The notes under the pieces: generated by a model | The model's input: the letters and a program-made list of their open reading frames with translations, nothing else | What the model was told of the DNA's origin: nothing | The model's database searches: none | In this document: piece by piece, positions 1-55,795 of the stretch | Layout: every line of letters starts with the position of its first letter | Numbering within the stretch: the first letter of the stretch is position 1 | Program-made: the position numbers and the translations under genes | IMG/VR virus record: IMGVR_UViG_3300007640_000041 | Location: 1 to 55,795 of that record | Reading direction: 5' to 3' (one strand) | Origin: a virus | Length of the DNA stretch: 55,795 nucleotides

Positions 1-8
1 AGTGTCCA

Positions 9-51
9 GTATATATACTCTCTTCACTACGTTCAGAGAGAGTATATATAC
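9..51. repeat. 15-bp perfect inverted repeat with AT/CT-rich arms
   Basis: Bases 9-23 (GTATATATACTCTCT) are perfectly complementary to bases 37-51, with a 13-base loop. The stem lies just past the stop of the 37-residue leftward gene and at the edge of the window. It has no clear T-run on either strand, so a classic terminator is only one option; an RNA-stability element or a protein-binding site are others. If the genome is circular it sits between the 67-180 gene and the last gene of the window. Confidence 0.7.
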
Positions 52-66
52 GGACTCTCTAATGGT

Positions 67-180
67 TTAGCCGTTGACGAAGAAGTCGATGGCGTCCCAA
101 ATCACGTAGGCCGCACAAGGCACGACCGCCATCGCACACAGGAAGACGGGGACTGATTCGAAGTAGTCGTAGAAGTTCAT
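67..180 (-). CDS. 37-residue single-span membrane microprotein
   Basis: A short frame of 37 codons starting MNFYDYFESVPVFLCAMAVV and ending FFVNG. A hydrophobic stretch of about 20 residues (roughly residues 10-28, VFLCAMAVVPCAAYVIW) predicts one membrane span; the ends carry mostly acidic residues. Its ATG lies in a TTCATC-N3-GATGAA hairpin shared with the neighbouring leftward gene, which supports the start and suggests joint control. The gene follows the 192-734 gene by 11 bases in the same direction and is followed by a strong stem-loop. Family and function are not recognised. Confidence 0.55.
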   Translation of the reverse strand: MNFYDYFESVPVFLCAMAVVPCAAYVIWDAIDFFVNG

Positions 181-190
181 CTTCGATGAA
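176..190 (-). promoter_or_regulatory. start-codon hairpin of the 37-residue gene
   Basis: TTCATC and GATGAA form a 6-bp perfect stem with a 3-base loop, and the ATG of the gene is inside one arm. The same arrangement is present at 730-744, with a shared longer context (AAATTCATC-N3-GATGAAC read on the minus strand). In mRNA it would cover the start codon, so a translational operator is plausible; a DNA operator is also possible. Confidence 0.45.
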
Positions 191-191
191 T

Positions 192-734
192 TTAGAATGG
201 AACATTGATGTCTTCGATGCTAACTTCGTTAGCAGGGGAGGCGGGAGTCATTGACTCCATCGCAACCGCAAGGCAGGCCGTGAGAGCCTCAATCTTTGCT
301 TCCAAGGAAGCAATGCGGGAGTCGTCTTCAACCGTTGGTTGAACACCGCGAGCCACTTTCTTGACGGCCACCTTCTTGGCTTTAGCCAAGGCCCGCTTCT
401 CATCCATCTCTGCAAGAGATGCTTTAGCGGCTTCTGCCGAAGCCTTGCGTGGCTTCGCAGTAGGGGCCACAGGTGTGTCCGCCTTGCCGTGGAAGGCCTT
501 CTCTTGCTTATCAGCAACTCGTTGCTGTGGAGTTGCCTTCTTGGTCGTCTTACGACGACGACGCACCGCCTTCGCCTTGGCTTTTGGCTTCGCCTCTTTG
601 ACCTCTTCGAGGTCATTGATGAAGAGGATGGCGTCCATCAGCAGTTTCACTGCTGCTTCCTTGCGAGCGGCGGTTGGACGGAAGGAAGCTTGGTTTACTG
701 CCTTACGGCAGTCGTTGAAATTGAAGTTGTTCAT
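192..734 (-). CDS. Lys/Ala/Arg-rich basic protein with SSB-like C-terminal tip
   Basis: A 180-residue protein read from the ATG at 734. An upstream start at 776 in the same frame is possible, but the 734 ATG lies in the hairpin motif shared with the next gene. The N-terminal 50 residues look globular; the middle (about 55-140) is low-complexity and very basic (KAKAKAVRRRRKTTKKA), like histone H1-type tails; about residues 145-165 predict a short coiled coil (RIASLEAKIEALTACLAVAM). The protein ends EDINVPF, which resembles the acidic-plus-PF tip that SSB proteins use to recruit partners. A nucleic-acid-binding or nucleoid role is inferred, not shown. It is the first gene leftward of the hairpin-rich control region. 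Confidence 0.7.
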   Translation of the reverse strand: MNNFNFNDCRKAVNQASFRPTAARKEAAVKLLMDAILFINDLEEVKEAKPKAKAKAVRRRRKTTKKATPQQRVADKQEKAFHGKADTPVAPTAKPRKASAEAAKASLAEMDEKRALAKAKKVAVKKVARGVQPTVEDDSRIASLEAKIEALTACLAVAMESMTPASPANEVSIEDINVPF

Positions 735-744
735 CGGAGATGAA
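730..744 (-). promoter_or_regulatory. start-codon hairpin of the 180-residue gene
   Basis: TTCATC-GGA-GATGAA on the plus strand; the minus-strand ATG (734-732) lies in the stem. It is a second copy of the motif at 176-190 with the same position relative to the ATG. Confidence 0.45.
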
Positions 745-792
745 TTTGAAGTTTGACCTATCGGCTGACTTCTCAAAACCGATTAGGAGATA

Positions 793-837
793 GTAGTAAG
801 GAAGAGAAGTCATAGACTTCCTTCTCTTTCTTACTAC
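793..837. repeat. long AG/CT-rich stem-loop upstream of the leftward gene
   Basis: GTAGTAAGGAAGAGAAGT (793-810) pairs with ACTTCCTTCTC...CTTACTAC (816-837) with a small bulge, giving an extended hairpin. On the minus strand it would be in the 5' leader of the 180-residue gene, about 60 bases before its start. It may act as an RNA stabiliser or attenuator. The purine-rich arm resembles the AGAGAG arm of the stem at 9-51. Confidence 0.6.
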
Positions 838-858
838 ATCTCTACTTTTCCACCTCGA

Positions 859-1254
859 TTACTTACCCTTGGTAAGTAAAGGTTGAGCCAAACCTCGGAA
901 CTCACAGGAAGCCAACAAGTTGGCTACGTGGTGTTCGGTGTGTGTACGCCGCTCCGCCAAGGCCGAGCAACAGCCGAAAACAATAGCAGTTTTAATTGTC
1001 AATACGTAGTATTGGATAGCTAACAGAAAGCTTGAAGCATCCCTTGAAGCGGCAAGGCTAAAGCCTTGAAAGAGAGCCTCGTGTGTCTCCCCGCCTGCGG
1101 CGGCGCATCCAATCCTCCGTACGTTGGGGTTGTGATTGCCTCGTCGGTTTGAGGTTCTGACCCTGCGATATGGCGCGGTCAGCAGCGGTTCCAGCGGGGA
1201 AACTTGAAAAGTTTCAGCAAAAAAGCCAAAAAAAGCTGAAAATCTTCGATTTTC
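859..1254. ncRNA. candidate structured RNA: run of perfect hairpins
   Basis: Perfect stems occur in close succession: 859-879 (TTACTTACC/GGTAAGTAA, 3-base loop), 880-895, 910-925 (AGCCAAC/GTTGGCT), 1000-1014 (CAATAC/GTATTG), 1053-1068 (CAAGGCT/AGCCTTG), 1091-1103 (CCGCC/GGCGG), 1139-1154 (CCTC/GAGG), 1158-1181 (TGACC/GGTCA), 1200-1214 (AAACTT/AAGTTT), an alternative 1212-1241 stem (TTTCAGC/GCTGAAA) and 1238-1254 (GAAAATC/GATTTTC). The loops are mostly 2-8 bases and the stems do not lie in a credible gene. Large ornate phage RNAs such as GOLLD and ROOL are precedents for such loci; no specific match is claimed. Strand is undecided because no TAnnTTTG promoter was seen. A replication origin is the main alternative. 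Confidence 0.35.
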
Positions 1255-1396
1255 TTCGGTTTCGTTTCGGTTTTCATCACGTACGTGTATATATGAATCC
1301 CCGATCTCCATATTACTCCCAAAAATTTTCACCAAATCCATTTTTTCTACCTCGTAAATCACTCATTTACAACAAATTGCTAGGCTTGCATTAAAG

Positions 1397-1406
1397 TAGA
1401 GCTCTA
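1397..1406. promoter_or_regulatory. TAGAGCTCTA palindrome, possible operator
   Basis: A 10-base perfect palindrome about 30 bases upstream of the TAACTTTG promoter at 1435. Its position fits a regulator site, but nothing else in the sequence proves this. Confidence 0.25.
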
Positions 1407-1434
1407 ACTCGGTTTCTATATGGCGGATGCGTTG

Positions 1435-1442
1435 TAACTTTG
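1435..1442 (+). promoter_or_regulatory. Bacteroidetes-type -7 element TAACTTTG
   Basis: TAACTTTG matches the TAnnTTTG consensus of Bacteroidetes promoters and is the first such site before the rightward block. A clear -33 TTG is not visible at the expected spacing. The leader to the first gene (1557) would be about 110 bases and contains a CTCGCGAG palindrome at 1453-1460. Confidence 0.45.
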
Positions 1443-1556
1443 CCCAACAAAGCTCGCGAGAACAGGACTAACGTACGAAACAAACCTCGCAAGGGAGGTG
1501 TAGGTACACGATTAAGTCGGTTATTAGCGTTGTTAGGGCACAAATACTGTAATGTC

Positions 1557-1685
1557 ATGAGTAAGCGACAGGAATGGATAAGCAACAAGGTCAGGAAGTT
1601 GATCGGAGAGGGTAAGTCAAATAAGCAGGCTGTGGCTATAGCTTTGGCTATGTCTGCTACGAAGAGATTCAAGGATAAGGGGTAA
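1557..1685 (+). CDS. 42-residue small phage protein with a KLI-EGK-xKQAVAIAL helix
   Basis: A short protein starting at the second of two close ATGs (MSKRQEWISNKVRKLIGEGK), followed by SNKQAVAIALAMSATK. This amphipathic pattern (small helix, glycine-lysine turn, QAVAIAL helix) recurs in small phage proteins and at the ends of head proteins. An upstream in-frame TTG at 1440 lies in the promoter and would add a poorly conserved basic stretch, so the ATG is preferred. Exact function is unknown; a minor virion component is likely. It is the first gene of the rightward block and has a TATATTTG promoter just after it. Confidence 0.65.
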   Translation: MSKRQEWISNKVRKLIGEGKSNKQAVAIALAMSATKRFKDKG

Positions 1686-1718
1686 GCGTGTGAGGCAAAA
1701 CAGTTTACTTTAATTGAT

Positions 1719-1726
1719 TATATTTG
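1719..1726 (+). promoter_or_regulatory. late-type promoter TATATTTG
   Basis: TATATTTGCATC lies 19 bases before the ATG at 1746. It is one of nine copies of TATATTTG before rightward genes in this genome. Confidence 0.6.
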
Positions 1727-1745
1727 CATCACAACATCGATAATC

Positions 1746-2459
1746 ATGAGACAGACTTACAGATACGAAGGCGGAGGCATGACTGGCCGCGAGCTTCAGT
1801 TCGGAGAACAAGAAATCGTAGACCAAGGCGACGGATACGTCGTGTATGAAGCCGAGGGTGGGGAACAATTCCAGATCCAGGTCCCTAAGGGGTGGTCACC
1901 AGAGTCAAACGCTATGTATAAGGCCGTCGAAAAGGACGGTGTCTTTGTTTTGGAGGCAGACGGAGCTAAAGCAGCCGTAGCTGGTGCTGCTGGGGGTGCT
2001 AGCGCTGGTCTTATGGAGATGTTGAAGAGAGCTCGCGGAGCTGCAGAGAGCGACCGCTTTGGAGAGCCTGATATGCCAGGTCAGCGTAGCGATAACTTCG
2101 AGCAGGGTGGCCGCACTTACGCTGGTCAGTACATGGGTGAGGTTAAAGAGGATGAAGGCGGATTGTATGGTGAGTACGAGACTGATAGTGGTGAAGTCAT
2201 CAAAGCATACTTCCCTAGCGAGTACTATCCAGGGGATGTCGGCAGCAGTGACTACATTAAGGACAGGGACTTTGCGCTCGTAGAGCAGGACGGGAAAAAG
2301 ATGTGGGTTCCAACGAGCTACGGAGCGGGAGAAGAGAACATCGGCAAAGCTGTAATGCGCGAATCAACGCAGGGTGCCTCTAAGGTTGAAAACCTCTTGG
2401 AGAGGCTTAGCGACGTCAAGAGAAGATCTATGGGCGGTAAGAGCTACAGATACCAATGA
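1746..2459 (+). CDS. hypothetical 237-residue protein with Y-x-Y-x-x-G-G N-terminus
   Basis: Starts MRQTYRYEGGGMTGRELQ and ends GGKSYRYQ. The middle has an alanine/glycine-rich stretch (AAVAGAAGGASAGLMEML, about residues 80-97) that could be a membrane-interacting helix. The rest is acidic. The N-terminal YRYEGGG motif recurs as YKYEDGG at the start of the next gene and VYNYGGD inside it, so the two genes are probably related in role. The stop overlaps the next ATG (ATGA), which implies coupled translation. A virion or accessory protein is inferred from position; no family is recognised. Confidence 0.75.
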   Translation: MRQTYRYEGGGMTGRELQFGEQEIVDQGDGYVVYEAEGGEQFQIQVPKGWSPESNAMYKAVEKDGVFVLEADGAKAAVAGAAGGASAGLMEMLKRARGAAESDRFGEPDMPGQRSDNFEQGGRTYAGQYMGEVKEDEGGLYGEYETDSGEVIKAYFPSEYYPGDVGSSDYIKDRDFALVEQDGKKMWVPTSYGAGEENIGKAVMRESTQGASKVENLLERLSDVKRRSMGGKSYRYQ

Positions 2460-3364
2460 GTATTTACAAGTACGAAGACGGAGGACAGTCTGGCGGGCCT
2501 CGCCTCGTGCTGCCAGAGGGTAGTAAGGGGGAGATTCTGCGCACTGAAGACGGTAGAGAGTATGTAAACTACCAGAACGAGCAGGGCCAGATCGTAAAGG
2601 TCTTTGGATCTTGGAACGATGCTGTTGATGTCACTATGGGTGACGACCCCAAAAAGCAGTTTCTTAAAAACACCAGAGCGCAATACCCTATTTCTCAGAA
2701 TGAGAAAGGGGAATTCATCCTTGATGAAGCCGCCCTTAATGAGGTGTCAGGTGAGGAGGGGGGACCGCGTAAGGTGTTTGACCCAGCCATGGGTCGTCAG
2801 ATGCCCGTTGCTCCTGTCGGAAACCTTTTGAAGCAGATGGAGCAAATGGGGGAGCCAGTCTCTCCAACAGTAAAAAGAGGAATTAGACCAAACAACCTTG
2901 ACCAAGGAGCGTCAGGACTTAAAACAAACAGAATGAGAGTTTATAACTATGGTGGAGACACCGATCCTAAGAAAGCAAACAAAACTGTATCTGTAGGCAC
3001 TCCGACTAACGGTGAGGTGGAGTATTACGACGAACCAGACTACGCAGTTCCAACGTACGAAGAAATCGTGGATCGATACAGAATTAGAGGCGTTAATGAG
3101 CGTATAGATGGTTCCGACTGGAGGGCTTATGGTAACGTCCAGCCAGGTCAAAGGCACGCTATGCGTCTTCAGCTAAGCAAAGTGCAGCAAGACATCTCTA
3201 AGATGGATTCTCGCATGGACAAAGCTCGTGAATCTGGAAACAGAGATCTCTTGGCTAGACTTAATCAGGAGAGAAACATGCTTTTGCAACAGATGCAGGA
3301 TCTAAATAAGGAGCACCAGAGGATTTGGAACGAGCCTCTCTTTACCAGCAGATCAGTTGAGTAA
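2456..3364 (+). CDS. hypothetical 302-residue protein, partner of the preceding gene
   Basis: Starts MSIYKYEDGGQSGGPRLVLP. A proline/glycine-rich middle is followed by a C-terminal helical part (about residues 225-290; LSKVQQDISKMDSRMDKARE) with heptad-like spacing, suggesting a coiled coil. It carries a second copy of the tyrosine/glycine motif (VYNYGGDTD, near residue 162). Translation is probably coupled to the previous gene through ATGA. Function is unknown; the neighbourhood of virion and lysis genes suggests a minor structural role. Confidence 0.75.
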   Translation: MSIYKYEDGGQSGGPRLVLPEGSKGEILRTEDGREYVNYQNEQGQIVKVFGSWNDAVDVTMGDDPKKQFLKNTRAQYPISQNEKGEFILDEAALNEVSGEEGGPRKVFDPAMGRQMPVAPVGNLLKQMEQMGEPVSPTVKRGIRPNNLDQGASGLKTNRMRVYNYGGDTDPKKANKTVSVGTPTNGEVEYYDEPDYAVPTYEEIVDRYRIRGVNERIDGSDWRAYGNVQPGQRHAMRLQLSKVQQDISKMDSRMDKARESGNRDLLARLNQERNMLLQQMQDLNKEHQRIWNEPLFTSRSVE

Positions 3365-3518
3365 AAAGCCGTATACGAATCAAAAAATAAAGCCAAGTCG
3401 AGGCGTCGTAAACGAGCGCAGAAGATTACAAAATGATGCAGCAAAAAGATGGACCAGGATGGCTTCTAAAGAAAAGGCTGGGCCGCCAGCTCAAGAAGCA
3501 CAACAAAAGAAACGATAA
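3357..3518 (+). CDS. possible 53-residue basic protein with TTG start, overlapping the next gene
   Basis: In a third frame, a TTG at 3357 overlaps the end of the 302-residue gene and opens a 53-codon frame reading SKKPYTNQKIKPSRGV, then NERRRLQNDAAKRWTR and MASKEKAGPPAQ. The composition looks protein-like and fills the 68-base gap before the next ATG. It overlaps the 3433 gene in another frame by 86 bases. Both may be real, or a frameshift could join this N-terminus to the 3433 frame. Low confidence. Confidence 0.25.
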   Translation: MSKKPYTNQKIKPSRGVVNERRRLQNDAAKRWTRMASKEKAGPPAQEAQQKKR

Positions 3519-3714
3519 GTATACCAGCCTGTACGATCAGCATGAGAAGATCAAGATGGATACGGTAGAAAAAATCGATGCTGGTGAGGTCTCTCAAGCT
3601 GATGTAGATAAGGTTTCTAAGCAACTTGAGAAGATGCGCAAGAAGATGGCGTCTATCCTTCAGAAGGACGAGAAGAAAGAAAAGAAGGTTGCTAAACTTA
3701 TGGGTAAGTCCTAA
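3433..3714 (+). CDS. small Lys-rich coiled-coil protein (93 aa)
   Basis: Very basic and helical: MMQQKDGPGWLLKKRLGRQL, then a heptad-like C-terminal half (ADVDKVSKQLEKMRKKMAS). ATGs occur at 3433 and 3436. The stop TAA shares one base with the ATG of the endolysin gene. Function is unknown. Its first 28 codons overlap an alternative small frame at 3357-3518, so the true N-terminus is uncertain. Confidence 0.6.
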   Translation: MMQQKDGPGWLLKKRLGRQLKKHNKRNDKYTSLYDQHEKIKMDTVEKIDAGEVSQADVDKVSKQLEKMRKKMASILQKDEKKEKKVAKLMGKS

Positions 3715-4181
3715 TGAATCTTTCCAAGAACTTAACACTTGCTGAGGTCACTAAAAGCACTACTGCTAAGCGCCTTGGCATAGATAACACACCAGATGAT
3801 TGGGTTACAGAAAATCTTCGCCAAGTTGCGATCAACATATTTCAACCTCTTAGGGACAGCTTCGGGTGTCCTATATACGTGTCGTCAGGCTATAGGTCGC
3901 CTGAGCTCAACACTGCTATCGGTGGGAGCAGCCGCAGTCAGCATGTGGAAGGCAGAGCATTTGATCTCGACGCAGACGTATACGGACGTTGTACAAACTC
4001 TCAAATCTTCAAGTGGATTAAAGAAAATCTGGAATTTGATCAGCTCATTTGGGAGTTTGGTGATTCAGATAATCCTGATTGGGTCCACGTCTCTTATGTT
4101 TATGATGGGCTTAATCGTAAAAGGTGCCTCAAAGCTTGCAGAGACGATAACGGAAAGACGTACTACGAAGTGATTCTTTGA
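3714..4181 (+). CDS. M15-family D-Ala-D-Ala / L-Ala-D-Glu carboxypeptidase, probable endolysin
   Basis: A 155-residue zinc peptidase of the M15 fold. Residues about 57-86 carry the signature SSGYRSPELN then SQHVEGRAFDLD, giving zinc ligands His and Asp, and the late WVHVSYVYD supplies the third ligand His. The enzyme cuts peptide cross-bridges of host peptidoglycan at lysis, or acts as a virion muralytic enzyme. The length is typical for a single-domain phage M15 endolysin. There is no signal peptide, so export through the holin at 43244 is likely, although that gene is far away. The ATG overlaps the previous stop (TAATG). Its 3' end overlaps a convergent regulator gene by 19 bases. Confidence 0.85.
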   Translation: MNLSKNLTLAEVTKSTTAKRLGIDNTPDDWVTENLRQVAINIFQPLRDSFGCPIYVSSGYRSPELNTAIGGSSRSQHVEGRAFDLDADVYGRCTNSQIFKWIKENLEFDQLIWEFGDSDNPDWVHVSYVYDGLNRKRCLKACRDDNGKTYYEVIL

Positions 4182-4621
4182 TCATCATATTGCAGTACAA
4201 CTGGAAAAGACTCTATCTCTCTGTAAAATTTAGCAACAAGGTTCCTTCCTTTTTGTGTTAGCGCGTACCTAACTTCGTAGTTGAACTTCGTCTCCTCTCT
4301 AAAGAGGTAGTCTTCGTAGCTTCCTGAGCTTGTAAGCCTGTCGTAGAACTTATATATATACCCCTTATTTGCTAGTGGGTATACTACACGCTCAGCCATC
4401 TTCTCCTTATACATCCCAAGCTGTTTCGCGGCGAAGTTTAACGTCCAAAACTCGAAGTCGGTGCCCCACAGGAGAAATTCCATCTCACCAAAAGTCACTG
4501 GGTACTCCCTGTTCACCTTATGCTTCATGGTTTTAAGGTGCTGTAAGTAGTTAAACTCTGTGTCCTTTCGGATAGCGAAGTCTCGGAACATGTTTTTCTT
4601 AAGCTTATCCTTCTTTTTCAT
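4163..4621 (-). CDS. winged-helix (MarR-like) DNA-binding protein
   Basis: A 152-residue protein from the ATG at 4621; longer starts would read into the promoter of the divergent gene. The middle resembles a winged helix: TFGEMEFLLWGTDF, a helix-turn-helix (NFAAKQLGMYKEKMAE), a wing around VYPLANKGYIYKFYDRL and the late ALTQKGRNLVAKFYREI, which is a common ending of MarR/PadR-like domains. It is the only leftward gene inside the late block and is divergent from 4649, with just 27 bases between the starts. It may regulate that promoter and itself. Function is inferred from fold only. Confidence 0.6.
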   Translation of the reverse strand: MKKKDKLKKNMFRDFAIRKDTEFNYLQHLKTMKHKVNREYPVTFGEMEFLLWGTDFEFWTLNFAAKQLGMYKEKMAERVVYPLANKGYIYKFYDRLTSSGSYEDYLFREETKFNYEVRYALTQKGRNLVAKFYREIESFPVVLQYDDQRITS

Positions 4622-4625
4622 TTCG

Positions 4626-4633
4626 TATATTTG
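4626..4633 (+). promoter_or_regulatory. promoter TATATTTG in the 27-base divergent gap
   Basis: TATATTTGAGTA is 15 bases before the ATG at 4649. An apparent TTG start at 4631 lies inside this element and is rejected. The gap also serves the opposite gene (4621), so the regulator could bind here. Confidence 0.55.
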
Positions 4634-4648
4634 AGTAAAATATTCACG

Positions 4649-4933
4649 ATGGAAGAGAACACAGAGTTTTTGATGCTTGTAAAAGAACACTTTGAGGCCA
4701 TCGCTGAGCTCATACGCGAATTTGAGATGGAGGACAAGGTTATTGCTGCGTCTGTTATAGGCGTGCTAGATCCTATTGATGAAGATCATTCAGACATGAC
4801 TGCAATATACGCCATGAACATCGAAGATAGAAAAGAGCTAGAGGTAATAATAGATTTTCTTAACGACGCCTGGGACGAAAATAATCCAGATATAGATGGT
4901 CTGATAAGAGGCTTAGGCATTTCACTAAACTAA
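4649..4933 (+). CDS. hypothetical acidic protein (94 aa)
   Basis: Starts MEENTEFLMLVKEHFEAIAE and is strongly acidic and helical; no domain is recognised. The start is ATG 4649, since the upstream TTG is within the promoter. It opens a tightly packed cluster (94, 78, 199, 96 and 47 residues) with gaps of one base or overlaps. Its divergent position next to the winged-helix regulator suggests that the cluster is regulated separately from the genes to the left. Confidence 0.7.
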   Translation: MEENTEFLMLVKEHFEAIAELIREFEMEDKVIAASVIGVLDPIDEDHSDMTAIYAMNIEDRKELEVIIDFLNDAWDENNPDIDGLIRGLGISLN

Positions 4934-4934
4934 A

Positions 4935-5171
4935 ATGGACGGACTTATTAGAAAAATTGTGGTCGGAAGAGACCCTAAGGACGCTATGGCCTACTTTCTT
5001 GGCATGAAGGCTGGGGAAGGCACAGTGTCTGCGATACTTCTTGACGAAGAATTTCTTGTGAGACATGGTAGAATGAGATATCTGGTGTATATTCGCAACA
5101 GCGAAGGCAATAATCTGTGGAAGTCTGTCCACGATATGCCCTGCGTAATTGAATATGACTTAAATTTCTGA
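4935..5171 (+). CDS. hypothetical 78-residue protein
   Basis: Starts one base after the preceding stop: MDGLIRKIVVGRDPKDAMAY. It looks like a small alpha/beta protein with no cysteines paired for metal binding (one Cys) and no membrane span. The last base of its stop is the first base of the next ATG. No family is recognised. Confidence 0.7.
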   Translation: MDGLIRKIVVGRDPKDAMAYFLGMKAGEGTVSAILLDEEFLVRHGRMRYLVYIRNSEGNNLWKSVHDMPCVIEYDLNF

Positions 5172-5770
5172 TGCGTACTTATAATTTCTTTGTGGTTGAG
5201 ATAGATAAGCCACTTAAGGATACTATTAAGACCGAAAGCGGCTTTGAGCTATACGTAGATTCTAGGTTTAACGAGTTTGAGCATAGAACTCAGAGCGGCA
5301 AGGTTGTGGCCGTACCATTTAAATACGATACGGGCGTAAAGGTTGGCGACGAACTATACTTTCACCACCGAGTCGTACTCCAAGAAGGTCAGGCCTTGAC
5401 TGGGTTTGAAAACCACTATCTCGTTTCTTATCACAACAAGGACGTCATTGAGTGTCAGGCTATAGCCTATAAGTGCCAGGATACTGGGGAAGTACACCCA
5501 CTATCTGCTTGGCACCTTATCGAGCAGATTCAAGAAGAGAGAGACGAGAAGTCTGATACTATCGAGCTTGTAGAACTAAAGAAGAAGCCCGTAACTAAGG
5601 GAAAGATTTGTTTCGAGACCGAGTTTACTAGGGAGCTTGGCTTGAACATCGGGGATGTCGTAGTCTTTAAGCAGAACCACGACTACGATGTAGTTGTAGA
5701 CGGGAAGCCATATGGGAGGGTTGCAACTCAAAGCCTAATGTATGTCGAGGAAGAAGTTTACAACGATTGA
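5171..5770 (+). CDS. probable GroES-like co-chaperonin with two beta-barrel halves
   Basis: A 199-residue protein with two stretches resembling the GroES fold. Residues about 1-65 read NFFVVEIDKPL, then RTQSGKVVAVP and VGDELYFHHRVVL, matching the order of GroES elements: an N-terminal strand, a mobile loop with G-[KT]-V and the VGD-x-V-x-F turn. The C-terminal part has GLNIGDVVVFKQNHDYDVVV and a final strand (GRVATQSLMYVEEE). Phage co-chaperonins (T4 Gp31 and T4-like CocO) replace GroES so that the host GroEL folds the major capsid protein. That role is inferred here. The gene is in a small-gene cluster before the terminase. A DUF with similar strands is the alternative. Confidence 0.5.
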   Translation: MRTYNFFVVEIDKPLKDTIKTESGFELYVDSRFNEFEHRTQSGKVVAVPFKYDTGVKVGDELYFHHRVVLQEGQALTGFENHYLVSYHNKDVIECQAIAYKCQDTGEVHPLSAWHLIEQIQEERDEKSDTIELVELKKKPVTKGKICFETEFTRELGLNIGDVVVFKQNHDYDVVVDGKPYGRVATQSLMYVEEEVYND

Positions 5771-6032
5771 TGCGGCACAGCGCCTTATGAATAGCATGGA
5801 GGCCGCCATAAACAATATGATCGAGGAAGTGCGTAAGCCTGTTGATCCAGAGATCAACGGAAGTGCGCGCAAGGCTGAGCTTCAGTCTATAAAGCAGACA
5901 GCCACTGACTGCAAAGAACTTATCGTTGAGAGACAGCGATTAGAGCAAATGATAAAAGACCTAACTGACAATGGGGAAATCGAACAAGCCAAAGACTACA
6001 GCGGAGGTTTCGCTGAAAGATTCTCTAAATGA
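5742..6032 (+). CDS. small helical protein, possible small-terminase-like
   Basis: A 96-residue, all-helical, charged protein: MSRKKFTTIDAAQRLMNSME and later ERQRLEQMIKDL. It overlaps the 3' end of the previous gene by 29 bases. Position before the tRNAs and large terminase would fit a small terminase subunit, but there is no recognisable HTH, so the function is unassigned. The next small gene starts inside it. Confidence 0.6.
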   Translation: MSRKKFTTIDAAQRLMNSMEAAINNMIEEVRKPVDPEINGSARKAELQSIKQTATDCKELIVERQRLEQMIKDLTDNGEIEQAKDYSGGFAERFSK

Positions 6033-6114
6033 TTGGAAAGAAATAGTTTATCAAATGAATAAATTGGATTATACCTTCTGGGAGGACTCTTGGAACGAAG
6101 AGTTCGAAGACTAA
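5971..6114 (+). CDS. overlapping 47-residue Trp/Glu-rich protein
   Basis: ATG 5971 lies within the last 62 bases of the 5742 gene in another frame. It reads MGKSNKPKTTAEVSLKDSLN and ends TFWEDSWNEEFED. The three tryptophans and acidic tail look protein-like and the frame fills the gap before the tRNA. No function is known. It is too short for automatic length cut-offs. Confidence 0.45.
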   Translation: MGKSNKPKTTAEVSLKDSLNDWKEIVYQMNKLDYTFWEDSWNEEFED

Positions 6115-6162
6115 ACTTCTTATTTCGTCAGGCGGCCCTCTACGCAAATAGGGCAATCACAC

Positions 6163-6236
6163 TGGGGCGTAGTTCAGTTGGTTAGAGCGTCTGTCTTATA
6201 CACAGGAAGTCGTGGGTTCAAGTCCCACCGCCCCGA
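6163..6236 (+). tRNA. tRNA-Ile(UAU)
   Basis: A full cloverleaf of 74 bases: acceptor TGGGGCG/CGCCCCG (U-G at the first pair), D-stem GTTC/GAGC, anticodon stem TCTGT/ACAGG with loop CTTATAC, 5-base variable loop and T-stem GTGGG/CCCAC with TTCAAGT. Anticodon positions 34-36 are TAT, reading AUA. The 3' CCA is not encoded. AUA is common in the phage late genes, and bacteria usually read it with a lysidine-modified CAU tRNA, so this tRNA probably supports late translation. Confidence 0.88.
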
Positions 6237-6250
6237 CAAATTAAATCAAA

Positions 6251-6382
6251 ATGGCAAAGCAAGTAGTTACAACATACACCAAGAAGCGAGTTCGTCGCAA
6301 GGGTGTACACGCCAAGACGAAGTATTCTAAGACCAAGTCTTCAAAGCTCTACAAAAAAGCTTACAGGGCCCAGGGGAGGTAA
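6251..6382 (+). CDS. 43-residue very basic protein between the two tRNAs
   Basis: MAKQVVTTYTKKRVRRKGVH followed by AKTKYSKTKS and ending AQGR; about 40 percent Lys/Arg. The pattern K-R-V-R-R-K-G-V-H-A-K-T-K recurs in small basic proteins of tailed phages, often beside head and packaging genes. It probably binds nucleic acid or sits in the virion; function is unproven. It is only 14 bases after one tRNA and 6 bases before the next. Confidence 0.7.
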   Translation: MAKQVVTTYTKKRVRRKGVHAKTKYSKTKSSKLYKKAYRAQGR

Positions 6383-6388
6383 TCCTAT

Positions 6389-6462
6389 GCGCCCGTAGCT
6401 CAGCTGGATAGAGCATTTGCCTTCTAAGCAAACGGTCACAGGTTCGAATCCTGTCGGGCGTA
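6389..6462 (+). tRNA. tRNA-Arg(UCU)
   Basis: A 74-base cloverleaf: acceptor GCGCCCG/CGGGCGT, D-stem GCTC/GAGC, anticodon stem TTTGC/GCAAA with loop CTTCTAA, T-stem ACAGG/CCTGT with TTCGAAT. Anticodon TCT reads AGA, the dominant Arg codon in the late genes here. No CCA is encoded. Confidence 0.9.
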
Positions 6463-6475
6463 CAAATTTAAAAAA

Positions 6476-6655
6476 ATGGCTAAGTATAAGTGCGAATGCG
6501 GAGGCGAGAAAGACGCCTCTGGCGTAAAGATCAAGTTTGTTGACGGGAAGGCTCGTCACGAGATTACGTGCGAATGTGGCAAATACATGGAGCTGGCAAA
6601 CCCTAAAACTGGAGCCCCTAGCTTCAAAAGCAATCGGTATGGTCAGGTATTCTAA
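6476..6655 (+). CDS. 59-residue zinc-ribbon-like protein
   Basis: MAKYKCECGGEKDASGVKIK contains CxCGG and, after about 25 residues, CECGK, giving four cysteines in two CxC(G) knuckles, as in small zinc ribbons. It probably binds one zinc ion. The stop TAA shares one base with the ATG of the large terminase (TAATG), so translation is coupled to packaging. A role in packaging or DNA binding is inferred from position only. Confidence 0.7.
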   Translation: MAKYKCECGGEKDASGVKIKFVDGKARHEITCECGKYMELANPKTGAPSFKSNRYGQVF

Positions 6656-8772
6656 TGAACTCTCTAGTAAAAATAGAAGGGTATGAGGAGCTTGGCATCT
6701 CGATTTGCCCCAAGGGTACACAAGGTGAAGTTCTTGAACTCGGTGGGCTACTCATTGTACTTCCCGCTCAGCCTCCCGAAGAGGAAATTGAAGGATATGG
6801 ACGTCCAAACAACCTGCAGTTGTGGGAGAGAAGGTCTATGCCTGAGGAGCTGTCTAGGGTTCGTTCTATGGATGAGTGGGGGGAGATGCCAAGGGAGTTT
6901 CGACAGAAGTTTTCTCCGTATATCGAAGAGGAGTTTCGCCGTAGGCGTGAGGGCTTTTGGTTTTATAACAACGGTGTCCCTACATATATTACGGGCAGGC
7001 ACTACATGATGCTTCAATGGACGAAGCTTGATATAGGTTATCCAAATTTCTTATCTTTCCAGCGAGAGATATTTATTCACCTGGCTGCATGTGAGGCTGA
7101 TCCCCGTTGTATAGGGCAGCTTTACACCAAATGCCGAAGATCAGGTTACACCAACATCTGTTCGTCTGTAATTGTAGACGAAGCCACCCAAGTCAAAGAG
7201 AAGCTGCTTGGGATACAGTCCAAGACTGGTAAAGATGCGCAGGAGAACATCTTCATGAAGAAGGTGGTCCAGATGTTTAAGTCGTACCCGTTCTTTTTTA
7301 AACCCATTCAAGATGGTACCACTAACCCACGCATGGAGCTGGCTTTTCGCGAGCCGAGTAAGAGAATCACGAAGAAGAATAAGACTTCGCAGAAGGGCGA
7401 GGCTCTTAATACGATAATAAACTGGAAGAACACCACCAACAACGCATATGATGGTGAGAAGCTACATTTGTTGTATTTAGATGAAGCTGGAAAATGGGAA
7501 AAACCTACAGACATAAGGGACGCATGGAGGATTCAGCGGACCTGTTTGATCGTCGGAAGAAGAATCGTGGGAAAAGCGATGGTCGGAAGCACCGTAAATC
7601 CGATGGACAAGGGAGGAAAGGAGTACAAGGAGCTATGGGAGGATTCGAGTCCTATGAACAGGAACGCGAATGGTAGGACAACCAGCGGACTTTACAGACT
7701 CTTTATCCCAGCATACGAGTCACTTGAAGGATTCTTTGACGTATACGGCAATCCAGTCGTGGAAGATCCTGACAATCCTTTGGATGGCCTTGATGGTGAT
7801 AGCGTATATATTGGAGCTAAGACGTATCTCAAAAACGAGAGAGACGGATTAAAGCACGACCCAGCGGAGCTTAACGAAGTTACAAGGCAGTTCCCCTTTA
7901 CTACAGACGAAGCCTTCAGGGATAGTATCGACGGCAGCATCTTTAATGTGGGTAAAATCTACCAGCAGATAGAGTTTAACGAGGATCTATTCCCAAATCC
8001 TATCGTGCAAGGAAACTTTATGTGGAGGGGTGGAGAAAAGGATACGGAGGTAATCTTTGCTCCTGATGTAAACGGTCGATTTTTAGTTGCGTGGATGCCG
8101 CCAGAAGATCAGCGTAACGTGAAGCGGTCGGACAAGGGTAAACGTGTTGCACCATTTCCAGAAAGAGGTGTCGGCGGCGTTGACTCTTATGACCTTGACG
8201 AAACAGTAGACGGGAGAGGATCTAAGGGTGCGCTACATCTTTACAATAAGTTCAGCATGGAGGGTGCGTCAAACATGTTTGTCGTAGAGTATGCGTCGAG
8301 ACCAGATATGGCCAGAATATTCTATGAAGACTGTCTGATGGCTGCTGTGTTTTATGGGTATCCGCTGTTAATTGAAAACAATAAGTACGGTATCGCAAGA
8401 TACTTTGAATCAAGAGGTTACGACGGATACTTAATGGAAAGGCCGAAGCACCTGTTTGCCTCTAGCTCTAAGACTGTGAAGACTAAGGGTCTCCCGTCAA
8501 ACTCAGCAGATATTATCCAAGCCCACGCTCACGCGATTGAATCTTACATACACAATCACGTCGGCATAAATCAGGATAACGGTACAATGGGTAACATGTA
8601 CTTTAACAGAACCCTTGAGGACTGGATAGGATTTAAAATTAATAATAGAACTAAGTTTGACCTTACGATTAGCTCAGGGTTAGCTCTGCTTGCCGCTCAG
8701 AAGGCTCCTCCGCAAAAAGTAACCGACTTATCTAATAAGCAGTTTTTTAGGAGATTTAAGTTCAACGCGTAA
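6655..8772 (+). CDS. terL: terminase large subunit (TerL)
   Basis: A 705-residue packaging motor and nuclease. The N-terminal ATPase has a Walker A-like loop near residues 156-168 (TKCRRSGYTN, an atypical R-S-G-x-T form) and a Walker B at about 272-278 (LLYLDEA) with the catalytic Glu. The C-terminal RNase H-like nuclease starts about residue 505 (GGVDSYD) with the first acidic residue, and further acids are near LLIEN (about 569) and in the DIIQAHAHAIE region. It cuts concatemeric DNA and pumps it into the prohead through the portal encoded just downstream. A TATATTTG promoter follows its stop. Confidence 0.9.
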   Translation: MNSLVKIEGYEELGISICPKGTQGEVLELGGLLIVLPAQPPEEEIEGYGRPNNLQLWERRSMPEELSRVRSMDEWGEMPREFRQKFSPYIEEEFRRRREGFWFYNNGVPTYITGRHYMMLQWTKLDIGYPNFLSFQREIFIHLAACEADPRCIGQLYTKCRRSGYTNICSSVIVDEATQVKEKLLGIQSKTGKDAQENIFMKKVVQMFKSYPFFFKPIQDGTTNPRMELAFREPSKRITKKNKTSQKGEALNTIINWKNTTNNAYDGEKLHLLYLDEAGKWEKPTDIRDAWRIQRTCLIVGRRIVGKAMVGSTVNPMDKGGKEYKELWEDSSPMNRNANGRTTSGLYRLFIPAYESLEGFFDVYGNPVVEDPDNPLDGLDGDSVYIGAKTYLKNERDGLKHDPAELNEVTRQFPFTTDEAFRDSIDGSIFNVGKIYQQIEFNEDLFPNPIVQGNFMWRGGEKDTEVIFAPDVNGRFLVAWMPPEDQRNVKRSDKGKRVAPFPERGVGGVDSYDLDETVDGRGSKGALHLYNKFSMEGASNMFVVEYASRPDMARIFYEDCLMAAVFYGYPLLIENNKYGIARYFESRGYDGYLMERPKHLFASSSKTVKTKGLPSNSADIIQAHAHAIESYIHNHVGINQDNGTMGNMYFNRTLEDWIGFKINNRTKFDLTISSGLALLAAQKAPPQKVTDLSNKQFFRRFKFNA

Positions 8773-8777
8773 ATCAC

Positions 8778-8785
8778 TATATTTG
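8778..8785 (+). promoter_or_regulatory. late promoter TATATTTG before portal gene
   Basis: TATATTTGCAGG, 19 bases before ATG 8805. It starts the portal-to-fibre transcription unit. Confidence 0.6.
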
Positions 8786-8804
8786 CAGGAAAAGCAAATG
8801 GGTG

Positions 8805-11267
8805 ATGCACGGAAGTAATTCAAATAATAAGTTCGGATTTCCAGATCAGCTCGCTACTATGGCAGAGAAAGAGACCAAGGAGTACGGTCTCAAGTATGCC
8901 AAGGCGATTGATGCTCAATGGGGTAAGGTTTCCGAACGAGGCAGCCTGTTCAGAAAGCGTTTTGAGCAATTCGAAAAGAACAGGGCTTATGCCAACGGTA
9001 CACAAGATACCAGCATATACAAAAAGATTCTTACGTCTCTTGACCCTAATTCAAACGACGGTACCCTCCTTAACCTTGACTTCTCTCCAGTCCCAGTACT
9101 CCCTAAGTTTGCGAGAGTTGTAGCCAACAAAATTCTTTCCCTCAATCCATATCCAAATCTTGAGGCAATAGATCCAATTTCATCTACCGAAAAGGATAAG
9201 ATGAGACAGGAGATCTTGTTTGACATGGAGAATAAAGAGGATCTTAAGAAGATTGAAGAAGACACTGGGGAGCAGATGACTTCTGTGCCAGTTGATCAGC
9301 TCCCAGAAACTTCTGAGGAGGCGGAGATCTTTATGGCTTCAAACCTTAAGACTGCTGCTGAGATATCGGCTCAGATGGCTACAAACCTCACTCTTGAGTG
9401 GAATAACTTTAACGACTCTACGTATAGAAGGGTTGTTGACGATCTGGTTATATGCGGAATTGGGGTTGTTAAAAGAGAAAACGACCCGTCTCACGGCATC
9501 ATAACTAGATACGTAGACCCTGCGGCCTTTATTCACAGCTACACTGAAGATCCAGGTTTAAATGACCTTGTGTATGCTGGAGAATCCAGGAAGATCACTA
9601 TTCAAGAGTTGCGAAAGCTTGCTGGGGACGAGCTTACAGAAGACGAAATCAAAGACATTGCTGAAAAGGCTAGAAGTAAGTATTCTTACGATAGCAAGCA
9701 TATGCATCAGCACAACTACGATATTTACTCTGGAAAGAATTCGTATGGCTATGACGACTTCGTTGTTGACATCTTGGACTTTGAGTTTATTTCATCTGAC
9801 AAGATTTATTTCGAAGAAAAGGAGAATAAATACGGGAATGTAAACTTTTTCATGAAGGGCTTTGATAAGGAGCCCAAGATTAAGAACAGCGTATTTGAAA
9901 GAAAGCCTCACTGCCTTGAGGTTGGTAGCGTGTATGGCGGAATCTACATAGTTGGGTGCAATAAGGTCATCAACTATGGAAGAAAGGCAAACGTGCCTAA
10001 AAATATGTACGACATTTCAAGAGCAACACTCTCTTATTCGTGCGTAGCCACGAACATGAGAAACATGATGCCTAAGTCAATGATCGACAGCACCATAAGC
10101 TTTGCCGATCAGATTCAGCTTACTCATCTTAAGATTCAGCAAGCTATCGCCAAGGCTAAGCCTGATGGGTTGATTATTGATATCGAGGCCCTTGAAAATG
10201 TTCAGCTCGGAAAGGGTGGTGAGCTTCAGCCCTTGGAGCTTCACGACATCTACGAGCAGACTGGCGTCTTCTACTACAGAAGCAAGAATGCAGACGGCTC
10301 TGCTGGAGCTCCTCCGATCAGAGAGATCGGAAATAGCATCCGAAACATCAATGAGATGATAGCTCTTTACAACCATTACATGCGTATGATTCGCGATGTG
10401 ACTGGTGTTAACGAGCAGATGGACGGGACGACGCCTAAGGGTGACGCTCTTGTCGGCGTTCAGCAGATTGCAATACAGACTGGAAATAACGCTATTTACG
10501 ACATCACCAATGCGTCTGCAATCCTCTACAAAAAGGTTTGTCAGGACATCGTAAAGTGCCTTCAGATCATACACCCAGAAAGCATTTTGTTTGCTGTCTA
10601 CGAAAAAGCTCTTGGAAGGTTTAACATGCAGACTTTATCTGAGTTTAGAGAGCTTCCGATGTATAATTTTGGCGTAATCGTAGAGAAGGATATGGAGGAG
10701 AAGGACAGACAGTTCCTTGAGCAAAACATTCAAATTTCATTGTCTCAAAAAGAGATAGACCTTGAGGATGCTATGGCTGTAAGGCAGCTTAGAGACGTCA
10801 ATCAGGCCGAAAAGGTTCTGATGATACGTCGTAAGAAGAAACAAGAAGCCGCTCAGAAAGCAGCTATGCAGCAGCAGCAAGCCGCTGCTCAGGCTCAGAT
10901 GCAGCAAATTCAAGCGCAGATGCAGGCTAAGCAGCAAGAATATCAGATGATGATGCAGGCCAAAGTATCTGAGATCGGAGTTAAGATGAAAGCTGAAATG
11001 CAGCTTGAACAAATGCGGTTCCAACATGAGCGAGAGCTCGCTATGATTAAGGCTCAGGTTGGCCAGTTTGACAAGCAATCTGACGTCGAGACGCGCAAAG
11101 AAATTGAGCGCATGAAAGACGACAGAAAAGATGAAAGAGTTAAGAAACAAGCTGTCGAGCAAAGCAAGCTTATATCTCAAAGACAAGGTCAGAGAGGAGA
11201 GCTTAAAAACGAAGCAGAAGAATTTGATCTGGGCCAAGCCCTCGCAAACCAAGCAATGAATAGATAA
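8805..11267 (+). CDS. portal protein
   Basis: About 820 residues. A GTG at 8802 directly precedes ATG 8805 in frame; the ATG is chosen. The middle (about residues 420-600) has portal-like sequence, including IRNINEMIALYNHY, IRDVTGVNEQMDGT and KGDALVGVQQIAIQ, the T-G-v-n-E-x-x-x-G-T region known in podovirus and crAss-like portals. The C-terminal 130 residues (about 676-753) are a glutamine-rich coiled coil (QQQQAAAQAQMQQIQAQMQA), typical of the portal barrel or a long C-terminal tail. The dodecameric ring occupies one capsid vertex, binds TerL and nucleates the head. The stop overlaps the next ATG by one base. Confidence 0.85.
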   Translation: MHGSNSNNKFGFPDQLATMAEKETKEYGLKYAKAIDAQWGKVSERGSLFRKRFEQFEKNRAYANGTQDTSIYKKILTSLDPNSNDGTLLNLDFSPVPVLPKFARVVANKILSLNPYPNLEAIDPISSTEKDKMRQEILFDMENKEDLKKIEEDTGEQMTSVPVDQLPETSEEAEIFMASNLKTAAEISAQMATNLTLEWNNFNDSTYRRVVDDLVICGIGVVKRENDPSHGIITRYVDPAAFIHSYTEDPGLNDLVYAGESRKITIQELRKLAGDELTEDEIKDIAEKARSKYSYDSKHMHQHNYDIYSGKNSYGYDDFVVDILDFEFISSDKIYFEEKENKYGNVNFFMKGFDKEPKIKNSVFERKPHCLEVGSVYGGIYIVGCNKVINYGRKANVPKNMYDISRATLSYSCVATNMRNMMPKSMIDSTISFADQIQLTHLKIQQAIAKAKPDGLIIDIEALENVQLGKGGELQPLELHDIYEQTGVFYYRSKNADGSAGAPPIREIGNSIRNINEMIALYNHYMRMIRDVTGVNEQMDGTTPKGDALVGVQQIAIQTGNNAIYDITNASAILYKKVCQDIVKCLQIIHPESILFAVYEKALGRFNMQTLSEFRELPMYNFGVIVEKDMEEKDRQFLEQNIQISLSQKEIDLEDAMAVRQLRDVNQAEKVLMIRRKKKQEAAQKAAMQQQQAAAQAQMQQIQAQMQAKQQEYQMMMQAKVSEIGVKMKAEMQLEQMRFQHERELAMIKAQVGQFDKQSDVETRKEIERMKDDRKDERVKKQAVEQSKLISQRQGQRGELKNEAEEFDLGQALANQAMNR

Positions 11268-11650
11268 TGGCTACTATAAATCTAGATACATCGTCCAGAC
11301 TTGACATTATTGCTCGTCGCAGCGATACGTTTGACCTAACCATAGACTTTAATACGTCTTTGGCTGAATACGCTTACGGAGACTGGAAGCTTCAGGTCAG
11401 AGACGCTGACACTAATGACAGCACAACAGCTGGAGACATCACGATAAATGTGTCTGCGACCGAAGGCGTGCTTCCAGGAACTAGTGGATTTATTGTTTCT
11501 GGGGAAGAGCTTAGAATTATAATAACTTCTTCAGATATGAATATAGCGTCTGGGGTGTACGTATACGACCTTCAGACTACAGATGCTGGGACTGGTGTAA
11601 AAACTTGGTTGAACGGATACTTTAAAGTAGTAGAGGATATAACGATATAA
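11267..11650 (+). CDS. 127-residue beta-rich tail/baseplate-like protein
   Basis: The sequence is beta-rich: MATINLDTSSRLDIIARRSD and then YAYGDWKLQVRDAD and LNGYFKVVEDITI. This layout (an R-x-G-D-T/S-F start, a strand with W-x-L-x-V-R, late Gly-rich hairpin) resembles the N-terminal BppU-like domain that anchors receptor-binding proteins. It lies between the portal and fibres, coupled to both (TAATG before, one base after). Role as an adaptor or fibre-attachment protein is inferred. Confidence 0.6.
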   Translation: MATINLDTSSRLDIIARRSDTFDLTIDFNTSLAEYAYGDWKLQVRDADTNDSTTAGDITINVSATEGVLPGTSGFIVSGEELRIIITSSDMNIASGVYVYDLQTTDAGTGVKTWLNGYFKVVEDITI

Positions 11651-11651
11651 T

Positions 11652-13130
11652 ATGTCAGCAGTAACAGTAAATCTGACCGAACAAAGCAAGGTGGAGATCA
11701 ATCATGTTACTTCACCTGTCGTTAGTATTACCCATCCTGAGGTTCGGGCAATAACCGTTACTGGCTTTGTTGGAGGTTCTGGCGGTGGTTTCACCCTACC
11801 AGACGGACTTGAATACCAAGTTCTTACTTCTGACGGTGCTGGCGGTGCAACTTTTGAGTTCCCAAAGACTATCTCTGAGACTGTAAAAAACGTTAGCGGT
11901 GGAGAACTCGCTAAGGGGACTCCAGTACACGTCACTGGATCTACAGGTCAAGATACCGCTGAGGTAGTTGCTGCAGACGCTACCACATACTATCCAGCTC
12001 ACTTTGTTCTTGGGGAGACTCTTGGAATTGGTGAAGTCGGCCAGGCTATTGCTTATGGTTTTATCAACAATGTATCTGTTCCAGACGGTGATGCTTATGT
12101 GGGGTTCGAGGGGGAAGATGTGTATCTCGGCGCTTCTGGCGGATGGGTTACAACCAAGCCTACGGGCGCTAACGTAAAGGTTCAGAAGATAGGCGTTATA
12201 CTCAAGGTTAATGCTAGTTCTGATCATATTTCTGGTATTGTTCAGGGTGCTGGTAGGGTTAATGACCTGCCGAATATCACCGAGGGTAAGCTCTGGGTTG
12301 GAGACGCTGACGGCGTGCCACAGGAGTGGGGCTATTCAAACGCTACGGCTATGCCAGAAGAGGTAGGGGCATTTCCTGTCGGAACTACTTTTTCAGACGC
12401 GACTCTCGATCAGTTGTTTACAGGTCTTCTATACCCATATCAAGATCCTGTACTTACTGTAAATGATAATTTTGCCCAGGAATACGAGTTTGGTGATGAC
12501 GTCAATAGCGTAACTATAACATTGAGCGCCGACAACCCATCAAACATTGAGACGGGCTCGTTGTCTATTCTTAAGTACACTGGGATTTCAACTTATACAA
12601 CTATAGCCACTGGACTAAGCTTGAGTGACTTTTCTGGTGGGTATATTTACTCTCCAGCAACTCCTATAACGTCACCAGCTAATGGATATGTTTCTTTTAG
12701 AGTCATGGGGCTGGACACAAATGGAAGTACTATAAGTGATTATGGCCCTAATACATACTGGAGATATAGAGTCTTTTGGGGGAATAGCAGTTCTTCGTCT
12801 CTGTCTGTTGTTTCGACACTTTCTGACAGTATTCTAGATGCAAATAGGGGCGGAACTAGAGCCTTTGATTCTGGTACTAGCGTGTATAAGTTTTTCGCAT
12901 GGCCTACGGGTCTTGGGGCGCCATCAGCGTCTCCAAATGGTTTTAAGTTTGACAACGGCACAAACGTTCCTATGGCCACTTCTAACGACGATGCAAACTT
13001 TTCAACCACCGACTCTAGTGGGTATTACTATCAATCAATTACAGAGACGGTAAATGGCGAGAGTATAACATATAGGGTTTATAGGAGTAAGAATCAGATT
13101 AACGGGGCGTTAAACATTACAGTGTATTGA
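11652..13130 (+). CDS. tail fibre / appendage protein (492 aa)
   Basis: N-terminal residues (VTVNLTEQSKVEINH and PVVSITHPEVRAITVTGFVG) are beta-rich and probably attach to the tail. Residues about 75-215 form a domain with KNVSGGELAKGTPVHVTGS, shared in style with the C-terminus of the 2316-residue fibre (both contain a K-G-x-x-v-y/h-v... and a G-x-v pattern). The second half is Ser/Thr/Gly-rich and beta-like, typical of fibre shafts and tips. It probably binds host receptors or joins fibres. No enzymatic motif is seen. Confidence 0.65.
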   Translation: MSAVTVNLTEQSKVEINHVTSPVVSITHPEVRAITVTGFVGGSGGGFTLPDGLEYQVLTSDGAGGATFEFPKTISETVKNVSGGELAKGTPVHVTGSTGQDTAEVVAADATTYYPAHFVLGETLGIGEVGQAIAYGFINNVSVPDGDAYVGFEGEDVYLGASGGWVTTKPTGANVKVQKIGVILKVNASSDHISGIVQGAGRVNDLPNITEGKLWVGDADGVPQEWGYSNATAMPEEVGAFPVGTTFSDATLDQLFTGLLYPYQDPVLTVNDNFAQEYEFGDDVNSVTITLSADNPSNIETGSLSILKYTGISTYTTIATGLSLSDFSGGYIYSPATPITSPANGYVSFRVMGLDTNGSTISDYGPNTYWRYRVFWGNSSSSSLSVVSTLSDSILDANRGGTRAFDSGTSVYKFFAWPTGLGAPSASPNGFKFDNGTNVPMATSNDDANFSTTDSSGYYYQSITETVNGESITYRVYRSKNQINGALNITVY

Positions 13131-13131
13131 T

Positions 13132-16100
13132 ATGGCAGCTATTGAGGGTTCAGTAACAATAGGCGGGTTTATAGCCCCATCAGATACTACGGATACGTAT
13201 CCTTCCCACGTAGACATCTACGGTAGGGGCGGTATGCGTTCTGTAGCAGATAATACAGAAAGAGACGCTATTACTTCCGACAGAAGATCGGAAGGCATGT
13301 TTGTGTACGTCCTTGACCCAGCTGGAGACGGTACTGTCGATGCTACGCTATACACTCTCAGCGGCGGTATAACTAATAGCAACTGGATAGAGGTAGAACT
13401 TGGTGGCGGCGGTTATTGGCAGCAAGTAAACGCAAGCACAAGCATTTACTTTGTTCCAGGGAGTGGTGATGGTAGAGTCGGTATCGGTACCAACTCACCG
13501 AGCTATGACCTTCATGTGTCTAAAGATTCACCTGCAGGGACAGTTTACATAGGGGTTGAGAATACAAGCAACATTGGTACTGTTGGTGCTGGGACGTATT
13601 ATATAGCTGATACTCAGACATGGTCTAATGTAGCTAGAGTTGGATCATATAAAATAGTAAATGATACTGACAACGTAACTCCTTTTGAAATAGAAAAACT
13701 AGCGCCAAACGCTTCGATTGTAGTGGGTCAGAATGGTGTCGGTATTGGAAAGACTGCTGCGACTAACGTAAAGCTTGATGTAGATGGAAATATAAGGTTT
13801 GCAAGTGACGGGGCTGGAGCAAACTATCTTGAGTTTGTTCGTAATAGTAGCAACAACTGGAAGCTTGGTTCATCGGGGGTTGGAGAAATATTTAGTCAAG
13901 TTGGAAATGCCAGCAACTGGAAACAAGACTTTACTGCAACAAGAAGATATATAAAGTCAGCCCCAACAACTGAGCAATTTTCTAATGGCGTTGGATACCC
14001 AGCTATTTGGGGTCAGCAAACGTGGACAGATGCCGCTTATAGGCATAGACACCTTTTCTTGGACGTAACTGACAGTAGTGGTGGTACTACTGGCAGCACT
14101 ATTATTGAGGTTCAAAAAAACGGAACTGTAGGGTTTGTTGTAGATAAGGATTTCAACGTCGGTATCGGGACTTCTTCACCAGAGGAAAAACTTCATGTAA
14201 CTCCAAGTGTTCTTGTAGGATCGAAGGGTTTCTCTACGCCAGCCGCTGGTCAACTCAGAGTTGCCTCTCCTAACGCTAGCTACGGCGAGCTTGGTTTTAC
14301 GTCTCAATACGACAACTTCCCTTCTGGTATTAGATCTTACGGATTAAGCTCTAATTACGACAGAGACCTTCGTTTCTACACCAAAGACACAGCGTCTGCG
14401 ACAGACGGACTGGAGCGAATGAGGATTACGGAGGGCGGTAACGTCGGTATCGGGACTGCTACGCCAGAAGAAAAACTTCATGTAGCAGGAAATATCAAGC
14501 TTGACGGAACTATAAATTCCGCCAACCTCACACCTACAGACAGGTATGATATAAGAAACTGGACGTACACTGGCAAAAGAACACTAGACAACAGTACGTT
14601 TAACCCTATACAGCTGCTTGGAACTCCTAGAGGTCTTTTCTTCAAGGATGACGGCACCAAGATGTATATATCTGACGATGGTAATGATGCAATCTATGAA
14701 TACAATCTTTCTATCGCGTGGGATATAGAGACTGCAGTTCAGTCATACAAGCTATCCACAGTTACAAACCCTCCAAGCGCTAACGTACCATACAGCATCT
14801 TCTTTAGCTCTGATGGAACGGTTTTGTTTTTGGCTGACAATGATGAAAAAACTGTTCAGGTATGGGATTTGTCTATTGCATGGGATCTAAGCACCGCATC
14901 GTCTAACGATTCAAAAAAGCTTGTAGTGACATCGCTTGTTACTGAAGTGACAAACATGTCCTCTCTGTTCTTTAATCCAGACGGGAATATCATGCTTGTT
15001 TATGATTTCAATACTGAAAAAATCTACAGGTTTGATCTAAGTACGGCTTGGGATCCTTCTACTGCTACGCATACGTCGTCTACGCTAAATATGTCGTCAG
15101 CAGCTGACTACCCAGGCCTGCCAACCCTAAACTCTGCAAGCCCTCAAAACTACTTTGGTATCTGGGTATTGGATGACGGTCTCACTATGTATACCTCCGA
15201 GTATCAAACAGATACTTTTATACAGTGGAGCATGTCTACGGCATGGGACATAACGACGCTGTCTATTGTTAGATATACAAGTACTCCGCGAGGAAACGAT
15301 ATTCTTGTACCAACACAGTTTTATTTTGCAGACAGCATTAAAAAGCTTTTTGTCCTTGACGACTACTCCGACAGTGTCTTTGAGTTTGACACCTCTGCAG
15401 GTGTAAACATAAGGAGCCTTTCTAGTGACGGAAAGGTGTTTTCAGAAAAAGGTGAGTTTAATGGGCTTATTGTAAATGGGATTCTTGATGTCAGGGGCGG
15501 AACTGATACTCAGGGTCTCACGGCTCAAAGTTCTGGTATAAATACTACTGGCGGTATTACTGCTAATGGGAGTTTGCAAACTGGTAGAAGTACTGGCAGT
15601 AAATCTGCATATATAAACTATTATGGGTCAAAGGCAGATCCAAACGATACTCAGACATACAGAACACAGTCTTATGCTGGTATAAACATTAGACACCACA
15701 ACGAAAGCTATGATCAGGTAGATATAGGGTCGTACAGCAATTCTTATATAAATATTGTCGGTGAGGTCGATAACATTGGAAGCACTGATATCACTGGTCA
15801 GATAAGAGTTCAAAACAAGAAGACCCTTAGAGAAAGCATTGCTCCTAGCGGAACGATAGTTCATAGAGATACCTTTACTGAGTCTTTTGATACAGATATA
15901 ACGGTTCACACGCCAGATGTTGGTAGCGCGTACACTATTCAAAATACAGACGGGGCAGACGCAACAGCCGTTGTTTCTGGAGGAAACGGATATGCAACGA
16001 CTTCTCCTTCTCCAAACGACAACGAGGGCATTACAGTTTTGTGCAACACGACACTACCCACCGACTATGTAGCAAAGTGGGAGTTTAGTTCGTCTTCTTC

Positions 16101-19100
16101 GTTGCCGCCTGGTGACTCTTATGTGTTTACTATTCTTTTAAATTATAAAGACAACGACAATTTTGACATCCTTAGACTTTCTAGAGATGCTGACGATACA
16201 ATTCTTTATGTTCGGAGGGCTGGAGTAATTACTTACGGGCATATTCAGACAGAAATTAAGAATATTGGTGGCGAAAGAGGTGATTATACAACCACCTACA
16301 ATACAGACACACTTAACATTGACCTTTGGGGTTGGGCGGGAAATAAAAATCCTGCATCCCTTACTCTTGAGGCTAGGAAAGTTGGCGACTACCTAGTTCT
16401 GATATATGACGGAATTATCGGGTATGTAGCTGAAGTTGACTGGTTTGCTAGCCATAAGATCGGTTTTGGGTGGGGAGCAAACAGCTTAACCAACAGCAAT
16501 GATGAGGCTCACGACTCGTGGAAGCTTGACTCATTTACTGTTCAAGAGATTACTGATAGAGATCTTGACTCCGTAAGCTATATTGAAAACGGCAACTTCG
16601 GTATCGGGACTACTTCACCGACTGCCAATCTGCACTCTATGGCCCCAGATGGCAATACTTTCTCTTTAAAACTTGGGAGGGCAGACAATGGAAGTGAGTG
16701 GAGTTTCAATCACGCTGGAGATGACTTAAGAATCTACAATCAGGGTGGTTCTGGAAAAGACATCTTGTTTAGCGTTGATGCTGGCGGAACTGAAAAAGGC
16801 AACAAAGTCGGTATCGGGACCGCTACGCCGTCAGAGAAGTTGCACGTAAGTGGTAAGATTAAAGTTATTTATGGTACAGAAAATGTGCTTATTGGCGATG
16901 CTGGCAACAACATAACTGGCTACTCCAACACTGCTCTCGGTTCACTTACTCTTAGAGACGCTACAGCAGCTAATCAAAACGTAGCTATTGGTCAGCAAGC
17001 GCAGAGGTATACAACTGGAAACTACAACGTGACGGTTGGTACTCAAGCCAATATGTACACGACAGGTGGGAACAACGTAGCTCTTGGTGGTTTGGCAGCA
17101 AAAGGTGATGCCTCTTCTACCTTCACCAACACAACAGCAGTCGGTTATCGAGCACTCACAGCACTAACTACTGGCGAAGGCAATACTGCGGTGGGGGTTG
17201 AGTCTCTACGAGACACAACAACAGGAATTCGCAATACGGTAGTGGGGAATTCAGCAGGTGCCGCTGTCAACGCGGGTTATAATGCAATATATGGTTATCA
17301 AGCAGGGCAATTATTTGGTAACAATAATACTGCAATGGGTTATGTCGCAGGGAAGTATAATTCAGGTGAAAATAATGTTCTTATTGGCGCAGAGGCTGGC
17401 GAAGGCGCTAGTGGCTCCTCTAGCTTCTCCAACACAGTAGCAGTCGGTTATCAAGCTCTTACTGCGTTGACTACTGGCACTGGGAATACTGCGGTAGGGT
17501 ATCTAGCATTGGCAAATGCTACGACTAACCTTAGAAACACAGCTGTGGGTTATGGTGCTTTTGATGAAATTGATGGAACTAATAATGTATCATATTCTAC
17601 TGGTTTAGGATATGGTGTGAGTAGTGGTGGATACGATGAAGTTATAGTTATAGGCCATAATGTATCCGCTGGAGGACACAATAGTGTATCCATTGGTGGT
17701 ACAGCAGGCTATCAAGGTGTTGCTATAGGAGACCTTGCTAAAAACGGAAGAGGAATTTCCATAGGATATGGTGCGGGTCGATTAATACAAGGTAGTAATG
17801 ACCACAATATTTTTATTGGAAACCAATCTGGATACAACACTAATGGTGCTAGCCGTAATACATTCTTAGGACAGTTCACTGGACTTAATTTGAGTGGTGG
17901 GGATAATAACACATTAATAGGATACAATGCTGGGTATAATATAGCAAATGGCTCTAGCAACATATTCCTAGGCTACAACGCAGGCTACAACGAAACAGGA
18001 AGCAACAAGCTGTACATCGCAAATAGCGATACAACCACCCCGCTTATCTACGGTGAGTTTGATAACGAGATTGTTCGAGTCAACGGTAGTTTAAATTCTA
18101 GGCTAACAGGACAATCATATGACAGCCTCCAAGTTGGAGAAGTCTTTAGATTTAAGCCTCTAGACGGGGCAAGCACCGTTCCATCATCAAATGCAGCTTC
18201 TGTATACATAAGTAGAGATGGCTCAACGTCAACTGATGTTGTTGCGCTAAACGTGGGTGACAAAATAAAAATTAAAAGAAACGGCGGTGGTACACCTACG
18301 TTCAACGTTGGTAATGGTGCATTTATATACGAACAAAGTTATGACGGCAACGCTGTAACAAACACCAACCCGTTCAACAACGGAGCTGGTATGGGTATTA
18401 GAAATACTAGTCAAGGCTCTCCTGTTATTTTGGCCTTGTTGATTAATGGAACCTTTGGGGCCTTAAATAGTGCTGGTTCAACGCTCAACATTGGTAACCC
18501 CAATGGCATGAATAACAACTGGGCGCAGGACCAACAGGTATATTTTCAAAACACCAGTTTGTTTGGGGTTAGAAACGGTAACACCTCTAACTTTGGGAAT
18601 GCAGACGGATGGGTGATTAGATCTCAATCTCTCAACACAGATAGCGTAAGTGATTACAGGCATGGGCTTCAGCTTTCTAACCCTCCAAACCTTGGGGTGA
18701 GCTCAAACGGAGGCAAGGTATACACAACAAACGGAAGCAATGTATTGGATGCAAATACCTTGGGCTATAGCATTCGAAGCTTTGTTGAGGTTGGAGATAC
18801 CATATATGTCTGCGACGCCAGCACAAACACTCATTTTGTTACCACAAATACAATCTATAAGCATACTGTAACTGCTGTAGACCTTGTAAATAATACAATT
18901 ACTATAGACTCAAACTATGCAGGAACAACAGGAACTTCTTCTGCGTACTTAGAGAAAAACATCGTAACAGTTAGAAACTATAACGGTGATGTTATGACTC
19001 GTGTAAAGGGCACGGGAGAGTTCCAGATTGGAAGTGATGCTGCGGGGTATTTATTGCCTTCCACTGACGGGACATCAGGACAAGTGCTTTCTACGAATGG

Positions 19101-20082
19101 TTCTGGTACGGTTACTTGGGCAACGGTTTCTGGTGGCGGAACTGATACAAACCTTGGTTCAAACGATCTAACTAGTACCGCTACAACAAGAAAATTCACC
19201 TTATACTCTGACAACTCAACGCTAGGGATTTTTAGAAGCGGTGGAACAAATCCAATAGCGTATTTCACGCAAGGAGGCGCCTCTGGAGCTAACGCTGTTT
19301 CTGTTTACGGAGAATTAAACGTTTACGAAGATACCTCTGGAAACGCAGAGCTTAGACTTAGAGATTCTTCTAATAACTACGCAGCTATTCAGGCTAGCGC
19401 CTCTACTACTTCGTATACTATAACCTTGCCGTCTTCTGGACCAGGAGCTGGCAGCAAGATTCTTGAGTCTGACGCAAGCGGAAATCTGTCTTGGATAAAC
19501 ACTCCTACTGGCGGAGGCGTAAACGTCTCTGGAACTCCAGTAAACAATCAGCTTGCTGTATGGACGAACTCAACTGATATAGAGGGTGATGGAAACCTTA
19601 CTTGGAGCGGAACGGAGTTGCTTGTGCAGGGACAGCTTAGAGCCGATGTCATTGAAATAAACGGACGGGCCAACGCTAGCTCTCAGCCAGCAGGTACGAT
19701 AGGTGCTGGAAGTAAGGTTATGACACAGGCCCATACCACTGGCACTGTTACGGCTGGCACAGTTTACGTTCTCGGTAGTTCCGCATGGACAGCTTCCGAC
19801 GCTGACGCTGGTAGTACCTCTACTGGGCTTCTTGCGGTTGCAACAGACGCGGCTTCTCCGTCAGAAATGCTGTTGGAAGGTAGCGTTACGATGTCTTCGA
19901 ACACAGGGTTTTCTGCTGCAGCCAAGGGAGACGTGCTTTACTTGAGCCTTACGACTGGAGAGCTTACGAGTGACATTAGCGGACACACTACTGGAGACTT
20001 CGTGCGAGTATGTGGGTACGTCATCGACGCATCTAAGAGTGAAGTGTTTTTCTCACCGTCAAGAGATTGGATTGAACTGTAA
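13132..20082 (+). CDS. giant modular tail fibre / adhesin (2316 aa)
   Basis: An unusually long fibre with distinct modules: an N-terminal attachment region; repeated VGIGTxSPxxxLHV units as in S74-type fibres (six nucleotide anchors between 13477 and 16830); a propeller-like region at about residues 482-757 with a repeated LS-x-AWD-x-x-TA motif; a concanavalin/laminin-like beta-sandwich at about 910-1137; YadA-head-like repeats (TAVGYxAL, NTAVGxxSL) at about 1247-1620; and a C-terminal beta domain from about 2177, ending FFSPSRDWIEL. There is no clear S74 chaperone with its catalytic Ser-Asp at the end, so self-cleavage is not supported. It probably forms a trimeric receptor-binding appendage on the tail. 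Its length is above that of usual podovirus fibres. Confidence 0.75.
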   Translation: MAAIEGSVTIGGFIAPSDTTDTYPSHVDIYGRGGMRSVADNTERDAITSDRRSEGMFVYVLDPAGDGTVDATLYTLSGGITNSNWIEVELGGGGYWQQVNASTSIYFVPGSGDGRVGIGTNSPSYDLHVSKDSPAGTVYIGVENTSNIGTVGAGTYYIADTQTWSNVARVGSYKIVNDTDNVTPFEIEKLAPNASIVVGQNGVGIGKTAATNVKLDVDGNIRFASDGAGANYLEFVRNSSNNWKLGSSGVGEIFSQVGNASNWKQDFTATRRYIKSAPTTEQFSNGVGYPAIWGQQTWTDAAYRHRHLFLDVTDSSGGTTGSTIIEVQKNGTVGFVVDKDFNVGIGTSSPEEKLHVTPSVLVGSKGFSTPAAGQLRVASPNASYGELGFTSQYDNFPSGIRSYGLSSNYDRDLRFYTKDTASATDGLERMRITEGGNVGIGTATPEEKLHVAGNIKLDGTINSANLTPTDRYDIRNWTYTGKRTLDNSTFNPIQLLGTPRGLFFKDDGTKMYISDDGNDAIYEYNLSIAWDIETAVQSYKLSTVTNPPSANVPYSIFFSSDGTVLFLADNDEKTVQVWDLSIAWDLSTASSNDSKKLVVTSLVTEVTNMSSLFFNPDGNIMLVYDFNTEKIYRFDLSTAWDPSTATHTSSTLNMSSAADYPGLPTLNSASPQNYFGIWVLDDGLTMYTSEYQTDTFIQWSMSTAWDITTLSIVRYTSTPRGNDILVPTQFYFADSIKKLFVLDDYSDSVFEFDTSAGVNIRSLSSDGKVFSEKGEFNGLIVNGILDVRGGTDTQGLTAQSSGINTTGGITANGSLQTGRSTGSKSAYINYYGSKADPNDTQTYRTQSYAGINIRHHNESYDQVDIGSYSNSYINIVGEVDNIGSTDITGQIRVQNKKTLRESIAPSGTIVHRDTFTESFDTDITVHTPDVGSAYTIQNTDGADATAVVSGGNGYATTSPSPNDNEGITVLCNTTLPTDYVAKWEFSSSSSLPPGDSYVFTILLNYKDNDNFDILRLSRDADDTILYVRRAGVITYGHIQTEIKNIGGERGDYTTTYNTDTLNIDLWGWAGNKNPASLTLEARKVGDYLVLIYDGIIGYVAEVDWFASHKIGFGWGANSLTNSNDEAHDSWKLDSFTVQEITDRDLDSVSYIENGNFGIGTTSPTANLHSMAPDGNTFSLKLGRADNGSEWSFNHAGDDLRIYNQGGSGKDILFSVDAGGTEKGNKVGIGTATPSEKLHVSGKIKVIYGTENVLIGDAGNNITGYSNTALGSLTLRDATAANQNVAIGQQAQRYTTGNYNVTVGTQANMYTTGGNNVALGGLAAKGDASSTFTNTTAVGYRALTALTTGEGNTAVGVESLRDTTTGIRNTVVGNSAGAAVNAGYNAIYGYQAGQLFGNNNTAMGYVAGKYNSGENNVLIGAEAGEGASGSSSFSNTVAVGYQALTALTTGTGNTAVGYLALANATTNLRNTAVGYGAFDEIDGTNNVSYSTGLGYGVSSGGYDEVIVIGHNVSAGGHNSVSIGGTAGYQGVAIGDLAKNGRGISIGYGAGRLIQGSNDHNIFIGNQSGYNTNGASRNTFLGQFTGLNLSGGDNNTLIGYNAGYNIANGSSNIFLGYNAGYNETGSNKLYIANSDTTTPLIYGEFDNEIVRVNGSLNSRLTGQSYDSLQVGEVFRFKPLDGASTVPSSNAASVYISRDGSTSTDVVALNVGDKIKIKRNGGGTPTFNVGNGAFIYEQSYDGNAVTNTNPFNNGAGMGIRNTSQGSPVILALLINGTFGALNSAGSTLNIGNPNGMNNNWAQDQQVYFQNTSLFGVRNGNTSNFGNADGWVIRSQSLNTDSVSDYRHGLQLSNPPNLGVSSNGGKVYTTNGSNVLDANTLGYSIRSFVEVGDTIYVCDASTNTHFVTTNTIYKHTVTAVDLVNNTITIDSNYAGTTGTSSAYLEKNIVTVRNYNGDVMTRVKGTGEFQIGSDAAGYLLPSTDGTSGQVLSTNGSGTVTWATVSGGGTDTNLGSNDLTSTATTRKFTLYSDNSTLGIFRSGGTNPIAYFTQGGASGANAVSVYGELNVYEDTSGNAELRLRDSSNNYAAIQASASTTSYTITLPSSGPGAGSKILESDASGNLSWINTPTGGGVNVSGTPVNNQLAVWTNSTDIEGDGNLTWSGTELLVQGQLRADVIEINGRANASSQPAGTIGAGSKVMTQAHTTGTVTAGTVYVLGSSAWTASDADAGSTSTGLLAVATDAASPSEMLLEGSVTMSSNTGFSAAAKGDVLYLSLTTGELTSDISGHTTGDFVRVCGYVIDASKSEVFFSPSRDWIEL
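13477..16830 (+). repeat. six dispersed copies of GTCGGTATCGG in the fibre gene
   Basis: GTCGGTATCGG(G/T)AC or a close variant occurs at about 13477, 13738, 14158, 14443, 16597 and 16807, each encoding V/F-G-I-G-T/K and usually followed by E-K-L-H-V. The nearly constant DNA implies recent duplication or recombination between modules, and these positions border the inserted propeller and beta-sandwich domains. Confidence 0.7.
17101..17505 (+). repeat. two near-identical tandem units in the YadA-like part
   Basis: Units at about 17101-17210 and 17403-17505 share long runs such as GCAGTCGGTTATC and AATACTGCGGT, 302 bases apart. They encode TAVGYxALTALTTG followed by GNTAVG. Intragenic duplication is the likely origin. 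Confidence 0.65.
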
Positions 20083-20876
20083 TGTCTATAAACAAGATAT
20101 CTGGTGTTAGTTTTGCTTCTATAGCCAAGCTATCTGGCATTTCTAAGTCTTCTATTGTAAACTTTTTAGGGATAGCGGCTGGAGGATCGTCTTCTAGCAT
20201 GTCTCTATCTGATGTGACAACAACGGTTCAAACGGTTGACTTTTCAGGAACCCAAGTTCCACCAGCTACAATTACGCTTAATTTACCCTCTACTGCCGCT
20301 AGTGGAGACCTTGTTTTTTTGTTGGTTTCTTCCGACGGCTCTTCTGGACACTCTGCCCATGAAACACCCTCTGGTTGGACCCGTCTTACGAATTGGGCTA
20401 GCTTTGATTCTGATAATGACGGGTATGTTTTTTACAGAGTCTTTGATGGCACTGAAGGTTCGTCTGTTACAATATCAAACATAAGCGGATTAAAGGGAGG
20501 GGGGGACCACCTTGGCATTTCGTTTATAGCCGATGGCGCTGACACCTCATCTCCCGTGTCTGACTATACATCCGCAGTAATAGCAAACGGAGTTAACACT
20601 ATCTCCATTACTGGCACTACGGCATCTGCAAATGGACTTGCTGTAGGGTTTTATTCCTTTGATGGCGCCGACGGCAACCCGTTTTCTGTAAGCTCTGGCT
20701 GGACTGAAGTTGTTGACGAAGATTCACCCTCCACTGGGAATTCTGCTACCGCGTTAGCTGTAGGAGTGTCTACAAAGCCAGTCACCGCTGGATCTGCAAG
20801 TGGGACGCTTGTAGTGGACGGGTCTGGAACTCTTGACGGATTTGCTGGGCTTCAGTTTATAATAAAGGAGGCGTAA
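20082..20876 (+). CDS. tail-associated beta-sandwich protein (264 aa)
   Basis: The N-terminus (MSINKISGVSFASIAKLSGI) repeats an I-x-x-I-x-G-V/I pattern found in phage virion proteins of this group. The rest is a beta-rich domain with Gly/Ser/Thr loops and ends GFAGLQFIIKEA. Its ATG overlaps the fibre stop (TAATG), so it is made with the fibre. It may cap or chaperone the fibre, or bind sugars. No catalytic motif is visible. Confidence 0.65.
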   Translation: MSINKISGVSFASIAKLSGISKSSIVNFLGIAAGGSSSSMSLSDVTTTVQTVDFSGTQVPPATITLNLPSTAASGDLVFLLVSSDGSSGHSAHETPSGWTRLTNWASFDSDNDGYVFYRVFDGTEGSSVTISNISGLKGGGDHLGISFIADGADTSSPVSDYTSAVIANGVNTISITGTTASANGLAVGFYSFDGADGNPFSVSSGWTEVVDEDSPSTGNSATALAVGVSTKPVTAGSASGTLVVDGSGTLDGFAGLQFIIKEA

Positions 20877-20890
20877 ACTAGAATCTTTTA

Positions 20891-20898
20891 TATATTTG
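20891..20898 (+). promoter_or_regulatory. late promoter TATATTTG
   Basis: TATATTTGCATC is 27 bases before the ATG of the 88-residue gene, the longest leader in this promoter set. Confidence 0.6.
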
Positions 20899-20925
20899 CA
20901 TCACTAATCATTCAATACTTTAAAA

Positions 20926-21192
20926 ATGGCTTACGCTTTTACTTCTAAGCAGTGGACTATCTCTGGAGAACACAACTTCGGTGACTTCACGTTGCTCAAC
21001 CCTATCTTCTCTGCAAAGAGCTTGCAGGTGGTTGAGAATAACGTTTACTTGACGCTCGAAGTTATTGAGAATGGTGGTGTCTTTAAGCACCACGCTCATG
21101 TCAACTACGCGGCCCCGTCTGAAACCGACGTTAACCTGTTGGTTGACGCTGTCGTTGCGGCTGCCTTCCCAACGGCTACGGTCGTAGAGTAA
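20926..21192 (+). CDS. small probable virion protein (88 aa), monocistronic
   Basis: Starts MAYAFTSKQWTISGEHNFGD and is beta-rich with no cysteine. It stands alone between its own TATATTTG promoter and a strong terminator, an arrangement typical of abundantly made head decoration or tail proteins. Its codons (AAC, GTT, TTG) resemble the major capsid gene, which also fits high expression. Function beyond that is not known. Confidence 0.6.
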   Translation: MAYAFTSKQWTISGEHNFGDFTLLNPIFSAKSLQVVENNVYLTLEVIENGGVFKHHAHVNYAAPSETDVNLLVDAVVAAAFPTATVVE

Positions 21193-21213
21193 CTATAGTT
21201 CTCTGCAAGAGAT

Positions 21214-21237
21214 AGGGGCCAAGCGCCCCTTTCTTTG
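21214..21237 (+). terminator. rho-independent terminator
   Basis: Stem AGGGGC/GCCCCT (21214-21219 with 21225-21230), 5-base loop, then TTCTTTG. It closes the 88-residue gene unit. Confidence 0.75.
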
Positions 21238-21243
21238 TTTTAC

Positions 21244-21251
21244 TATATTTG
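21244..21251 (+). promoter_or_regulatory. TATATTTG promoter 5 bases before ATG (leaderless)
   Basis: TATATTTG ends five bases before the ATG at 21257. In Bacteroidetes promoters transcription starts about this far downstream of the -7 element, so the mRNA should begin at or next to the start codon. Confidence 0.6.
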
Positions 21252-21256
21252 CTCTT

Positions 21257-21583
21257 ATGAGCAAAGATTCAATAAGAGAGCGTATTAAGCGACTGCTCAA
21301 GAAGCACTCGCTTGCTGGCGTAAATAAGCCAAAGAAAACTCCCTCTCATCCAACGAAGTCTCATATCGTCCTTGCAAAAGAGGGTGATAGAGTGAAACTC
21401 ATTCGGTTTGGACAGCAGGGAGTGAGAACCAATCAGACCGCTGGACAGAGAGAGGCATTTAAAAGCCGTCACCAGAAGAACATTAGCAAAGGAAAGATGA
21501 GCGCAGCATACTGGGCCAACAAAGTCAAGTGGAGTCCCAGCAAGACCGCCTCTCCTAGCAAGAAATGGAAGAAGGGGTCATGA
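21257..21583 (+). CDS. conserved basic phage protein with IRFGQQGxR motif (108 aa)
   Basis: Starts MSKDSIRERIKRLLKKHSLA; the core (HIVLAKEGDRVKLIRFG, then REAFKSRHQKNI and MSAAYWANKVKWSP) follows the recognisable order of a small conserved phage domain: V-L-x-x-x-G-x-x-K-x-I-R-F-G, R-x-x-F-x-x-R-H, YW-x-x-K-x-W. Function is unknown; a minor structural or DNA-binding part is likely. The mRNA appears leaderless. The stop overlaps the next ATG (ATGA). Confidence 0.7.
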   Translation: MSKDSIRERIKRLLKKHSLAGVNKPKKTPSHPTKSHIVLAKEGDRVKLIRFGQQGVRTNQTAGQREAFKSRHQKNISKGKMSAAYWANKVKWSPSKTASPSKKWKKGS

Positions 21584-21747
21584 AGGTGCTAAAGTCAAAA
21601 GTGTCGGTAGATCCGCCAAAGGGGTATCATTGGATGATGGAGGGCGGTAGGTACTACCTCATGAAAGGTGATTACAAGCCTCACACTGGGGCCGTAGCTA
21701 AGGCTCAGTTTAAACTTGTGACTCATGGCAAAGACGTCAGCAAGTAA
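21580..21747 (+). CDS. 55-residue phage protein with GYHWM-YYLM motif
   Basis: The start at 21580 is chosen because it overlaps the previous stop as ATGA; an earlier in-frame ATG at 21565 would add five residues. The core is KGYHWMMEGGRYYLMKGDY, then KPHTGA, a recurring motif in small marine phage proteins. It is basic, with aromatic and methionine-rich strands, and has no transmembrane span. The role is unknown. Confidence 0.65.
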   Translation: MKVLKSKVSVDPPKGYHWMMEGGRYYLMKGDYKPHTGAVAKAQFKLVTHGKDVSK

Positions 21748-22120
21748 GACAAAGCCATCTCTTTGGAAACGCATTGTTGCCAGAATAAAGGCAGGGACAA
21801 AAGGAGGAAAGGCTGGTCAGTGGTCGGCTCGCAAGGCCCAACTTGCAACACAGCAATATAAAAAGGCTGGCGGCGGATACAGAGGCAAAAAGTCCAGTAG
21901 CAATAGCTTGTCTAAGTGGACAAAGCAGAAGTGGCGCACGTCTGATGGAAAGCCATCTAAAGGCAAGAAACGCTACCTCCCAGAAAAAGCATGGAAAGCG
22001 CTGTCCAAGGCAGAAAAGGCCGCGACAAATAGAGCCAAAGCCAAGGGCAATAAGAAGGGGAAGCAGTTCGTGGCTCAGCCAAAGAAGATTGCCAAAAAGA
22101 CCGCAACGTACAGAAAGTAA
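21725..22120 (+). CDS. DUF5872-like basic protein (131 aa)
   Basis: Strongly basic, with a conserved pattern: RIKAGTKGGKAGQWSARKAQ, then YKKAGGGYRGK, LSKWTKQKWRT, YLPEKAWKAL and KQFVAQPKKI. I recognise this series as a small family (DUF5872-like) seen in phages and large eukaryotic viruses; the assignment is from memory. The protein probably binds DNA or is packaged in the virion. It overlaps the preceding gene by 23 bases and precedes a late promoter. Confidence 0.65.
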   Translation: MAKTSASKTKPSLWKRIVARIKAGTKGGKAGQWSARKAQLATQQYKKAGGGYRGKKSSSNSLSKWTKQKWRTSDGKPSKGKKRYLPEKAWKALSKAEKAATNRAKAKGNKKGKQFVAQPKKIAKKTATYRK

Positions 22121-22128
22121 ATTAGTTA

Positions 22129-22136
22129 TATATTTG
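22129..22136 (+). promoter_or_regulatory. late promoter TATATTTG for scaffold and capsid genes
   Basis: TATATTTGCATA, 16 bases before the ATG at 22153. It drives the scaffold-like and major capsid genes. Confidence 0.65.
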
Positions 22137-22152
22137 CATAAAATTTATTACA

Positions 22153-23208
22153 ATGGAAAACGAATTCACACCTAAGTTTGTAGACTCTCCTGAGGAGTTG
22201 AGCATCAATCAAGTAGATCAGCAAGAGCAACAGTTCGACGCCTCTACAGAGCCAGCACCGCAGGAACTGACTCCAACTCAAAGCGAAGCGCCAGCTTCAA
22301 GCGAGCCTGAAGTTGTTTTTTCTGCAAACGAAAGTTCTTTGCAAGACGAAACTCAAGTTCTCGAAAGAGAAGTGCTCTCATACCTTAGCGAAAGGCTTGG
22401 ACGAGAGCTTAACTCTTTTGATGACTTTAATACTCCATCTTATGAGCTCCACGACGGAGTTCGAGCTATCGCGGATTTTGTAAACGAAACTGGGAGGAAT
22501 CCAGAGGATTGGTTTGCCTATCAGTCGCTTAATCCAGAGAATATGGACGATATGACGGCGGTCATGGTTAACATGTCTGCTAAGTATCCAAACCTTTCTC
22601 AAGATGAGATTCGAACGCTTGTTCAGAGCAAGTATAAGGTGGATTCAAATCGTTACGATGAGGAAGAAGTCAAACTCTCTCAGCTTCAGCTTAAGATCGA
22701 CTCCGAAGAAGCGCGAAAGGCAATTCAAGAAGTCAGAGAAAAGTACAAGTACGAGCGAGCTCAGCAATCTGCTGATGACGACTCTCCGATTTTTGACGAA
22801 GAGTGGATTCGAGACATGACCAATGAAACTATGTCTCTTGAGGCTATCGAATTTAGCCTTGGTGACGGAAACAGTTTTAAGTTCGGTATCGACCCCTCAT
22901 ACAGTAAGTCTCTGGTAAATAAAAATTCAAGCCTAGAGAATTACTTCGACCAGTATATCAACGATGATGGTGGCTGGAACTTTGACAAATTCAACGCTGA
23001 TAGAACGGTGTTGGACAACATCCAAAAAATAGTCTCTGCTGTTTACCGTAAAGGCCTTGGTGACGGACAGAGAGGGCTGTTGAACACAAGCGCAAATGTT
23101 AAAGCCTCATCTCCTGGTATCTCTAGTCGAAACAACAGTTCAGATCCAGTGGCCGATCAAATTAGAATGGCCATGGGAATGAACAACTCAATGACCTTTA
23201 AACTATAA
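22153..23208 (+). CDS. probable scaffolding protein (351 aa)
   Basis: An acidic, helical protein: MENEFTPKFVDSPEELSINQ, a Gln/Ser/Glu-rich low-complexity region to about residue 65, then predicted helices (QLQLKIDSEEARKAIQEVRE). It ends near NNSMTFKL. Scaffolds are usually acidic, helical, and encoded immediately before the major capsid protein, here 13 bases upstream. It would drive prohead assembly and be removed or degraded later. No protease domain is visible. Assignment is positional. Confidence 0.65.
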   Translation: MENEFTPKFVDSPEELSINQVDQQEQQFDASTEPAPQELTPTQSEAPASSEPEVVFSANESSLQDETQVLEREVLSYLSERLGRELNSFDDFNTPSYELHDGVRAIADFVNETGRNPEDWFAYQSLNPENMDDMTAVMVNMSAKYPNLSQDEIRTLVQSKYKVDSNRYDEEEVKLSQLQLKIDSEEARKAIQEVREKYKYERAQQSADDDSPIFDEEWIRDMTNETMSLEAIEFSLGDGNSFKFGIDPSYSKSLVNKNSSLENYFDQYINDDGGWNFDKFNADRTVLDNIQKIVSAVYRKGLGDGQRGLLNTSANVKASSPGISSRNNSSDPVADQIRMAMGMNNSMTFKL

Positions 23209-23221
23209 AAACTAAGAAACT

Positions 23222-24616
23222 ATGGCTATTACTTCGCCTCCCATTTATAATACAGATGGGACAACTACTGCGAGATCGCTTTTGCTGGCGACTCCAGAAA
23301 AATACTCTTCTATCTCTGACTTCATTGACCCATCAAAGCCAGATAACAGAGACCTCCTCGTCAAGACCTACGGTGATCAAGGTATCACTGGGTTCTTGCA
23401 GTTGACGGGCGCTGTCAAGGCTGCTGGTACCTCTGACGAAGTTCAGTACTGGGAAGAAGGCAGATTGCACAACTTCCAGGAGTTTAACTCTCTCACGGCT
23501 GGCACTGCCCCAGCGGGCACTTTGGCTTGTGTAAATGATTCTGCCGCTGTTCTGCCTATTTACGTTCAGAAGAACGACGTAATTATGACCGACGACAATC
23601 AGAGACTTATCGTCACTGCGGTTAACTCCTCTACGGGTGATGTGACTGTTGCTGCTTTGGACGGAACGGTCAATGCTATTGCTGCAGGCACTGGTAACCA
23701 CAAGGCTATCATCTTGGGCAACATGTACGCTCAAGGTAGCGAGCAGCCACAAAGCTTCAATCAGCCACAAGCTATTAAGAGAACCAACCCATACATGATC
23801 GTGAAGGGTAACTTCGAGGTCAGCGGTTCTCAAGCTACGAACATCGGCTGGATTGATCTCGGTGGCGGTGAGTACAGATGGTACATCAAGGGTGAGCAGG
23901 ATACGCGCAAGCGTTTCATGGACCACAGAGAAATGATGCTTTTGTTTGGCGAGAAGACTTCTTCAGCTATTGACGTTGATGGTGATATCAACGGTTCTGA
24001 AGGCTACTTCTCTGCTATTGAAGACAGAGGTATTGTTGCTCCTTCTGCAGTATTGACCGCTGGAATTGGCCTTGGGTCTAGCACTGATGGGCTTGATGCT
24101 CTTATTTTTGAGTTGGACAAGCAAGGCGCTCCTGCCGAGTACGCTATGTACTTGAACAGAGAAACTGAGCTTGGATTCGACGACATGTTGGCTGAGGGCT
24201 TGGTTGGATCCGCTCAAACTGTTGGTCTTACGGGTCAGTTTGGTGCGTTTAACAACGACAAGGACATGGCTGTTCAGTTGGGCTTTAAGACGGCCACTCG
24301 CGGTGGATACACTTTCCACAAGCACAGCTGGAAGCTTATGAACGATCCTACGTTGGCTGGAGCTGCTGGCACCTACAAGGGCGCTATGGTTCCTTTGACG
24401 ACTGTGACTGATGCTGGCACTGGTACGAAGGCTGCTGCGTTGGAGTTGAACTACAAGGCTGTAAACGGCTACAACAGAGAGTTGGAGCACTGGGTAACTG
24501 GTGGTGGAGTCCTCGGATTCAACAACAACACCAAGGACACCGCAACGTTCAGCTACAGATCTGAAATTGCATTGGTGACTCGCGCTGCTAACCAGCACGT
24601 GTTGATCAAGGGCTAA
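23222..24616 (+). CDS. major capsid protein (HK97-fold, inferred)
   Basis: 464 residues. Starts MAITSPPIYNTDGTTTARSL and contains DFIDPSKPDNRDLLVKTYG and later GGYTFHKHSWKLMNDPTLAG. The codons are strongly biased (AAC, GTT, TTG, GGC), unlike most neighbours, as expected for the most abundant phage protein. It lies after the scaffold-like gene and before a strong terminator. Lack of an obvious cleaved delta domain fits a separate scaffold. Assignment rests on context, length and codon bias; the fold is inferred. Confidence 0.8.
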   Translation: MAITSPPIYNTDGTTTARSLLLATPEKYSSISDFIDPSKPDNRDLLVKTYGDQGITGFLQLTGAVKAAGTSDEVQYWEEGRLHNFQEFNSLTAGTAPAGTLACVNDSAAVLPIYVQKNDVIMTDDNQRLIVTAVNSSTGDVTVAALDGTVNAIAAGTGNHKAIILGNMYAQGSEQPQSFNQPQAIKRTNPYMIVKGNFEVSGSQATNIGWIDLGGGEYRWYIKGEQDTRKRFMDHREMMLLFGEKTSSAIDVDGDINGSEGYFSAIEDRGIVAPSAVLTAGIGLGSSTDGLDALIFELDKQGAPAEYAMYLNRETELGFDDMLAEGLVGSAQTVGLTGQFGAFNNDKDMAVQLGFKTATRGGYTFHKHSWKLMNDPTLAGAAGTYKGAMVPLTTVTDAGTGTKAAALELNYKAVNGYNRELEHWVTGGGVLGFNNNTKDTATFSYRSEIALVTRAANQHVLIKG

Positions 24617-24625
24617 TTCGTAATG

Positions 24626-24654
24626 GGGAGGGGAGAATGGCTCCTCTCCCTTTT
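24626..24654 (+). terminator. strong terminator after the major capsid gene
   Basis: Stem GGGAGGGGAG/CTCCTCTCCC (24626-24635 with 24641-24650, one G-U pair), 5-base loop, then TTTT. No new promoter was found before the next gene, so readthrough would lower its level relative to the capsid gene. Confidence 0.85.
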
Positions 24655-24685
24655 ACTTTCTTTACGGTAATTAAATTCTATTCAA

Positions 24686-25534
24686 ATGAGCACTACTACA
24701 AAGCGGACTCCAGGTCGTCCCAAAAAATCACCTGCAACACAAGCTGCTGAGTCGGTTCCTTTTTCAACTCCGACCCCAAAAGAGCCAGTACAGTCTGTAA
24801 AGTACAGAGAGCCTGCAGCTAAAAACTACGGAGCTGTTTTTGAGGCAATCAAGGGGGGCATTGTCTTTATGCTTCCTCAGTCTGGAATTACTGTTTTTGA
24901 CGAACAAAGCAACAGAGTCAGAGAAATTCGCTACTGCGAAAACATGTCTTCAATTTTCGTTGACGAACAAGGTGACCACGCTAGACGAGGAAGCATTGTT
25001 TTTAGAGACAAAAACCTGCTTGTTCCGCCAGATAAACCACAGCTTATTGATTACTTGAGAGCACACCCAGGAAACAAAGACAACGGGGGATCTAGCTTCT
25101 TTGAGCACAGGCCGTCAGAGAAAAAAGAAAAGTCTCTTAATAACGAGTTTCAAGTCGTTGACGCTGTAGCTGCTGTAAGAGACAAGAGCATCTCTGAGCT
25201 TCTTCCTGTAGCTATGATGTACGGCATTAGCACCGATCAAAAGCCATCAGACATTCGTTACGACCTTTTGGCTCACGCTAAAAAGAATCCGTCGCAGTTT
25301 ATGTCTTCTTTTGACAACCCAATGGTTAAGGCTAGAGCAATCATAAAGCAGGCTACTGATTTTCAGATACTGAACTCTAGACCTGAAGGATACTATTGGT
25401 TCGACACGAACGGACTTATCGTTGCTTGTCCAGTTGGGCAGGACCCACTAGATGTAATGACTAGGTTTTGCCTTACGGAAAGAGGGGCGCCTGTCCTTAT
25501 GGAGGTGGAAGACCGATTAGCCAAGCTGGATTAA
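24686..25534 (+). CDS. hypothetical head-associated protein (282 aa)
   Basis: The N-terminus carries an AT-hook-like GRPKK (MSTTTKRTPGRPKKSP). A middle segment has VFEAIKGGIVFMLPQSGI; the C-terminus has YYWFDTNGLIVACPVG and DVMTRFCLTERGAPVLMEVE. It is between the capsid gene and the connector genes and is closed by a UUCG terminator. Its sequence looks like one of the head-proximal proteins found at this position in Bacteroidetes podoviruses. Function is unknown; a head-completion or DNA-binding role is an inference. Confidence 0.65.
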   Translation: MSTTTKRTPGRPKKSPATQAAESVPFSTPTPKEPVQSVKYREPAAKNYGAVFEAIKGGIVFMLPQSGITVFDEQSNRVREIRYCENMSSIFVDEQGDHARRGSIVFRDKNLLVPPDKPQLIDYLRAHPGNKDNGGSSFFEHRPSEKKEKSLNNEFQVVDAVAAVRDKSISELLPVAMMYGISTDQKPSDIRYDLLAHAKKNPSQFMSSFDNPMVKARAIIKQATDFQILNSRPEGYYWFDTNGLIVACPVGQDPLDVMTRFCLTERGAPVLMEVEDRLAKLD

Positions 25535-25537
25535 TAG

Positions 25538-25566
25538 AGAGGCCCTTCGGGGCCTCTTTTCTTTTT
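25538..25566 (+). terminator. terminator with UUCG tetraloop
   Basis: Stem AGAGGCC/GGCCTCT (25538-25544 with 25551-25557) extended by a C-G pair and closed by TTCG, followed by TTTTCTTTTT. It lies immediately before the next promoter. Confidence 0.9.
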
Positions 25567-25567
25567 G

Positions 25568-25575
25568 TATATTTG
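25568..25575 (+). promoter_or_regulatory. TATATTTG promoter 4 bases before ATG (leaderless)
   Basis: TATATTTG is followed by CTGT and then ATG at 25580. A TTG start at 25565 proposed by frame length overlaps the promoter and terminator tail, so it is rejected. The mRNA should begin at the A of ATG. Confidence 0.65.
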
Positions 25576-25579
25576 CTGT

Positions 25580-26320
25580 ATGGCAGATGTAAAACACGTA
25601 TACAAAACCGTAAGAGACCTCGTGAACAAGGAGGAGCGTGGGTTTATTACGCCTGCGATGTTCAACGATTTCGCTCATGCGGCTCAACTTGCTGTTTTTA
25701 ATCGTATTATAAACGATATATCTGCAGCTACAAGGGCCTCTAAGGGTGGTATGGACCCAGGCAGAAACCTCTCTATGCGAAAGGCCTTGCTTGAGGATCT
25801 TAGCAACTTTTCAGAAAAGCAGACAGTAACGCTCTCTTCTGGTGTTGGGCAGCGTCCTTCGGACATGTACAAGCTTATTTCGATCACAACTAAGGGCTTG
25901 ATGTCTGGTTTTAGACCTAGAAACAAGCAAGTAGAGGTTGTCTACGACGAAGAGAAGATCGACAGAATACTTCGCAGCACTCTTAGCGCACCTACCGACG
26001 ACTTCCCAGTGGCACTTTTGTCCGACACGATAGAGGTTTTCCCAGAAAACATTAGATCTATAGTTGTGAGGTACTACAGACTACCGAAGGGAAAGACTAC
26101 CGCTAACGGAGATGCTTCTAATGTGCCTTTCATTGAAGTGACGGATTACAGCGGAGTAGAGGTTTTTACTGCCAACTGCTCAGACTTTGAGCTTCCAGAC
26201 CATTATGCAATGGATCTAATCATAGAAATTGCGAGGATGGTTGGGGTAAACCTTAAAGAGCAGGAGGTTATGGCCTACTCTCAGCCAATTCCGCCAAACG
26301 CAATCTCACCAAAGAAGTAA
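25580..26320 (+). CDS. head-tail connector / ring protein (246 aa)
   Basis: Starts MADVKHVYKTVRDLVNKEER. The helical N-terminal half (FNDFAHAAQLAVFNRIINDI) and a late segment (FELPDHYAMDLIIEIARMVG then VNLKEQEVM) resemble ring/adaptor proteins of crAss-like and related podoviruses, which extend the portal. It is made from its own apparently leaderless promoter. The next gene lies three bases after its stop and is probably the second ring protein. Assignment is by sequence style and order. Confidence 0.6.
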   Translation: MADVKHVYKTVRDLVNKEERGFITPAMFNDFAHAAQLAVFNRIINDISAATRASKGGMDPGRNLSMRKALLEDLSNFSEKQTVTLSSGVGQRPSDMYKLISITTKGLMSGFRPRNKQVEVVYDEEKIDRILRSTLSAPTDDFPVALLSDTIEVFPENIRSIVVRYYRLPKGKTTANGDASNVPFIEVTDYSGVEVFTANCSDFELPDHYAMDLIIEIARMVGVNLKEQEVMAYSQPIPPNAISPKK

Positions 26321-26323
26321 TAG

Positions 26324-27151
26324 ATGGCAAGGAACAGAGTAAGAATATCAGACGTCATAGACGACTTCATAATAACGCAGGGCGATGACGATTTTGTGAG
26401 TGGTGCATCTGACTCCGCTCTTCGTGCATTTGCCCTTCGTGGGCTTAGAGAGATGGGGTTTGACATGCTTAAAAGAGTGCGATCTGTTAAGAGGACGATA
26501 GACAAAACGAACAACACCGTCCCTCTTCCTGACGACTTTGTCGATGTAATTAAGATTGGGGTTGTTGGCACAGATGGTCTTGTGTATGTGTTCGCTGAGA
26601 ACAAGAACATAAACATCTCTCAGAAATACGTCTCTGAGGCTAGCATCGTGGGACCAGATGACGCTGAATACCTGGGGCAAAGAACCGACTCAAAAACTAG
26701 CACTGGAGGAGCCTCTGAGTTCATTCAAGACCCAGTGGACGATGGGTTTGACTCTTACATCTTTAGAAACTTTCTTTACGGAAACTACGAAGGAGGATTG
26801 TACGGGATCGGAGGCGGTCACCACTCTGGGGAGTACAGGATAAATTACGACCAGAACAGAATTGAGGTGGATACTTCTATTGGCACTGACGAGGTTGTCA
26901 TTGAGTACATCGCTGACGAGGCCAGATCTGAGAATCCTACCGTGCATGTATATGCAGAAGAGGCCTTGCGCCAATACATCTACTACAAGCTTGTAGAGAG
27001 AAAGGCTTCTGTCCCTGCTCAGGAAAAGGCTAGAGCAAGAGCCGAATATTTTAACGAGTTGAGAAGGGCTAATTCTAGACTCTCTAACTTCACTAAACAG
27101 GAGGCTCTGAACGTTATTAGAAGAAACTTCAGACAGACTCCTAAGTTATGA
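26324..27151 (+). CDS. tail connector / tail tube A-like protein (275 aa)
   Basis: Starts MARNRVRISDVIDDFIITQG and has a helical head with a central beta-rich region (PLPDDFVDVIKIGVVGTDG) and a C-terminal helical part (AEEALRQYIYYKLVERKASV). This pattern of an N-terminal helical bundle, a PLP-DD-F-v-x-v-v-k strand and a late helix is typical of P22 gp4/T7 gp11-like connectors. Stop overlaps the next gene by 4 bases (ATGA), supporting co-assembly with the 1583-residue protein. Function is inferred. Confidence 0.6.
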   Translation: MARNRVRISDVIDDFIITQGDDDFVSGASDSALRAFALRGLREMGFDMLKRVRSVKRTIDKTNNTVPLPDDFVDVIKIGVVGTDGLVYVFAENKNINISQKYVSEASIVGPDDAEYLGQRTDSKTSTGGASEFIQDPVDDGFDSYIFRNFLYGNYEGGLYGIGGGHHSGEYRINYDQNRIEVDTSIGTDEVVIEYIADEARSENPTVHVYAEEALRQYIYYKLVERKASVPAQEKARARAEYFNELRRANSRLSNFTKQEALNVIRRNFRQTPKL

Positions 27152-30100
27152 TAGATAAGCTAGTACCAAGGGAATTTAAGTCTGATCAAGATGAAAGGCT
27201 GACTCCACCTACCGCGTTCATAGATGCACTAAACATTACCGTTGATACAGACAATGACGGGAATTCTGGTGTTGTAAAGAACGTAAAAGGAACTTCAGTA
27301 GTAACTGACGCAACAGGTATAGACTACAGCGGAGAAACAATCGAGGTTATTGGGACTTGTAGGGATAACGAGAGAGGGAGAACCTACATATTTGTTTATT
27401 GCGGGACTTCAAGTAAAAACGCAATACTTCAGTACGAAGATGAGCGCAACGAACTTACCACTGTTCTTTCTGATTCTACGCTGACCTTCTCTTCAAACTC
27501 ATGGGTTTCTTCGTCAGTTGTAAATGGTAATTTTAGGTCAGACGGAACAAGAAGCATTCTTTATTTTACCGACGACATAAACGAGCCTAGAAAGATCGAT
27601 ATTGACGCAAAGGATGAGTTTGTTAACGATGGACTGAGTGCTTCGCAAAGAATAAGTAAGCTTTCGGTCATGAAGTCTTTGGGGGTTAGGCCTCCAACCG
27701 CAAAGTTTTATTACGATCCAGATATAGGGTATTCAAATTTTCGAAAGGGATCTTTTCAGTTTGCCCTACAATACATATACAAAGACGGTGAGGTCTCTTC
27801 TATTAGCCCGTACTCTAAATATGTATACCTCAAAGAAAGGCATGATTCATCTTTGCCGACTTCGAAGTACCCAAATGTGTGCTCTATAACTCTTCCTTAC
27901 TTCACCATAGACAAGGACTTGCTTAAAATAAGACTTCTTTTTAGAGAGAACAATGGGGCCGAGGTTAGTCCATTTAGAATCATTGAAGAATTCAACCCAA
28001 GATCCTCTATATCTAGGAATGTAGGTGATGTAGCTAACTTTTCTGTATTTGAAGCCTACTCTAATGTATATCGCTTCATAAACGACGGATATGCTGGGAT
28101 TGTTCCATCCACTCAGGAGGACAACCCTTTTTCCGCAGTGCCTAGGAGGGCAAAAAATCAATCTGTATCTGGGAGTCGCCTTATTTATGGAAACTACGTG
28201 GAGGGATTCCCAAACCTTGGAGACCCAGACGGTATTGATGGTTTTAGCGGAGAAAAACCAAATGTTGCTATTAGTGTAACATATTCTGACGAGCCAACTG
28301 GAAATGAGACCCTGTATTATGGTCCTTTGTATTACGATGGAACTAGCTCCTCGCAAGCAACAACCACAAGTGGATCTGGTCCGACCCTAATCACACCGTG
28401 GGTAACTATTACAAGCGGAACAAACACTGTCACACCAGACGTTAACGATGGCCCTAACATATACATTGCTGACGGTCTTACCTCGTCTTATGATGCTCCA
28501 AATACATTCTCGTTTAATTTCGAAATTCCAGTTACGTCTTCATTTCATTTGTTCGATGTAGGCACCTCTGGCAACAAGTTTGTGTCTGTGACTGCAAACG
28601 GTGATACGATAGATATAGACTCCCTTTCGGAAGTAATAATAGATCAGGCCAGCTTTTTCGCAGAGAAGACTATTGACGACACAGAAACCATTACACAAAT
28701 TGTTTCAGATTTAAATTTTCAGCTTGAAAGCCAGAGCTTTCAGCGTGATTTTATAGATGTACCAGTTACCGTTGGGACGACTGATTACGAGATAACTGGA
28801 GTGTATACAGTTCTTCCAAAGCTTTTTGTTATAGACAGCGACGTCTTGTCGTTTAGATTCGTCATAAAAAGCGTATCAGTAACTACTGTAAAGGAAATTA
28901 CAGGAAGCGGACCTCTCGATTTTGAGGTTCATCCAATTACAAGTCAAACCTCTGGTCTTGGTCTGGTTGGACTTTATCTGGGATCTTGGGGGGTTTCGAC
29001 TACATCTGTAGGCAACTGGCCTCACGAAAACAGATCGTTTACTGTTGAATCTATTGCCGTTTCTTCGAGCTTTACTGGCGGATCTAATCACTCGTTTGCG
29101 TTTGCATACATAGATAAATATGGGAGGTACGGTTCTGCGCAAGAGGTTGGGTCTGTGTATGTACATCCAGTAGGATCACCAGAAAGAGTTGTTTCATCAA
29201 GCTTAAAAAACGGAAGAGCTTCAATAACCCTGTCTCCAAATCACAATCCTCCAGATTGGGCGAGTAGATACGCCGTCTTGTATGCGGGTCCAGATGACAT
29301 TGACGATTTGCATGATATATACGTAGACGATGCTACAAAGGTTGTACAAGAGACAAAATTTTTTGGCGGGAAAAAACCAACCTCAGTCTTTCTTGACATA
29401 TCATCTTACGTATCAAATCTAAGAGAAGACGGCATTGAGTTTAGTTCTGTATATTCTCGCCAAGATGGTGATGTGTTTAGAGTTATCTCTAGAAGGACCC
29501 ACACCATAAACGGCTCCTATACTGCTGGACCTGGAACAGGCCCAACCAACCTTCATTCCCTCTCTACGACAACAGAATATTTTAAGGATTTCACAGGTGA
29601 CTCTGCACTTGGAAACGACGGTGAGACTGTTGATCTTCCAATTATCTCTGTTTTAGAGATATCAGAGAACACTTCTAAAGAGGACTATCCATTTGCGCTA
29701 CCTATTTCGGGTGTAGTTAAAGGTGGTGTTTTTTTAGAGTTAGACGTAGACCCTAGCAATACTGTTTGGGGGTCTAGTTCTATTACCACGATTAGGGAGC
29801 ACATTCTTCAGGGTTCCGATCCATACCCAACGTTTGCGGACCAAATTACCGACAACAACGGATATGACGCAGACAATTCATACACTAACCCTCGCGTTGA
29901 TCATAACACGGTTTGGAAGGAGTTTTTTACTGACGGTGACTACACCCAAAACCACAGAAAGCCGCTACATAGAGACTCTGATTGGGATAAGGGAATTAGA
30001 GGTCAGATTATAAGTCCCAAAAAAAGAACTGCTGCTCGTGTGTATCATGAGATAGGCGTGTTTGAAACGATGACCGACAGGAGCGGATCTGGAAGTCCTC

Positions 30101-31899
30101 ATGGAACTCCTGTAACCCTGTTTGACGGTTACTCATGGATAAGAAGAATCCACTCTAATGACCCATTTGGCTCAAGAGAGCAAGTTGGCATTACTCCATA
30201 TATGGCCGACCCAGGTTGGGCAGAAACCGATTATTATGACGCTGGAGTCGGTTATTTAGACCAGACAAGGGTTGATGAAATAAATCTTTATGAGGGAGGG
30301 AGAGTCAGGCCAGTGGCAGACGAAGACAATCCAATATGCGAAAGCTTTTACACTTTTGCTGGGTCTTCTGAAAAAATAAGAAACATAGGCAGGCTCAACG
30401 TCGTGTCCGCCGAGGGTGAAAGAAGGCGTCCGTCTTCATTAATACACTCTCAGCCATACGGTTCAGAAACCCTATATAATTCTTTGCAAGAGTTTTTCTC
30501 TGTAGACTTTAAGGATCTAGACATTAACAACGGAGCAATAAATGCTATCTCTCCAGCGGATCAATACCTAATGGTTTTTCAGAACTCCAAGGTGTCAAGA
30601 GTTCCTGTGAATCGTAACATATTTCAAACCGCTGCTGGCCAAACGTCGCTCTCCTTGACAAATCAAGTCCTGGGCGCAGAGCAATCATTTAGCGGTGACT
30701 ATGGTGTATCTACAAACGGGTCTGCCGTCATAAATGTAGACGGGGTTGTATATTTTATAGATAAAAGCAGAAGATCCATTATAAAAATTTCGCAATCTGG
30801 GTTTGCTCCAATAAACACTATAGACATAAGCGAAAAAATAGAGAAAACGTTTAAGGACTCAGAAGCCAGCAACAAGAACTATGCTCTTGGATTCGACAGG
30901 GAGGCGAACTATGTGTATTTTACATTCCAAGCTGATTCCCCGTTTACTGGCGAGACCTATGGATATGATCACATAAAAAGTGCCTGGACGTCAAGATATA
31001 GCATGATACCTAACTCATATGCAAGATGTGAAAACGACTTGCTTTCATTTAAATACACGGATAGCGGAATATGTCACAGACATAACAACGATTCTCAAAG
31101 ATGTAATTTCTACGGAACTAATGAAAAATCTCATGTTACGGTTGTTTCCACAGCAAAAAATCCGTCGTCAATAAAGGTTTATAACGCATTAGGGGTTGAG
31201 TGTAACGCTCATAAAACCGTAGACGCAAGACCAAATGTTACAATCAGCAACTCTGTGGACCAAAGCGTGACTCTTTCCTGGAATAAGTTTTCTGAAAAAG
31301 AAGGCAGGATTTACGCAGAAATACCATCTGATGGGAGTAACCTTCAGCAAGCTCAGAAGACGGCTGACCTTACTGTAACGACAACTACGTGGAATGGACA
31401 CATTGTTCCGCTAGGAGTCGTAGACAGCCTTGATTCTAATAGATTTAATCTTAAATCTAAGGTTGATGCTCCAGTTCCTAAAAATCTAAACACATCCCTG
31501 GTTTGGTTTAATGGATCTGTGTGGGTTAGCATACTCAGTCCGCACATATTTGGAACGTCGGCAGACGTCACAGACGGATTTATAAACGGATCAAATATTA
31601 CGGGATCTGGGGTGGCCAACGGCAAGACGTACATTGAATCTAGCGGATTCTTTGGTACGTACGACTCATATATCCCAGCTAACGGAACCCCAGTTGGGTC
31701 TATGCTTGGTTATATTGTGACGGACCCTGATGATGTGTCTGACACAACTTATTCTGGAACTGAAATAAACCAACCCTACGGAGGTAAAAAAGTAAGAGAC
31801 TACTACGCAAACATTACTGTTGAGTCAAGAGCAAATGGTCAGCCCTTTGAATTGTATGCGGTCACTGTTGATGTGGACGAGTCTAAAATACATATGTAA
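27148..31899 (+). CDS. large tail tubular/stabilisation protein (1583 aa)
   Basis: Starts MIDKLVPREFKSDQDERLTP, followed by FIDALNITVDTDNDGNSG, the opening found in podovirus tail hub or tube-B-like proteins, then beta-rich segments (DNERGRTYIFVYCGTSSK; YFTDDINEPRKIDI; MVFQNSKVSRVPVNR; NGSAVINVDGVVYFIDKS), as in T7 gp12/P22 gp10 propeller-type tail tubes. Later domains (about 1390-1583) are beta-rich too. No enzyme motif is visible. It probably forms the tail nozzle below the connector. It is longer than the usual family size, with extra fibronectin-like or receptor domains. Confidence 0.65.
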   Translation: MIDKLVPREFKSDQDERLTPPTAFIDALNITVDTDNDGNSGVVKNVKGTSVVTDATGIDYSGETIEVIGTCRDNERGRTYIFVYCGTSSKNAILQYEDERNELTTVLSDSTLTFSSNSWVSSSVVNGNFRSDGTRSILYFTDDINEPRKIDIDAKDEFVNDGLSASQRISKLSVMKSLGVRPPTAKFYYDPDIGYSNFRKGSFQFALQYIYKDGEVSSISPYSKYVYLKERHDSSLPTSKYPNVCSITLPYFTIDKDLLKIRLLFRENNGAEVSPFRIIEEFNPRSSISRNVGDVANFSVFEAYSNVYRFINDGYAGIVPSTQEDNPFSAVPRRAKNQSVSGSRLIYGNYVEGFPNLGDPDGIDGFSGEKPNVAISVTYSDEPTGNETLYYGPLYYDGTSSSQATTTSGSGPTLITPWVTITSGTNTVTPDVNDGPNIYIADGLTSSYDAPNTFSFNFEIPVTSSFHLFDVGTSGNKFVSVTANGDTIDIDSLSEVIIDQASFFAEKTIDDTETITQIVSDLNFQLESQSFQRDFIDVPVTVGTTDYEITGVYTVLPKLFVIDSDVLSFRFVIKSVSVTTVKEITGSGPLDFEVHPITSQTSGLGLVGLYLGSWGVSTTSVGNWPHENRSFTVESIAVSSSFTGGSNHSFAFAYIDKYGRYGSAQEVGSVYVHPVGSPERVVSSSLKNGRASITLSPNHNPPDWASRYAVLYAGPDDIDDLHDIYVDDATKVVQETKFFGGKKPTSVFLDISSYVSNLREDGIEFSSVYSRQDGDVFRVISRRTHTINGSYTAGPGTGPTNLHSLSTTTEYFKDFTGDSALGNDGETVDLPIISVLEISENTSKEDYPFALPISGVVKGGVFLELDVDPSNTVWGSSSITTIREHILQGSDPYPTFADQITDNNGYDADNSYTNPRVDHNTVWKEFFTDGDYTQNHRKPLHRDSDWDKGIRGQIISPKKRTAARVYHEIGVFETMTDRSGSGSPHGTPVTLFDGYSWIRRIHSNDPFGSREQVGITPYMADPGWAETDYYDAGVGYLDQTRVDEINLYEGGRVRPVADEDNPICESFYTFAGSSEKIRNIGRLNVVSAEGERRRPSSLIHSQPYGSETLYNSLQEFFSVDFKDLDINNGAINAISPADQYLMVFQNSKVSRVPVNRNIFQTAAGQTSLSLTNQVLGAEQSFSGDYGVSTNGSAVINVDGVVYFIDKSRRSIIKISQSGFAPINTIDISEKIEKTFKDSEASNKNYALGFDREANYVYFTFQADSPFTGETYGYDHIKSAWTSRYSMIPNSYARCENDLLSFKYTDSGICHRHNNDSQRCNFYGTNEKSHVTVVSTAKNPSSIKVYNALGVECNAHKTVDARPNVTISNSVDQSVTLSWNKFSEKEGRIYAEIPSDGSNLQQAQKTADLTVTTTTWNGHIVPLGVVDSLDSNRFNLKSKVDAPVPKNLNTSLVWFNGSVWVSILSPHIFGTSADVTDGFINGSNITGSGVANGKTYIESSGFFGTYDSYIPANGTPVGSMLGYIVTDPDDVSDTTYSGTEINQPYGGKKVRDYYANITVESRANGQPFELYAVTVDVDESKIHM

Positions 31900-31910
31900 C
31901 AACGAATTAG

Positions 31911-31918
31911 TATATTTG
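31911..31918 (+). promoter_or_regulatory. TATATTTG promoter 4 bases before ATG (leaderless)
   Basis: TATATTTG-CAAT-ATG: four bases between the -7 element and the start codon at 31923. It starts the ejection-protein unit. Confidence 0.65.
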
Positions 31919-31922
31919 CAAT

Positions 31923-32855
31923 ATGATAGATCCAGTATCAATAGGGCTTATGGGGGTAGATCTCGTTTCTAGCGGGATAAACTACTTTCGTGGCAAGCAG
32001 GATTTGCGAAGGCTTGAAGGCGACCTCGCCGCTATGGGCGACTCACCTAATTACACTCTTTCTGGAGATTATGACAGAATGGTGAATATGGCTCTCAATG
32101 CCCCTCAGACAGGTTTGTCTATGGCGGAGCGAGCCTATGGTGATCAGGCTGCCGCAGCTGGGGCTTACGGATCTAGAGGTCTCGGTTCTTTGAACGCAGC
32201 CAGCAGAAATCTTGCCGCAACTACAGCCGACCTTGAGGCCCAGAGACTTAATAAAATCCAAGGAGCTATAGGTACTAGGGCTGGGGCTGAGCAACAGGTT
32301 ATGAACGCAAATGTGGGGCAAGACATAAGAGATTACAACGTAGAAAGAAACCGACTCCTTGAAGAAAAAGCGGCAGCGCAAGAAGCTGTAAACGCTGGAA
32401 TTACTGGTGCGCTAAACCTTGGCGGCGGGGCTGTGTCTGGACTCGCTGGAGGACTTATGAACATTGGCGGTGATGGCGGCTTTCTAGGAGGCCTTGGTAC
32501 TGGGCTTGAGGGGTATCTAAACCCAACTCAGATTCCAATTCCAGCTAGCGCAAAAGGAACAAAAACTGCTAAAAATGCATTTGTCAGTGATGGCCCTGAA
32601 AATCACGATAAAAACGAATACCTCATTGCGAGAATGGTGAAAACCGCGTCTGGCGGCATGAAGCTTGAGCCAGTAGCTACGTCTACGGGGGGGGAGCTGC
32701 ATCAAGAAACTAATGACGGTGAGATCTCTGTGCTAAATTCAAATCAAGTATCTTCCGTTCAGGACGGGTATGAGGATTACAAAAGAACTGGAAAGGTTGC
32801 AAGACTTATAGAGGCCGCTAGGAATATCTTTGAACTTCCTCAATTCAAGAAATAA
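31923..32855 (+). CDS. internal virion / ejection-type protein (310 aa)
   Basis: N-terminus (MIDPVSIGLMGVDLVSSGIN) is hydrophobic; residues about 150-200 are glycine/alanine-rich and hydrophobic (ITGALNLGGGAVSGLAGGL), which suits membrane insertion. The middle contains helical, charged sequence. This is the layout of T7 gp14-like or other ejection proteins that form a channel in the envelope during DNA entry. The next genes (352 and 3103 residues) would be the other two parts of the trio. Stop overlaps the next ATG (TAATG). Confidence 0.6.
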   Translation: MIDPVSIGLMGVDLVSSGINYFRGKQDLRRLEGDLAAMGDSPNYTLSGDYDRMVNMALNAPQTGLSMAERAYGDQAAAAGAYGSRGLGSLNAASRNLAATTADLEAQRLNKIQGAIGTRAGAEQQVMNANVGQDIRDYNVERNRLLEEKAAAQEAVNAGITGALNLGGGAVSGLAGGLMNIGGDGGFLGGLGTGLEGYLNPTQIPIPASAKGTKTAKNAFVSDGPENHDKNEYLIARMVKTASGGMKLEPVATSTGGELHQETNDGEISVLNSNQVSSVQDGYEDYKRTGKVARLIEAARNIFELPQFKK

Positions 32856-33913
32856 TGGCTTACGGCACGTCACAAGCAAGGGGAATTATTGGAGATCCTT
32901 CAGCGCAAGCTAGAGGTAGAAGAGCATTCACAGAACAGCAGTCAAGGCAGGCTGAAGAAAATCTCGCAAAAAGAAGGGAAGAGCGTCAAAAGTCCAAAGA
33001 AGAAAAGCCAATGAAGGACGTTCCGCTTAGAAAGTGGAAAGACCATAAGAACGTTCTTAAAGACATGGCTAAAGAGCTGAAGCTTGCTAAGAAGCAATGG
33101 CTTGACATGCCAGAAGGTGATGCAAGAAACGCCGCTATTGATGCATGGAGAGACGGAATGGGGGCGTACCAGGAGACCTCTGCCACGTTGCAACAGCAGA
33201 GAAATGTAGCACAGCAAAACTGGGAAAATGCTGTCGAAGAGATGCAGGGTCTTGAGGGGTCTGATGTATACGGAGGCGAGGTTGGTGGTATGTTTAATAA
33301 GAAGTACAGCACTGCGGCTGAGGAGTACAGAAGACTTAGGAACGGCGGAAATATTGAGCTTGGAGAGTGGAACATTGGAGACCCGCCAGTGTTTAAAACG
33401 CGTGCGCAAAAGATTAATGCAGCCGACCAGCCAGTAGACGCGGAAGGCAACGTTCTTTTGGATGCAAACGGAAAGCCTGTCCAGCAGTATGAACTCGAAG
33501 GATTCGGTGATTTTACCGAGGGTACGCTAGATCAGTCTCCGTATTTGCTTGGGACAAGTCAATACAAGTTTGCTGGTAAGAGCTACGCAGACTCCGCTGG
33601 AGTAACCGCCTTTAACATGGGTGACGCAAGATCTAAAGGCGTTCTATCTCAGTCTGAAATACAGGCAGGAATTGGGGCAGACGGATACGAAGCTCTTGAC
33701 AGAGGGCAGACAGAGGAGCTTTCTGGGCCCAACTTCAACGATGCTTTTTATGAGGCGAGAGATCAGATGATGGGGCCTTTTAATGGATTGGACCAGGCTG
33801 GCGGCAATCCTCCAGCAGGGGCCTTGCAAAATGCAATGAACGCAAGGGGCTATGCTCAGGGCGGCAATACTGGTCGGAAGAAGTACGACATCAACGGAAA
33901 CCGAATTGCGTGA
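32855..33913 (+). CDS. second internal virion protein (352 aa)
   Basis: Starts MAYGTSQARGIIGDPSAQAR. It is helical and highly charged in the first 130 residues (NLAKRREERQKSKEEKPMKD), then glycine-rich. The C-terminus ends YAQGGNTGRKKYDINGNRIA, which carries another Y-x-x-G-G motif like those in the 1746 and 2456 genes. By order it is the T7 gp15-like member. Function is inferred from gene order only. Confidence 0.55.
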   Translation: MAYGTSQARGIIGDPSAQARGRRAFTEQQSRQAEENLAKRREERQKSKEEKPMKDVPLRKWKDHKNVLKDMAKELKLAKKQWLDMPEGDARNAAIDAWRDGMGAYQETSATLQQQRNVAQQNWENAVEEMQGLEGSDVYGGEVGGMFNKKYSTAAEEYRRLRNGGNIELGEWNIGDPPVFKTRAQKINAADQPVDAEGNVLLDANGKPVQQYELEGFGDFTEGTLDQSPYLLGTSQYKFAGKSYADSAGVTAFNMGDARSKGVLSQSEIQAGIGADGYEALDRGQTEELSGPNFNDAFYEARDQMMGPFNGLDQAGGNPPAGALQNAMNARGYAQGGNTGRKKYDINGNRIA

Positions 33914-33920
33914 CAATCCT

Positions 33921-33928
33921 TATATTTG
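33921..33928 (+). promoter_or_regulatory. late promoter TATATTTG with a small hairpin
   Basis: TATATTTGCG, 17 bases before the ATG at 33946. ATTTGCG and CGCAAAT (33922-33928 and 33938-33944, approx.) form an inverted repeat around the expected transcription start. Confidence 0.6.
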
Positions 33929-33945
33929 CGTAAATAAGCGCAAAT

Positions 33946-36900
33946 ATGAACGATCAGTACATTCAGCTAATTGAGGATTACCTCGCAAAAGGTGTAGCTC
34001 ATCCAGATATTATTGAAAATCTTGGAAACGACGTAAGCGATGATGCTGCGAAGTTTGCTGCTGATTATCTAAAAAAAAAAGATCAGCCAGAGCAGGGTGG
34101 AGGCTCGGAATCAACCTTGGACCCCTCTTTATCGGAATCTGCTGGCGCTGATCAGATGCTTGACCCGTTCGGCAGACCTATTACGGTTGGCCTAAAGGGT
34201 GTAGACATTGTAGCGGAAAAAGAGCTCTCTCAGGAGATGGTCGGCAAATACGGTCTTGAGGCCGCAGCCAACGACTATACAACTAGAGCAGATAGATTTA
34301 ATGGGCTTGAGTCTCTTGAGCAGCAGTTGGCGTTTTTCAAAGACGAGAAGAACGTTAGGTATTTCCCCGAAGTCTACAAAGAGGTGGAAAAGCAGGGCCG
34401 AACGCTCGCCCTAAACAAAGACTTGGATGATGCGGAAACTCTTGCCGATGTGGAGCAGGCGTTTGAGGATGCTGGATTTAGCTCGGAAGAATACGCAGAT
34501 TGGCTGGAAAAAACAAAAGCTGAAAATCCGTTTGTTATAAAATCGCTTCAAGCAGAAGAAGAGTACAGAGCTCGCTTTGGAGCCCCAGCTAAGGGAGAAT
34601 ACGACTTGTCAGAAATCTACAATCAGCTTTCTGAAAAAAGAAACAAACTTATAGCTGAAAAAGAAAAGGTTGTTCAGCTTTGGCAGCAAAAATTTAAAGA
34701 AGGGTATTTCGGTACCGACCTTAGGTTTTTGACGGCCCAAATAGAGACCCTCAAAGAATCTGCTTCAGAGGCGCTTGGTCAAATGGACTACGCTCTCGAA
34801 GAGATGAAGCGCGAACGGGATGAGGATGGTAAAAAACTAAAGGACAGCCTTCCAGAAGATTCCTACAGCATATACGAAACGTACAATAACGCATACTCTG
34901 TTGCAATATCTAAAGAGGTAGAGCAGCTTATTAAAAACGCAAAAGGAGATCAGTACGACCCAGCAGAAACCCAATATGTCCTTTCTCAAATGATGAGAGG
35001 GGATATGACCCTAAATCAAGCAATACAGGAATACTACCCAGACCTTGTTTATGGTGAATCTGGCGTCGAATTTACTGCTCAGCAGATAAGAAACAGAGTT
35101 CAGGAAGAAGCCTCCAACGCGGCTCGCGAGCAATTCAGCTCTATCGGAAAGCCTGAAGACGCCACGAGAATAGAAAGAGACCTTAAGGGGATTTTGTCAG
35201 TAGACTTCAACGATGACGGTTATGTGGCCCCCATGGACATTTTTGACTCGTATCTGGCTAAAATACCTCTTAACTCACGAGGTTTTACTGTTGGCGGGCT
35301 TCTTAGAAACTTTAGCCCAGGCACTGTTAATGCAGTGAGGGCCGTGTACGAACCAATAGAAAAGGCTGTTACTGCGACCGCAATGATGGTTGGGGACGCG
35401 GGCGGCGGAGCTTGGCAATTCGTAGAGCAACTCGGAAACAACCTCCTTATTGACATGGATGGCGCTGATGAGTTTACGGACTACATGGCGGAGTGGAAGC
35501 GCGAATTTGAAGAGAAGGGGACATACTTTGTCCCAAAGCCAGGTGGTCGCCTTGGATTTGAGTCCACGGTAAATCAAGCCGCCTATAGCTTGCCATTCTC
35601 TATTATTCAGTTCGCCCTAAAGAGAAACCCATACGTTGCTAGTGCAATGCTTATGACTGGATTGTCCCATGACTTGCACGCCAGAAATAAGGATAATGAT
35701 TGGTACAAGGCCATGTCTGAGACCGAAAGACTTGTTTGGCTTGCGGGGCACACTGGGTCAGAATTTGGATTTGAGTACCTCGGAAACAGGCTTCTTTTTA
35801 AGAGCGGATCTAATCTTGTTGGGCCCTCAACTGGAAGGTCTTTTCTTGGAGAGTCTTTGTACAAGGGAGGGCAGTTCGCTAAAGGCACGGCTGGAGAGAT
35901 AGGCACCGAACTTTTGACCTTGTTTTCGGGCAACGCGCTAGACAACATGATGCTGACCGACTACGGTGTAGCAGCAAAGCCGATATTTGACGCCACTGAA
36001 ATCATGAACACGATTCAGGTCGCTGGAGTGACATCAGGCGTAATTCAGGGTCCAGTGGCTGGAATGGCATACGCTCAGAACCTGAGAGATGTAAAAGACC
36101 TTAGACTTGGTATCGACGAAGAAATCTCTAAGCTCAGAGATCCAAACCTCACGGAAGAGCAGTCCCTTGATATAATTAAGGGGATTATGGCAAAGCAATC
36201 AAAGCTTGCTGCCAAGTTCACAGATATGACGGAGTACGGGCAGTGGATGAAGGAAAACTTCTCTGATCAGTACGACGCTATGATGGCGCACTCTGGTCAG
36301 ATTGAAGCTATACTAAAGGAGCTTAAGGATCCAAACACCACGCAGGCCAGAGTAAGCGTACTTAAGAGCAAGCTTGCCACAGCCATGAACAATGAATATC
36401 AGGCTAGCTTTGTTGGCTTAAACAAATACCTCGGAGAGCAGGCTAAGACCATGCCAGAGGACCGACTCAAAGCGAGAATTCAGTCTAAATCTGGGGAACT
36501 CGACGAGCTTAAGGCTGAAAAGGCTGAGCTTGAACAAAGAAAAAGAGATGGGGAAGATGTCAGTAATGCTATCGCCCTTGTGGACGATAAAATCACTCAC
36601 GTCTCTGGTGCTTTAACGCAAATGCAAGAAGCCAAGTCAGCTCTTGAGGCGGCCCAAGAGGAAGGTGCGACAAAAGAAGAGGTTGCGGCTGGATTTAAGG
36701 CTGCTAACTACGTCACTAAATCCGAAGCTCAAGAGCAGATGTTGCGTCTTGCGAAGTTTGCTGGCAAGGAAATTTCTAGCGAAACACTTCAAGCAACAGA
36801 ATCGTTGAACGTTACAGAAGACTCGGTCTACATGCTGGACAAAGACGGCAATGTGATCGACATGTTCGTGCACGCAGACAAAAAGTCTGAACTTGGAGTC

Positions 36901-39900
36901 CCTGTTGTGGCCAAGGCAAAGGACGCGTCTGAGCAGATGTGGGCAATGGTTCAGCACGGGTATGTTGTTGTAGGGAAAAATGAAGAAACTGGGGAAGTCG
37001 CCCTTGTGTACGACAAGAGCGGAGACCTTCTAAAGGCGTTCCCAGGAATAAAAGACAGCACGAAGGGGATTGACCATCAGCTTATTGTCGCCAAAAACGC
37101 GAGCGTAATACTCTCTAAGGCTACTGGAAATGCCCATAAACATATTAAAATAGACTCTCTTGCTGGAATGGTGGCAGAAGAGGTTGATATAAATGGTCTG
37201 AGCGAAGAAATGCAGCTTTTCTACAGACTTAACAAAAGCGCTATTGACACGAAAGCAGCTTTGATTGCCGCAAACAAAGCGGAGCGTAAGGAATCCGACT
37301 TGGCCAAGGCTGGGAATGCGGATGCTAAGGGAAAGGCGAAAGACAGAAAGGCTAATAAGATCGTTGAGCTTGCAAGAAGCAAGTTCGGCCTTAACGTAAT
37401 GGTCGGGAATGACGCTCAGCTCTTTAACGCGAGTAAAAGAACCGACTACATGTCTGGCGCAATAATAGGTGGATTTTACGTTAGAGGTACAAACAACATA
37501 TACATTAACGAAAACGCTAGCGCAAAAGACGTAATCGAAGAAATATTTCACGCAAAGATTGCAAACGAGATTTTTTCCGACAAGAGGAGAAGAGCCAGAT
37601 TTCAAAACGAGCTCTCCAGCATACTTATGCGAGATCCGTTTATGAGAGCGCTACTTGACGTAAAAAGAAGCGAATACGAGGGCTTATATAGAGGAAGAAA
37701 GGATGCGGAACAAATGATCGAAGAAGAGCTTCTTGCGGAGGCTATCTCTGTTTACGTGGCAAACAGCGACAAGGTTGATGCTGGCACGGTGTCAGGTATG
37801 ATAAACTACCTTAAGTCATTCCTTGGAGACACTGAGATTGATGTGACGAAAGACAACCTTGAAGTCATTATGTCGAAGCTTGAAACCACACTGTCTTCTG
37901 GAAGGTCTCTCAGGATAAAAAGGAACGAAGATCAAGAGCGCGAGGAGAACTCAGAAGGGACTGAAATGATGTCCGCATATAGCGGCAAGAACTCGTTCCT
38001 TCACAAGGTTCCTGTTTCAATTAAAGTGGTTCAGCACTCTGATTGGGGGGAGTCCAGAGTAAGAAACGAACAGACAAAGCAGTTTGAGGACTATAATCAT
38101 TTTAGAGCTTGGTACAATAAGATGAGCGGTAACGGCTCTCTTAGCGGGTCTATTGAGGTAAAAATGTCTTACACTGACGCGGACGGAAACGTTAAGACGC
38201 TGAACCCTCCAAAGCCATACCCAGGAAGAGAGGCTACAAGACCTGTAAATGCATGGGCTAGCAGATACCAAAGAGAACTTAACGAGCAGGAAAAGGTAAA
38301 CAAGATTATTGACGACAGAGTATCTGTCCTACAGGATCAGCTGGATATACTAATGTCATCTGGCATGGATCGTACAGCCGCACTCGACCTGCTTGGGTGG
38401 GATGGTAGAAACAGAAACTGGGGAGCAAGACCGACCCAAGCTATGGTAGATAAGGCTGTAGAGGCGACGTCTAACTATATGCTTGACATAGAAGGCGGTT
38501 CTCCCGAATCTGTCGTCATGTACTCGACATATAACGACATTGTCGATAGAATGAATGAGGTGCTTGCGAGTAACGACAAGGAGACGTTTGACATAGGGAA
38601 GTATAGATCAGACGATCCTAAATATCGAGAAAGCGTAAACAAGGCTCTCATGGATCTTACTGATGATCCAAAGACTGTGAAGGAATTCCAAGAGTCTATA
38701 TTGGGATCGTCTGCTCCTATCTCAAACGCAGAAATACAGAACTTCCTTACTGCGGTGTCGGATAAACTTCATGGAGGCAAGCGAAGAGATGGTATGAGTG
38801 CAATACACCAAGATAGAGTTGTAGACGTACTTGAAGTTCCATTCAGAAGACTAATGGAGACAGAGCGTGGCGCTGATTTTGTAAACTTCTTCTCGGACTT
38901 CAGAGAAGGTTTGCCTAATCATTTTCAGTTTTTGGCTGACGAACACGGGCTAGATAGAGATGATTTGCTAAGCGCAAAAGACCTGTATTTGGGCATAGTC
39001 GCTGTTCTGTCAAACGGAAACGAGGCCAACATAAACATTCAGCTTGCTGACTACGTGTTTGCCTCATACATGTCTGGTGATAAAGCTTCATTCGAGCTGG
39101 CGATGCACCAGATACTTAACGTTGGGTCCTATAAGGGCATATCTGGTAGGCCAGAAATTCAGAGAACAAAGGCGCATCAAGACGGAATAAGAAGTCTTGT
39201 CGATATGTTTGAATCTGACGTAGATCTAGTGTCGCACTTTACCTCTAAGGGCTCTAAAAATCGGAAAAAACCACGTGGAAGATCTGTAGAAAAACAGAAA
39301 GAGGTTGTGGCGATGGATATGTTTGGAAACAAGATAGGGGCGTTTATGGCAAACCTTCTCGGGGACGAAAGCGTGCTTGCTCAAGACTCTCACTTCGTGG
39401 CTGAAATGAATCGCGCGAGAGGCATAAAGAGCACTTACGATATAAATGCACTAAAGGATGCGTTTGCCTCGTGTTATAATCTGAAAGAAGAGGTCGAGAA
39501 GTTCTACGGAATAAAACTTAGAAAGTCTTACATGAGGGATGACATGGAGGCGCTTGGTAGAGAAGTATTTAAAAGGGGCACGAAATTCACTAGAGCTGGA
39601 AAGGACAGGTTTAAGGGGTTTAAAGGGTGGGAAAAAGAAGTCTTTAAGTGGTACACAAAAGACGTCAAGAACCGACTCAGGAGGACGCCAAAAAACATGG
39701 ACGAGCGCCACCTGAACTATACGATCGCAAAGAAGCTTGGAGACAGGCTGGGAATAAGTGTAGCTGCCGTACAACAACTTATGTTCTATGACAATCACTT
39801 GACTCAGCAGCTATTTGGCAGAGGTGTTGCTGCGGAGGATGTTACTTTTGCTGACGTTCTTGACATGCAGCTGCCTTCGTCCTTTGAGATGGCTATACCA

Positions 39901-42900
39901 AACGAGGCGGCACTAGAGGAGGTGAAGGCTAGGGATGCATATTTTAGGGACCAGGTTGTTGAAAAGGATTTGTCTGGTAGCGCACCAGTTGCAAGAGACT
40001 CTTTCTCCATGCAAGAACTTATTGACGCAGATGAGCTTGAAGTTGTTCAGATAAGCGACAGAGCAAAGGATCCTACGATAGGAGTAGAGGATGTCGTTAC
40101 GCTTAAGCGAGCACGAGGCGGTGGTCGTTTTGCGTCTATTGGGTCTGGAATAGAACGCGCCAATGCTGTGGTTTTGTCTGATGTCGCCTTTCCTCAATCA
40201 AAAGAGATGTCGGCAGTGGGCACTATTGATAGCTTTGCAAACGGAAAGGATGTAGGGTCGATCGACATTACAAATGGCATTGAGCTCGAATTTCACAACG
40301 GAGGCTGGTATTCAGGCGGAAATAGAGTTATCGGAGCAGAAAAGGCGGTTATGACTGGCGATACTGTTTTTGCAATGGGTGAGATTACTTACTCAGACCC
40401 TGAACTTTTTGCATACCAACAAGCAGAGTTTACCGAAGAAGAGGCTGAAAGATTTGCAGACGATCCATTTACTGCAGATTCAATTATAGACTTAATGGAG
40501 ACGGAGGGTCTGTCTTTTGATCAGGCCGAAGCACTATTCTATGACAGAGTAGACATGTCCATGTCTGACGACGAAGTCATGTTCTCGTCTCAAATCAGAG
40601 GTACAGCAGCAAGAGTTGTAGATTCTGCTAACTTCTCTGGAGACCTGAGAGAGATGGTTAAAAATAATCCAGAGAACTACTTTGATCGAGCGTCTTTCAC
40701 GGACATTAAAGACGCAATGGATCATATGACCACTCCGCAGCTTCTTTCTTACATGAGAGCAGATAAGCTTGGGGAGCTTAAGGGCGATGAAAACTACGGG
40801 CCTCTTGCTACCATAACTCTTATAAACAGATACGCTGCAGCTGGAGATAATGAGTCTGCTGCAGCCCTCGTAGCTGACCTTGCGGCTACTGGAACTAGCG
40901 TCGGTAGATTGCTTCGTCAATTTGCGGAACTTAAGACGTCTACTCCAGAGTCCATGGCCAGTACCATTTTGCACATGGCAGAAAGAGGTGGCAAGACTGT
41001 TAACGATAGGACTAAAAAACAAGTTGAGGAGCAGTCTAGAATTGTATTCGAACTACACAGAAGAGCAGAAGAACTGTACGCTAGAGGGCAAAAGGGAGAG
41101 GACGTTTGGGATGAATACAAGAAAGCTATCGATCTTCTCGCCAAGGAAGAAAAGCAGCTGGACATCATTGCAAACAAGATCATTGAAAGATCTTGGGGGG
41201 AGCTTATAAGAACGACTATTCAGGGTAACCTGTTGACTCCGATGTCGCAGGCAACGAACGTTATTGCGAACCTTTCGAACTTTATTCCAAAGACGATGGT
41301 AGACGTTACCGCTTTCCCGATGGAGAAACTGCTCGAAAAGACGTTCCCAGACTGGTACAGAAAGAGCAAGGGCATAGACAGAAAGATGACGTTCTCATCC
41401 TACCTGTACGGTATGATGCGATTTGGGGGCGGCACAATGGAGGCGCTTGGAGAAATAGCTAGGGGTCAAAGAAATAGCGACCTTACAGAGTGGAGAATCA
41501 GCAGAAGCTTGATGCCAATCCACTCCCTCATGGCATTTTGGGGCTCTGACCTTCCAGAGGCCAAGTCAAAAGTTGCTGATGTAAACCAGCGGGCAAAGCT
41601 TCTATTTCAGGGCACCTTCGGCATGCCAGCTGAATCTATGTTTAGATTACTTGGACTTGGTGATACCCCGTTCAGAAGATACGCAGAGGGCCTTGAGCTT
41701 TCCCAGATAGCAGACGCCAGAGGGCTGACTGGAAAAGAAAGAACTCAGTTCTTGAGATTCCCTCCGTCAGACGTGGTGGAGCAGGCTCGCAAGCGCGGGC
41801 TGGAGTTTACCTTCCAGAACGACACTAGCATGTCGCAAGTTGCCGAGTACACAATCGGAGCTTTGTCTAGGGGGTTTGGCAAACCGTTCAAGAACGTTAG
41901 GGGTTTCGACGGAGAAGACTTCTTCAATACGATCATCCGAATGAATGTCCCATACGTTAGGACTCCAGCAAACCTGCTTGAGGAGACTCTTACGTACGCG
42001 TCTCCAGCTATTGCCATGGCTAGATTCGGAAAGCACCTTCTGGACGGTGACGCTAGAGGAGCATCAGAAAACCTAGCGAAGGGCATGATCGGTCAGTCGG
42101 TGACTATGGCTAGCATGTACCTGATTGCAAATGGCCTAATATCTGGGCCTCCAGATGACGATAAGGCGGTTCGCAACCTGCAGTACGACACGTTCCCACC
42201 TAACTGCATAAACGTGTCTGGCTTGAAGCGCCTCTTGGCTGGAGAGGATCCTGCTTATCAGGCTGGTGACGAGTTCAGAAACTACCAGAAGCTTGGAATT
42301 CTAGGTAGCGTTATGGGTGCTGCTGCTGTGGCGACAACGAAGCAAGGGGCAGAAGAGGTTATCAAGAACCCATTCGGACCAACAGAGCTATTTAAGAGAA
42401 CGTTTGGCTTTGACAATGTTGCCACACTTAGCTACATGATGGACCAGAGCTTCTTGCAGGGTCTTAACAGCACGCTTGATGTTCTGTCAATTTCTAATCC
42501 AGATGAGGCAGAAAAAGCTTGGAGCCAGTGGCTTGAGGGCATGTTTAAGTCTATCTCTGCTGTGCCGCTTCCAAACACCCTTAGCGCGCTCAACAGAACT
42601 CAAAGAACCTACATGCCAGATATGAGAAGCGCTTCTATGGCAGAAAGGCTCGGCAACACGGTGAGAGACAGAACGTTCTCTACAGGTTCGCTTCCTATAA
42701 GATACAACTGGAAGGGGGAACCGATTAAGCAAACTCCAGATGGCTCTGGGCCAGCAGCCTACCAGCTTTTTGATGTCACAAAAGCGAGAGAAGGATCTGC
42801 AGATCCAGTTTCAATGGAGGCGCTTAGAATCTATCAGGAGACTGGAGAGGCTATTGAAGTACTCAACACTCCGTACTTTGCTTCTAGCGTGTTTAGACAT

Positions 42901-43257
42901 ATCGGAACACCTTCATTTAGCAGGGGAAAGGCCAAGAAAGCATACGAGTCTGGTAAGAAGTACCAGTTTGTCGAGGATGGGGTTGACTTCAAAATGAAGC
43001 TCAATGCAGAGCAGGTGAATGAAGCCCTTAGACTGGCTGGATCTCTCAGATATCAGGAGTGCCTTGCGCTTGTTGAGTCAGATAAATACAAGCAAATGAC
43101 TGATGAAGAAAGAATGACCGAGTTCGAATCGATTAATTCTAAGTATAACGGACTTGTGGAGTTTGACCCTCAGGGCAATTTCCTCCCACACACGCAATAC
43201 TTGATGGATTTGTTCGAAAAAGAATACATAGAAAGAAAACAGAATGGAGAGCTCTAA
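33946..43257 (+). CDS. giant polyvalent internal virion protein (3103 aa)
   Basis: One uninterrupted frame of 9312 bases, a sixth of the genome. The N-terminus (about 1-200) is helical and acidic. Residues about 770-960 predict long coiled coils. Near residue 1196 VIEEIFHAKIANEIF and later EEELLAEAISVYVA resemble the metal-binding helices of polyvalent-protein zincins, although there is no HExxH. The C-terminal third carries segments typical of large polyvalent proteins (LLTPMSQATNVIANLSNF; MNVPYVRTPANLLEETL), as in LPD38-like domains. It is probably packed inside the head and ejected with DNA to degrade peptidoglycan, protect DNA or reprogram the host. No RNA polymerase active site (DxDGD) is seen, unlike large crAss-like virion RNAPs. 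It overlaps the holin gene by 14 bases. Confidence 0.7.
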   Translation: MNDQYIQLIEDYLAKGVAHPDIIENLGNDVSDDAAKFAADYLKKKDQPEQGGGSESTLDPSLSESAGADQMLDPFGRPITVGLKGVDIVAEKELSQEMVGKYGLEAAANDYTTRADRFNGLESLEQQLAFFKDEKNVRYFPEVYKEVEKQGRTLALNKDLDDAETLADVEQAFEDAGFSSEEYADWLEKTKAENPFVIKSLQAEEEYRARFGAPAKGEYDLSEIYNQLSEKRNKLIAEKEKVVQLWQQKFKEGYFGTDLRFLTAQIETLKESASEALGQMDYALEEMKRERDEDGKKLKDSLPEDSYSIYETYNNAYSVAISKEVEQLIKNAKGDQYDPAETQYVLSQMMRGDMTLNQAIQEYYPDLVYGESGVEFTAQQIRNRVQEEASNAAREQFSSIGKPEDATRIERDLKGILSVDFNDDGYVAPMDIFDSYLAKIPLNSRGFTVGGLLRNFSPGTVNAVRAVYEPIEKAVTATAMMVGDAGGGAWQFVEQLGNNLLIDMDGADEFTDYMAEWKREFEEKGTYFVPKPGGRLGFESTVNQAAYSLPFSIIQFALKRNPYVASAMLMTGLSHDLHARNKDNDWYKAMSETERLVWLAGHTGSEFGFEYLGNRLLFKSGSNLVGPSTGRSFLGESLYKGGQFAKGTAGEIGTELLTLFSGNALDNMMLTDYGVAAKPIFDATEIMNTIQVAGVTSGVIQGPVAGMAYAQNLRDVKDLRLGIDEEISKLRDPNLTEEQSLDIIKGIMAKQSKLAAKFTDMTEYGQWMKENFSDQYDAMMAHSGQIEAILKELKDPNTTQARVSVLKSKLATAMNNEYQASFVGLNKYLGEQAKTMPEDRLKARIQSKSGELDELKAEKAELEQRKRDGEDVSNAIALVDDKITHVSGALTQMQEAKSALEAAQEEGATKEEVAAGFKAANYVTKSEAQEQMLRLAKFAGKEISSETLQATESLNVTEDSVYMLDKDGNVIDMFVHADKKSELGVPVVAKAKDASEQMWAMVQHGYVVVGKNEETGEVALVYDKSGDLLKAFPGIKDSTKGIDHQLIVAKNASVILSKATGNAHKHIKIDSLAGMVAEEVDINGLSEEMQLFYRLNKSAIDTKAALIAANKAERKESDLAKAGNADAKGKAKDRKANKIVELARSKFGLNVMVGNDAQLFNASKRTDYMSGAIIGGFYVRGTNNIYINENASAKDVIEEIFHAKIANEIFSDKRRRARFQNELSSILMRDPFMRALLDVKRSEYEGLYRGRKDAEQMIEEELLAEAISVYVANSDKVDAGTVSGMINYLKSFLGDTEIDVTKDNLEVIMSKLETTLSSGRSLRIKRNEDQEREENSEGTEMMSAYSGKNSFLHKVPVSIKVVQHSDWGESRVRNEQTKQFEDYNHFRAWYNKMSGNGSLSGSIEVKMSYTDADGNVKTLNPPKPYPGREATRPVNAWASRYQRELNEQEKVNKIIDDRVSVLQDQLDILMSSGMDRTAALDLLGWDGRNRNWGARPTQAMVDKAVEATSNYMLDIEGGSPESVVMYSTYNDIVDRMNEVLASNDKETFDIGKYRSDDPKYRESVNKALMDLTDDPKTVKEFQESILGSSAPISNAEIQNFLTAVSDKLHGGKRRDGMSAIHQDRVVDVLEVPFRRLMETERGADFVNFFSDFREGLPNHFQFLADEHGLDRDDLLSAKDLYLGIVAVLSNGNEANINIQLADYVFASYMSGDKASFELAMHQILNVGSYKGISGRPEIQRTKAHQDGIRSLVDMFESDVDLVSHFTSKGSKNRKKPRGRSVEKQKEVVAMDMFGNKIGAFMANLLGDESVLAQDSHFVAEMNRARGIKSTYDINALKDAFASCYNLKEEVEKFYGIKLRKSYMRDDMEALGREVFKRGTKFTRAGKDRFKGFKGWEKEVFKWYTKDVKNRLRRTPKNMDERHLNYTIAKKLGDRLGISVAAVQQLMFYDNHLTQQLFGRGVAAEDVTFADVLDMQLPSSFEMAIPNEAALEEVKARDAYFRDQVVEKDLSGSAPVARDSFSMQELIDADELEVVQISDRAKDPTIGVEDVVTLKRARGGGRFASIGSGIERANAVVLSDVAFPQSKEMSAVGTIDSFANGKDVGSIDITNGIELEFHNGGWYSGGNRVIGAEKAVMTGDTVFAMGEITYSDPELFAYQQAEFTEEEAERFADDPFTADSIIDLMETEGLSFDQAEALFYDRVDMSMSDDEVMFSSQIRGTAARVVDSANFSGDLREMVKNNPENYFDRASFTDIKDAMDHMTTPQLLSYMRADKLGELKGDENYGPLATITLINRYAAAGDNESAAALVADLAATGTSVGRLLRQFAELKTSTPESMASTILHMAERGGKTVNDRTKKQVEEQSRIVFELHRRAEELYARGQKGEDVWDEYKKAIDLLAKEEKQLDIIANKIIERSWGELIRTTIQGNLLTPMSQATNVIANLSNFIPKTMVDVTAFPMEKLLEKTFPDWYRKSKGIDRKMTFSSYLYGMMRFGGGTMEALGEIARGQRNSDLTEWRISRSLMPIHSLMAFWGSDLPEAKSKVADVNQRAKLLFQGTFGMPAESMFRLLGLGDTPFRRYAEGLELSQIADARGLTGKERTQFLRFPPSDVVEQARKRGLEFTFQNDTSMSQVAEYTIGALSRGFGKPFKNVRGFDGEDFFNTIIRMNVPYVRTPANLLEETLTYASPAIAMARFGKHLLDGDARGASENLAKGMIGQSVTMASMYLIANGLISGPPDDDKAVRNLQYDTFPPNCINVSGLKRLLAGEDPAYQAGDEFRNYQKLGILGSVMGAAAVATTKQGAEEVIKNPFGPTELFKRTFGFDNVATLSYMMDQSFLQGLNSTLDVLSISNPDEAEKAWSQWLEGMFKSISAVPLPNTLSALNRTQRTYMPDMRSASMAERLGNTVRDRTFSTGSLPIRYNWKGEPIKQTPDGSGPAAYQLFDVTKAREGSADPVSMEALRIYQETGEAIEVLNTPYFASSVFRHIGTPSFSRGKAKKAYESGKKYQFVEDGVDFKMKLNAEQVNEALRLAGSLRYQECLALVESDKYKQMTDEERMTEFESINSKYNGLVEFDPQGNFLPHTQYLMDLFEKEYIERKQNGEL

Positions 43258-43681
43258 AAAGATAAAAGACACCGCCCTTGGCGGATGGCTGAAGCAGAAA
43301 GCGCCAGGCATCCTCGACACTGTCGGCGACCTGCTGCCAGATCAGGGCGCGCTCGGTATTGTCAAGAACCTACTTGACAAAGAGCCAGGCATAGATCCCA
43401 TCGAAGCCAAGGCTAAGATCGACGCAGAGATTGCATTCCAGAACAACGTAACTGAGCGCTGGAAGGCAGACATGGGTAGCGACATCAAGCTCGCTAAATA
43501 TATACGACCTGTAACTTTGATATCACTTGTAGTAATTTTTATTGCAACCATGATTGCGGATTCTATTGAAAATCTGGCATTTAACGTTAAAGATAGTTAT
43601 GTATCTTTGCTTGAAATACTAATGTTGACATCATTCGGAGCATACTTTGCTGGAAGAACCATAGAAAAAACAAGACGATGA
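43244..43681 (+). CDS. holin-like membrane protein (145 aa)
   Basis: The first 75 residues are hydrophilic and helical; then EKWxADM-like NNVTERWKADMGSD and two hydrophobic segments (about 90-112, VTLISLVVIFIATMIADSI; about 121-140, LLEILMLTSFGAYFAG). This is the known layout of the 3TM-holin or gene-transfer-agent-release family (T-E-K-W-x-x-D-M, then R-P-x-x-L). It would form holes that release the M15 endolysin. The start lies in the 3' end of the preceding gene and the stop overlaps the next ATG (ATGA). Confidence 0.75.
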   Translation: MESSKKIKDTALGGWLKQKAPGILDTVGDLLPDQGALGIVKNLLDKEPGIDPIEAKAKIDAEIAFQNNVTERWKADMGSDIKLAKYIRPVTLISLVVIFIATMIADSIENLAFNVKDSYVSLLEILMLTSFGAYFAGRTIEKTRR

Positions 43682-43890
43682 TCGAAGAATACCTCTCTCA
43701 TTTTGAATTCTTAGTGGTTGCGGGCACTCTCGTAGGCGGGTGGATAAAGTTCCAGGCAGATTACAACAAGCTCAGTTCGCGCGTATATACGCTTGAGGCT
43801 GATAATAGGGAGTTTAAGGATGATGTTAAGCAACTCCTAAAAGACATACAGGAGATAAAGCTACTGCTTGCTAAAAACAAAGTAGAGTAA
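43678..43890 (+). CDS. membrane-anchored coiled-coil lysis accessory (70 aa)
   Basis: One N-terminal span (about residues 9-24, FEFLVVAGTLVGGWIKF) followed by a coiled coil (LSSRVYTLEADNREFKDDVK). This resembles XhlA-like haemolysin or Rz-like spanin subunits. It sits next to the holin and ends in a terminator, so a role in the last step of lysis is likely. A cysteine lipobox is absent. Confidence 0.7.
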   Translation: MIEEYLSHFEFLVVAGTLVGGWIKFQADYNKLSSRVYTLEADNREFKDDVKQLLKDIQEIKLLLAKNKVE

Positions 43891-43891
43891 A

Positions 43892-43914
43892 AAAGGGGCC
43901 GAAGCCCCTTTCTT
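43892..43914. terminator. bidirectional terminator between convergent blocks
   Basis: AAAGGGGC/GCCCCTTT with CGAA loop; T-rich on both strands (TTTCTT on plus, TTTTTT on minus beyond). It separates the late genes from the leftward metalloprotease gene, whose stop is at 43913. Confidence 0.85.
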
Positions 43915-45868
43915 ATTGTACTACTTTTATTATATGTTTGATTCCTTCTACCTCTATTTCTGCGAGGTAAATACCGAATGGGTTAGGTCCAGGCCTCACT
44001 TCTTTTCCGTCTGAGCTATAATATTTCGGATTTAGCCCAAGCTCTTCGAGCTGTCTCACGGTAGGAGGAGGGAGCTCGCCTCCGCTACAGTCGGTTCCGT
44101 ACACAGAGATAAACGTCAGGAAGTCGTCGAGGTCTACGTCGTTGTCTGAGTCTGTGTCGCACACGCAAACTGCACCATCCTTACCGAGCTCCATACAGAT
44201 CTGCAAGAAGTCCTGCAGGTCTACGGCACCGTCTCCGTTAAAGTCTCCGACACAGTCAAGTGGTACAATTTCGGAATCGTAATCCGCTTCTGTACACAAC
44301 ACGTATTCGTGTTCAGACAATCCGCCGTGGACGTTCCCGAGGTTCCATGTAGTGGTGGTGCTACCAGTAGCAGGGTTCTCCGAATCACCATACACCTCGT
44401 ACAAAGTTTCGGTAGCTCCGCCCTCTCCATACTCCATCCAGATATGAACGCCCGTCACGATGTCTGCGTACGTCGTATCAAACACCCACTGCCCCCAGTC
44501 GTATGCGTCGTGTCTAAAGAAGCCAGCGTAACAGCCTTCTGAGAGACAGATCTCGTCGTGAGTAAACAGAGGTTCGTTGGTGAGTCCGTTATCCCATGAG
44601 TCGTACGTCGTGAGGCTACCCCAGTGACCGCCTTTGGCATACACACCGCTTGGGTAGATGGGATCTCCGCAGCACAATCCCTCTTTGTAGAACTTCCATT
44701 GCTCAGACTCTGGCCAGATGTCGTGCTGGATGTCGATGTTCATTACCGCAAGGTTCTTGGGGGCGTGCTCGAAGAACGTCATATCGTTGAGGCTGTTCTC
44801 GTCCTCGCTCCAGTAGATCTCAACAACGCCGTCGTACTCCTGGTTGAACTCTCCGTAGATAGGATCACCAACCACAGTGATGATAGTATCAGATGGTACG
44901 TCTACGGTCGTGGTCCAGATTCCATTCATCATCGTAACCGTGACGTCCACACCGAAGGCGTCGTTAGCGGTCCAGTTGGCGAGTCTCACTTCTGGGTAGA
45001 AGTCTCTGTCGCAATCGAATGCGTTGTCGATAGACAAGATGGCTACGTCCTTGGAATTAGGGTCGATGCAACTGCCTGATTGCCAGACCATTGCCCTTCC
45101 TCCGTTCACCAAGGCTGAGTGCATACGCTCGATCTGACCCTGCGTAAAGTGGTCACGGCACTGACCCGTGTAATCCATGTAGTTCGTGACATCTGCGTCT
45201 TCACAAAATGGTTCTGCTGTACAAGACTCATTGGTGTATGTTGCTGGGGTGTCGCACACCAAGTCGCCTTCCGTGGCGCAGTCATCTTCGGAACAGCCTC
45301 CACCCTCAAACGTATGGTACAGGCCGCAGTAGTGACCGAGCTCGTGCGTCATCATCTTGCTTGCCGCATGCATGCCCTCGATGTACACGCCGTCGTATGG
45401 GGTGATGGCGTCGTTGTTGATCCAACTAAACCCTGCCGTAGGTCCTGGGATAGAGGGGAGGATAAAGATGTTACATGCGTCTCCACGCGTGTTCTGTGAG
45501 GCGTAGCTACCGTAGTCGTACGTCTCATTCGTTCCGAACCAGTACTCGTATGTGAGAGTATCTGGATTGATCATCCACTCTTGGTAGAAGAACTCAGAGT
45601 GCTTGCACGGCACGATATCCGTACCTTCGAATCCGTCTACGATCTGATCCCAGATCTCATCAACATCGTCGGGCGAAACAGCCTCGTTGATGTTGTGCAA
45701 TGCAATAGGCAGGAACTTAGTAAAAACATCTTGATTACGATTTGCCTGCCGCAAACCCATGATGCGCTCGAAGTCGTGATCGACGATAGAGCATTCGTTT
45801 CCACAGACATGCTGAGCACTGACTGTCAACGAAATAAACGAAAGGAGTAGTATGGATAAGTGTCTCAT
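43913..45868 (-). CDS. secreted M43 (pappalysin-like) zinc metalloprotease, cargo gene
   Basis: 651 residues from the ATG at 45868; the longer frame start (45943) runs through promoter and terminator. A signal peptide (MRHLSILLLSFISLTVSAQ) leads a catalytic domain with HELGHYCGLYH (His175, His179, His185; HExxHxxGxxH) and a Met-turn (NYMDYTG). Cysteines are numerous, as in exported proteins. Near residues 540-580 are two Ca-binding repeats of dockerin or EF-hand type (GDFNGDGAVDLQDFL and DTDSDNDVDLDDFL). The C-terminus (about 610-651; YYSSDGKEV ... GIYLAEIEVEG) resembles T9SS-type sorting tails. It should be secreted by the infected cell and cut extracellular or surface proteins. Unusual for a phage; probably acquired from a Bacteroidetes host. 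Confidence 0.85.
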   Translation of the reverse strand: MRHLSILLLSFISLTVSAQHVCGNECSIVDHDFERIMGLRQANRNQDVFTKFLPIALHNINEAVSPDDVDEIWDQIVDGFEGTDIVPCKHSEFFYQEWMINPDTLTYEYWFGTNETYDYGSYASQNTRGDACNIFILPSIPGPTAGFSWINNDAITPYDGVYIEGMHAASKMMTHELGHYCGLYHTFEGGGCSEDDCATEGDLVCDTPATYTNESCTAEPFCEDADVTNYMDYTGQCRDHFTQGQIERMHSALVNGGRAMVWQSGSCIDPNSKDVAILSIDNAFDCDRDFYPEVRLANWTANDAFGVDVTVTMMNGIWTTTVDVPSDTIITVVGDPIYGEFNQEYDGVVEIYWSEDENSLNDMTFFEHAPKNLAVMNIDIQHDIWPESEQWKFYKEGLCCGDPIYPSGVYAKGGHWGSLTTYDSWDNGLTNEPLFTHDEICLSEGCYAGFFRHDAYDWGQWVFDTTYADIVTGVHIWMEYGEGGATETLYEVYGDSENPATGSTTTTWNLGNVHGGLSEHEYVLCTEADYDSEIVPLDCVGDFNGDGAVDLQDFLQICMELGKDGAVCVCDTDSDNDVDLDDFLTFISVYGTDCSGGELPPPTVRQLEELGLNPKYYSSDGKEVRPGPNPFGIYLAEIEVEGIKHIIKVVQ

Positions 45869-45872
45869 ACCG

Positions 45873-45880
45873 CAAAGGTA
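45873..45880 (-). promoter_or_regulatory. promoter TACCTTTG 4 bases before the protease ATG
   Basis: On the minus strand TACCTTTG-CGGT-ATG; it fits TAnnTTTG and leaves only four bases before the start, implying a leaderless mRNA. It is separated from the ribonucleotide reductase gene by a terminator. Confidence 0.6.
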
Positions 45881-45883
45881 TGT

Positions 45884-45920
45884 ATAAAAAAAAGAGGGGA
45901 GATTATGTCTAACCTCCCCT
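45884..45920 (-). terminator. minus-strand terminator after the reductase gene
   Basis: AGGGGAG/CTCCCCT (45914-45920 with 45895-45901) with a 12-base loop, followed on the minus strand by TCTTTTTTTT. It isolates the protease unit from upstream transcription. Confidence 0.85.
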
Positions 45921-45943
45921 CCAGTAGCGAAGTTCCACAGCAA

Positions 45944-46009
45944 TTATCCCTGTGTAACGGTGCCAAGATAATAAATCTGAGACACCCAACATTGATCCAT
46001 CCTCTTCAT
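45944..46009 (-). CDS. possible 21-residue peptide after the reductase
   Basis: Overlaps the reductase stop as ATGA and reads MKRMDQCWVSQIYYLGTVTQ before its stop. It lies just before the terminator. Might be a real coupled microprotein or chance. Confidence 0.2.
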   Translation of the reverse strand: MKRMDQCWVSQIYYLGTVTQG

Positions 46010-47898
46010 CGGACGGGGCATGCGCCTGTTTCACAATCTGAGATCTCGATGTCGTCCATGTTCAGGTGCTCCAACGAAGTAATCGGAGTAACCGACTCAG
46101 ACATTTCAAGCCACTTCTCGTGCGTGATCTCCTCCATCGGAGCCTGATCGAACCCGTGCTCGTTATGCAGCAAAAAGCTGACACTCTTTACGTTATCGTA
46201 GTTTACATCAAGCCAAGCTTTAATTTCTTCAAGCTCATGCTTTCTGTAATAAATGGTTACAGACACAGAGTTGTCTGACCATTCTGCCTGCAGGCGCTTG
46301 ATAACTTCGAGCTGATCGACAGCCGTCATGTCGTCAGCAAACGTGGTATTCTCTGGGAAACTGCAAGGGAAGCTCACAACAACTGTGGAGTGGTCTTCAG
46401 TCCCGTCGAAGTTACGTACGTACTCTACGTGATACCCATTGTCTCGGCACACCTTGACCAATTCGCTATCTGCAGCCATTCTAATTCTCCGAATGTAGTA
46501 CTGGCTGTATCCTGGATGTGCTCCTGGTGTAACGCCAGCAAGTAGAGACAGCGTTCCACTGGGCTTAACTGTCGTAAGCTTGATAGATGTTGGAAATCCG
46601 CAAATTCGAGAGTATTCTTGGTCATATGCTCTAAGGTGATTATACACGGATGGAAGCCAATTTCGCTGCTCTTCTGTCGCCTGAAGGTATCCAGTCACGC
46701 CGATACCCATTCGCATGTTTTTGTGAACGATATCTTCAGTTTCGGGAACAGCGCATTTGATCGCGAGACTATGTTTATTGATGCGGTATAGCAACGTAGC
46801 AACATCCTTGAGCTCTCTCTCCGACTCAATGTTCGGAAGGTAGATCTCCGCCAAGCAGCAGGTCTCAAATGGAGCAAGACTCTGCTCCGCACAGGGGTTG
46901 TACCCCATGACGTTTGGGTCTGGGTAATTAGTTTCACCTGTCCTTCCCATGCGGCGGGAAGCTGTGAGGTTGATGAGTCCATAAGGCTCTCCGTTTCCAT
47001 TGTATCCTTCCCAAAATTCTTCTGGGAGCGTGCTAACATCATCGCACGCCACGCTGTTGTTTGACATGGCTCTCCAGTTGGGGATACCTCCGAGGTCCCA
47101 CCGCTTTGCCCGCAAGTATTCGATGTCGTCATGGTCTCCGATTGCGATTTGTGCAGACCGACGGACGTTCCCAGCCACTACGATCTTACCGATAATGTTC
47201 ATGATGTCCAGACAGTCTACAGGCTTGAGTCTGTTTCCGCTGCGCTCGTTGAGGATGCGGTTTATTTCCTGCATTCCCCAGATCAAGTCGTTAGGGCCTG
47301 AGGCGGTTCCTCCAAAGCCTTTGATAGGTGATCCTGCGGGGCGCACGAGAGACGTGTCGTAGCTAAACCCTTGTCCAGTGAAGAAAGAGGCCTCCAGTAC
47401 GCGCTTCAGGAGCTCTGTCCAGCCCTCACGAGAGTCTGGAACAATGAAGTCTGCGCCAGCATCCTTAACGTGCTTGATGGTCACTTTCTTTTTAACCTTC
47501 GGAAGTTGATAAACATGCTCTCTTTGGATGTTGTAGCCGACTCCGCTTCCTAGCATAAGCATTTCGAACGCCCACGTGAATGGTCGGATTGGCTCATCTA
47601 CGACGACGAAAGCACAGTTCTGCAAAGATGGCAGGCCAAGCTTGTCCACCGTTTTGGTTCCAAGCTGCCACAGGAATCGCCCAGCAACGGTTCCCTTGAG
47701 TTGCATCATCATACGCTTGATGTCTTTCTGGTCGTGCTCGTTGAACTCGCACTTAAGTTGCTTATTGCACGCCTCGATGACGCGATCCACCGTCTCCTCC
47801 CATTCCTCCGTGCGGTCTTTAATGGGGCGCGCATAGGTACGCTTGTAAGTAGCGTAGCCGACCTCGCCCCAGGGTATAAACTCTGGGTTATAGTCCAT
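46006..47898 (-). CDS. nrdJ: class II (adenosylcobalamin-dependent) ribonucleoside-triphosphate reductase
   Basis: 630 residues, resembling the monomeric Lactobacillus-type RTPR but about 100 residues shorter. It has the first redox cysteine in LPSLQNCAFV (about residue 93), the radical-site motif YNPCAEQSL (Asn334, Cys336, Glu338), a loop with TVKPSGTLSLLAG and a C-terminal ACPVR with a preceding CETGAC pair for re-reduction. It reduces ribonucleotides using coenzyme B12 and works without oxygen or a metal cofactor subunit. The phage can make dNTPs from host RNA under any oxygen level, but relies on host B12. It is upstream of the protease gene and ends before a terminator. Confidence 0.9.
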   Translation of the reverse strand: MDYNPEFIPWGEVGYATYKRTYARPIKDRTEEWEETVDRVIEACNKQLKCEFNEHDQKDIKRMMMQLKGTVAGRFLWQLGTKTVDKLGLPSLQNCAFVVVDEPIRPFTWAFEMLMLGSGVGYNIQREHVYQLPKVKKKVTIKHVKDAGADFIVPDSREGWTELLKRVLEASFFTGQGFSYDTSLVRPAGSPIKGFGGTASGPNDLIWGMQEINRILNERSGNRLKPVDCLDIMNIIGKIVVAGNVRRSAQIAIGDHDDIEYLRAKRWDLGGIPNWRAMSNNSVACDDVSTLPEEFWEGYNGNGEPYGLINLTASRRMGRTGETNYPDPNVMGYNPCAEQSLAPFETCCLAEIYLPNIESERELKDVATLLYRINKHSLAIKCAVPETEDIVHKNMRMGIGVTGYLQATEEQRNWLPSVYNHLRAYDQEYSRICGFPTSIKLTTVKPSGTLSLLAGVTPGAHPGYSQYYIRRIRMAADSELVKVCRDNGYHVEYVRNFDGTEDHSTVVVSFPCSFPENTTFADDMTAVDQLEVIKRLQAEWSDNSVSVTIYYRKHELEEIKAWLDVNYDNVKSVSFLLHNEHGFDQAPMEEITHEKWLEMSESVTPITSLEHLNMDDIEISDCETGACPVR

Positions 47899-47941
47899 GT
47901 TTTAGGTTTTGAAAATTAAAAAAAGCGGACGACTAAGATAG

Positions 47942-48448
47942 TCAATATCTCTGATCGTACTCCCACACTCTGTAAGAAAGTAAAGACTTGAGATCGTGCA
48001 ACTTAAGTATGGTTATCACATCTTGTCTGTCCTTTCGAGTGTATTTTTTGAGGTAAGCATACCTCTTATCCGTCACAATTTCGTCAGCTACATGGGTCTC
48101 GCAAAAGAAAGCAAGCTCCTCGCGACTGACAATAGAAAACCCACCTTCCTCTGGCATGTCGAAGGCGATGATATCCGCGCCACCGTACATCCATCCTGGG
48201 TTTCCAGCTACGTTTTTAAACTCACACCATATCTCATCTGGCAAGTTGTTGCCCTTGACGTCTACTCCCCATCTCTTTGAGTTTTTGATGGCGAGCCAGT
48301 AATCAATGTGCTCGTGCCTGTCTTCGGTGTGAGTAGATTTTGTTACAAGCAGACCCTTGTTTCTGGCTGCTCTAACAAACCTAACCTCTGCGCACCTTCC
48401 AGTTGCGCTAGAGTAATTCTTTCGCTCAGTCGATAATTTCGAGGCCAT
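47942..48448 (-). CDS. PD-(D/E)XK nuclease-like protein (168 aa)
   Basis: Start at 48448 (MASKLSTERKNYSS) is chosen because longer frames run far into the preceding gene; it overlaps that gene by 23 bases. The core has the nuclease order: HIDYWLAIKNS, then GVDVKGNN (D-x-K), and EIWCEFKNVAGNPGWMYGGA, followed by DIIAFDMP. It probably cuts DNA for host degradation or recombination; specificity is unknown. It lies just upstream of the reductase gene in the same operon. Confidence 0.6.
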   Translation of the reverse strand: MASKLSTERKNYSSATGRCAEVRFVRAARNKGLLVTKSTHTEDRHEHIDYWLAIKNSKRWGVDVKGNNLPDEIWCEFKNVAGNPGWMYGGADIIAFDMPEEGGFSIVSREELAFFCETHVADEIVTDKRYAYLKKYTRKDRQDVITILKLHDLKSLLSYRVWEYDQRY

Positions 48449-48659
48449 TAGCTTCAGCGTATTCTGTCGCCGCTGTCGCCAAAAGGTCAAGCTCGATGGA
48501 GAGTCTTCTCCTAAATCCCTGTATTAGATTGTACACTGCCCCTGAATCTTCCTTCGCTACCCCCGCATTTGTGTGCAAACTTTCATACAGGATCGTAGCT
48601 TCCTCGTGGATGTTGCCGCAAGCAAGTTCGTAAACCCTTGAAAGTTGTTCGTTCGTCAT
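48426..48659 (-). CDS. hypothetical helical protein (77 aa)
   Basis: MTNEQLSRVYELACGNIHEE, helical and slightly acidic, ending EANGLEIID. Start overlaps the upstream stop by 4 bases (ATGA). It is tied between two nuclease genes, so it may be an accessory or inhibitor. No family recognised. Confidence 0.65.
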   Translation of the reverse strand: MTNEQLSRVYELACGNIHEEATILYESLHTNAGVAKEDSGAVYNLIQGFRRRLSIELDLLATAATEYAEANGLEIID

Positions 48660-49099
48660 TTTAACTTCTTTATTTCTTCGATAGCATGTTCGACTTGCTG
48701 TCGGTTCTTCACCAAAAATAAGGCGGGAGGGTTACCTGTGCAAGTTTCAAGTAGATGTTTCATAAATAATTTCCATCTCATGGGGAAATCGTGGTGAGAC
48801 GGTAGGTATCCTTTCACTTCAATCACCCATGAAAGGTCTGGAGCGCAGAAGTCTGGTGTATACTTTATGGGCAAAACAACCGAATTGCTTCTGTCTCTCA
48901 GATCCTTTCCCTTGGGTGTCATTTTGAAATACGGTCCCTCGTATCGGAACGAGTCCATGACATAGAACTCCTCTTCCTCATAGGTAAACTTTACGCCCGC
49001 GTCAGATAGAAGATCAGCTGTCGTTTTCTCAAGACTCGATTTGTACCGACCTAGCGTTGATTTACGCTTACGCGTTGTCGTTTTCTTTCGCTTCCTCAC
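48656..49099 (-). CDS. T7 endonuclease I-like Holliday-junction resolvase
   Basis: 147 residues. The N-terminal basic tail (MRKRKKTTTRKRKSTLGRYK) is followed by a PD-(D/E)XK core: an early Glu in SSLEKTTADLL, Asp83 in KYTPDFCAP, and Glu94/Lys96 in WVIEVKGYL. The spacing agrees with T7 endonuclease I (E20, D55, E65, K67), which resolves branched DNA before packaging. The domain is shifted later because of an insert (about 48-75). It probably works with the recombination pair further upstream. Confidence 0.75.
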   Translation of the reverse strand: MRKRKKTTTRKRKSTLGRYKSSLEKTTADLLSDAGVKFTYEEEEFYVMDSFRYEGPYFKMTPKGKDLRDRSNSVVLPIKYTPDFCAPDLSWVIEVKGYLPSHHDFPMRWKLFMKHLLETCTGNPPALFLVKNRQQVEHAIEEIKKLK

Positions 49100-49115
49100 G
49101 AGGCGAAGTTACAGC

Positions 49116-50927
49116 TTATTTTCCTAAAAAATCATTGTTTGGCGAAAAGTTGAACTTACCTGTCTTAGGTTCTTGTATTTCAATCGGTTGGAACAGCGGT
49201 TTGTGGTCGTGCCACTTGTTAAATCCAGTGTGCCCAAGATTCATTGTCAGCCGATATGGAGAGTCTAGAGGTGTAGGGGAGCCGCCTGTCTCTACTTCAC
49301 GGACTTTCCTAATGTGAATCTCGCTCATCTTTTTGATGCTTGGGTCTGGCGCCTGGACTTTTCGGTGGATGGTAACAAAGCAGTCTGCTCTGTTTACGAA
49401 CTTACCGCCGCCCTCTGTGTCTTCAGCGTATGGTGCGATAGGTAGGTCGTCATCACCCTTGCGCCGTTGGGCCTCGGTCACAGCGTGCATGTTAAGCCAT
49501 ACCGCTACGTTGTTTGCCTTGCTGAACGTCAAGAACTCGCTTGCAGCTTCGTAGTGGTAATCATGTACTCCGATGTTTGAGTTCCTCATGTCCAGCTTCA
49601 GGCTGTTGTACGGATCGACAAAGATTGCGTCTATCTTTTGCTGCCGCATCACTTTCTCCATGAAAAGAATTATATCTGCGTAGCTGTACACCTGATTGTT
49701 GCTGATGATTGTAAAGTGTTCTTGCACCCATTTGTAAGCTTGTTTGCGTTCTGAATAAGACATGTCGGCCACCTTGCGTCCCACAGCAAATTGCATGAGG
49801 GTCATCTTGACCGAGGCGGTTCTGTTCTCTGACGAGTACAACACCCACTTCCAGTCGTGTCGGATGGCTGAGTTTACGATAAGATACAACGCTGTGGTCG
49901 TCTTACCAACGTTAGAGTGTCCGTTTATGATTACAAACTCCTTCTTGTATCTGAAGTTCTCGTCAAACACGGGGTCCCCAGTGGAGAGACCGATTTCAAT
50001 CTTGCCGTTTGCAAAGTCGTCGATCCACCGCCAGTCCTCGTCGTCGGAAGAGATGAAGGACATATCTCCGTCATTGAGCATAAGCTCCCTCTGAGCATCC
50101 TTTTCCTCCGACACAAGCTCCTTGATCGGCATCACGCGCCCCATCTCGATGCCGTCTCGGATGGTTTGCTTGGCCTGAGACTCGGAGTCGATGTCTCGCT
50201 TTGCGATTTCTCGGAACAGAATACGAGCAACCTCGTCTTCTTCCATGCGTCCCGCAGCGATAAACCCACCACAAAGCTTTGCCGCCCTGATAAGAGCGCT
50301 GTGCTTTTCCCCGTCTTGCGCATTCCGAATCATTCGGCACGCAAGATTGAGCTTCATATAGTCTGTGTAGTCGTAGGCCTCGTTCGTTGGGACCTGCGCT
50401 TCTGCGTGTTCTGTTGTAAAGGCACCGAATCTCTTGTACTCATCCTTTACGATGATGTCTGGGTCGTAGGACTCAAAGCACGCACGAGACTCGTTGATAC
50501 CAGACTCGTCAAGCTCAAGGCCGTGAGTTCGCTCAAAGTACTTGACTAGCGCTCGGAAGTGGTCCCTGTGCCGCTCTGGATTCGTGATTCGTACAAGCGC
50601 CTTGACCCCCGCTCCACTAGGAGACGTCCAGCACGAGTGAATAAAATCATCCGTGGCAAGAGCCCTTTTGGTCGCATCAACATCCACGTGATCAAAATCG
50701 AGTACCATGAAGCCGCTATGTTCGAATAGCGCCTCGTCAGCTCTAGACGAAAACTCCCCGCTGAAACAAACAACAGGGAGCTCCTTTTTCTTTTCTTTAT
50801 TTCCTGCTCGGACATCAGATACCAGAGTACTCGACTTCCCATTCTTGATCCGATCCAACGCTTGTTGTAGCGGTATGTGATGCGGGTTTGTTTTGTCGAA
50901 TACGTTTTTGAATATCGTTACTCTCAT
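49116..50927 (-). CDS. primase-helicase: BT4734-type N-domain fused to DnaB-like ATPase
   Basis: 603 residues from ATG 50927; an in-frame TTG at 50939 adds four residues. The N-terminal 175 residues match the BT4734/VirE-type primase domain (MRVTIFKNVFDKTNPHHIPL, then LPVVCFSGEFSSRADE and HSGFMVLDFDHVD), of the archaeo-eukaryotic primase lineage found in Bacteroidetes elements. A RepB/PriCT-like helical linker follows. The C-terminal RecA-like helicase has Walker A (GHSNVGKTT, about residue 335) and Walker B (IDAIFVDPYN, about 434). It should unwind the fork and prime DNA synthesis. It overlaps the upstream DUF1599 gene by 113 bases. Confidence 0.8.
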   Translation of the reverse strand: MRVTIFKNVFDKTNPHHIPLQQALDRIKNGKSSTLVSDVRAGNKEKKKELPVVCFSGEFSSRADEALFEHSGFMVLDFDHVDVDATKRALATDDFIHSCWTSPSGAGVKALVRITNPERHRDHFRALVKYFERTHGLELDESGINESRACFESYDPDIIVKDEYKRFGAFTTEHAEAQVPTNEAYDYTDYMKLNLACRMIRNAQDGEKHSALIRAAKLCGGFIAAGRMEEDEVARILFREIAKRDIDSESQAKQTIRDGIEMGRVMPIKELVSEEKDAQRELMLNDGDMSFISSDDEDWRWIDDFANGKIEIGLSTGDPVFDENFRYKKEFVIINGHSNVGKTTTALYLIVNSAIRHDWKWVLYSSENRTASVKMTLMQFAVGRKVADMSYSERKQAYKWVQEHFTIISNNQVYSYADIILFMEKVMRQQKIDAIFVDPYNSLKLDMRNSNIGVHDYHYEAASEFLTFSKANNVAVWLNMHAVTEAQRRKGDDDLPIAPYAEDTEGGGKFVNRADCFVTIHRKVQAPDPSIKKMSEIHIRKVREVETGGSPTPLDSPYRLTMNLGHTGFNKWHDHKPLFQPIEIQEPKTGKFNFSPNNDFLGK

Positions 50928-51180
50928 TGTCTTTTGCAATCATAAGGAGGATTAGGTAACCTGCGAGGTCTTGCAACGTATCCTCCGTTGCGTCCACGAG
51001 ACCCGCGTTCTTGATACGCTTGAGCTTATCGTCGATTCGAACCTTGATGCCAGTGACAGCGTTTGCTGGAGAAAAGACATTCATTGGTTCTAACGCCGCG
51101 TCGCCGTACTTCTCGTTTTTGTAGAGAAGAAGCTCTTCAAGCTGTTTACATTTTGATTTGATTTTGTCTCTTGTGTTCAT
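50815..51180 (-). CDS. DUF1599 (nucleotide-modification-associated) family protein
   Basis: 121 residues from ATG 51180. The conserved core is KYGDAALEPMNVFSP, then GIKVRIDDKLKRIKN and EDTLQDLAGYLILLMIA, the pattern of DUF1599/Nmad1 proteins, which are thought to bind nucleotides. The last 38 codons overlap the start of the primase-helicase gene in another frame; the core domain ends before the overlap, so the tail has been extended into the neighbour. It may help produce or clean nucleotides for phage DNA. Confidence 0.7.
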   Translation of the reverse strand: MNTRDKIKSKCKQLEELLLYKNEKYGDAALEPMNVFSPANAVTGIKVRIDDKLKRIKNAGLVDATEDTLQDLAGYLILLMIAKDNESNDIQKRIRQNKPASHTATTSVGSDQEWEVEYSGI

Positions 51181-51403
51181 CTCTTGAGAGTGTAGAATGT
51201 GAGATAAGCTTCTTGTCGATAATCTCCCGAATGATAATATGCTTCTCTGATTTGGCATTCTTTCCGTACAACTCTACTTCGAGTCTGTGCATCGTGTGCG
51301 CATCGTAGTTGCGTATGTCGTTCGGATTATCGAATACGGACACTATCCACACGACACGCTCGTGTACAACCTTCCGTTTCTTGAAGGCGACACGAGCGGT
51401 CAT
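51146..51403 (-). CDS. hypothetical beta-rich protein (85 aa)
   Basis: Start at 51403 (MTARVAFKKRKVVHERVVWI) is chosen because a longer frame would run into the SSB-tipped gene. It has alternating hydrophobic strands and a Lys-rich end. Overlaps the next gene by 35 bases. It is probably replication-associated because of its neighbours; no family is recognised. Confidence 0.6.
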   Translation of the reverse strand: MTARVAFKKRKVVHERVVWIVSVFDNPNDIRNYDAHTMHRLEVELYGKNAKSEKHIIIREIIDKKLISHSTLSRDEHKRQNQIKM

Positions 51404-51419
51404 GTAGTAGATAGGAGCC

Positions 51420-51713
51420 TTAGAACGGGATGTCTTCAACTTCTTCTTGCTGCTTTTCTGCGCGACGCTCTTTCGTCTTTGCATTTGCAGGATCCCACAC
51501 AGAACAGCAAGGCTTACCGCTCTTGGACATGAAGAGCTTCAGACGGACGTTCCCGCCTTGACCGTTTTCATCGACAGGCGTCGAATACTTCTGAATCATC
51601 TCCTCAAGTTCGGAGACTTTGAACTTAACTGACCAGCTAGAGAGTTGCTCCTCGTAGTAGCGTGGTTCTTCTACCCATCCACACAGGACGGAATCATACT
51701 GCTTATCGCTCAT
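51420..51713 (-). CDS. small single-strand-binding-like protein with SSB tip (97 aa)
   Basis: MSDKQYDSVLCGWVEEPRYY, beta-rich through about residue 70 and with KLFMSKSGKPCCSVWDP, then a charged linker (KERRAEKQQEEVEDIPF). The last residues EEVEDIPF match the conserved SSB C-terminal tip (acidic then I-P-F) that docks replication partners. It is shorter than a normal SSB, so it may be a compact phage form or a tip-bearing mimic. It sits among primase-helicase, DUF1599 and recombination genes. Confidence 0.6.
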   Translation of the reverse strand: MSDKQYDSVLCGWVEEPRYYEEQLSSWSVKFKVSELEEMIQKYSTPVDENGQGGNVRLKLFMSKSGKPCCSVWDPANAKTKERRAEKQQEEVEDIPF

Positions 51714-51817
51714 GGCAAATAATTAATTAAAAGGGTTGAAATTTTGAGAGTTGTAACAATGAGTAATAACCCCGCAAAGAACGGGATGGTTACCTGAATA
51801 GGAAAGTAGTTAGACAA
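51710..51817 (-). CDS. 35-residue membrane microprotein with TTG start
   Basis: TTG at 51817 overlaps the upstream stop (TTGTCTAA) and the stop TGA overlaps the next ATG (ATGA). It reads MSNYFPIQVTIPFFAGLLL followed by IVTTLKISTLLINYLP, a single hydrophobic span. The tight coupling to both neighbours is unlikely by chance. It also spans an inverted repeat (CCCG/CGGG). Function unknown. Confidence 0.4.
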   Translation of the reverse strand: MSNYFPIQVTIPFFAGLLLIVTTLKISTLLINYLP

Positions 51818-52574
51818 TAAATTCCGCATAGTGCGTATCTGTTTTTCGACCACCACTCAGCCAAGCTTGGATGTTCTCAAGGGCCTCGTGGAACTTCATC
51901 TCGCCCTTAAACAAAGTTTCTTCTGAGCACTTGACGTCTGCAGGAAAGAAAGGGTAGGCTTTCTCCTGAACAACCCAGTAGAAATCTGGGATGTCGAACA
52001 CCTTAGTGTAGACATATGCTTGGATGTCGTAGCTAAAGCTATTTACGTCGTACCTAAACTTGCTGATTGAACGAGAAGACTTGGAATCGATGATGCAGTC
52101 GTCCTGCAGGCAGTCGAGGAATCCTTTGAGAGGGACTCCGTTGTAGTCTACATTGAACTCCACCTGATACTTGCCTCCTGCAAAACGCTTGTCGTACAGG
52201 CCACAATCTTTTAAGCGCTGAATCATCTTTTGAGCATTTTCCCAATCTTCACGAGATGCAATCTCTTTGTCTTGGTTTTTTTCTGCCCACTCAGCCTTCC
52301 ACTCCCTGTATCGCTTGGTGCTACGAGGGTACTTGCCCCCAATTTCTGCAACGATAGCTGCATCGTCGAGTATGACATATGTGGAGTGTGCTTTTTCTGG
52401 CTCGAAAAGCATCATATCGTACATGGTTCCGAACGTAAGAGCATCGGATTCTTTCTTGAGTTGGCCACGCATGTACATCTCCCAGAGTTTCATGTCTCCG
52501 AGCGCGTACTTTAGAGAGGAGTAGGAGAGGTGGGGCTTGCCCACCATCTCCTGTAGCTGATCTCGCATGGTCAT
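51810..52574 (-). CDS. RecE-like PD-(D/E)XK exonuclease
   Basis: 254 residues from ATG 52574, which overlaps the upstream stop (ATGA); a second ATG follows at 52568. It starts with LSYSSLKYALGD and has FGTMYDMMLFEP, then the nuclease core: GFLDCLQDDCIIDSKSS (D then D-x-K) and the Q-x-x-x-Y motif in YDIQAYVYTKVF, as in Exo VIII/Cas4-like enzymes. It would resect double-stranded ends to give 3' tails for the annealing protein encoded just upstream. The pair likely mediates phage recombination. Confidence 0.75.
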   Translation of the reverse strand: MTMRDQLQEMVGKPHLSYSSLKYALGDMKLWEMYMRGQLKKESDALTFGTMYDMMLFEPEKAHSTYVILDDAAIVAEIGGKYPRSTKRYREWKAEWAEKNQDKEIASREDWENAQKMIQRLKDCGLYDKRFAGGKYQVEFNVDYNGVPLKGFLDCLQDDCIIDSKSSRSISKFRYDVNSFSYDIQAYVYTKVFDIPDFYWVVQEKAYPFFPADVKCSEETLFKGEMKFHEALENIQAWLSGGRKTDTHYAEFIV

Positions 52575-52660
52575 TTGCGTGTGTCTTTGCGTTCTATATA
52601 GTACGCCGCGCACAGAGCAAGGCCAATGATGCTAAGCGTAAACACGATTGCGAACTTCAT
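52571..52660 (-). CDS. 29-residue membrane microprotein between recombination genes
   Basis: MKFAIVFTLSIIGLALCAAY, then YIERKDTRK. One hydrophobic span and a basic C-terminus. ATG overlaps the upstream stop (ATGA) and its own stop overlaps the exonuclease ATG (ATGA). Dual 4-base coupling to two recombination genes strongly supports translation. Function is unknown; a membrane anchor or toxic peptide is possible. Confidence 0.5.
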   Translation of the reverse strand: MKFAIVFTLSIIGLALCAAYYIERKDTRK

Positions 52661-53211
52661 CGCACGAACTTCTGGAGGCCTGCAACCTGCTTCTCAGTAA
52701 GCTGAGTGCCATACTTCTTGGTAATGGCCTCGAAAGCTTTCTTCTTGTCGGTTTGACCCTTGATGTAAGCAACGGCTTTGTCCATGATGTTCTCTACTGG
52801 AGCGTCGAGAGCCTTGGAAAGCTTCTGCACTTGAGGGTTGTCAATCATGGCCTGTTGCTTGGCGATAGCCTCCTCAACCTCGTTGGCAGACGCGATAGAG
52901 GTGTCGATGCCGATGCCGAGCATAGCGAGGGCACGACCTACGGCTGACGTCTCGCAGTTCTCTACATACGAGGTTTTGTTAATGTTGGAAGACGACTTTT
53001 CCTCGTGGGCATGGCCTTGAGCTACGATGTTGCCGTCAGGCGTAGTGATAGTACACAGGCACAGGCACTGCTCTGAGTCGATAATCGGGAACTCCGTGCG
53101 GATGCCCCAGTTTTTGTACTGCTCTTCTTGGCGGAAGAACTTGATGCGTTCGTTGACTTCAACGTACTGCTTGCCACGGATGTTCGTGGTCTTGAACTGA
53201 TAGTTCGACAT
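52657..53211 (-). CDS. probable single-strand annealing protein (Erf/Sak-like)
   Basis: 184 residues. The N-terminal domain has KFFRQEEQYKNWGIRTEFP and NINKTSYVENCETSAVGRAL followed by AMLGIG, a motif set (C-E-T-S-A-V-G-R-A-L) found in phage annealing proteins of the Erf/Rad52-like group. A C-terminal helical region follows. Together with the RecE-like gene it forms a two-gene recombination module. It would promote annealing of complementary strands. An own TAnnTTTG promoter lies upstream. Confidence 0.65.
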   Translation of the reverse strand: MSNYQFKTTNIRGKQYVEVNERIKFFRQEEQYKNWGIRTEFPIIDSEQCLCLCTITTPDGNIVAQGHAHEEKSSSNINKTSYVENCETSAVGRALAMLGIGIDTSIASANEVEEAIAKQQAMIDNPQVQKLSKALDAPVENIMDKAVAYIKGQTDKKKAFEAITKKYGTQLTEKQVAGLQKFVR

Positions 53212-53243
53212 GAAAATGAATTAAAGTGTTATCAACTTATGTG

Positions 53244-53251
53244 CAAATTTA
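53244..53251 (-). promoter_or_regulatory. promoter TAAATTTG before the annealing gene
   Basis: On the minus strand TAAATTTG is 32 bases before the ATG of the annealing gene, partly inside the preceding gene end. It would allow recombination and replication genes to be made independently of upstream genes. Confidence 0.45.
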
Positions 53252-53686
53252 CAACGGAGCTGCTTTGTATCCAAGCTTAAGCTCAAGTTTTTTCTCAAAA
53301 ACCTGCAAGTTCCTGATTGTCTTTCGGATAACAAGCAGTTCGTGGTGTAGGTTTCTTGCGCTACCATACCGAATAATTGGTTCAATTTTTAGCTTTTCCG
53401 CCATCTCGTTGGTTACCTCTAGCGCCTCGTTGTATTTCTGGGTATAGCTTGGAAAAGAGTTAATGTAAACTTCGTGCTCTTTTACATAGTACACGACAGT
53501 GCTGTGGTCTTTCTTGAGTACCTCTCCGATGTTTGATCTGGTTGTATACGGGGCCCATGCATTTGCCAAGGCGACTCTGTCTTGGACGTAGTTGTTCAGA
53601 CGAGAGTTGTCGTCAATTTCATACCCGATGCGCCGCTCGTATTCTTTGCGTGCGTCACGAAGCATTTGGTTTATGTGTGTAATCAT
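53249..53686 (-). CDS. DnaA C-terminal-like DNA-binding protein (145 aa)
   Basis: Start at 53686 is chosen (ATGA overlap with the upstream gene); longer frames would overlap much of it. Residues about 45-80 read NAWAPYTTRSNIGEVLKKDH followed by STVVYYVKEHE, which mirrors the DnaA domain IV signature (I-G-x-x-x-x-R/K-D-H-S-T-V). It has no AAA+ ATPase, so it may bind DnaA-box-like sites without opening them. Role in origin recognition or repression is inferred. Confidence 0.65.
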   Translation of the reverse strand: MITHINQMLRDARKEYERRIGYEIDDNSRLNNYVQDRVALANAWAPYTTRSNIGEVLKKDHSTVVYYVKEHEVYINSFPSYTQKYNEALEVTNEMAEKLKIEPIIRYGSARNLHHELLVIRKTIRNLQVFEKKLELKLGYKAAPL

Positions 53687-54075
53687 TCTTCTAAATAGTA
53701 TTGGTGTTCGGCTTCTGATTTCATTTCGAAGTACTTGAGCAACGAATTCCAGACGTCTATCATGCCTTTTTGAAAGCCGCGCATGGCTTCTTTTGGCTCG
53801 CATAGCTTGTCGTTTTTGCGAATTTCGAGATATTCTAAAAGGTCTTCTTGGTCTTGAAGAAAGCTAAATTCATCTACAAGGTCGTCGCTTACGGCACGCA
53901 CGGTCTCGATGTACGATTTTATAACGCGCTCTGGTGTCATACGGAGCCATCCCTGAAAGCCGAACTCGTCAATATCGCACTTTATCATGCCAAGCGTTGA
54001 TTTAGCGCAGTTGTTTTGTTCGTCAATTAGTGTTTGTTCAATCCAATCAACGATTGCTTGTTCCTGATTTGTCAT
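53683..54075 (-). CDS. hypothetical acidic helical protein (130 aa)
   Basis: MTNQEQAIVDWIEQTLIDEQ, with FGFQGWLRMTPERVIKSYIE and several charged helices. Overlaps the DnaA-C-like gene by ATGA. Could be its partner; no family recognised. Confidence 0.65.
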   Translation of the reverse strand: MTNQEQAIVDWIEQTLIDEQNNCAKSTLGMIKCDIDEFGFQGWLRMTPERVIKSYIETVRAVSDDLVDEFSFLQDQEDLLEYLEIRKNDKLCEPKEAMRGFQKGMIDVWNSLLKYFEMKSEAEHQYYLEE

Positions 54076-54193
54076 TTTTTGCTTGTGCTTGTTTCCATTT
54101 TTTGATTTCTCGCTCCATTAGCCGTCGTCGAGCTCGTGCATTCATCGGCTCGGTGGCAAGATTTCTAAGAAACCGCTTAGTTGACTCGTCCAT
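54047..54193 (-). CDS. small basic protein (48 aa)
   Basis: MDESTKRFLRNLATEPMNAR, then ARRRLMEREIKKWKQAQAK. It starts inside the end of the 54177-54584 gene (17-base overlap) and ends inside the next gene. A charged Arg/Lys helix suggests nucleic-acid binding. Found only by inspecting the gap. Confidence 0.5.
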   Translation of the reverse strand: MDESTKRFLRNLATEPMNARARRRLMEREIKKWKQAQAKNDKSGTSNR

Positions 54194-54584
54194 AGATGGC
54201 TCTGCTATTCGTAAACATCTTCTTCAGGTCTTTGTCGTCAACATTTGTTTGACGCTTTGTAAACCAATGCCTGTGTTTACGAGGGTTGTACTTGTATTTA
54301 TCCATGTTTTTGATGTCTGGCGGCGTAAACTTTGGGTCTTTCTTGTAGTGTACGTCGATCATGTCGCAGTCTATCCACGCACAAACCGTTTTTGCTTGTC
54401 CAAGCATGATTTTCATCGCAGTATTTGGGTTGTTGCGAAGAGTGCAGTTTGTGAGCTCAAGAGAGCAAGTAGCAGGAGAGTAATATTCTACCGCACCTGC
54501 ACTATGGAAGTCCTTTACCTGCCAGTGCATATAGTATGGGCCGCCGCCCAAGTGAAATCTAACTTTAAATCGTTTGCGCTTCAT
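54177..54584 (-). CDS. conserved marine-phage protein (135 aa)
   Basis: MKRKRFKVRFHLGGGPYYMH, then WQVKDFHSAG and a cysteine-containing core (ATCSLELTNCTLRN; KTVCAWIDCDMI). The pattern F-x-L-G-x-G-x-x-Y-M-x-W-Q and A-x-K-I-x-x-G-x-x-K-x-V-C-A-W-I is a recurring small phage protein family of unknown role. It may bind metal through the Cys pairs. Start overlaps the stop of the 32-residue gene. Confidence 0.65.
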   Translation of the reverse strand: MKRKRFKVRFHLGGGPYYMHWQVKDFHSAGAVEYYSPATCSLELTNCTLRNNPNTAMKIMLGQAKTVCAWIDCDMIDVHYKKDPKFTPPDIKNMDKYKYNPRKHRHWFTKRQTNVDDKDLKKMFTNSRAIYGRVN

Positions 54585-54682
54585 TACATAAGTTTTGTGA
54601 GTAAATACAGGCCAATCGCAATGGGTGACACATCAATAATCAGGATGCTTATTGCGAGATGCCAATTTTTGCTTTGCTTCAT
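54584..54682 (-). CDS. 32-residue membrane microprotein
   Basis: MKQSKNWHLAISILIIDVSP, then IAIGLYLLTKLM. A hydrophobic segment of about 22 residues predicts one membrane span. Its TAA overlaps the next ATG (TAATG), and its start overlaps the end of the 54-residue gene upstream by 50 bases. Coupling suggests it is made. Function unknown. Confidence 0.45.
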   Translation of the reverse strand: MKQSKNWHLAISILIIDVSPIAIGLYLLTKLM

Positions 54683-54797
54683 AATCTAAAATCATACACT
54701 CTACGATTGTCTTGTTGGTCCAAGACGGGTCACGCTCGTACTTGTCGAGCGCAACCTCAATCTTGTTCCACTGATTTTCAAACCACTCGTCGGTCAC
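54633..54797 (-). CDS. 54-residue acidic protein with GTG start
   Basis: GTG at 54797 overlaps the upstream stop (GTGA). It reads MTDEWFENQWNKIEVALDKY, then ERDPSWTNKT and ILDYEAKQKLASRNKHPDY. The aromatic/acidic composition and coupling support coding. Overlaps the next microprotein by 50 bases in another frame. Confidence 0.5.
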   Translation of the reverse strand: MTDEWFENQWNKIEVALDKYERDPSWTNKTIVECMILDYEAKQKLASRNKHPDY

Positions 54798-55192
54798 TTA
54801 TTTGACTTTCGGAATTTGAATGCTCCCCAAAGGATGCTATATTCGGTGTATGCATTCGGCTTCATGGGGGTAACGGCAGGGGCCTCAACCTGTTTTGCCA
54901 CGGGATTGGTTGGCTTGGCGTTTCGGTCAACGGCACGCTTGACCGTACTGAGAGACACGCCGACTCGATCGGAGATTGCGGCATAAGTAAGTCCCTGCTT
55001 GCGAAGACGCACAATGCTTTTGTCGTGAATACGGGCTGGAGTTTTTTTGTAGTTTTCCATTTTTTTGTTTTTTAGAATTAAATTGACCTTTGTTTGGCTA
55101 ATCCCCCATATCGTGGAGATTTCTTTTACGGATTTGTTTTGGGCAAAGTGCAGTCTTCGTACTGCAGTTGTGATGTCTGTGTTTGTGTTCAT
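54794..55192 (-). CDS. double helix-turn-helix DNA-binding protein (132 aa)
   Basis: Start at 55192 (ATGA overlap). Two HTH-like stretches are visible: SVKEISTIWGISQTKVNLIL (about 21-40) and LTYAAISDRVGVSLSTVKRA (about 67-86), the second like LuxR/sigma-4 or resolvase HTHs. A C-terminal Pro/Ala-rich tail follows. It may act as a regulator of early genes or bind the origin region. No ATPase or catalytic motif. Confidence 0.65.
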   Translation of the reverse strand: MNTNTDITTAVRRLHFAQNKSVKEISTIWGISQTKVNLILKNKKMENYKKTPARIHDKSIVRLRKQGLTYAAISDRVGVSLSTVKRAVDRNAKPTNPVAKQVEAPAVTPMKPNAYTEYSILWGAFKFRKSNK

Positions 55193-55795
55193 GATTTTTC
55201 GATGTCGTCGATGCCGTGGATGCGGCACTCGAAGTTCAGTTTCTCGCACAACCCCTTGAGGTTGTAAGTAACCGATTCCTCATTGTAGCTACCCACCTTG
55301 TCGCGCATCCAGTCGAGGTCAAGCTCTTCTTCGAGGTCAACATCTCGTGAGAACGACACCTCGAAGTCACCGACGTATTCGTTCTCTTCGATGCGGATTG
55401 TCTGTCCTCGGAGTTCATTGCAAGCGTCGTTAACACCCTGCTTGATGCCTTCACGGAAGATGGCGATGGCTACGTCACGTGGGATGACGGGCATAGTGGC
55501 TCGCTCTTCGAGGTCGCGGTATGCTTGGCATCCGCACGGCCCGCTTGATGCTTCTTTCTCCTTGCGGAGCTTTTCGTTCTCACGCTCCAGTAGCACGATG
55601 TCGTCGTACTGACCTTGCACCTTGGATTCGAGCTCCTCGACAAGCTTGGTCAGTGCCTCTTCACGTCCTGTAGATTCTTGTTTGTTCATGGCTTGTTGTT
55701 TTGCAAGTTGTTGACGAAAGTCCATTGATTCGATTGTTGATTCCGCCGCAGAGATAGCGTTCTCGCAGTAGCGGATGGCGGCACGGAGTTCGGCC
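55189..55795 (-). CDS. coiled-coil protein open to the window edge (5' incomplete)
   Basis: The frame runs without a stop from the edge of the window through an internal ATG at 55725; at least 201 residues are visible (first readable AELRAAIRYCENAI). A long coiled coil (VEELESKVQGQYDDIVLLER) is followed by a Cys pair (GPCGCQAY) and a C-terminal domain (LDWMRDKVGSYNEESVTYNL). If the start is the ATG at 55725 it has 178 residues. If the genome is circular, continuing into base 1 meets a stop at bases 24-26 without an ATG, which favours 55725. Confidence 0.6.
   Translation of the reverse strand, partial: AELRAAIRYCENAISAAESTIESMDFRQQLAKQQAMNKQESTGREEALTKLVEELESKVQGQYDDIVLLERENEKLRKEKEASSGPCGCQAYRDLEERATMPVIPRDVAIAIFREGIKQGVNDACNELRGQTIRIEENEYVGDFEVSFSRDVDLEEELDLDWMRDKVGSYNEESVTYNLKGLCEKLNFECRIHGIDDIEKS

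Follow-up and report, generated by a model that had tools for sequence, protein, structure and literature searches.

What is the role of a dense run of perfect, small-looped hairpins at the point from which the two gene blocks of a phage genome diverge, and is it as RNA or as DNA that they fold? The question is raised by the virus record IMGVR_UViG_3300007640_000041, the whole of which (55,795 bases) was analysed and is referred to here as the window. Its leftward replication block occupies 43.9–55.8 kb together with positions 1–776, its rightward structural block lies at 1.7–43.7 kb, and the hairpins sit in the divergent region between the two. The terminase belongs to PHROG family 6681 and the portal to PHROG family 6547. 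Among isolates and named records, the terminase comes closest to those of the uncultured podovirus MW202828, at 49% identity, and of elemo-group Flavobacterium phages, at 42%; these phage relatives suggest hosts of a marine Bacteroidota type. The DNA of positions 1–2600 had no match among phage records, and a search for relatives via the protein at 1746–2456 returned none. Elsewhere, the window contains a 3,103-residue open frame at 33946–43257 with no PHROG match, a protein at 43913–45943, the end of the leftward block, with an M43-type metallopeptidase domain and weak EF-hand matches, and two tRNA genes, Ile(tat) and Arg(tct), at 6163–6463 just upstream of the terminase.

Extent of the hairpin excess

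A sequence-only reading of this DNA had described the hairpins as a run within the gene-free bases 859–1254, and as a candidate structured RNA or origin. Within that interval there are 11 hairpins with stems of at least 5 bp, 6 with at least 6 bp and 5 with at least 7 bp, where 300 dinucleotide shuffles gave means of 2.4 (maximum 10), 0.66 (maximum 6) and 0.21 (maximum 4), respectively; the slightly longer interval 859–1362 holds 12 with stems of at least 5 bp. The excess therefore stands, but its restriction to gene-free DNA does not, as the neighbouring gene region 192–736 is denser still (14 hairpins versus 0.98, stem at least 6). Positions 1–1290 together contain 23 hairpins (stem at least 6, loop 2–8) against a shuffled mean of 2.06 (maximum 7, 300 shuffles), and all 11 of the densest among 560 segments of 396 nt each fall within 1–1390. 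The feature is thus positions 1–1290, a leader plus the first leftward gene, and reaches beyond the gene-free DNA.

The hairpins named in that reading are all present, those at 859–879, 910–925, 1000–1014, 1053–1068, 1091–1103, 1199–1215 and 1238–1254 among them, and its G+C-richer core is likewise found, with 0.55–0.62 in parts of the core and 0.34–0.40 around it. Read on the minus strand, the hairpins at 1000–1014, 1053–1068 and 1199–1215 are short and perfect, as is the G+C-rich one at 1091–1103, and that at 1238–1254 would be the first of the putative transcript. In L008/L152 and L010/L111, the position of this last one is roughly matched by a hairpin with a different sequence. The CTTGAA repeats, which had been taken to leave an origin role open, lie at 1031, 1043, 1065 and 1203 as described, but with 25 occurrences in the record they lend no support to an origin. 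Terminator-like sites number 6 in positions 1–2600, where 2.3 are expected; five are on the plus strand, and they leave out the majority of the array's hairpins.

Could the array be due to chance, to a protein gene at 859–1362 or to an artefact of composition? The sole point in favour is a minus-strand open frame of 167 residues at 859–1362. Among the first relatives, tblastn matched it in L008 alone and over just 30 residues, and the leaders of the window and five relatives have stops in every frame over 470 nt, so that the frame is not conserved and the earlier judgement that no convincing coding frame lies here is upheld. Together with the shuffles, and with the codon permutation and covariation presented below, this refutes such explanations, to which we give next to no credence.

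At the left end of the record, positions 9–51 form a long palindromic hairpin, to which no strand is assigned. Similar palindromes, with TATATA arms and a conserved inner loop, recur in the leftward operons of the relatives L084, L083, L082 and L085; in L084, four copies lie about 1–1.4 kb apart at 5893–9565, with compensatory differences. A processing site, a promoter and a mobile repeat are all candidates for this recurring element.

A one-sided domain at a conserved motif

The right border of the hairpins is marked by a motif at 1287–1329 (minus strand), conserved among relatives, which occurs once in the window and reads leftward as A-tract...AGaAATgtatA..gtGGGGATTATATatat. Relatives were gathered via terminase and first-gene matches and then via this motif, with two motif pattern scans giving further contigs; by strict criteria, at least 57 contigs carry it. 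Among the matches listed, the 1.3 kb left of the motif holds at least 8 hairpins per kb in 29 of 57 strict-motif contigs, 4–8 per kb in 8 and fewer than 4 per kb in 20, while on the right only 1 of 95 motif contexts reaches 8 per kb, and that within 394 nt of sequence. In successive 250-nt bins leftward from the motif, the density is 12.9, 13.7, 25.6, 20.5, 11.0, 7.4 and 5.8 hairpins per kb and then near background, against 0.4–3.2 throughout on the right, in 32 contigs that were picked for a left density of at least 8 per kb (the unconditioned figure being the 29 of 57 above). Among the matches listed, then, the dense domain begins at the motif, runs leftward only and fades after about 1.3–2 kb. 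Five phage records, scanned in part, contained no such domain and at most 4–8 hairpins per 1-kb window; these records, and the motif relatives without dense hairpins, indicate that the domain is dispensable in the wider group.

The motif is a putative leftward promoter, from which a transcript would start at the right end of the leader. We read it leftward because long leftward leaders adjoin it and because host-type promoters nearby face right: among the matches listed, TTG-N-TAnnTTTG, which we take to be the host-type promoter consensus, faces right in 28 of 57 motif contigs and left in 11 of 57. The position of the genes, the one-sidedness of the domain and the wobble pairs of the leader element discussed below point in the same direction. 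The rightward promoter lies 120–180 nt right of the motif, a fairly constant spacing, in 22 of the 57 contigs among the matches listed, and the border motif itself is unlike it. A contig end falls within 5 kb of the motif, on either side, in 12 of the 22 contigs of at least 47 kb among the matches listed, including position 1 of the window and ends in L133, L140, L236, L111, L107, L126 and others; either hairpins may be breaking assemblies or genome termini may lie in this region.

A start at the motif and a one-sided domain argue for the reading that we prefer, namely RNA-level selection for dense local structure in the leftward transcript, to which we assign a probability of roughly 0.55. 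An unlikely alternative, though one to be weighed throughout, is that the hairpins form in single-stranded DNA, for example where an R-loop beyond the promoter displaces one strand, or at an origin of replication lying between the divergent gene blocks, and that they are sites for priming, protein loading or fork control. The cumulative GC skew has its minimum near the left end and its maximum near 43–44 kb, as such an origin might predict, but skew here tracks gene direction and so does not locate an origin. Also against folding at the DNA level, the domain ends at the motif rather than straddling it, and there are relatives that have the motif yet no hairpins.

A covarying RNA element in the leader

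The hairpin-dense leader, or 5′ UTR, of the putative leftward transcript spans 735–1286 on the minus strand; in the 32 dense contigs, the first 500 nt left of the motif have 12.9–13.7 hairpins per kb, and those right of it 1.3–3.2. Within it, positions 855–963 form a structured element of about 110 nt (minus strand, as are all features of the leader), which consists of two stacked helices and a hairpin; 12 contigs conserve both its sequence and its fold. Helix 2 is the hairpin at 910–925, where relatives show paired C-G/U-A changes, and the third helix is the hairpin at 859–879, with 9 bp and a 3-nt loop. In an alignment of the 12 sequences that was not fitted to the fold, 96.5% of cells pair, double changes occur at 10 of the 24 pairs, and both sides differ in 21 cells versus 5.6 in shuffled alignments; slid versions pair at 28–54%. 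The contigs share descent, and such cells, here and in the alignments below, are not independent events. A covariance model of the element, run against 80 sources, scored E ≤ 0.01 in 16, its members beyond the training set being L235 (its relative), L163 and L118 (53 bits, the same score) and L145 (27 bits). Extending the alignment by L163 and L145 to 14 sequences, this time fitted to the covariance model, gives double changes in 15 of 24 pairs, 96.7% of cells paired and 41 double-change cells versus 10.0 shuffled, with slid controls at 26–56%. Compensatory changes thus back a single fold ahead of a gene. When read on the transcript strand, the element has 21 G·U cells (12 of them at one invariant pair) versus 2 A·C, which supports an RNA read leftward and tells against folding as DNA.

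Two further covarying hairpins stand between this element and the start codon. The longer, at 787–842, has about 25 bp and many compensatory changes, and might be an RNase III site; the loop of the other, at 757–786, is complementary to one arm of the first. Competing stems had been proposed from the sequence, by comparison with switching RNAs, and such stems do exist here and in the aligned relatives, though they belong to these two hairpins and are other than the ones at 1200–1254 that had been named. Stems are more conserved than unpaired bases both in the leader (0.789 versus 0.718) and in the gene (0.865 versus 0.793).

The proposal of a structured RNA has accordingly fared well: it had been staked on covariation and on the absence of a real protein at 859–1362, and the leader does covary. 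The further suggestion of a large ornate RNA has not. GOLLD and ROOL are long structured RNAs in phage genomes, whereas the present array has no Rfam match and continues through a translated gene. Rfam covariance models recovered only the two tRNAs from the whole record at gathering thresholds, and nothing near the gathering score from positions 1–1800.

Might a discrete leader RNA, such as a switch, an antiterminator or a processed small RNA, be the functional unit and the hairpins of the gene a side effect? Such an RNA would be well served by the conserved element, the long hairpin and its competing arm, and its position in a phage operon leader would resemble that of put in phage HK022, a structured RNA of an early phage leader (PMC9378689). 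The put RNA is short and acts on polymerase, whereas the hairpins described here continue through genes. They are more closely packed inside the gene (25.6 per kb) than in the leader (12.9–13.7), and are kept there by synonymous compensation. The element reaches E ≤ 0.01 in 16 of 80 sources, two of which (L118 and L163) have the same score, and the hairpin domain is found in combination with different leaders and first genes too (L120, L147, L139 and L167). We therefore consider a discrete leader RNA very unlikely as the whole explanation.

Hairpins within the first leftward genes

The first leftward gene, at 192–734 on the minus strand, has relatives and encodes a basic protein of 180 residues (MNNFNFND...), and its sequence is written as a string of hairpins. 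It contains 13 hairpins, against a mean of 1.2 (maximum 3 in 100) when synonymous codons are permuted. Across 23 first genes from 21 contigs, 256 hairpins compare with a mean of 30.5 (maximum 46 in 100) under the same permutation, and 22 of the 23 lie above all their 100 permutations, the exception being L163 (1 versus 0.5). A codon alignment of 13 genes places 182 hairpins at 43 places, 28 of which are common to at least three genes, and shows double changes from one Watson–Crick pair to another at 34 of 113 column pairs (80 cells). The peptides KAFHGKA and PTQRVA are each encoded by differing yet perfect hairpins, the differences being wholly synonymous, and at LEEV the residues on either side vary in step with the closing pairs. 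The array is also found in first genes of other sequence, in L120 and L147 and in L139, L198 and L167, and is therefore not an accident of one protein. Among DNA viruses, it is unusual for a protein gene to have its codons, and even some of its amino acids, constrained by dozens of perfect hairpins.

The start codon of the first gene (ATG, 734–732) is held in a hairpin at 730–744 on the minus strand. In 20 of 28 contigs the first start codon lies within a hairpin of at least 5 bp, where hairpin coverage is 0.36, and among several contigs these hairpins differ in sequence. A hairpin at 176–190 (minus strand) holds the start codon of the second leftward gene and has counterparts at the matching place in relatives; that gene, at 67–180 (minus strand), encodes 37 residues and is 97% identical in L008 and 89% in L028. 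A start codon under a hairpin should hinder an early gene, and this counts against the RNA reading.

The products of the first leftward genes tend to be small and basic, with linkers rich in K/R; they fall into several families that look unrelated, and are also present in phages without the hairpins. An AlphaFold2 model of the 180-residue protein has a mean pLDDT of 68.5 and is confident only in two N-terminal helices and one C-terminal helix. For this protein there was no fold match at E ≤ 0.001 in a viral structure library, no PHROG or Pfam family, and no relative among phage isolates or in a bacterial genome scan. Separately, E. coli genomes were searched without any hit, and this added little.

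Hairpin design and perfection

Most hairpins have 5–8 bp, nearly all of them Watson–Crick, and mainly loops of 3–4 bases; those of at least 5 bp cover 0.35–0.36 of the domain. In 28 contigs, loops of 3 nt number 322 (4.2 expected), loops of 2 nt, which are effectively 4, number 118, and loops of 4 nt number 75, followed by 31 of 5 nt (5.6 expected) and 12 of 6 nt (5.6), with 7–8 nt at background. A second, weaker rise at 9–14 nt probably belongs to larger stems. Palindromes with no loop are not in excess in these contigs (8 versus 10.4 expected). For both these counts and those of stems of at least 7 bp below, L236 and L209 were left out as short, and L198 and L157 as nearly identical to L139 and L126. 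So tight a range of loop sizes indicates that single-strand folding is being kept, rather than protein sites on duplex DNA.

With stems of at least 7 bp, 311 hairpins are perfect where block shuffles give 4–10, and those with one defect number 10 with G·U, 14 with A·C and 41 with other mismatches, against 1–3, 3–5 and 14–25. In 13 related pairs, read both ways so that each pair is counted twice, 306 hairpins have no defect (58 of these with compensation) and 38 have one defect, 28 at the stem end and 10 internally, none of the internal ones being G·U; 34 have 2–3 defects, 81 have at least 4, and 60 could not be scored for gaps. The codon alignment tells a similar story, with 111 perfect, 11 single-defect and 82 more defective cases among 204 hairpin-by-sequence instances. 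Hairpins thus tend to be perfect or gone, and no route through G·U is visible. Where they change, compensation is for the most part complete. Controls for G·U tolerance at 7 or more pairs, which rest on few hairpins, gave 7 perfect, 5 G·U and 5 A·C in MS2, and 2, 1 and 0 in an E. coli rRNA operon.

This pattern of perfect-or-gone is what speaks most strongly against reading the hairpins plainly as RNA, and favours very strict selection, single-stranded DNA or arm-to-arm copying. Selection on RNA should tolerate G·U, for which the short hairpins show no preference, and the turnover of single hairpins (at least two defects in 82 of the 204 instances) likewise weighs against it. Triloops, which are not known to exceed tetraloops in common RNA structures, outnumber them here. 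The two strands also fold equally well: in 10 contigs, leader and gene reach mean folding z values of −6.7 and −7.5 when read as transcript, and of −6.3 and −6.5 when the opposite strand is folded. As a strand test, minimum free energy is uninformative, and its raw form favours the opposite strand (lower in 21 of 21).

Strict Watson–Crick pairing, equal folding of both strands and a preference for triloops are all what folding as single-stranded DNA would lead one to expect. The C(GAA)G loop is very stable in DNA, and in the genes C(GAA)G outnumbers C(TTC)G by 72 to 7. In the leader this asymmetry is reversed (C(TTC)G 16, C(GAA)G 3), so that it follows local composition, and GAA loops were accordingly rejected as a strand marker.

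Arm-to-arm copying, by template switching or quasi-palindrome correction in a heavily transcribed region, may be a way of keeping hairpins perfect; as an explanation of the whole array, it would both make and perfect them, with little or no function. The all-or-none pattern fits this well, as does the ratio of 58 fully compensated hairpins to 10 with internal single defects, and quasi-palindrome mutations are described in highly transcribed yeast DNA (PMC3820800). However, template switching would not be expected to restrict loops to 3–4 nt or to produce no excess of zero-loop palindromes. It must also contend with stems that are conserved above their spacers, with the presence of a single domain in the window and with relatives that have the same motif but lack the domain. 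We consider it improbable that such copying explains the array.

Comparison with known systems

The genome-scale ordered RNA structure (GORS) of RNA viruses is dense local structure that runs through coding sequence and is distributed among many stems instead of forming a single fold. It is the closest to the present array in its working, as this too has dense local structure through coding sequence. In RNA viruses GORS has been linked to persistence and host defence (PMC3950689 and PMC3695492). As with GORS, folding of the phage sequence exceeds that of sequence-preserving shuffles (mean z about −6.5 to −7.5 for leader and gene in 10 contigs, and the codon permutation). Unlike GORS, it is found in a dsDNA phage, extends for about 1.3 kb and consists of strictly perfect 5–8-bp hairpins with 3–4-nt loops; genome-wide spread was not seen, the densest segments all lying within 1–1390, and being confined to one domain it is not a member of this class.

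The promoters of the N4 virion RNA polymerase are hairpins of single-stranded DNA, with 5–7-bp stems and 3-nt loops. Here, by contrast, dozens of hairpins are spread over a gene, and no N4-type virion RNA polymerase was recognised among the window proteins scanned with PHROG. In the type I toxin mRNA aapA3 of Helicobacter pylori, short local hairpins in the 5′ UTR and within the coding frame block premature cotranscriptional translation (PMC6733600). A few hairpins act there on the Shine–Dalgarno site, whereas the phage has at least 20 over 1.3 kb and encloses the start codon itself. No description of such a hairpin array was found in the titles and abstract starts of the open-licence PubMed Central literature, and there is a minority chance that the domain is something new altogether.

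A proposed RNA-folding domain and its possible uses

Under RNA-level selection, the first 1.3 kb or so of the leftward transcript, comprising a leader of about 540 nt and the first gene or genes, would constitute an RNA-folding domain. Its hairpins would fold in succession while the RNA emerges from the polymerase, so that few long stretches would stay single-stranded and the first start codons would be enclosed. The likeliest use would be to make the opening of the message a poor substrate for users of single-stranded RNA, such as endonucleases, RNA-guided defence and Rho, and to hold back initiation at the first gene until ribosomes or a protein open the hairpins; the small basic proteins of the first genes could be what binds the domain. 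Any single one of these uses, whether evasion of nucleases, of defence or of Rho, or delayed initiation, is doubtful when taken by itself.

The same tentative standing applies to the idea that dozens of perfect hairpins with minimal loops, made out of synonymous codons and covarying residues, deny long single-stranded RNA to RNA-targeting host defences and nucleases during takeover. Perfect stems would matter in this case because completely paired, exceptionally stable hairpins, a rare kind, are reported to impair Cas13d (PMC11364014). If shielding of this kind does occur, it would amount to a sequence-independent counter-defence; if it is instead as DNA that the hairpins fold, they would represent a new origin architecture. 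The leader element is a candidate new RNA family for which there is a working covariance model, and the domain as a whole offers a clear and testable example in which nucleic-acid structure overrides coding sequence, probably within an early message.

Follow-up and report, generated by a model that had tools for sequence, protein, structure and literature searches.

A phage-specific family of M43 metalloproteases often encoded beside lysis genes in probable Bacteroidota viruses

The linear IMG/VR virus record IMGVR_UViG_3300007640_000041 (55,795 bases; the whole of this stretch is referred to here as the window) encodes a zinc protease of the M43 (lower pappalysin) family that, to judge from its sequence, belongs to a phage-specific clade lying apart from the Bacteroidota sequences sampled, and that is likely to be exported by the Sec pathway. 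The gene is under purifying selection, is exchangeable cargo amongst related phages and is frequently found next to holin or endolysin genes. The -7 boxes and the relatives indicate that the host group is probably the Bacteroidota. We tentatively favour a role in egress, giving slightly less than an even chance to the reading that an exported zymogen acts on envelope or extracellular proteins as the virus leaves the cell. The features discussed below are collected in Table 1.

Table 1. Features of the window in and around the M43 protease gene
Feature	Position	Strand	Notes
Likely phage endolysin, Peptidase_M15_3, phrog_894	3714..4181	+	separate from protease
Holin-like protein (phrog_3427)	43244..43681	+	E=7e-19
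XhlA/Rz-like protein, 70 aa, TM and coiled coil	43678..43890	+	neighbour conserved with long-form proteases
Bidirectional terminator-like stem between convergent genes	43888..43915	both strands scored	
M43 metalloprotease gene	43913..45868	-	651 aa from ATG
Truncated T9SS-like C-terminal tail	43916..44035	-	residues 612-651; hhalign
Putative dockerin/EF-hand-like Ca loop pair	44081..44254	-	residues 539-596
Second beta-rich domain	44279..44749	-	about residues 374-530; AF2 model
CARDB/Ig-like beta domain	44759..45061	-	about residues 270-370; AF2 strands 275-352
Pfam Peptidase_M43 core	45110..45409	-	residues 154-253, profile match
Met-turn NYMDY	45170..45184	-	residues 229-233; consensus from PMC6949598
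Zinc site HELGHYCGLYH	45314..45346	-	residues 175-185
Cys22-Gly23, candidate cysteine switch of short pro-segment	45800..45805	-	C22 invariant; function inferred
Predicted signal peptide	45815..45868	-	residues 1-18; cleavage before invariant Q19
TACCTTTG, Bacteroidota-type -7 box	45873..45880	-	4 nt before ATG, TAnnTTTG motif
Intrinsic terminator between reductase and protease genes	45893..45922	-	13-bp stem and T-run
Adenosylcobalamin-dependent ribonucleotide reductase	46006..47898	-	TIGR02505 E=5e-111; upstream neighbour of protease

The original prediction, a secreted-type zinc protease of 651 amino acids with an HELGHYCGLYH zinc site and a Met-turn, is borne out. The ORF matches the Pfam Peptidase_M43 profile far above its cut-off (E=2.8e-18; 66.8 bits against 23), PF05572 is matched by all 40 of the phage homologs compared, and these homologs display zero variation at H175, E176, H179, H185, M231, D232 and Y233, so that the protein can be classed by sequence as an M43 protease and proteolysis can be predicted. 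The span first proposed for it (43913-45920) needs trimming: the ORF itself ends at 45868 and the stretch to 45920 holds the promoter and terminator. A TTG start at 45943 was dismissed, since translation from it would run through the terminator.

The nearest solved structure by sequence is ulilysin. An AF2 model of moderate confidence (pLDDT 69.5; weak around residues 186-226, with approximate domain borders) has PAPP-A2, PAPP-A and mirolysin as its best PDB matches in Foldseek (E 1e-9 to 2e-6), which points to a pappalysin fold. Lower in the list are the CARDB domains 3idu and 2kl6; the CARDB-like domain was tentatively placed behind the catalytic region by size and strand order. Further towards the C-terminus are two putative calcium loops (D542..D553 and D571..D582), the first and last Asp of each being invariant in the 40 homologs. 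The calcium-binding repeats originally proposed are upheld as motifs but not as a profile-defined domain: EF-hand profile hits in the window protein fall below the Pfam cut-off, allowing no Dockerin type I or EF-hand assignment, and amongst the homologs Dockerin_1 is matched by six of 40 and a GC-type dockerin by five of 40 (E up to 0.01). Putative lipoproteins encoded near M43 genes (L036 9231-9959, L068 9129-9848, L064 4249-4905 and L071 4477-5112) contain DLLDFLxVYG, a motif similar to the second of the dockerin-like repeats in the proteases.

The N-terminus of the protease, MRHLSILLLSFISLTVSAQ, resembles a signal peptide both on inspection and by our own heuristic, and Q19 and C22 are unchanged across the 40 homologs; Sec export is likely, in line with the signal peptide first noted. 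In the window protein C22 is followed by glycine, within a pro-segment that AF2 modelled without confidence. Mirolysin is secreted in zymogen form, with Cys23, part of a Cys-Gly motif, blocking the enzyme, and is also subject to a calcium switch (PMC6949598). On this precedent, the invariant C22 and the calcium loops make a latent, calcium-dependent enzyme plausible.

The T9SS-like C-terminus, another element of the original prediction, is a weak point of it. In hhalign comparisons, the tail of the long-form proteases aligns with the C-terminal domains of bacterial M43 proteins with a probability of 69.7 and a score of 27 (30 column shuffles scored 11 or less); the match spans the last 44 columns of the bacterial M43 T9SS-type tails, with the PNP motif missing. 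Against this, the T9SS HMMs TIGR04183 and PF18962 find no match in the 40 homologs (E up to 0.01), and most family members do not have the tail, short forms mostly ending after the dockerin-like pair. The same HMM library does match proteins encoded after the holin in relatives (see below), though below its cut-off, and a T9SS profile that included the full-length tails of this cargo did not hit the window protease. Passage of the window protease across the outer membrane by T9SS is, at most, weakly suggested.

The protease gene is a real, phage-borne gene. Its junction with the reductase gene is also found in L011 (the two proteins being 95% and 97% identical) and its junction with the XhlA-like gene in L002 and L020; these contigs come from different metagenomes. 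Being independent, they rule out the discontinuity with the phage that would betray an assembly chimera, and refute host contamination likewise; nothing was found in favour of either, and we regard the chance of either as negligible. Against contamination, too, the protease gene has the composition of its same-strand neighbours (GC 0.512, compared with 0.506 for the reductase gene and 0.49-0.52 in the three longest of them). The deviating base composition of a moron is not seen, therefore, and nor is there any sign of recent foreign origin. Amongst homolog pairs sharing 80-99% identity, most dN/dS values lie at 0.04-0.16 and all within 0.02-0.27, those above 0.2 coming only from the L010 fragment and the L030/L042 pair; for the closest pair, the window and L011, the value is 0.043 over 128 codons. 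Taken together, the recurrent junctions, low dN/dS and invariant residues identify an intact phage gene under purifying selection. In L010 (3597-5596) the protease is split between two overlapping frames (486 and 191 aa), owing to a frameshift or an assembly error.

A profile scan of viral contigs confirmed 81 M43 loci; the 80 that were kept fall into 44 clusters when grouped at 90% identity. A single branch, with support of 100/95, separates 37 phage sequences from 26 Bacteroidota sequences in the catalytic-region tree. Ascertainment limits this result: phage patterns were used to collect the phage sequences, and the bacterial ones are a sample from 395 Bacteroidota genomes. The latter source was used because the scan patterns proved to be phage-specific, giving one weak hit only on genome contigs. 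An initial tree had a truncated bacterial row (L104) amongst the phages and the final tree was built without it; L031, L075 and L077, from other contigs, form a separate group. By sequence, then, the window protease is a member of a phage-specific M43 clade and not an isolated oddity, and comparison with Bacteroidetes M43 proteases, the check first proposed, places the phage sequences on a branch of their own. Five family members tested have no PHROG assignment, and GenBank phages yielded one weak match, to an unverified 7.6-kb record, and no clear member. In BFVD, ulilysin-like proteins of giant viruses are the only convincing M43 matches. The papers searched included none on phage M43 proteases or on metalloproteases in lysis. 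Beside another M43 subfamily, in different phages, lies a gene for a second secreted protein with C-D-[LIM]-E-I following its signal peptide (L031, L077, L159, L167, L185 and L190).

The surroundings of the gene link it to lysis. Of 39 dereplicated loci in which both flanks are present, 22 have a holin, XhlA-like or M15 endolysin gene within 300 nt of the protease; 10,000 draws of other genes from the same loci gave 2.2 on average and eight at most, in a test that overstates independence given the mutual kinship of the loci. The protease gene is thus linked to holin and endolysin genes in the manner of a lysis cassette component. The arrangements differ: holin followed by protease with a 4-nt overlap (L081, L035, L079 and others), holin-XhlA-protease (L054), protease-XhlA-M15 (L003, L008, L013 and L021) and M15-protease (L069 and L070), 4-nt overlaps with the holin, the XhlA-like or the downstream gene being common in the relatives. 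In the window the arrangement is convergent, with the protease on the opposite strand to the holin. The protease tree groups L070 (M15-protease) with two holin-protease loci, L039 and L055, and it seems from this grouping that the gene has moved between phages and settled anew beside a lysis gene. In some 17 of the 39 loci no recognised lysis gene adjoins the protease, which lies, for example, beside a GroEL or QueE-like gene; a GroEL-like gene is found 33-35 nt downstream of M43 in L033, L048, L051, L057, L062, L063 and L065. That the protease is itself the endolysin was dismissed: an M15 endolysin is encoded elsewhere in the window, and in long-form relatives M15 is often found two genes downstream.

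A second survey, independent of the protease, was centred on the 80 nearest relatives of the window holin. An M43 gene lies no more than ~3.5 kb downstream of the holin in 21 of these, 17 on the holin strand and four on the opposite strand, and so is not kept throughout the relatives sharing the holin, as a lysis cassette component would be. The slot immediately after the holin is occupied by a metallophosphatase (13 loci), an XhlA-like protein (8), M43 (8) or TM proteins (6), and is unassigned in 29 of the 80. At seven further loci (L112, L128, L134, L146, L157, L168 and L173) it encodes a large secreted repeat protein ending in a T9SS-type tail whose PF18962 matches (E 7e-6 to 2e-4) lie just below the cut-off; these proteins, 691-844 aa in those read, overlap the holin gene by 4 nt. 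Short exported proteins of ~104-122 aa with a thioredoxin-like appearance are encoded between holin and cargo in L121, L127, L149, L172, L186, L188 and L190. In L183 the holin is separated from the reductase by 409 nt, apparently an empty site.

Predicted signal peptides are found in 38 of 183 genes within 1.6 kb after the holin versus 16 of 498 others (p 4e-12), a value that overstates the case, as 20 of these 38 are M43 genes and near-duplicates of loci stayed in the set; the heuristic used is simple and detects 37 of 44 proteases. Since the protease is absent from most of the holin relatives, and non-protease proteins occupy the slot, it is probably not essential for lysis: it is exchangeable cargo, probably late and in a hotspot for exported proteins adjoining the lysis genes. 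More broadly, though this is less likely than not, Bacteroidota phages might share such a holin-adjacent hotspot, in which genes for exported proteins (M43 proteases of several kinds, repeat proteins with T9SS tails and thioredoxin-like proteins) are exchanged, with the dying cell secreting a virus-chosen set that alters its surface. Were this so, the secreted set would break down or coat that surface, and exported proteases would be a lysis-stage tool in addition to holin, endolysin and spanin.

Transcription of the gene in the window appears to be separate. The TAnnTTTG motif is the Bacteroidota -7 consensus. A box of this type precedes the protease ATG (Table 1), so close as to imply a very short leader or a leaderless mRNA; equivalent sites are TATTTTTG in L011 and TATCTTTG in L020, with TATCTTTG also present somewhat farther upstream of the ATG in L019 and L012 and no such box before the gene in L002. 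Boxes of this type would occur by chance ~18 times per window strand, giving a ~1-2% probability of one near a given start. A sigma-70 promoter was sought near the gene and dismissed, no site being found. By motif, then, the protease gene of the window clade probably has its own promoter, as originally suggested, and the terminator upstream of it, a strong one that ends the reductase transcript at 45893, and the bidirectional terminator-like stem behind it are present at 45893-45922 and 43888-43915. These features, together with presence and absence amongst relatives, agree with the description of the gene as a moron. An autonomous unit is not what is seen in the wider family, however, most relatives having the protease in the lysis-gene region, often with 4-nt overlaps. 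The term is partly right: it fits the exchangeable, separately transcribed state found here but leaves out the gene's membership of a phage family associated with lysis genes. A different motif, TATATTTG, occurs nine times on the + strand of the window (1719, 4626, 8778, 20891, 21244, 22129, 25568, 31911 and 33921), most copies shortly upstream of genes, and never on the - strand; these copies are a probable phage promoter family.

How might such a protein act? In the egress reading, a Sec-exported and probably latent (cysteine-switch) M43 protease of the phage-specific clade, encoded as exchangeable cargo in the hotspot beside the holin, would reach the periplasm or cell surface, become activated there and degrade host envelope or extracellular matrix proteins around the time of lysis, aiding release of virions from both the cell and the remaining debris. 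Production would be late, together with the holin, in most relatives; in the window phage and the relatives nearest to it the gene is inverted and probably has a promoter to itself, which would uncouple its timing. The family and fold, the invariant catalytic residues and C22, the low dN/dS and the separate clade are consistent with this, as are the lysis-gene linkage (22/39), its differing arrangements across phage types, the enrichment of signal peptides after the holin and the result of a simple scan for lipobox spanins, which found none in the window phage. Weighing against it are the presence of M43 in just 21/80 holin relatives, the sharing of the slot with non-protease proteins, the ~17/39 loci without a lysis neighbour, the strand of the window gene, opposite to the holin, and the separate M15 endolysin.

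Some of these observations bear on other roles. The predicted export signal, the own promoter of the window clade and the T9SS-tailed secreted proteins of the holin-proximal hotspot, which suggest surface-acting cargo, would also suit an exported protease that cleaves outer-membrane receptors or adhesins, and such cleavage would stop superinfection and the binding of progeny to debris. We consider this remodelling, with its proposed benefit, rather unlikely; the lysis-gene link suggests late rather than early action on any putative receptor or substrate. A more improbable role is that of a moron serving the host or its environment, the protease, as first proposed, freeing nutrients from extracellular protein or detaching cells during infection. 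Likeness to secreted Bacteroidota M43 enzymes such as cytophagalysin and mirolysin, accessory distribution and a transcription unit of its own speak for it. No integrase was found amongst ~40 window ORFs scanned with PHROGs, however, in agreement with the original observation that the phage shows no lysogeny genes, and with no such gene amongst these ORFs a dying host would gain little; repeated placement in the lysis region, a phage-specific clade rather than recent acquisition from a host, and the lack of the T9SS-like tail in most family members also count against it. It is very improbable that the enzyme is carried by the virion to digest capsule or matrix at entry: L003-like phages do have the gene in the late region directly after virion-type genes, but an N-terminal signal peptide is present, tail and capsid domains are lacking, and the majority of homologs come after the holin and not after tail genes.

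With the lower pappalysins (MEROPS M43B; mirolysin, ulilysin and cytophagalysin) the window protease has in common HEXXHXXGXXH, the Met-turn NxMDY and Cys-Gly near the mature N-terminus (PMC6949598), and mirolysin and PAPP-A are amongst its Foldseek matches. In cytophagalysin the catalytic domain is followed by Ig-like domains (PMC11674741), as appears to be so in the window protease. Unlike the lower pappalysins, the window protein is phage-encoded, groups apart from the 26 sampled bacterial sequences and has a CARDB-like domain and a dockerin-like pair after the catalytic domain. Precedents exist for both phage-borne T9SS cargo and a prophage-borne secreted protease. The cryophage, a Bacteroidota phage, has variable genes for proteins of the host secretion pathway (PMC7468147); that cargo has complete T9SS domains and comprises glycoside hydrolases and a PA14 protein, whereas the window cargo is a protease with a truncated tail, at a site that, unlike those of the cryophage genes, adjoins the holin. 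The Bfgi2 prophage of Bacteroides fragilis encodes the C10 protease bfp3 (PMC2873492), likewise a secreted-type protease on a Bacteroidota (pro)phage, but this is a cysteine protease of an unrelated sequence class and the phage is temperate. Maribacter phage Molly, an isolated flavobacterial phage, encodes a zinc metallopeptidase of 199 aa (PMC8776804), for which a lipoprotein domain and a peptidase domain are described; a tblastn search of P0001 against GenBank phages gave no match in Molly. Mycobacteriophage LysB (PMC6116114) is an accessory enzyme that, besides the endolysin, attacks an outer envelope layer; LysB is lipolytic and acts on mycolic acids, and may serve as a functional analogue for the role proposed here.

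Little is known about the way in which Bacteroidota phages cross the outer membrane of their hosts and the protein-rich host surface; unimolecular spanins are the sole type that a survey reports for these phages (PMC12596118). A phage-specific family of predicted exported proteases that recurs beside holins and endolysins, yet is missing from PHROGs and almost absent from GenBank phage records, offers a specific candidate for an additional factor acting at lysis or modifying the cell surface, and the holin-adjacent locus is a place to seek more of them.

Two further features of the window lie far from the protease gene. A GroES-like co-chaperonin of 199 aa is encoded at 5171-5770, with no GroEL amongst the ORFs scanned, and at the very start of the contig (1-60) there is an imperfect inverted repeat (tatatactctctt ... 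agagagtatata).
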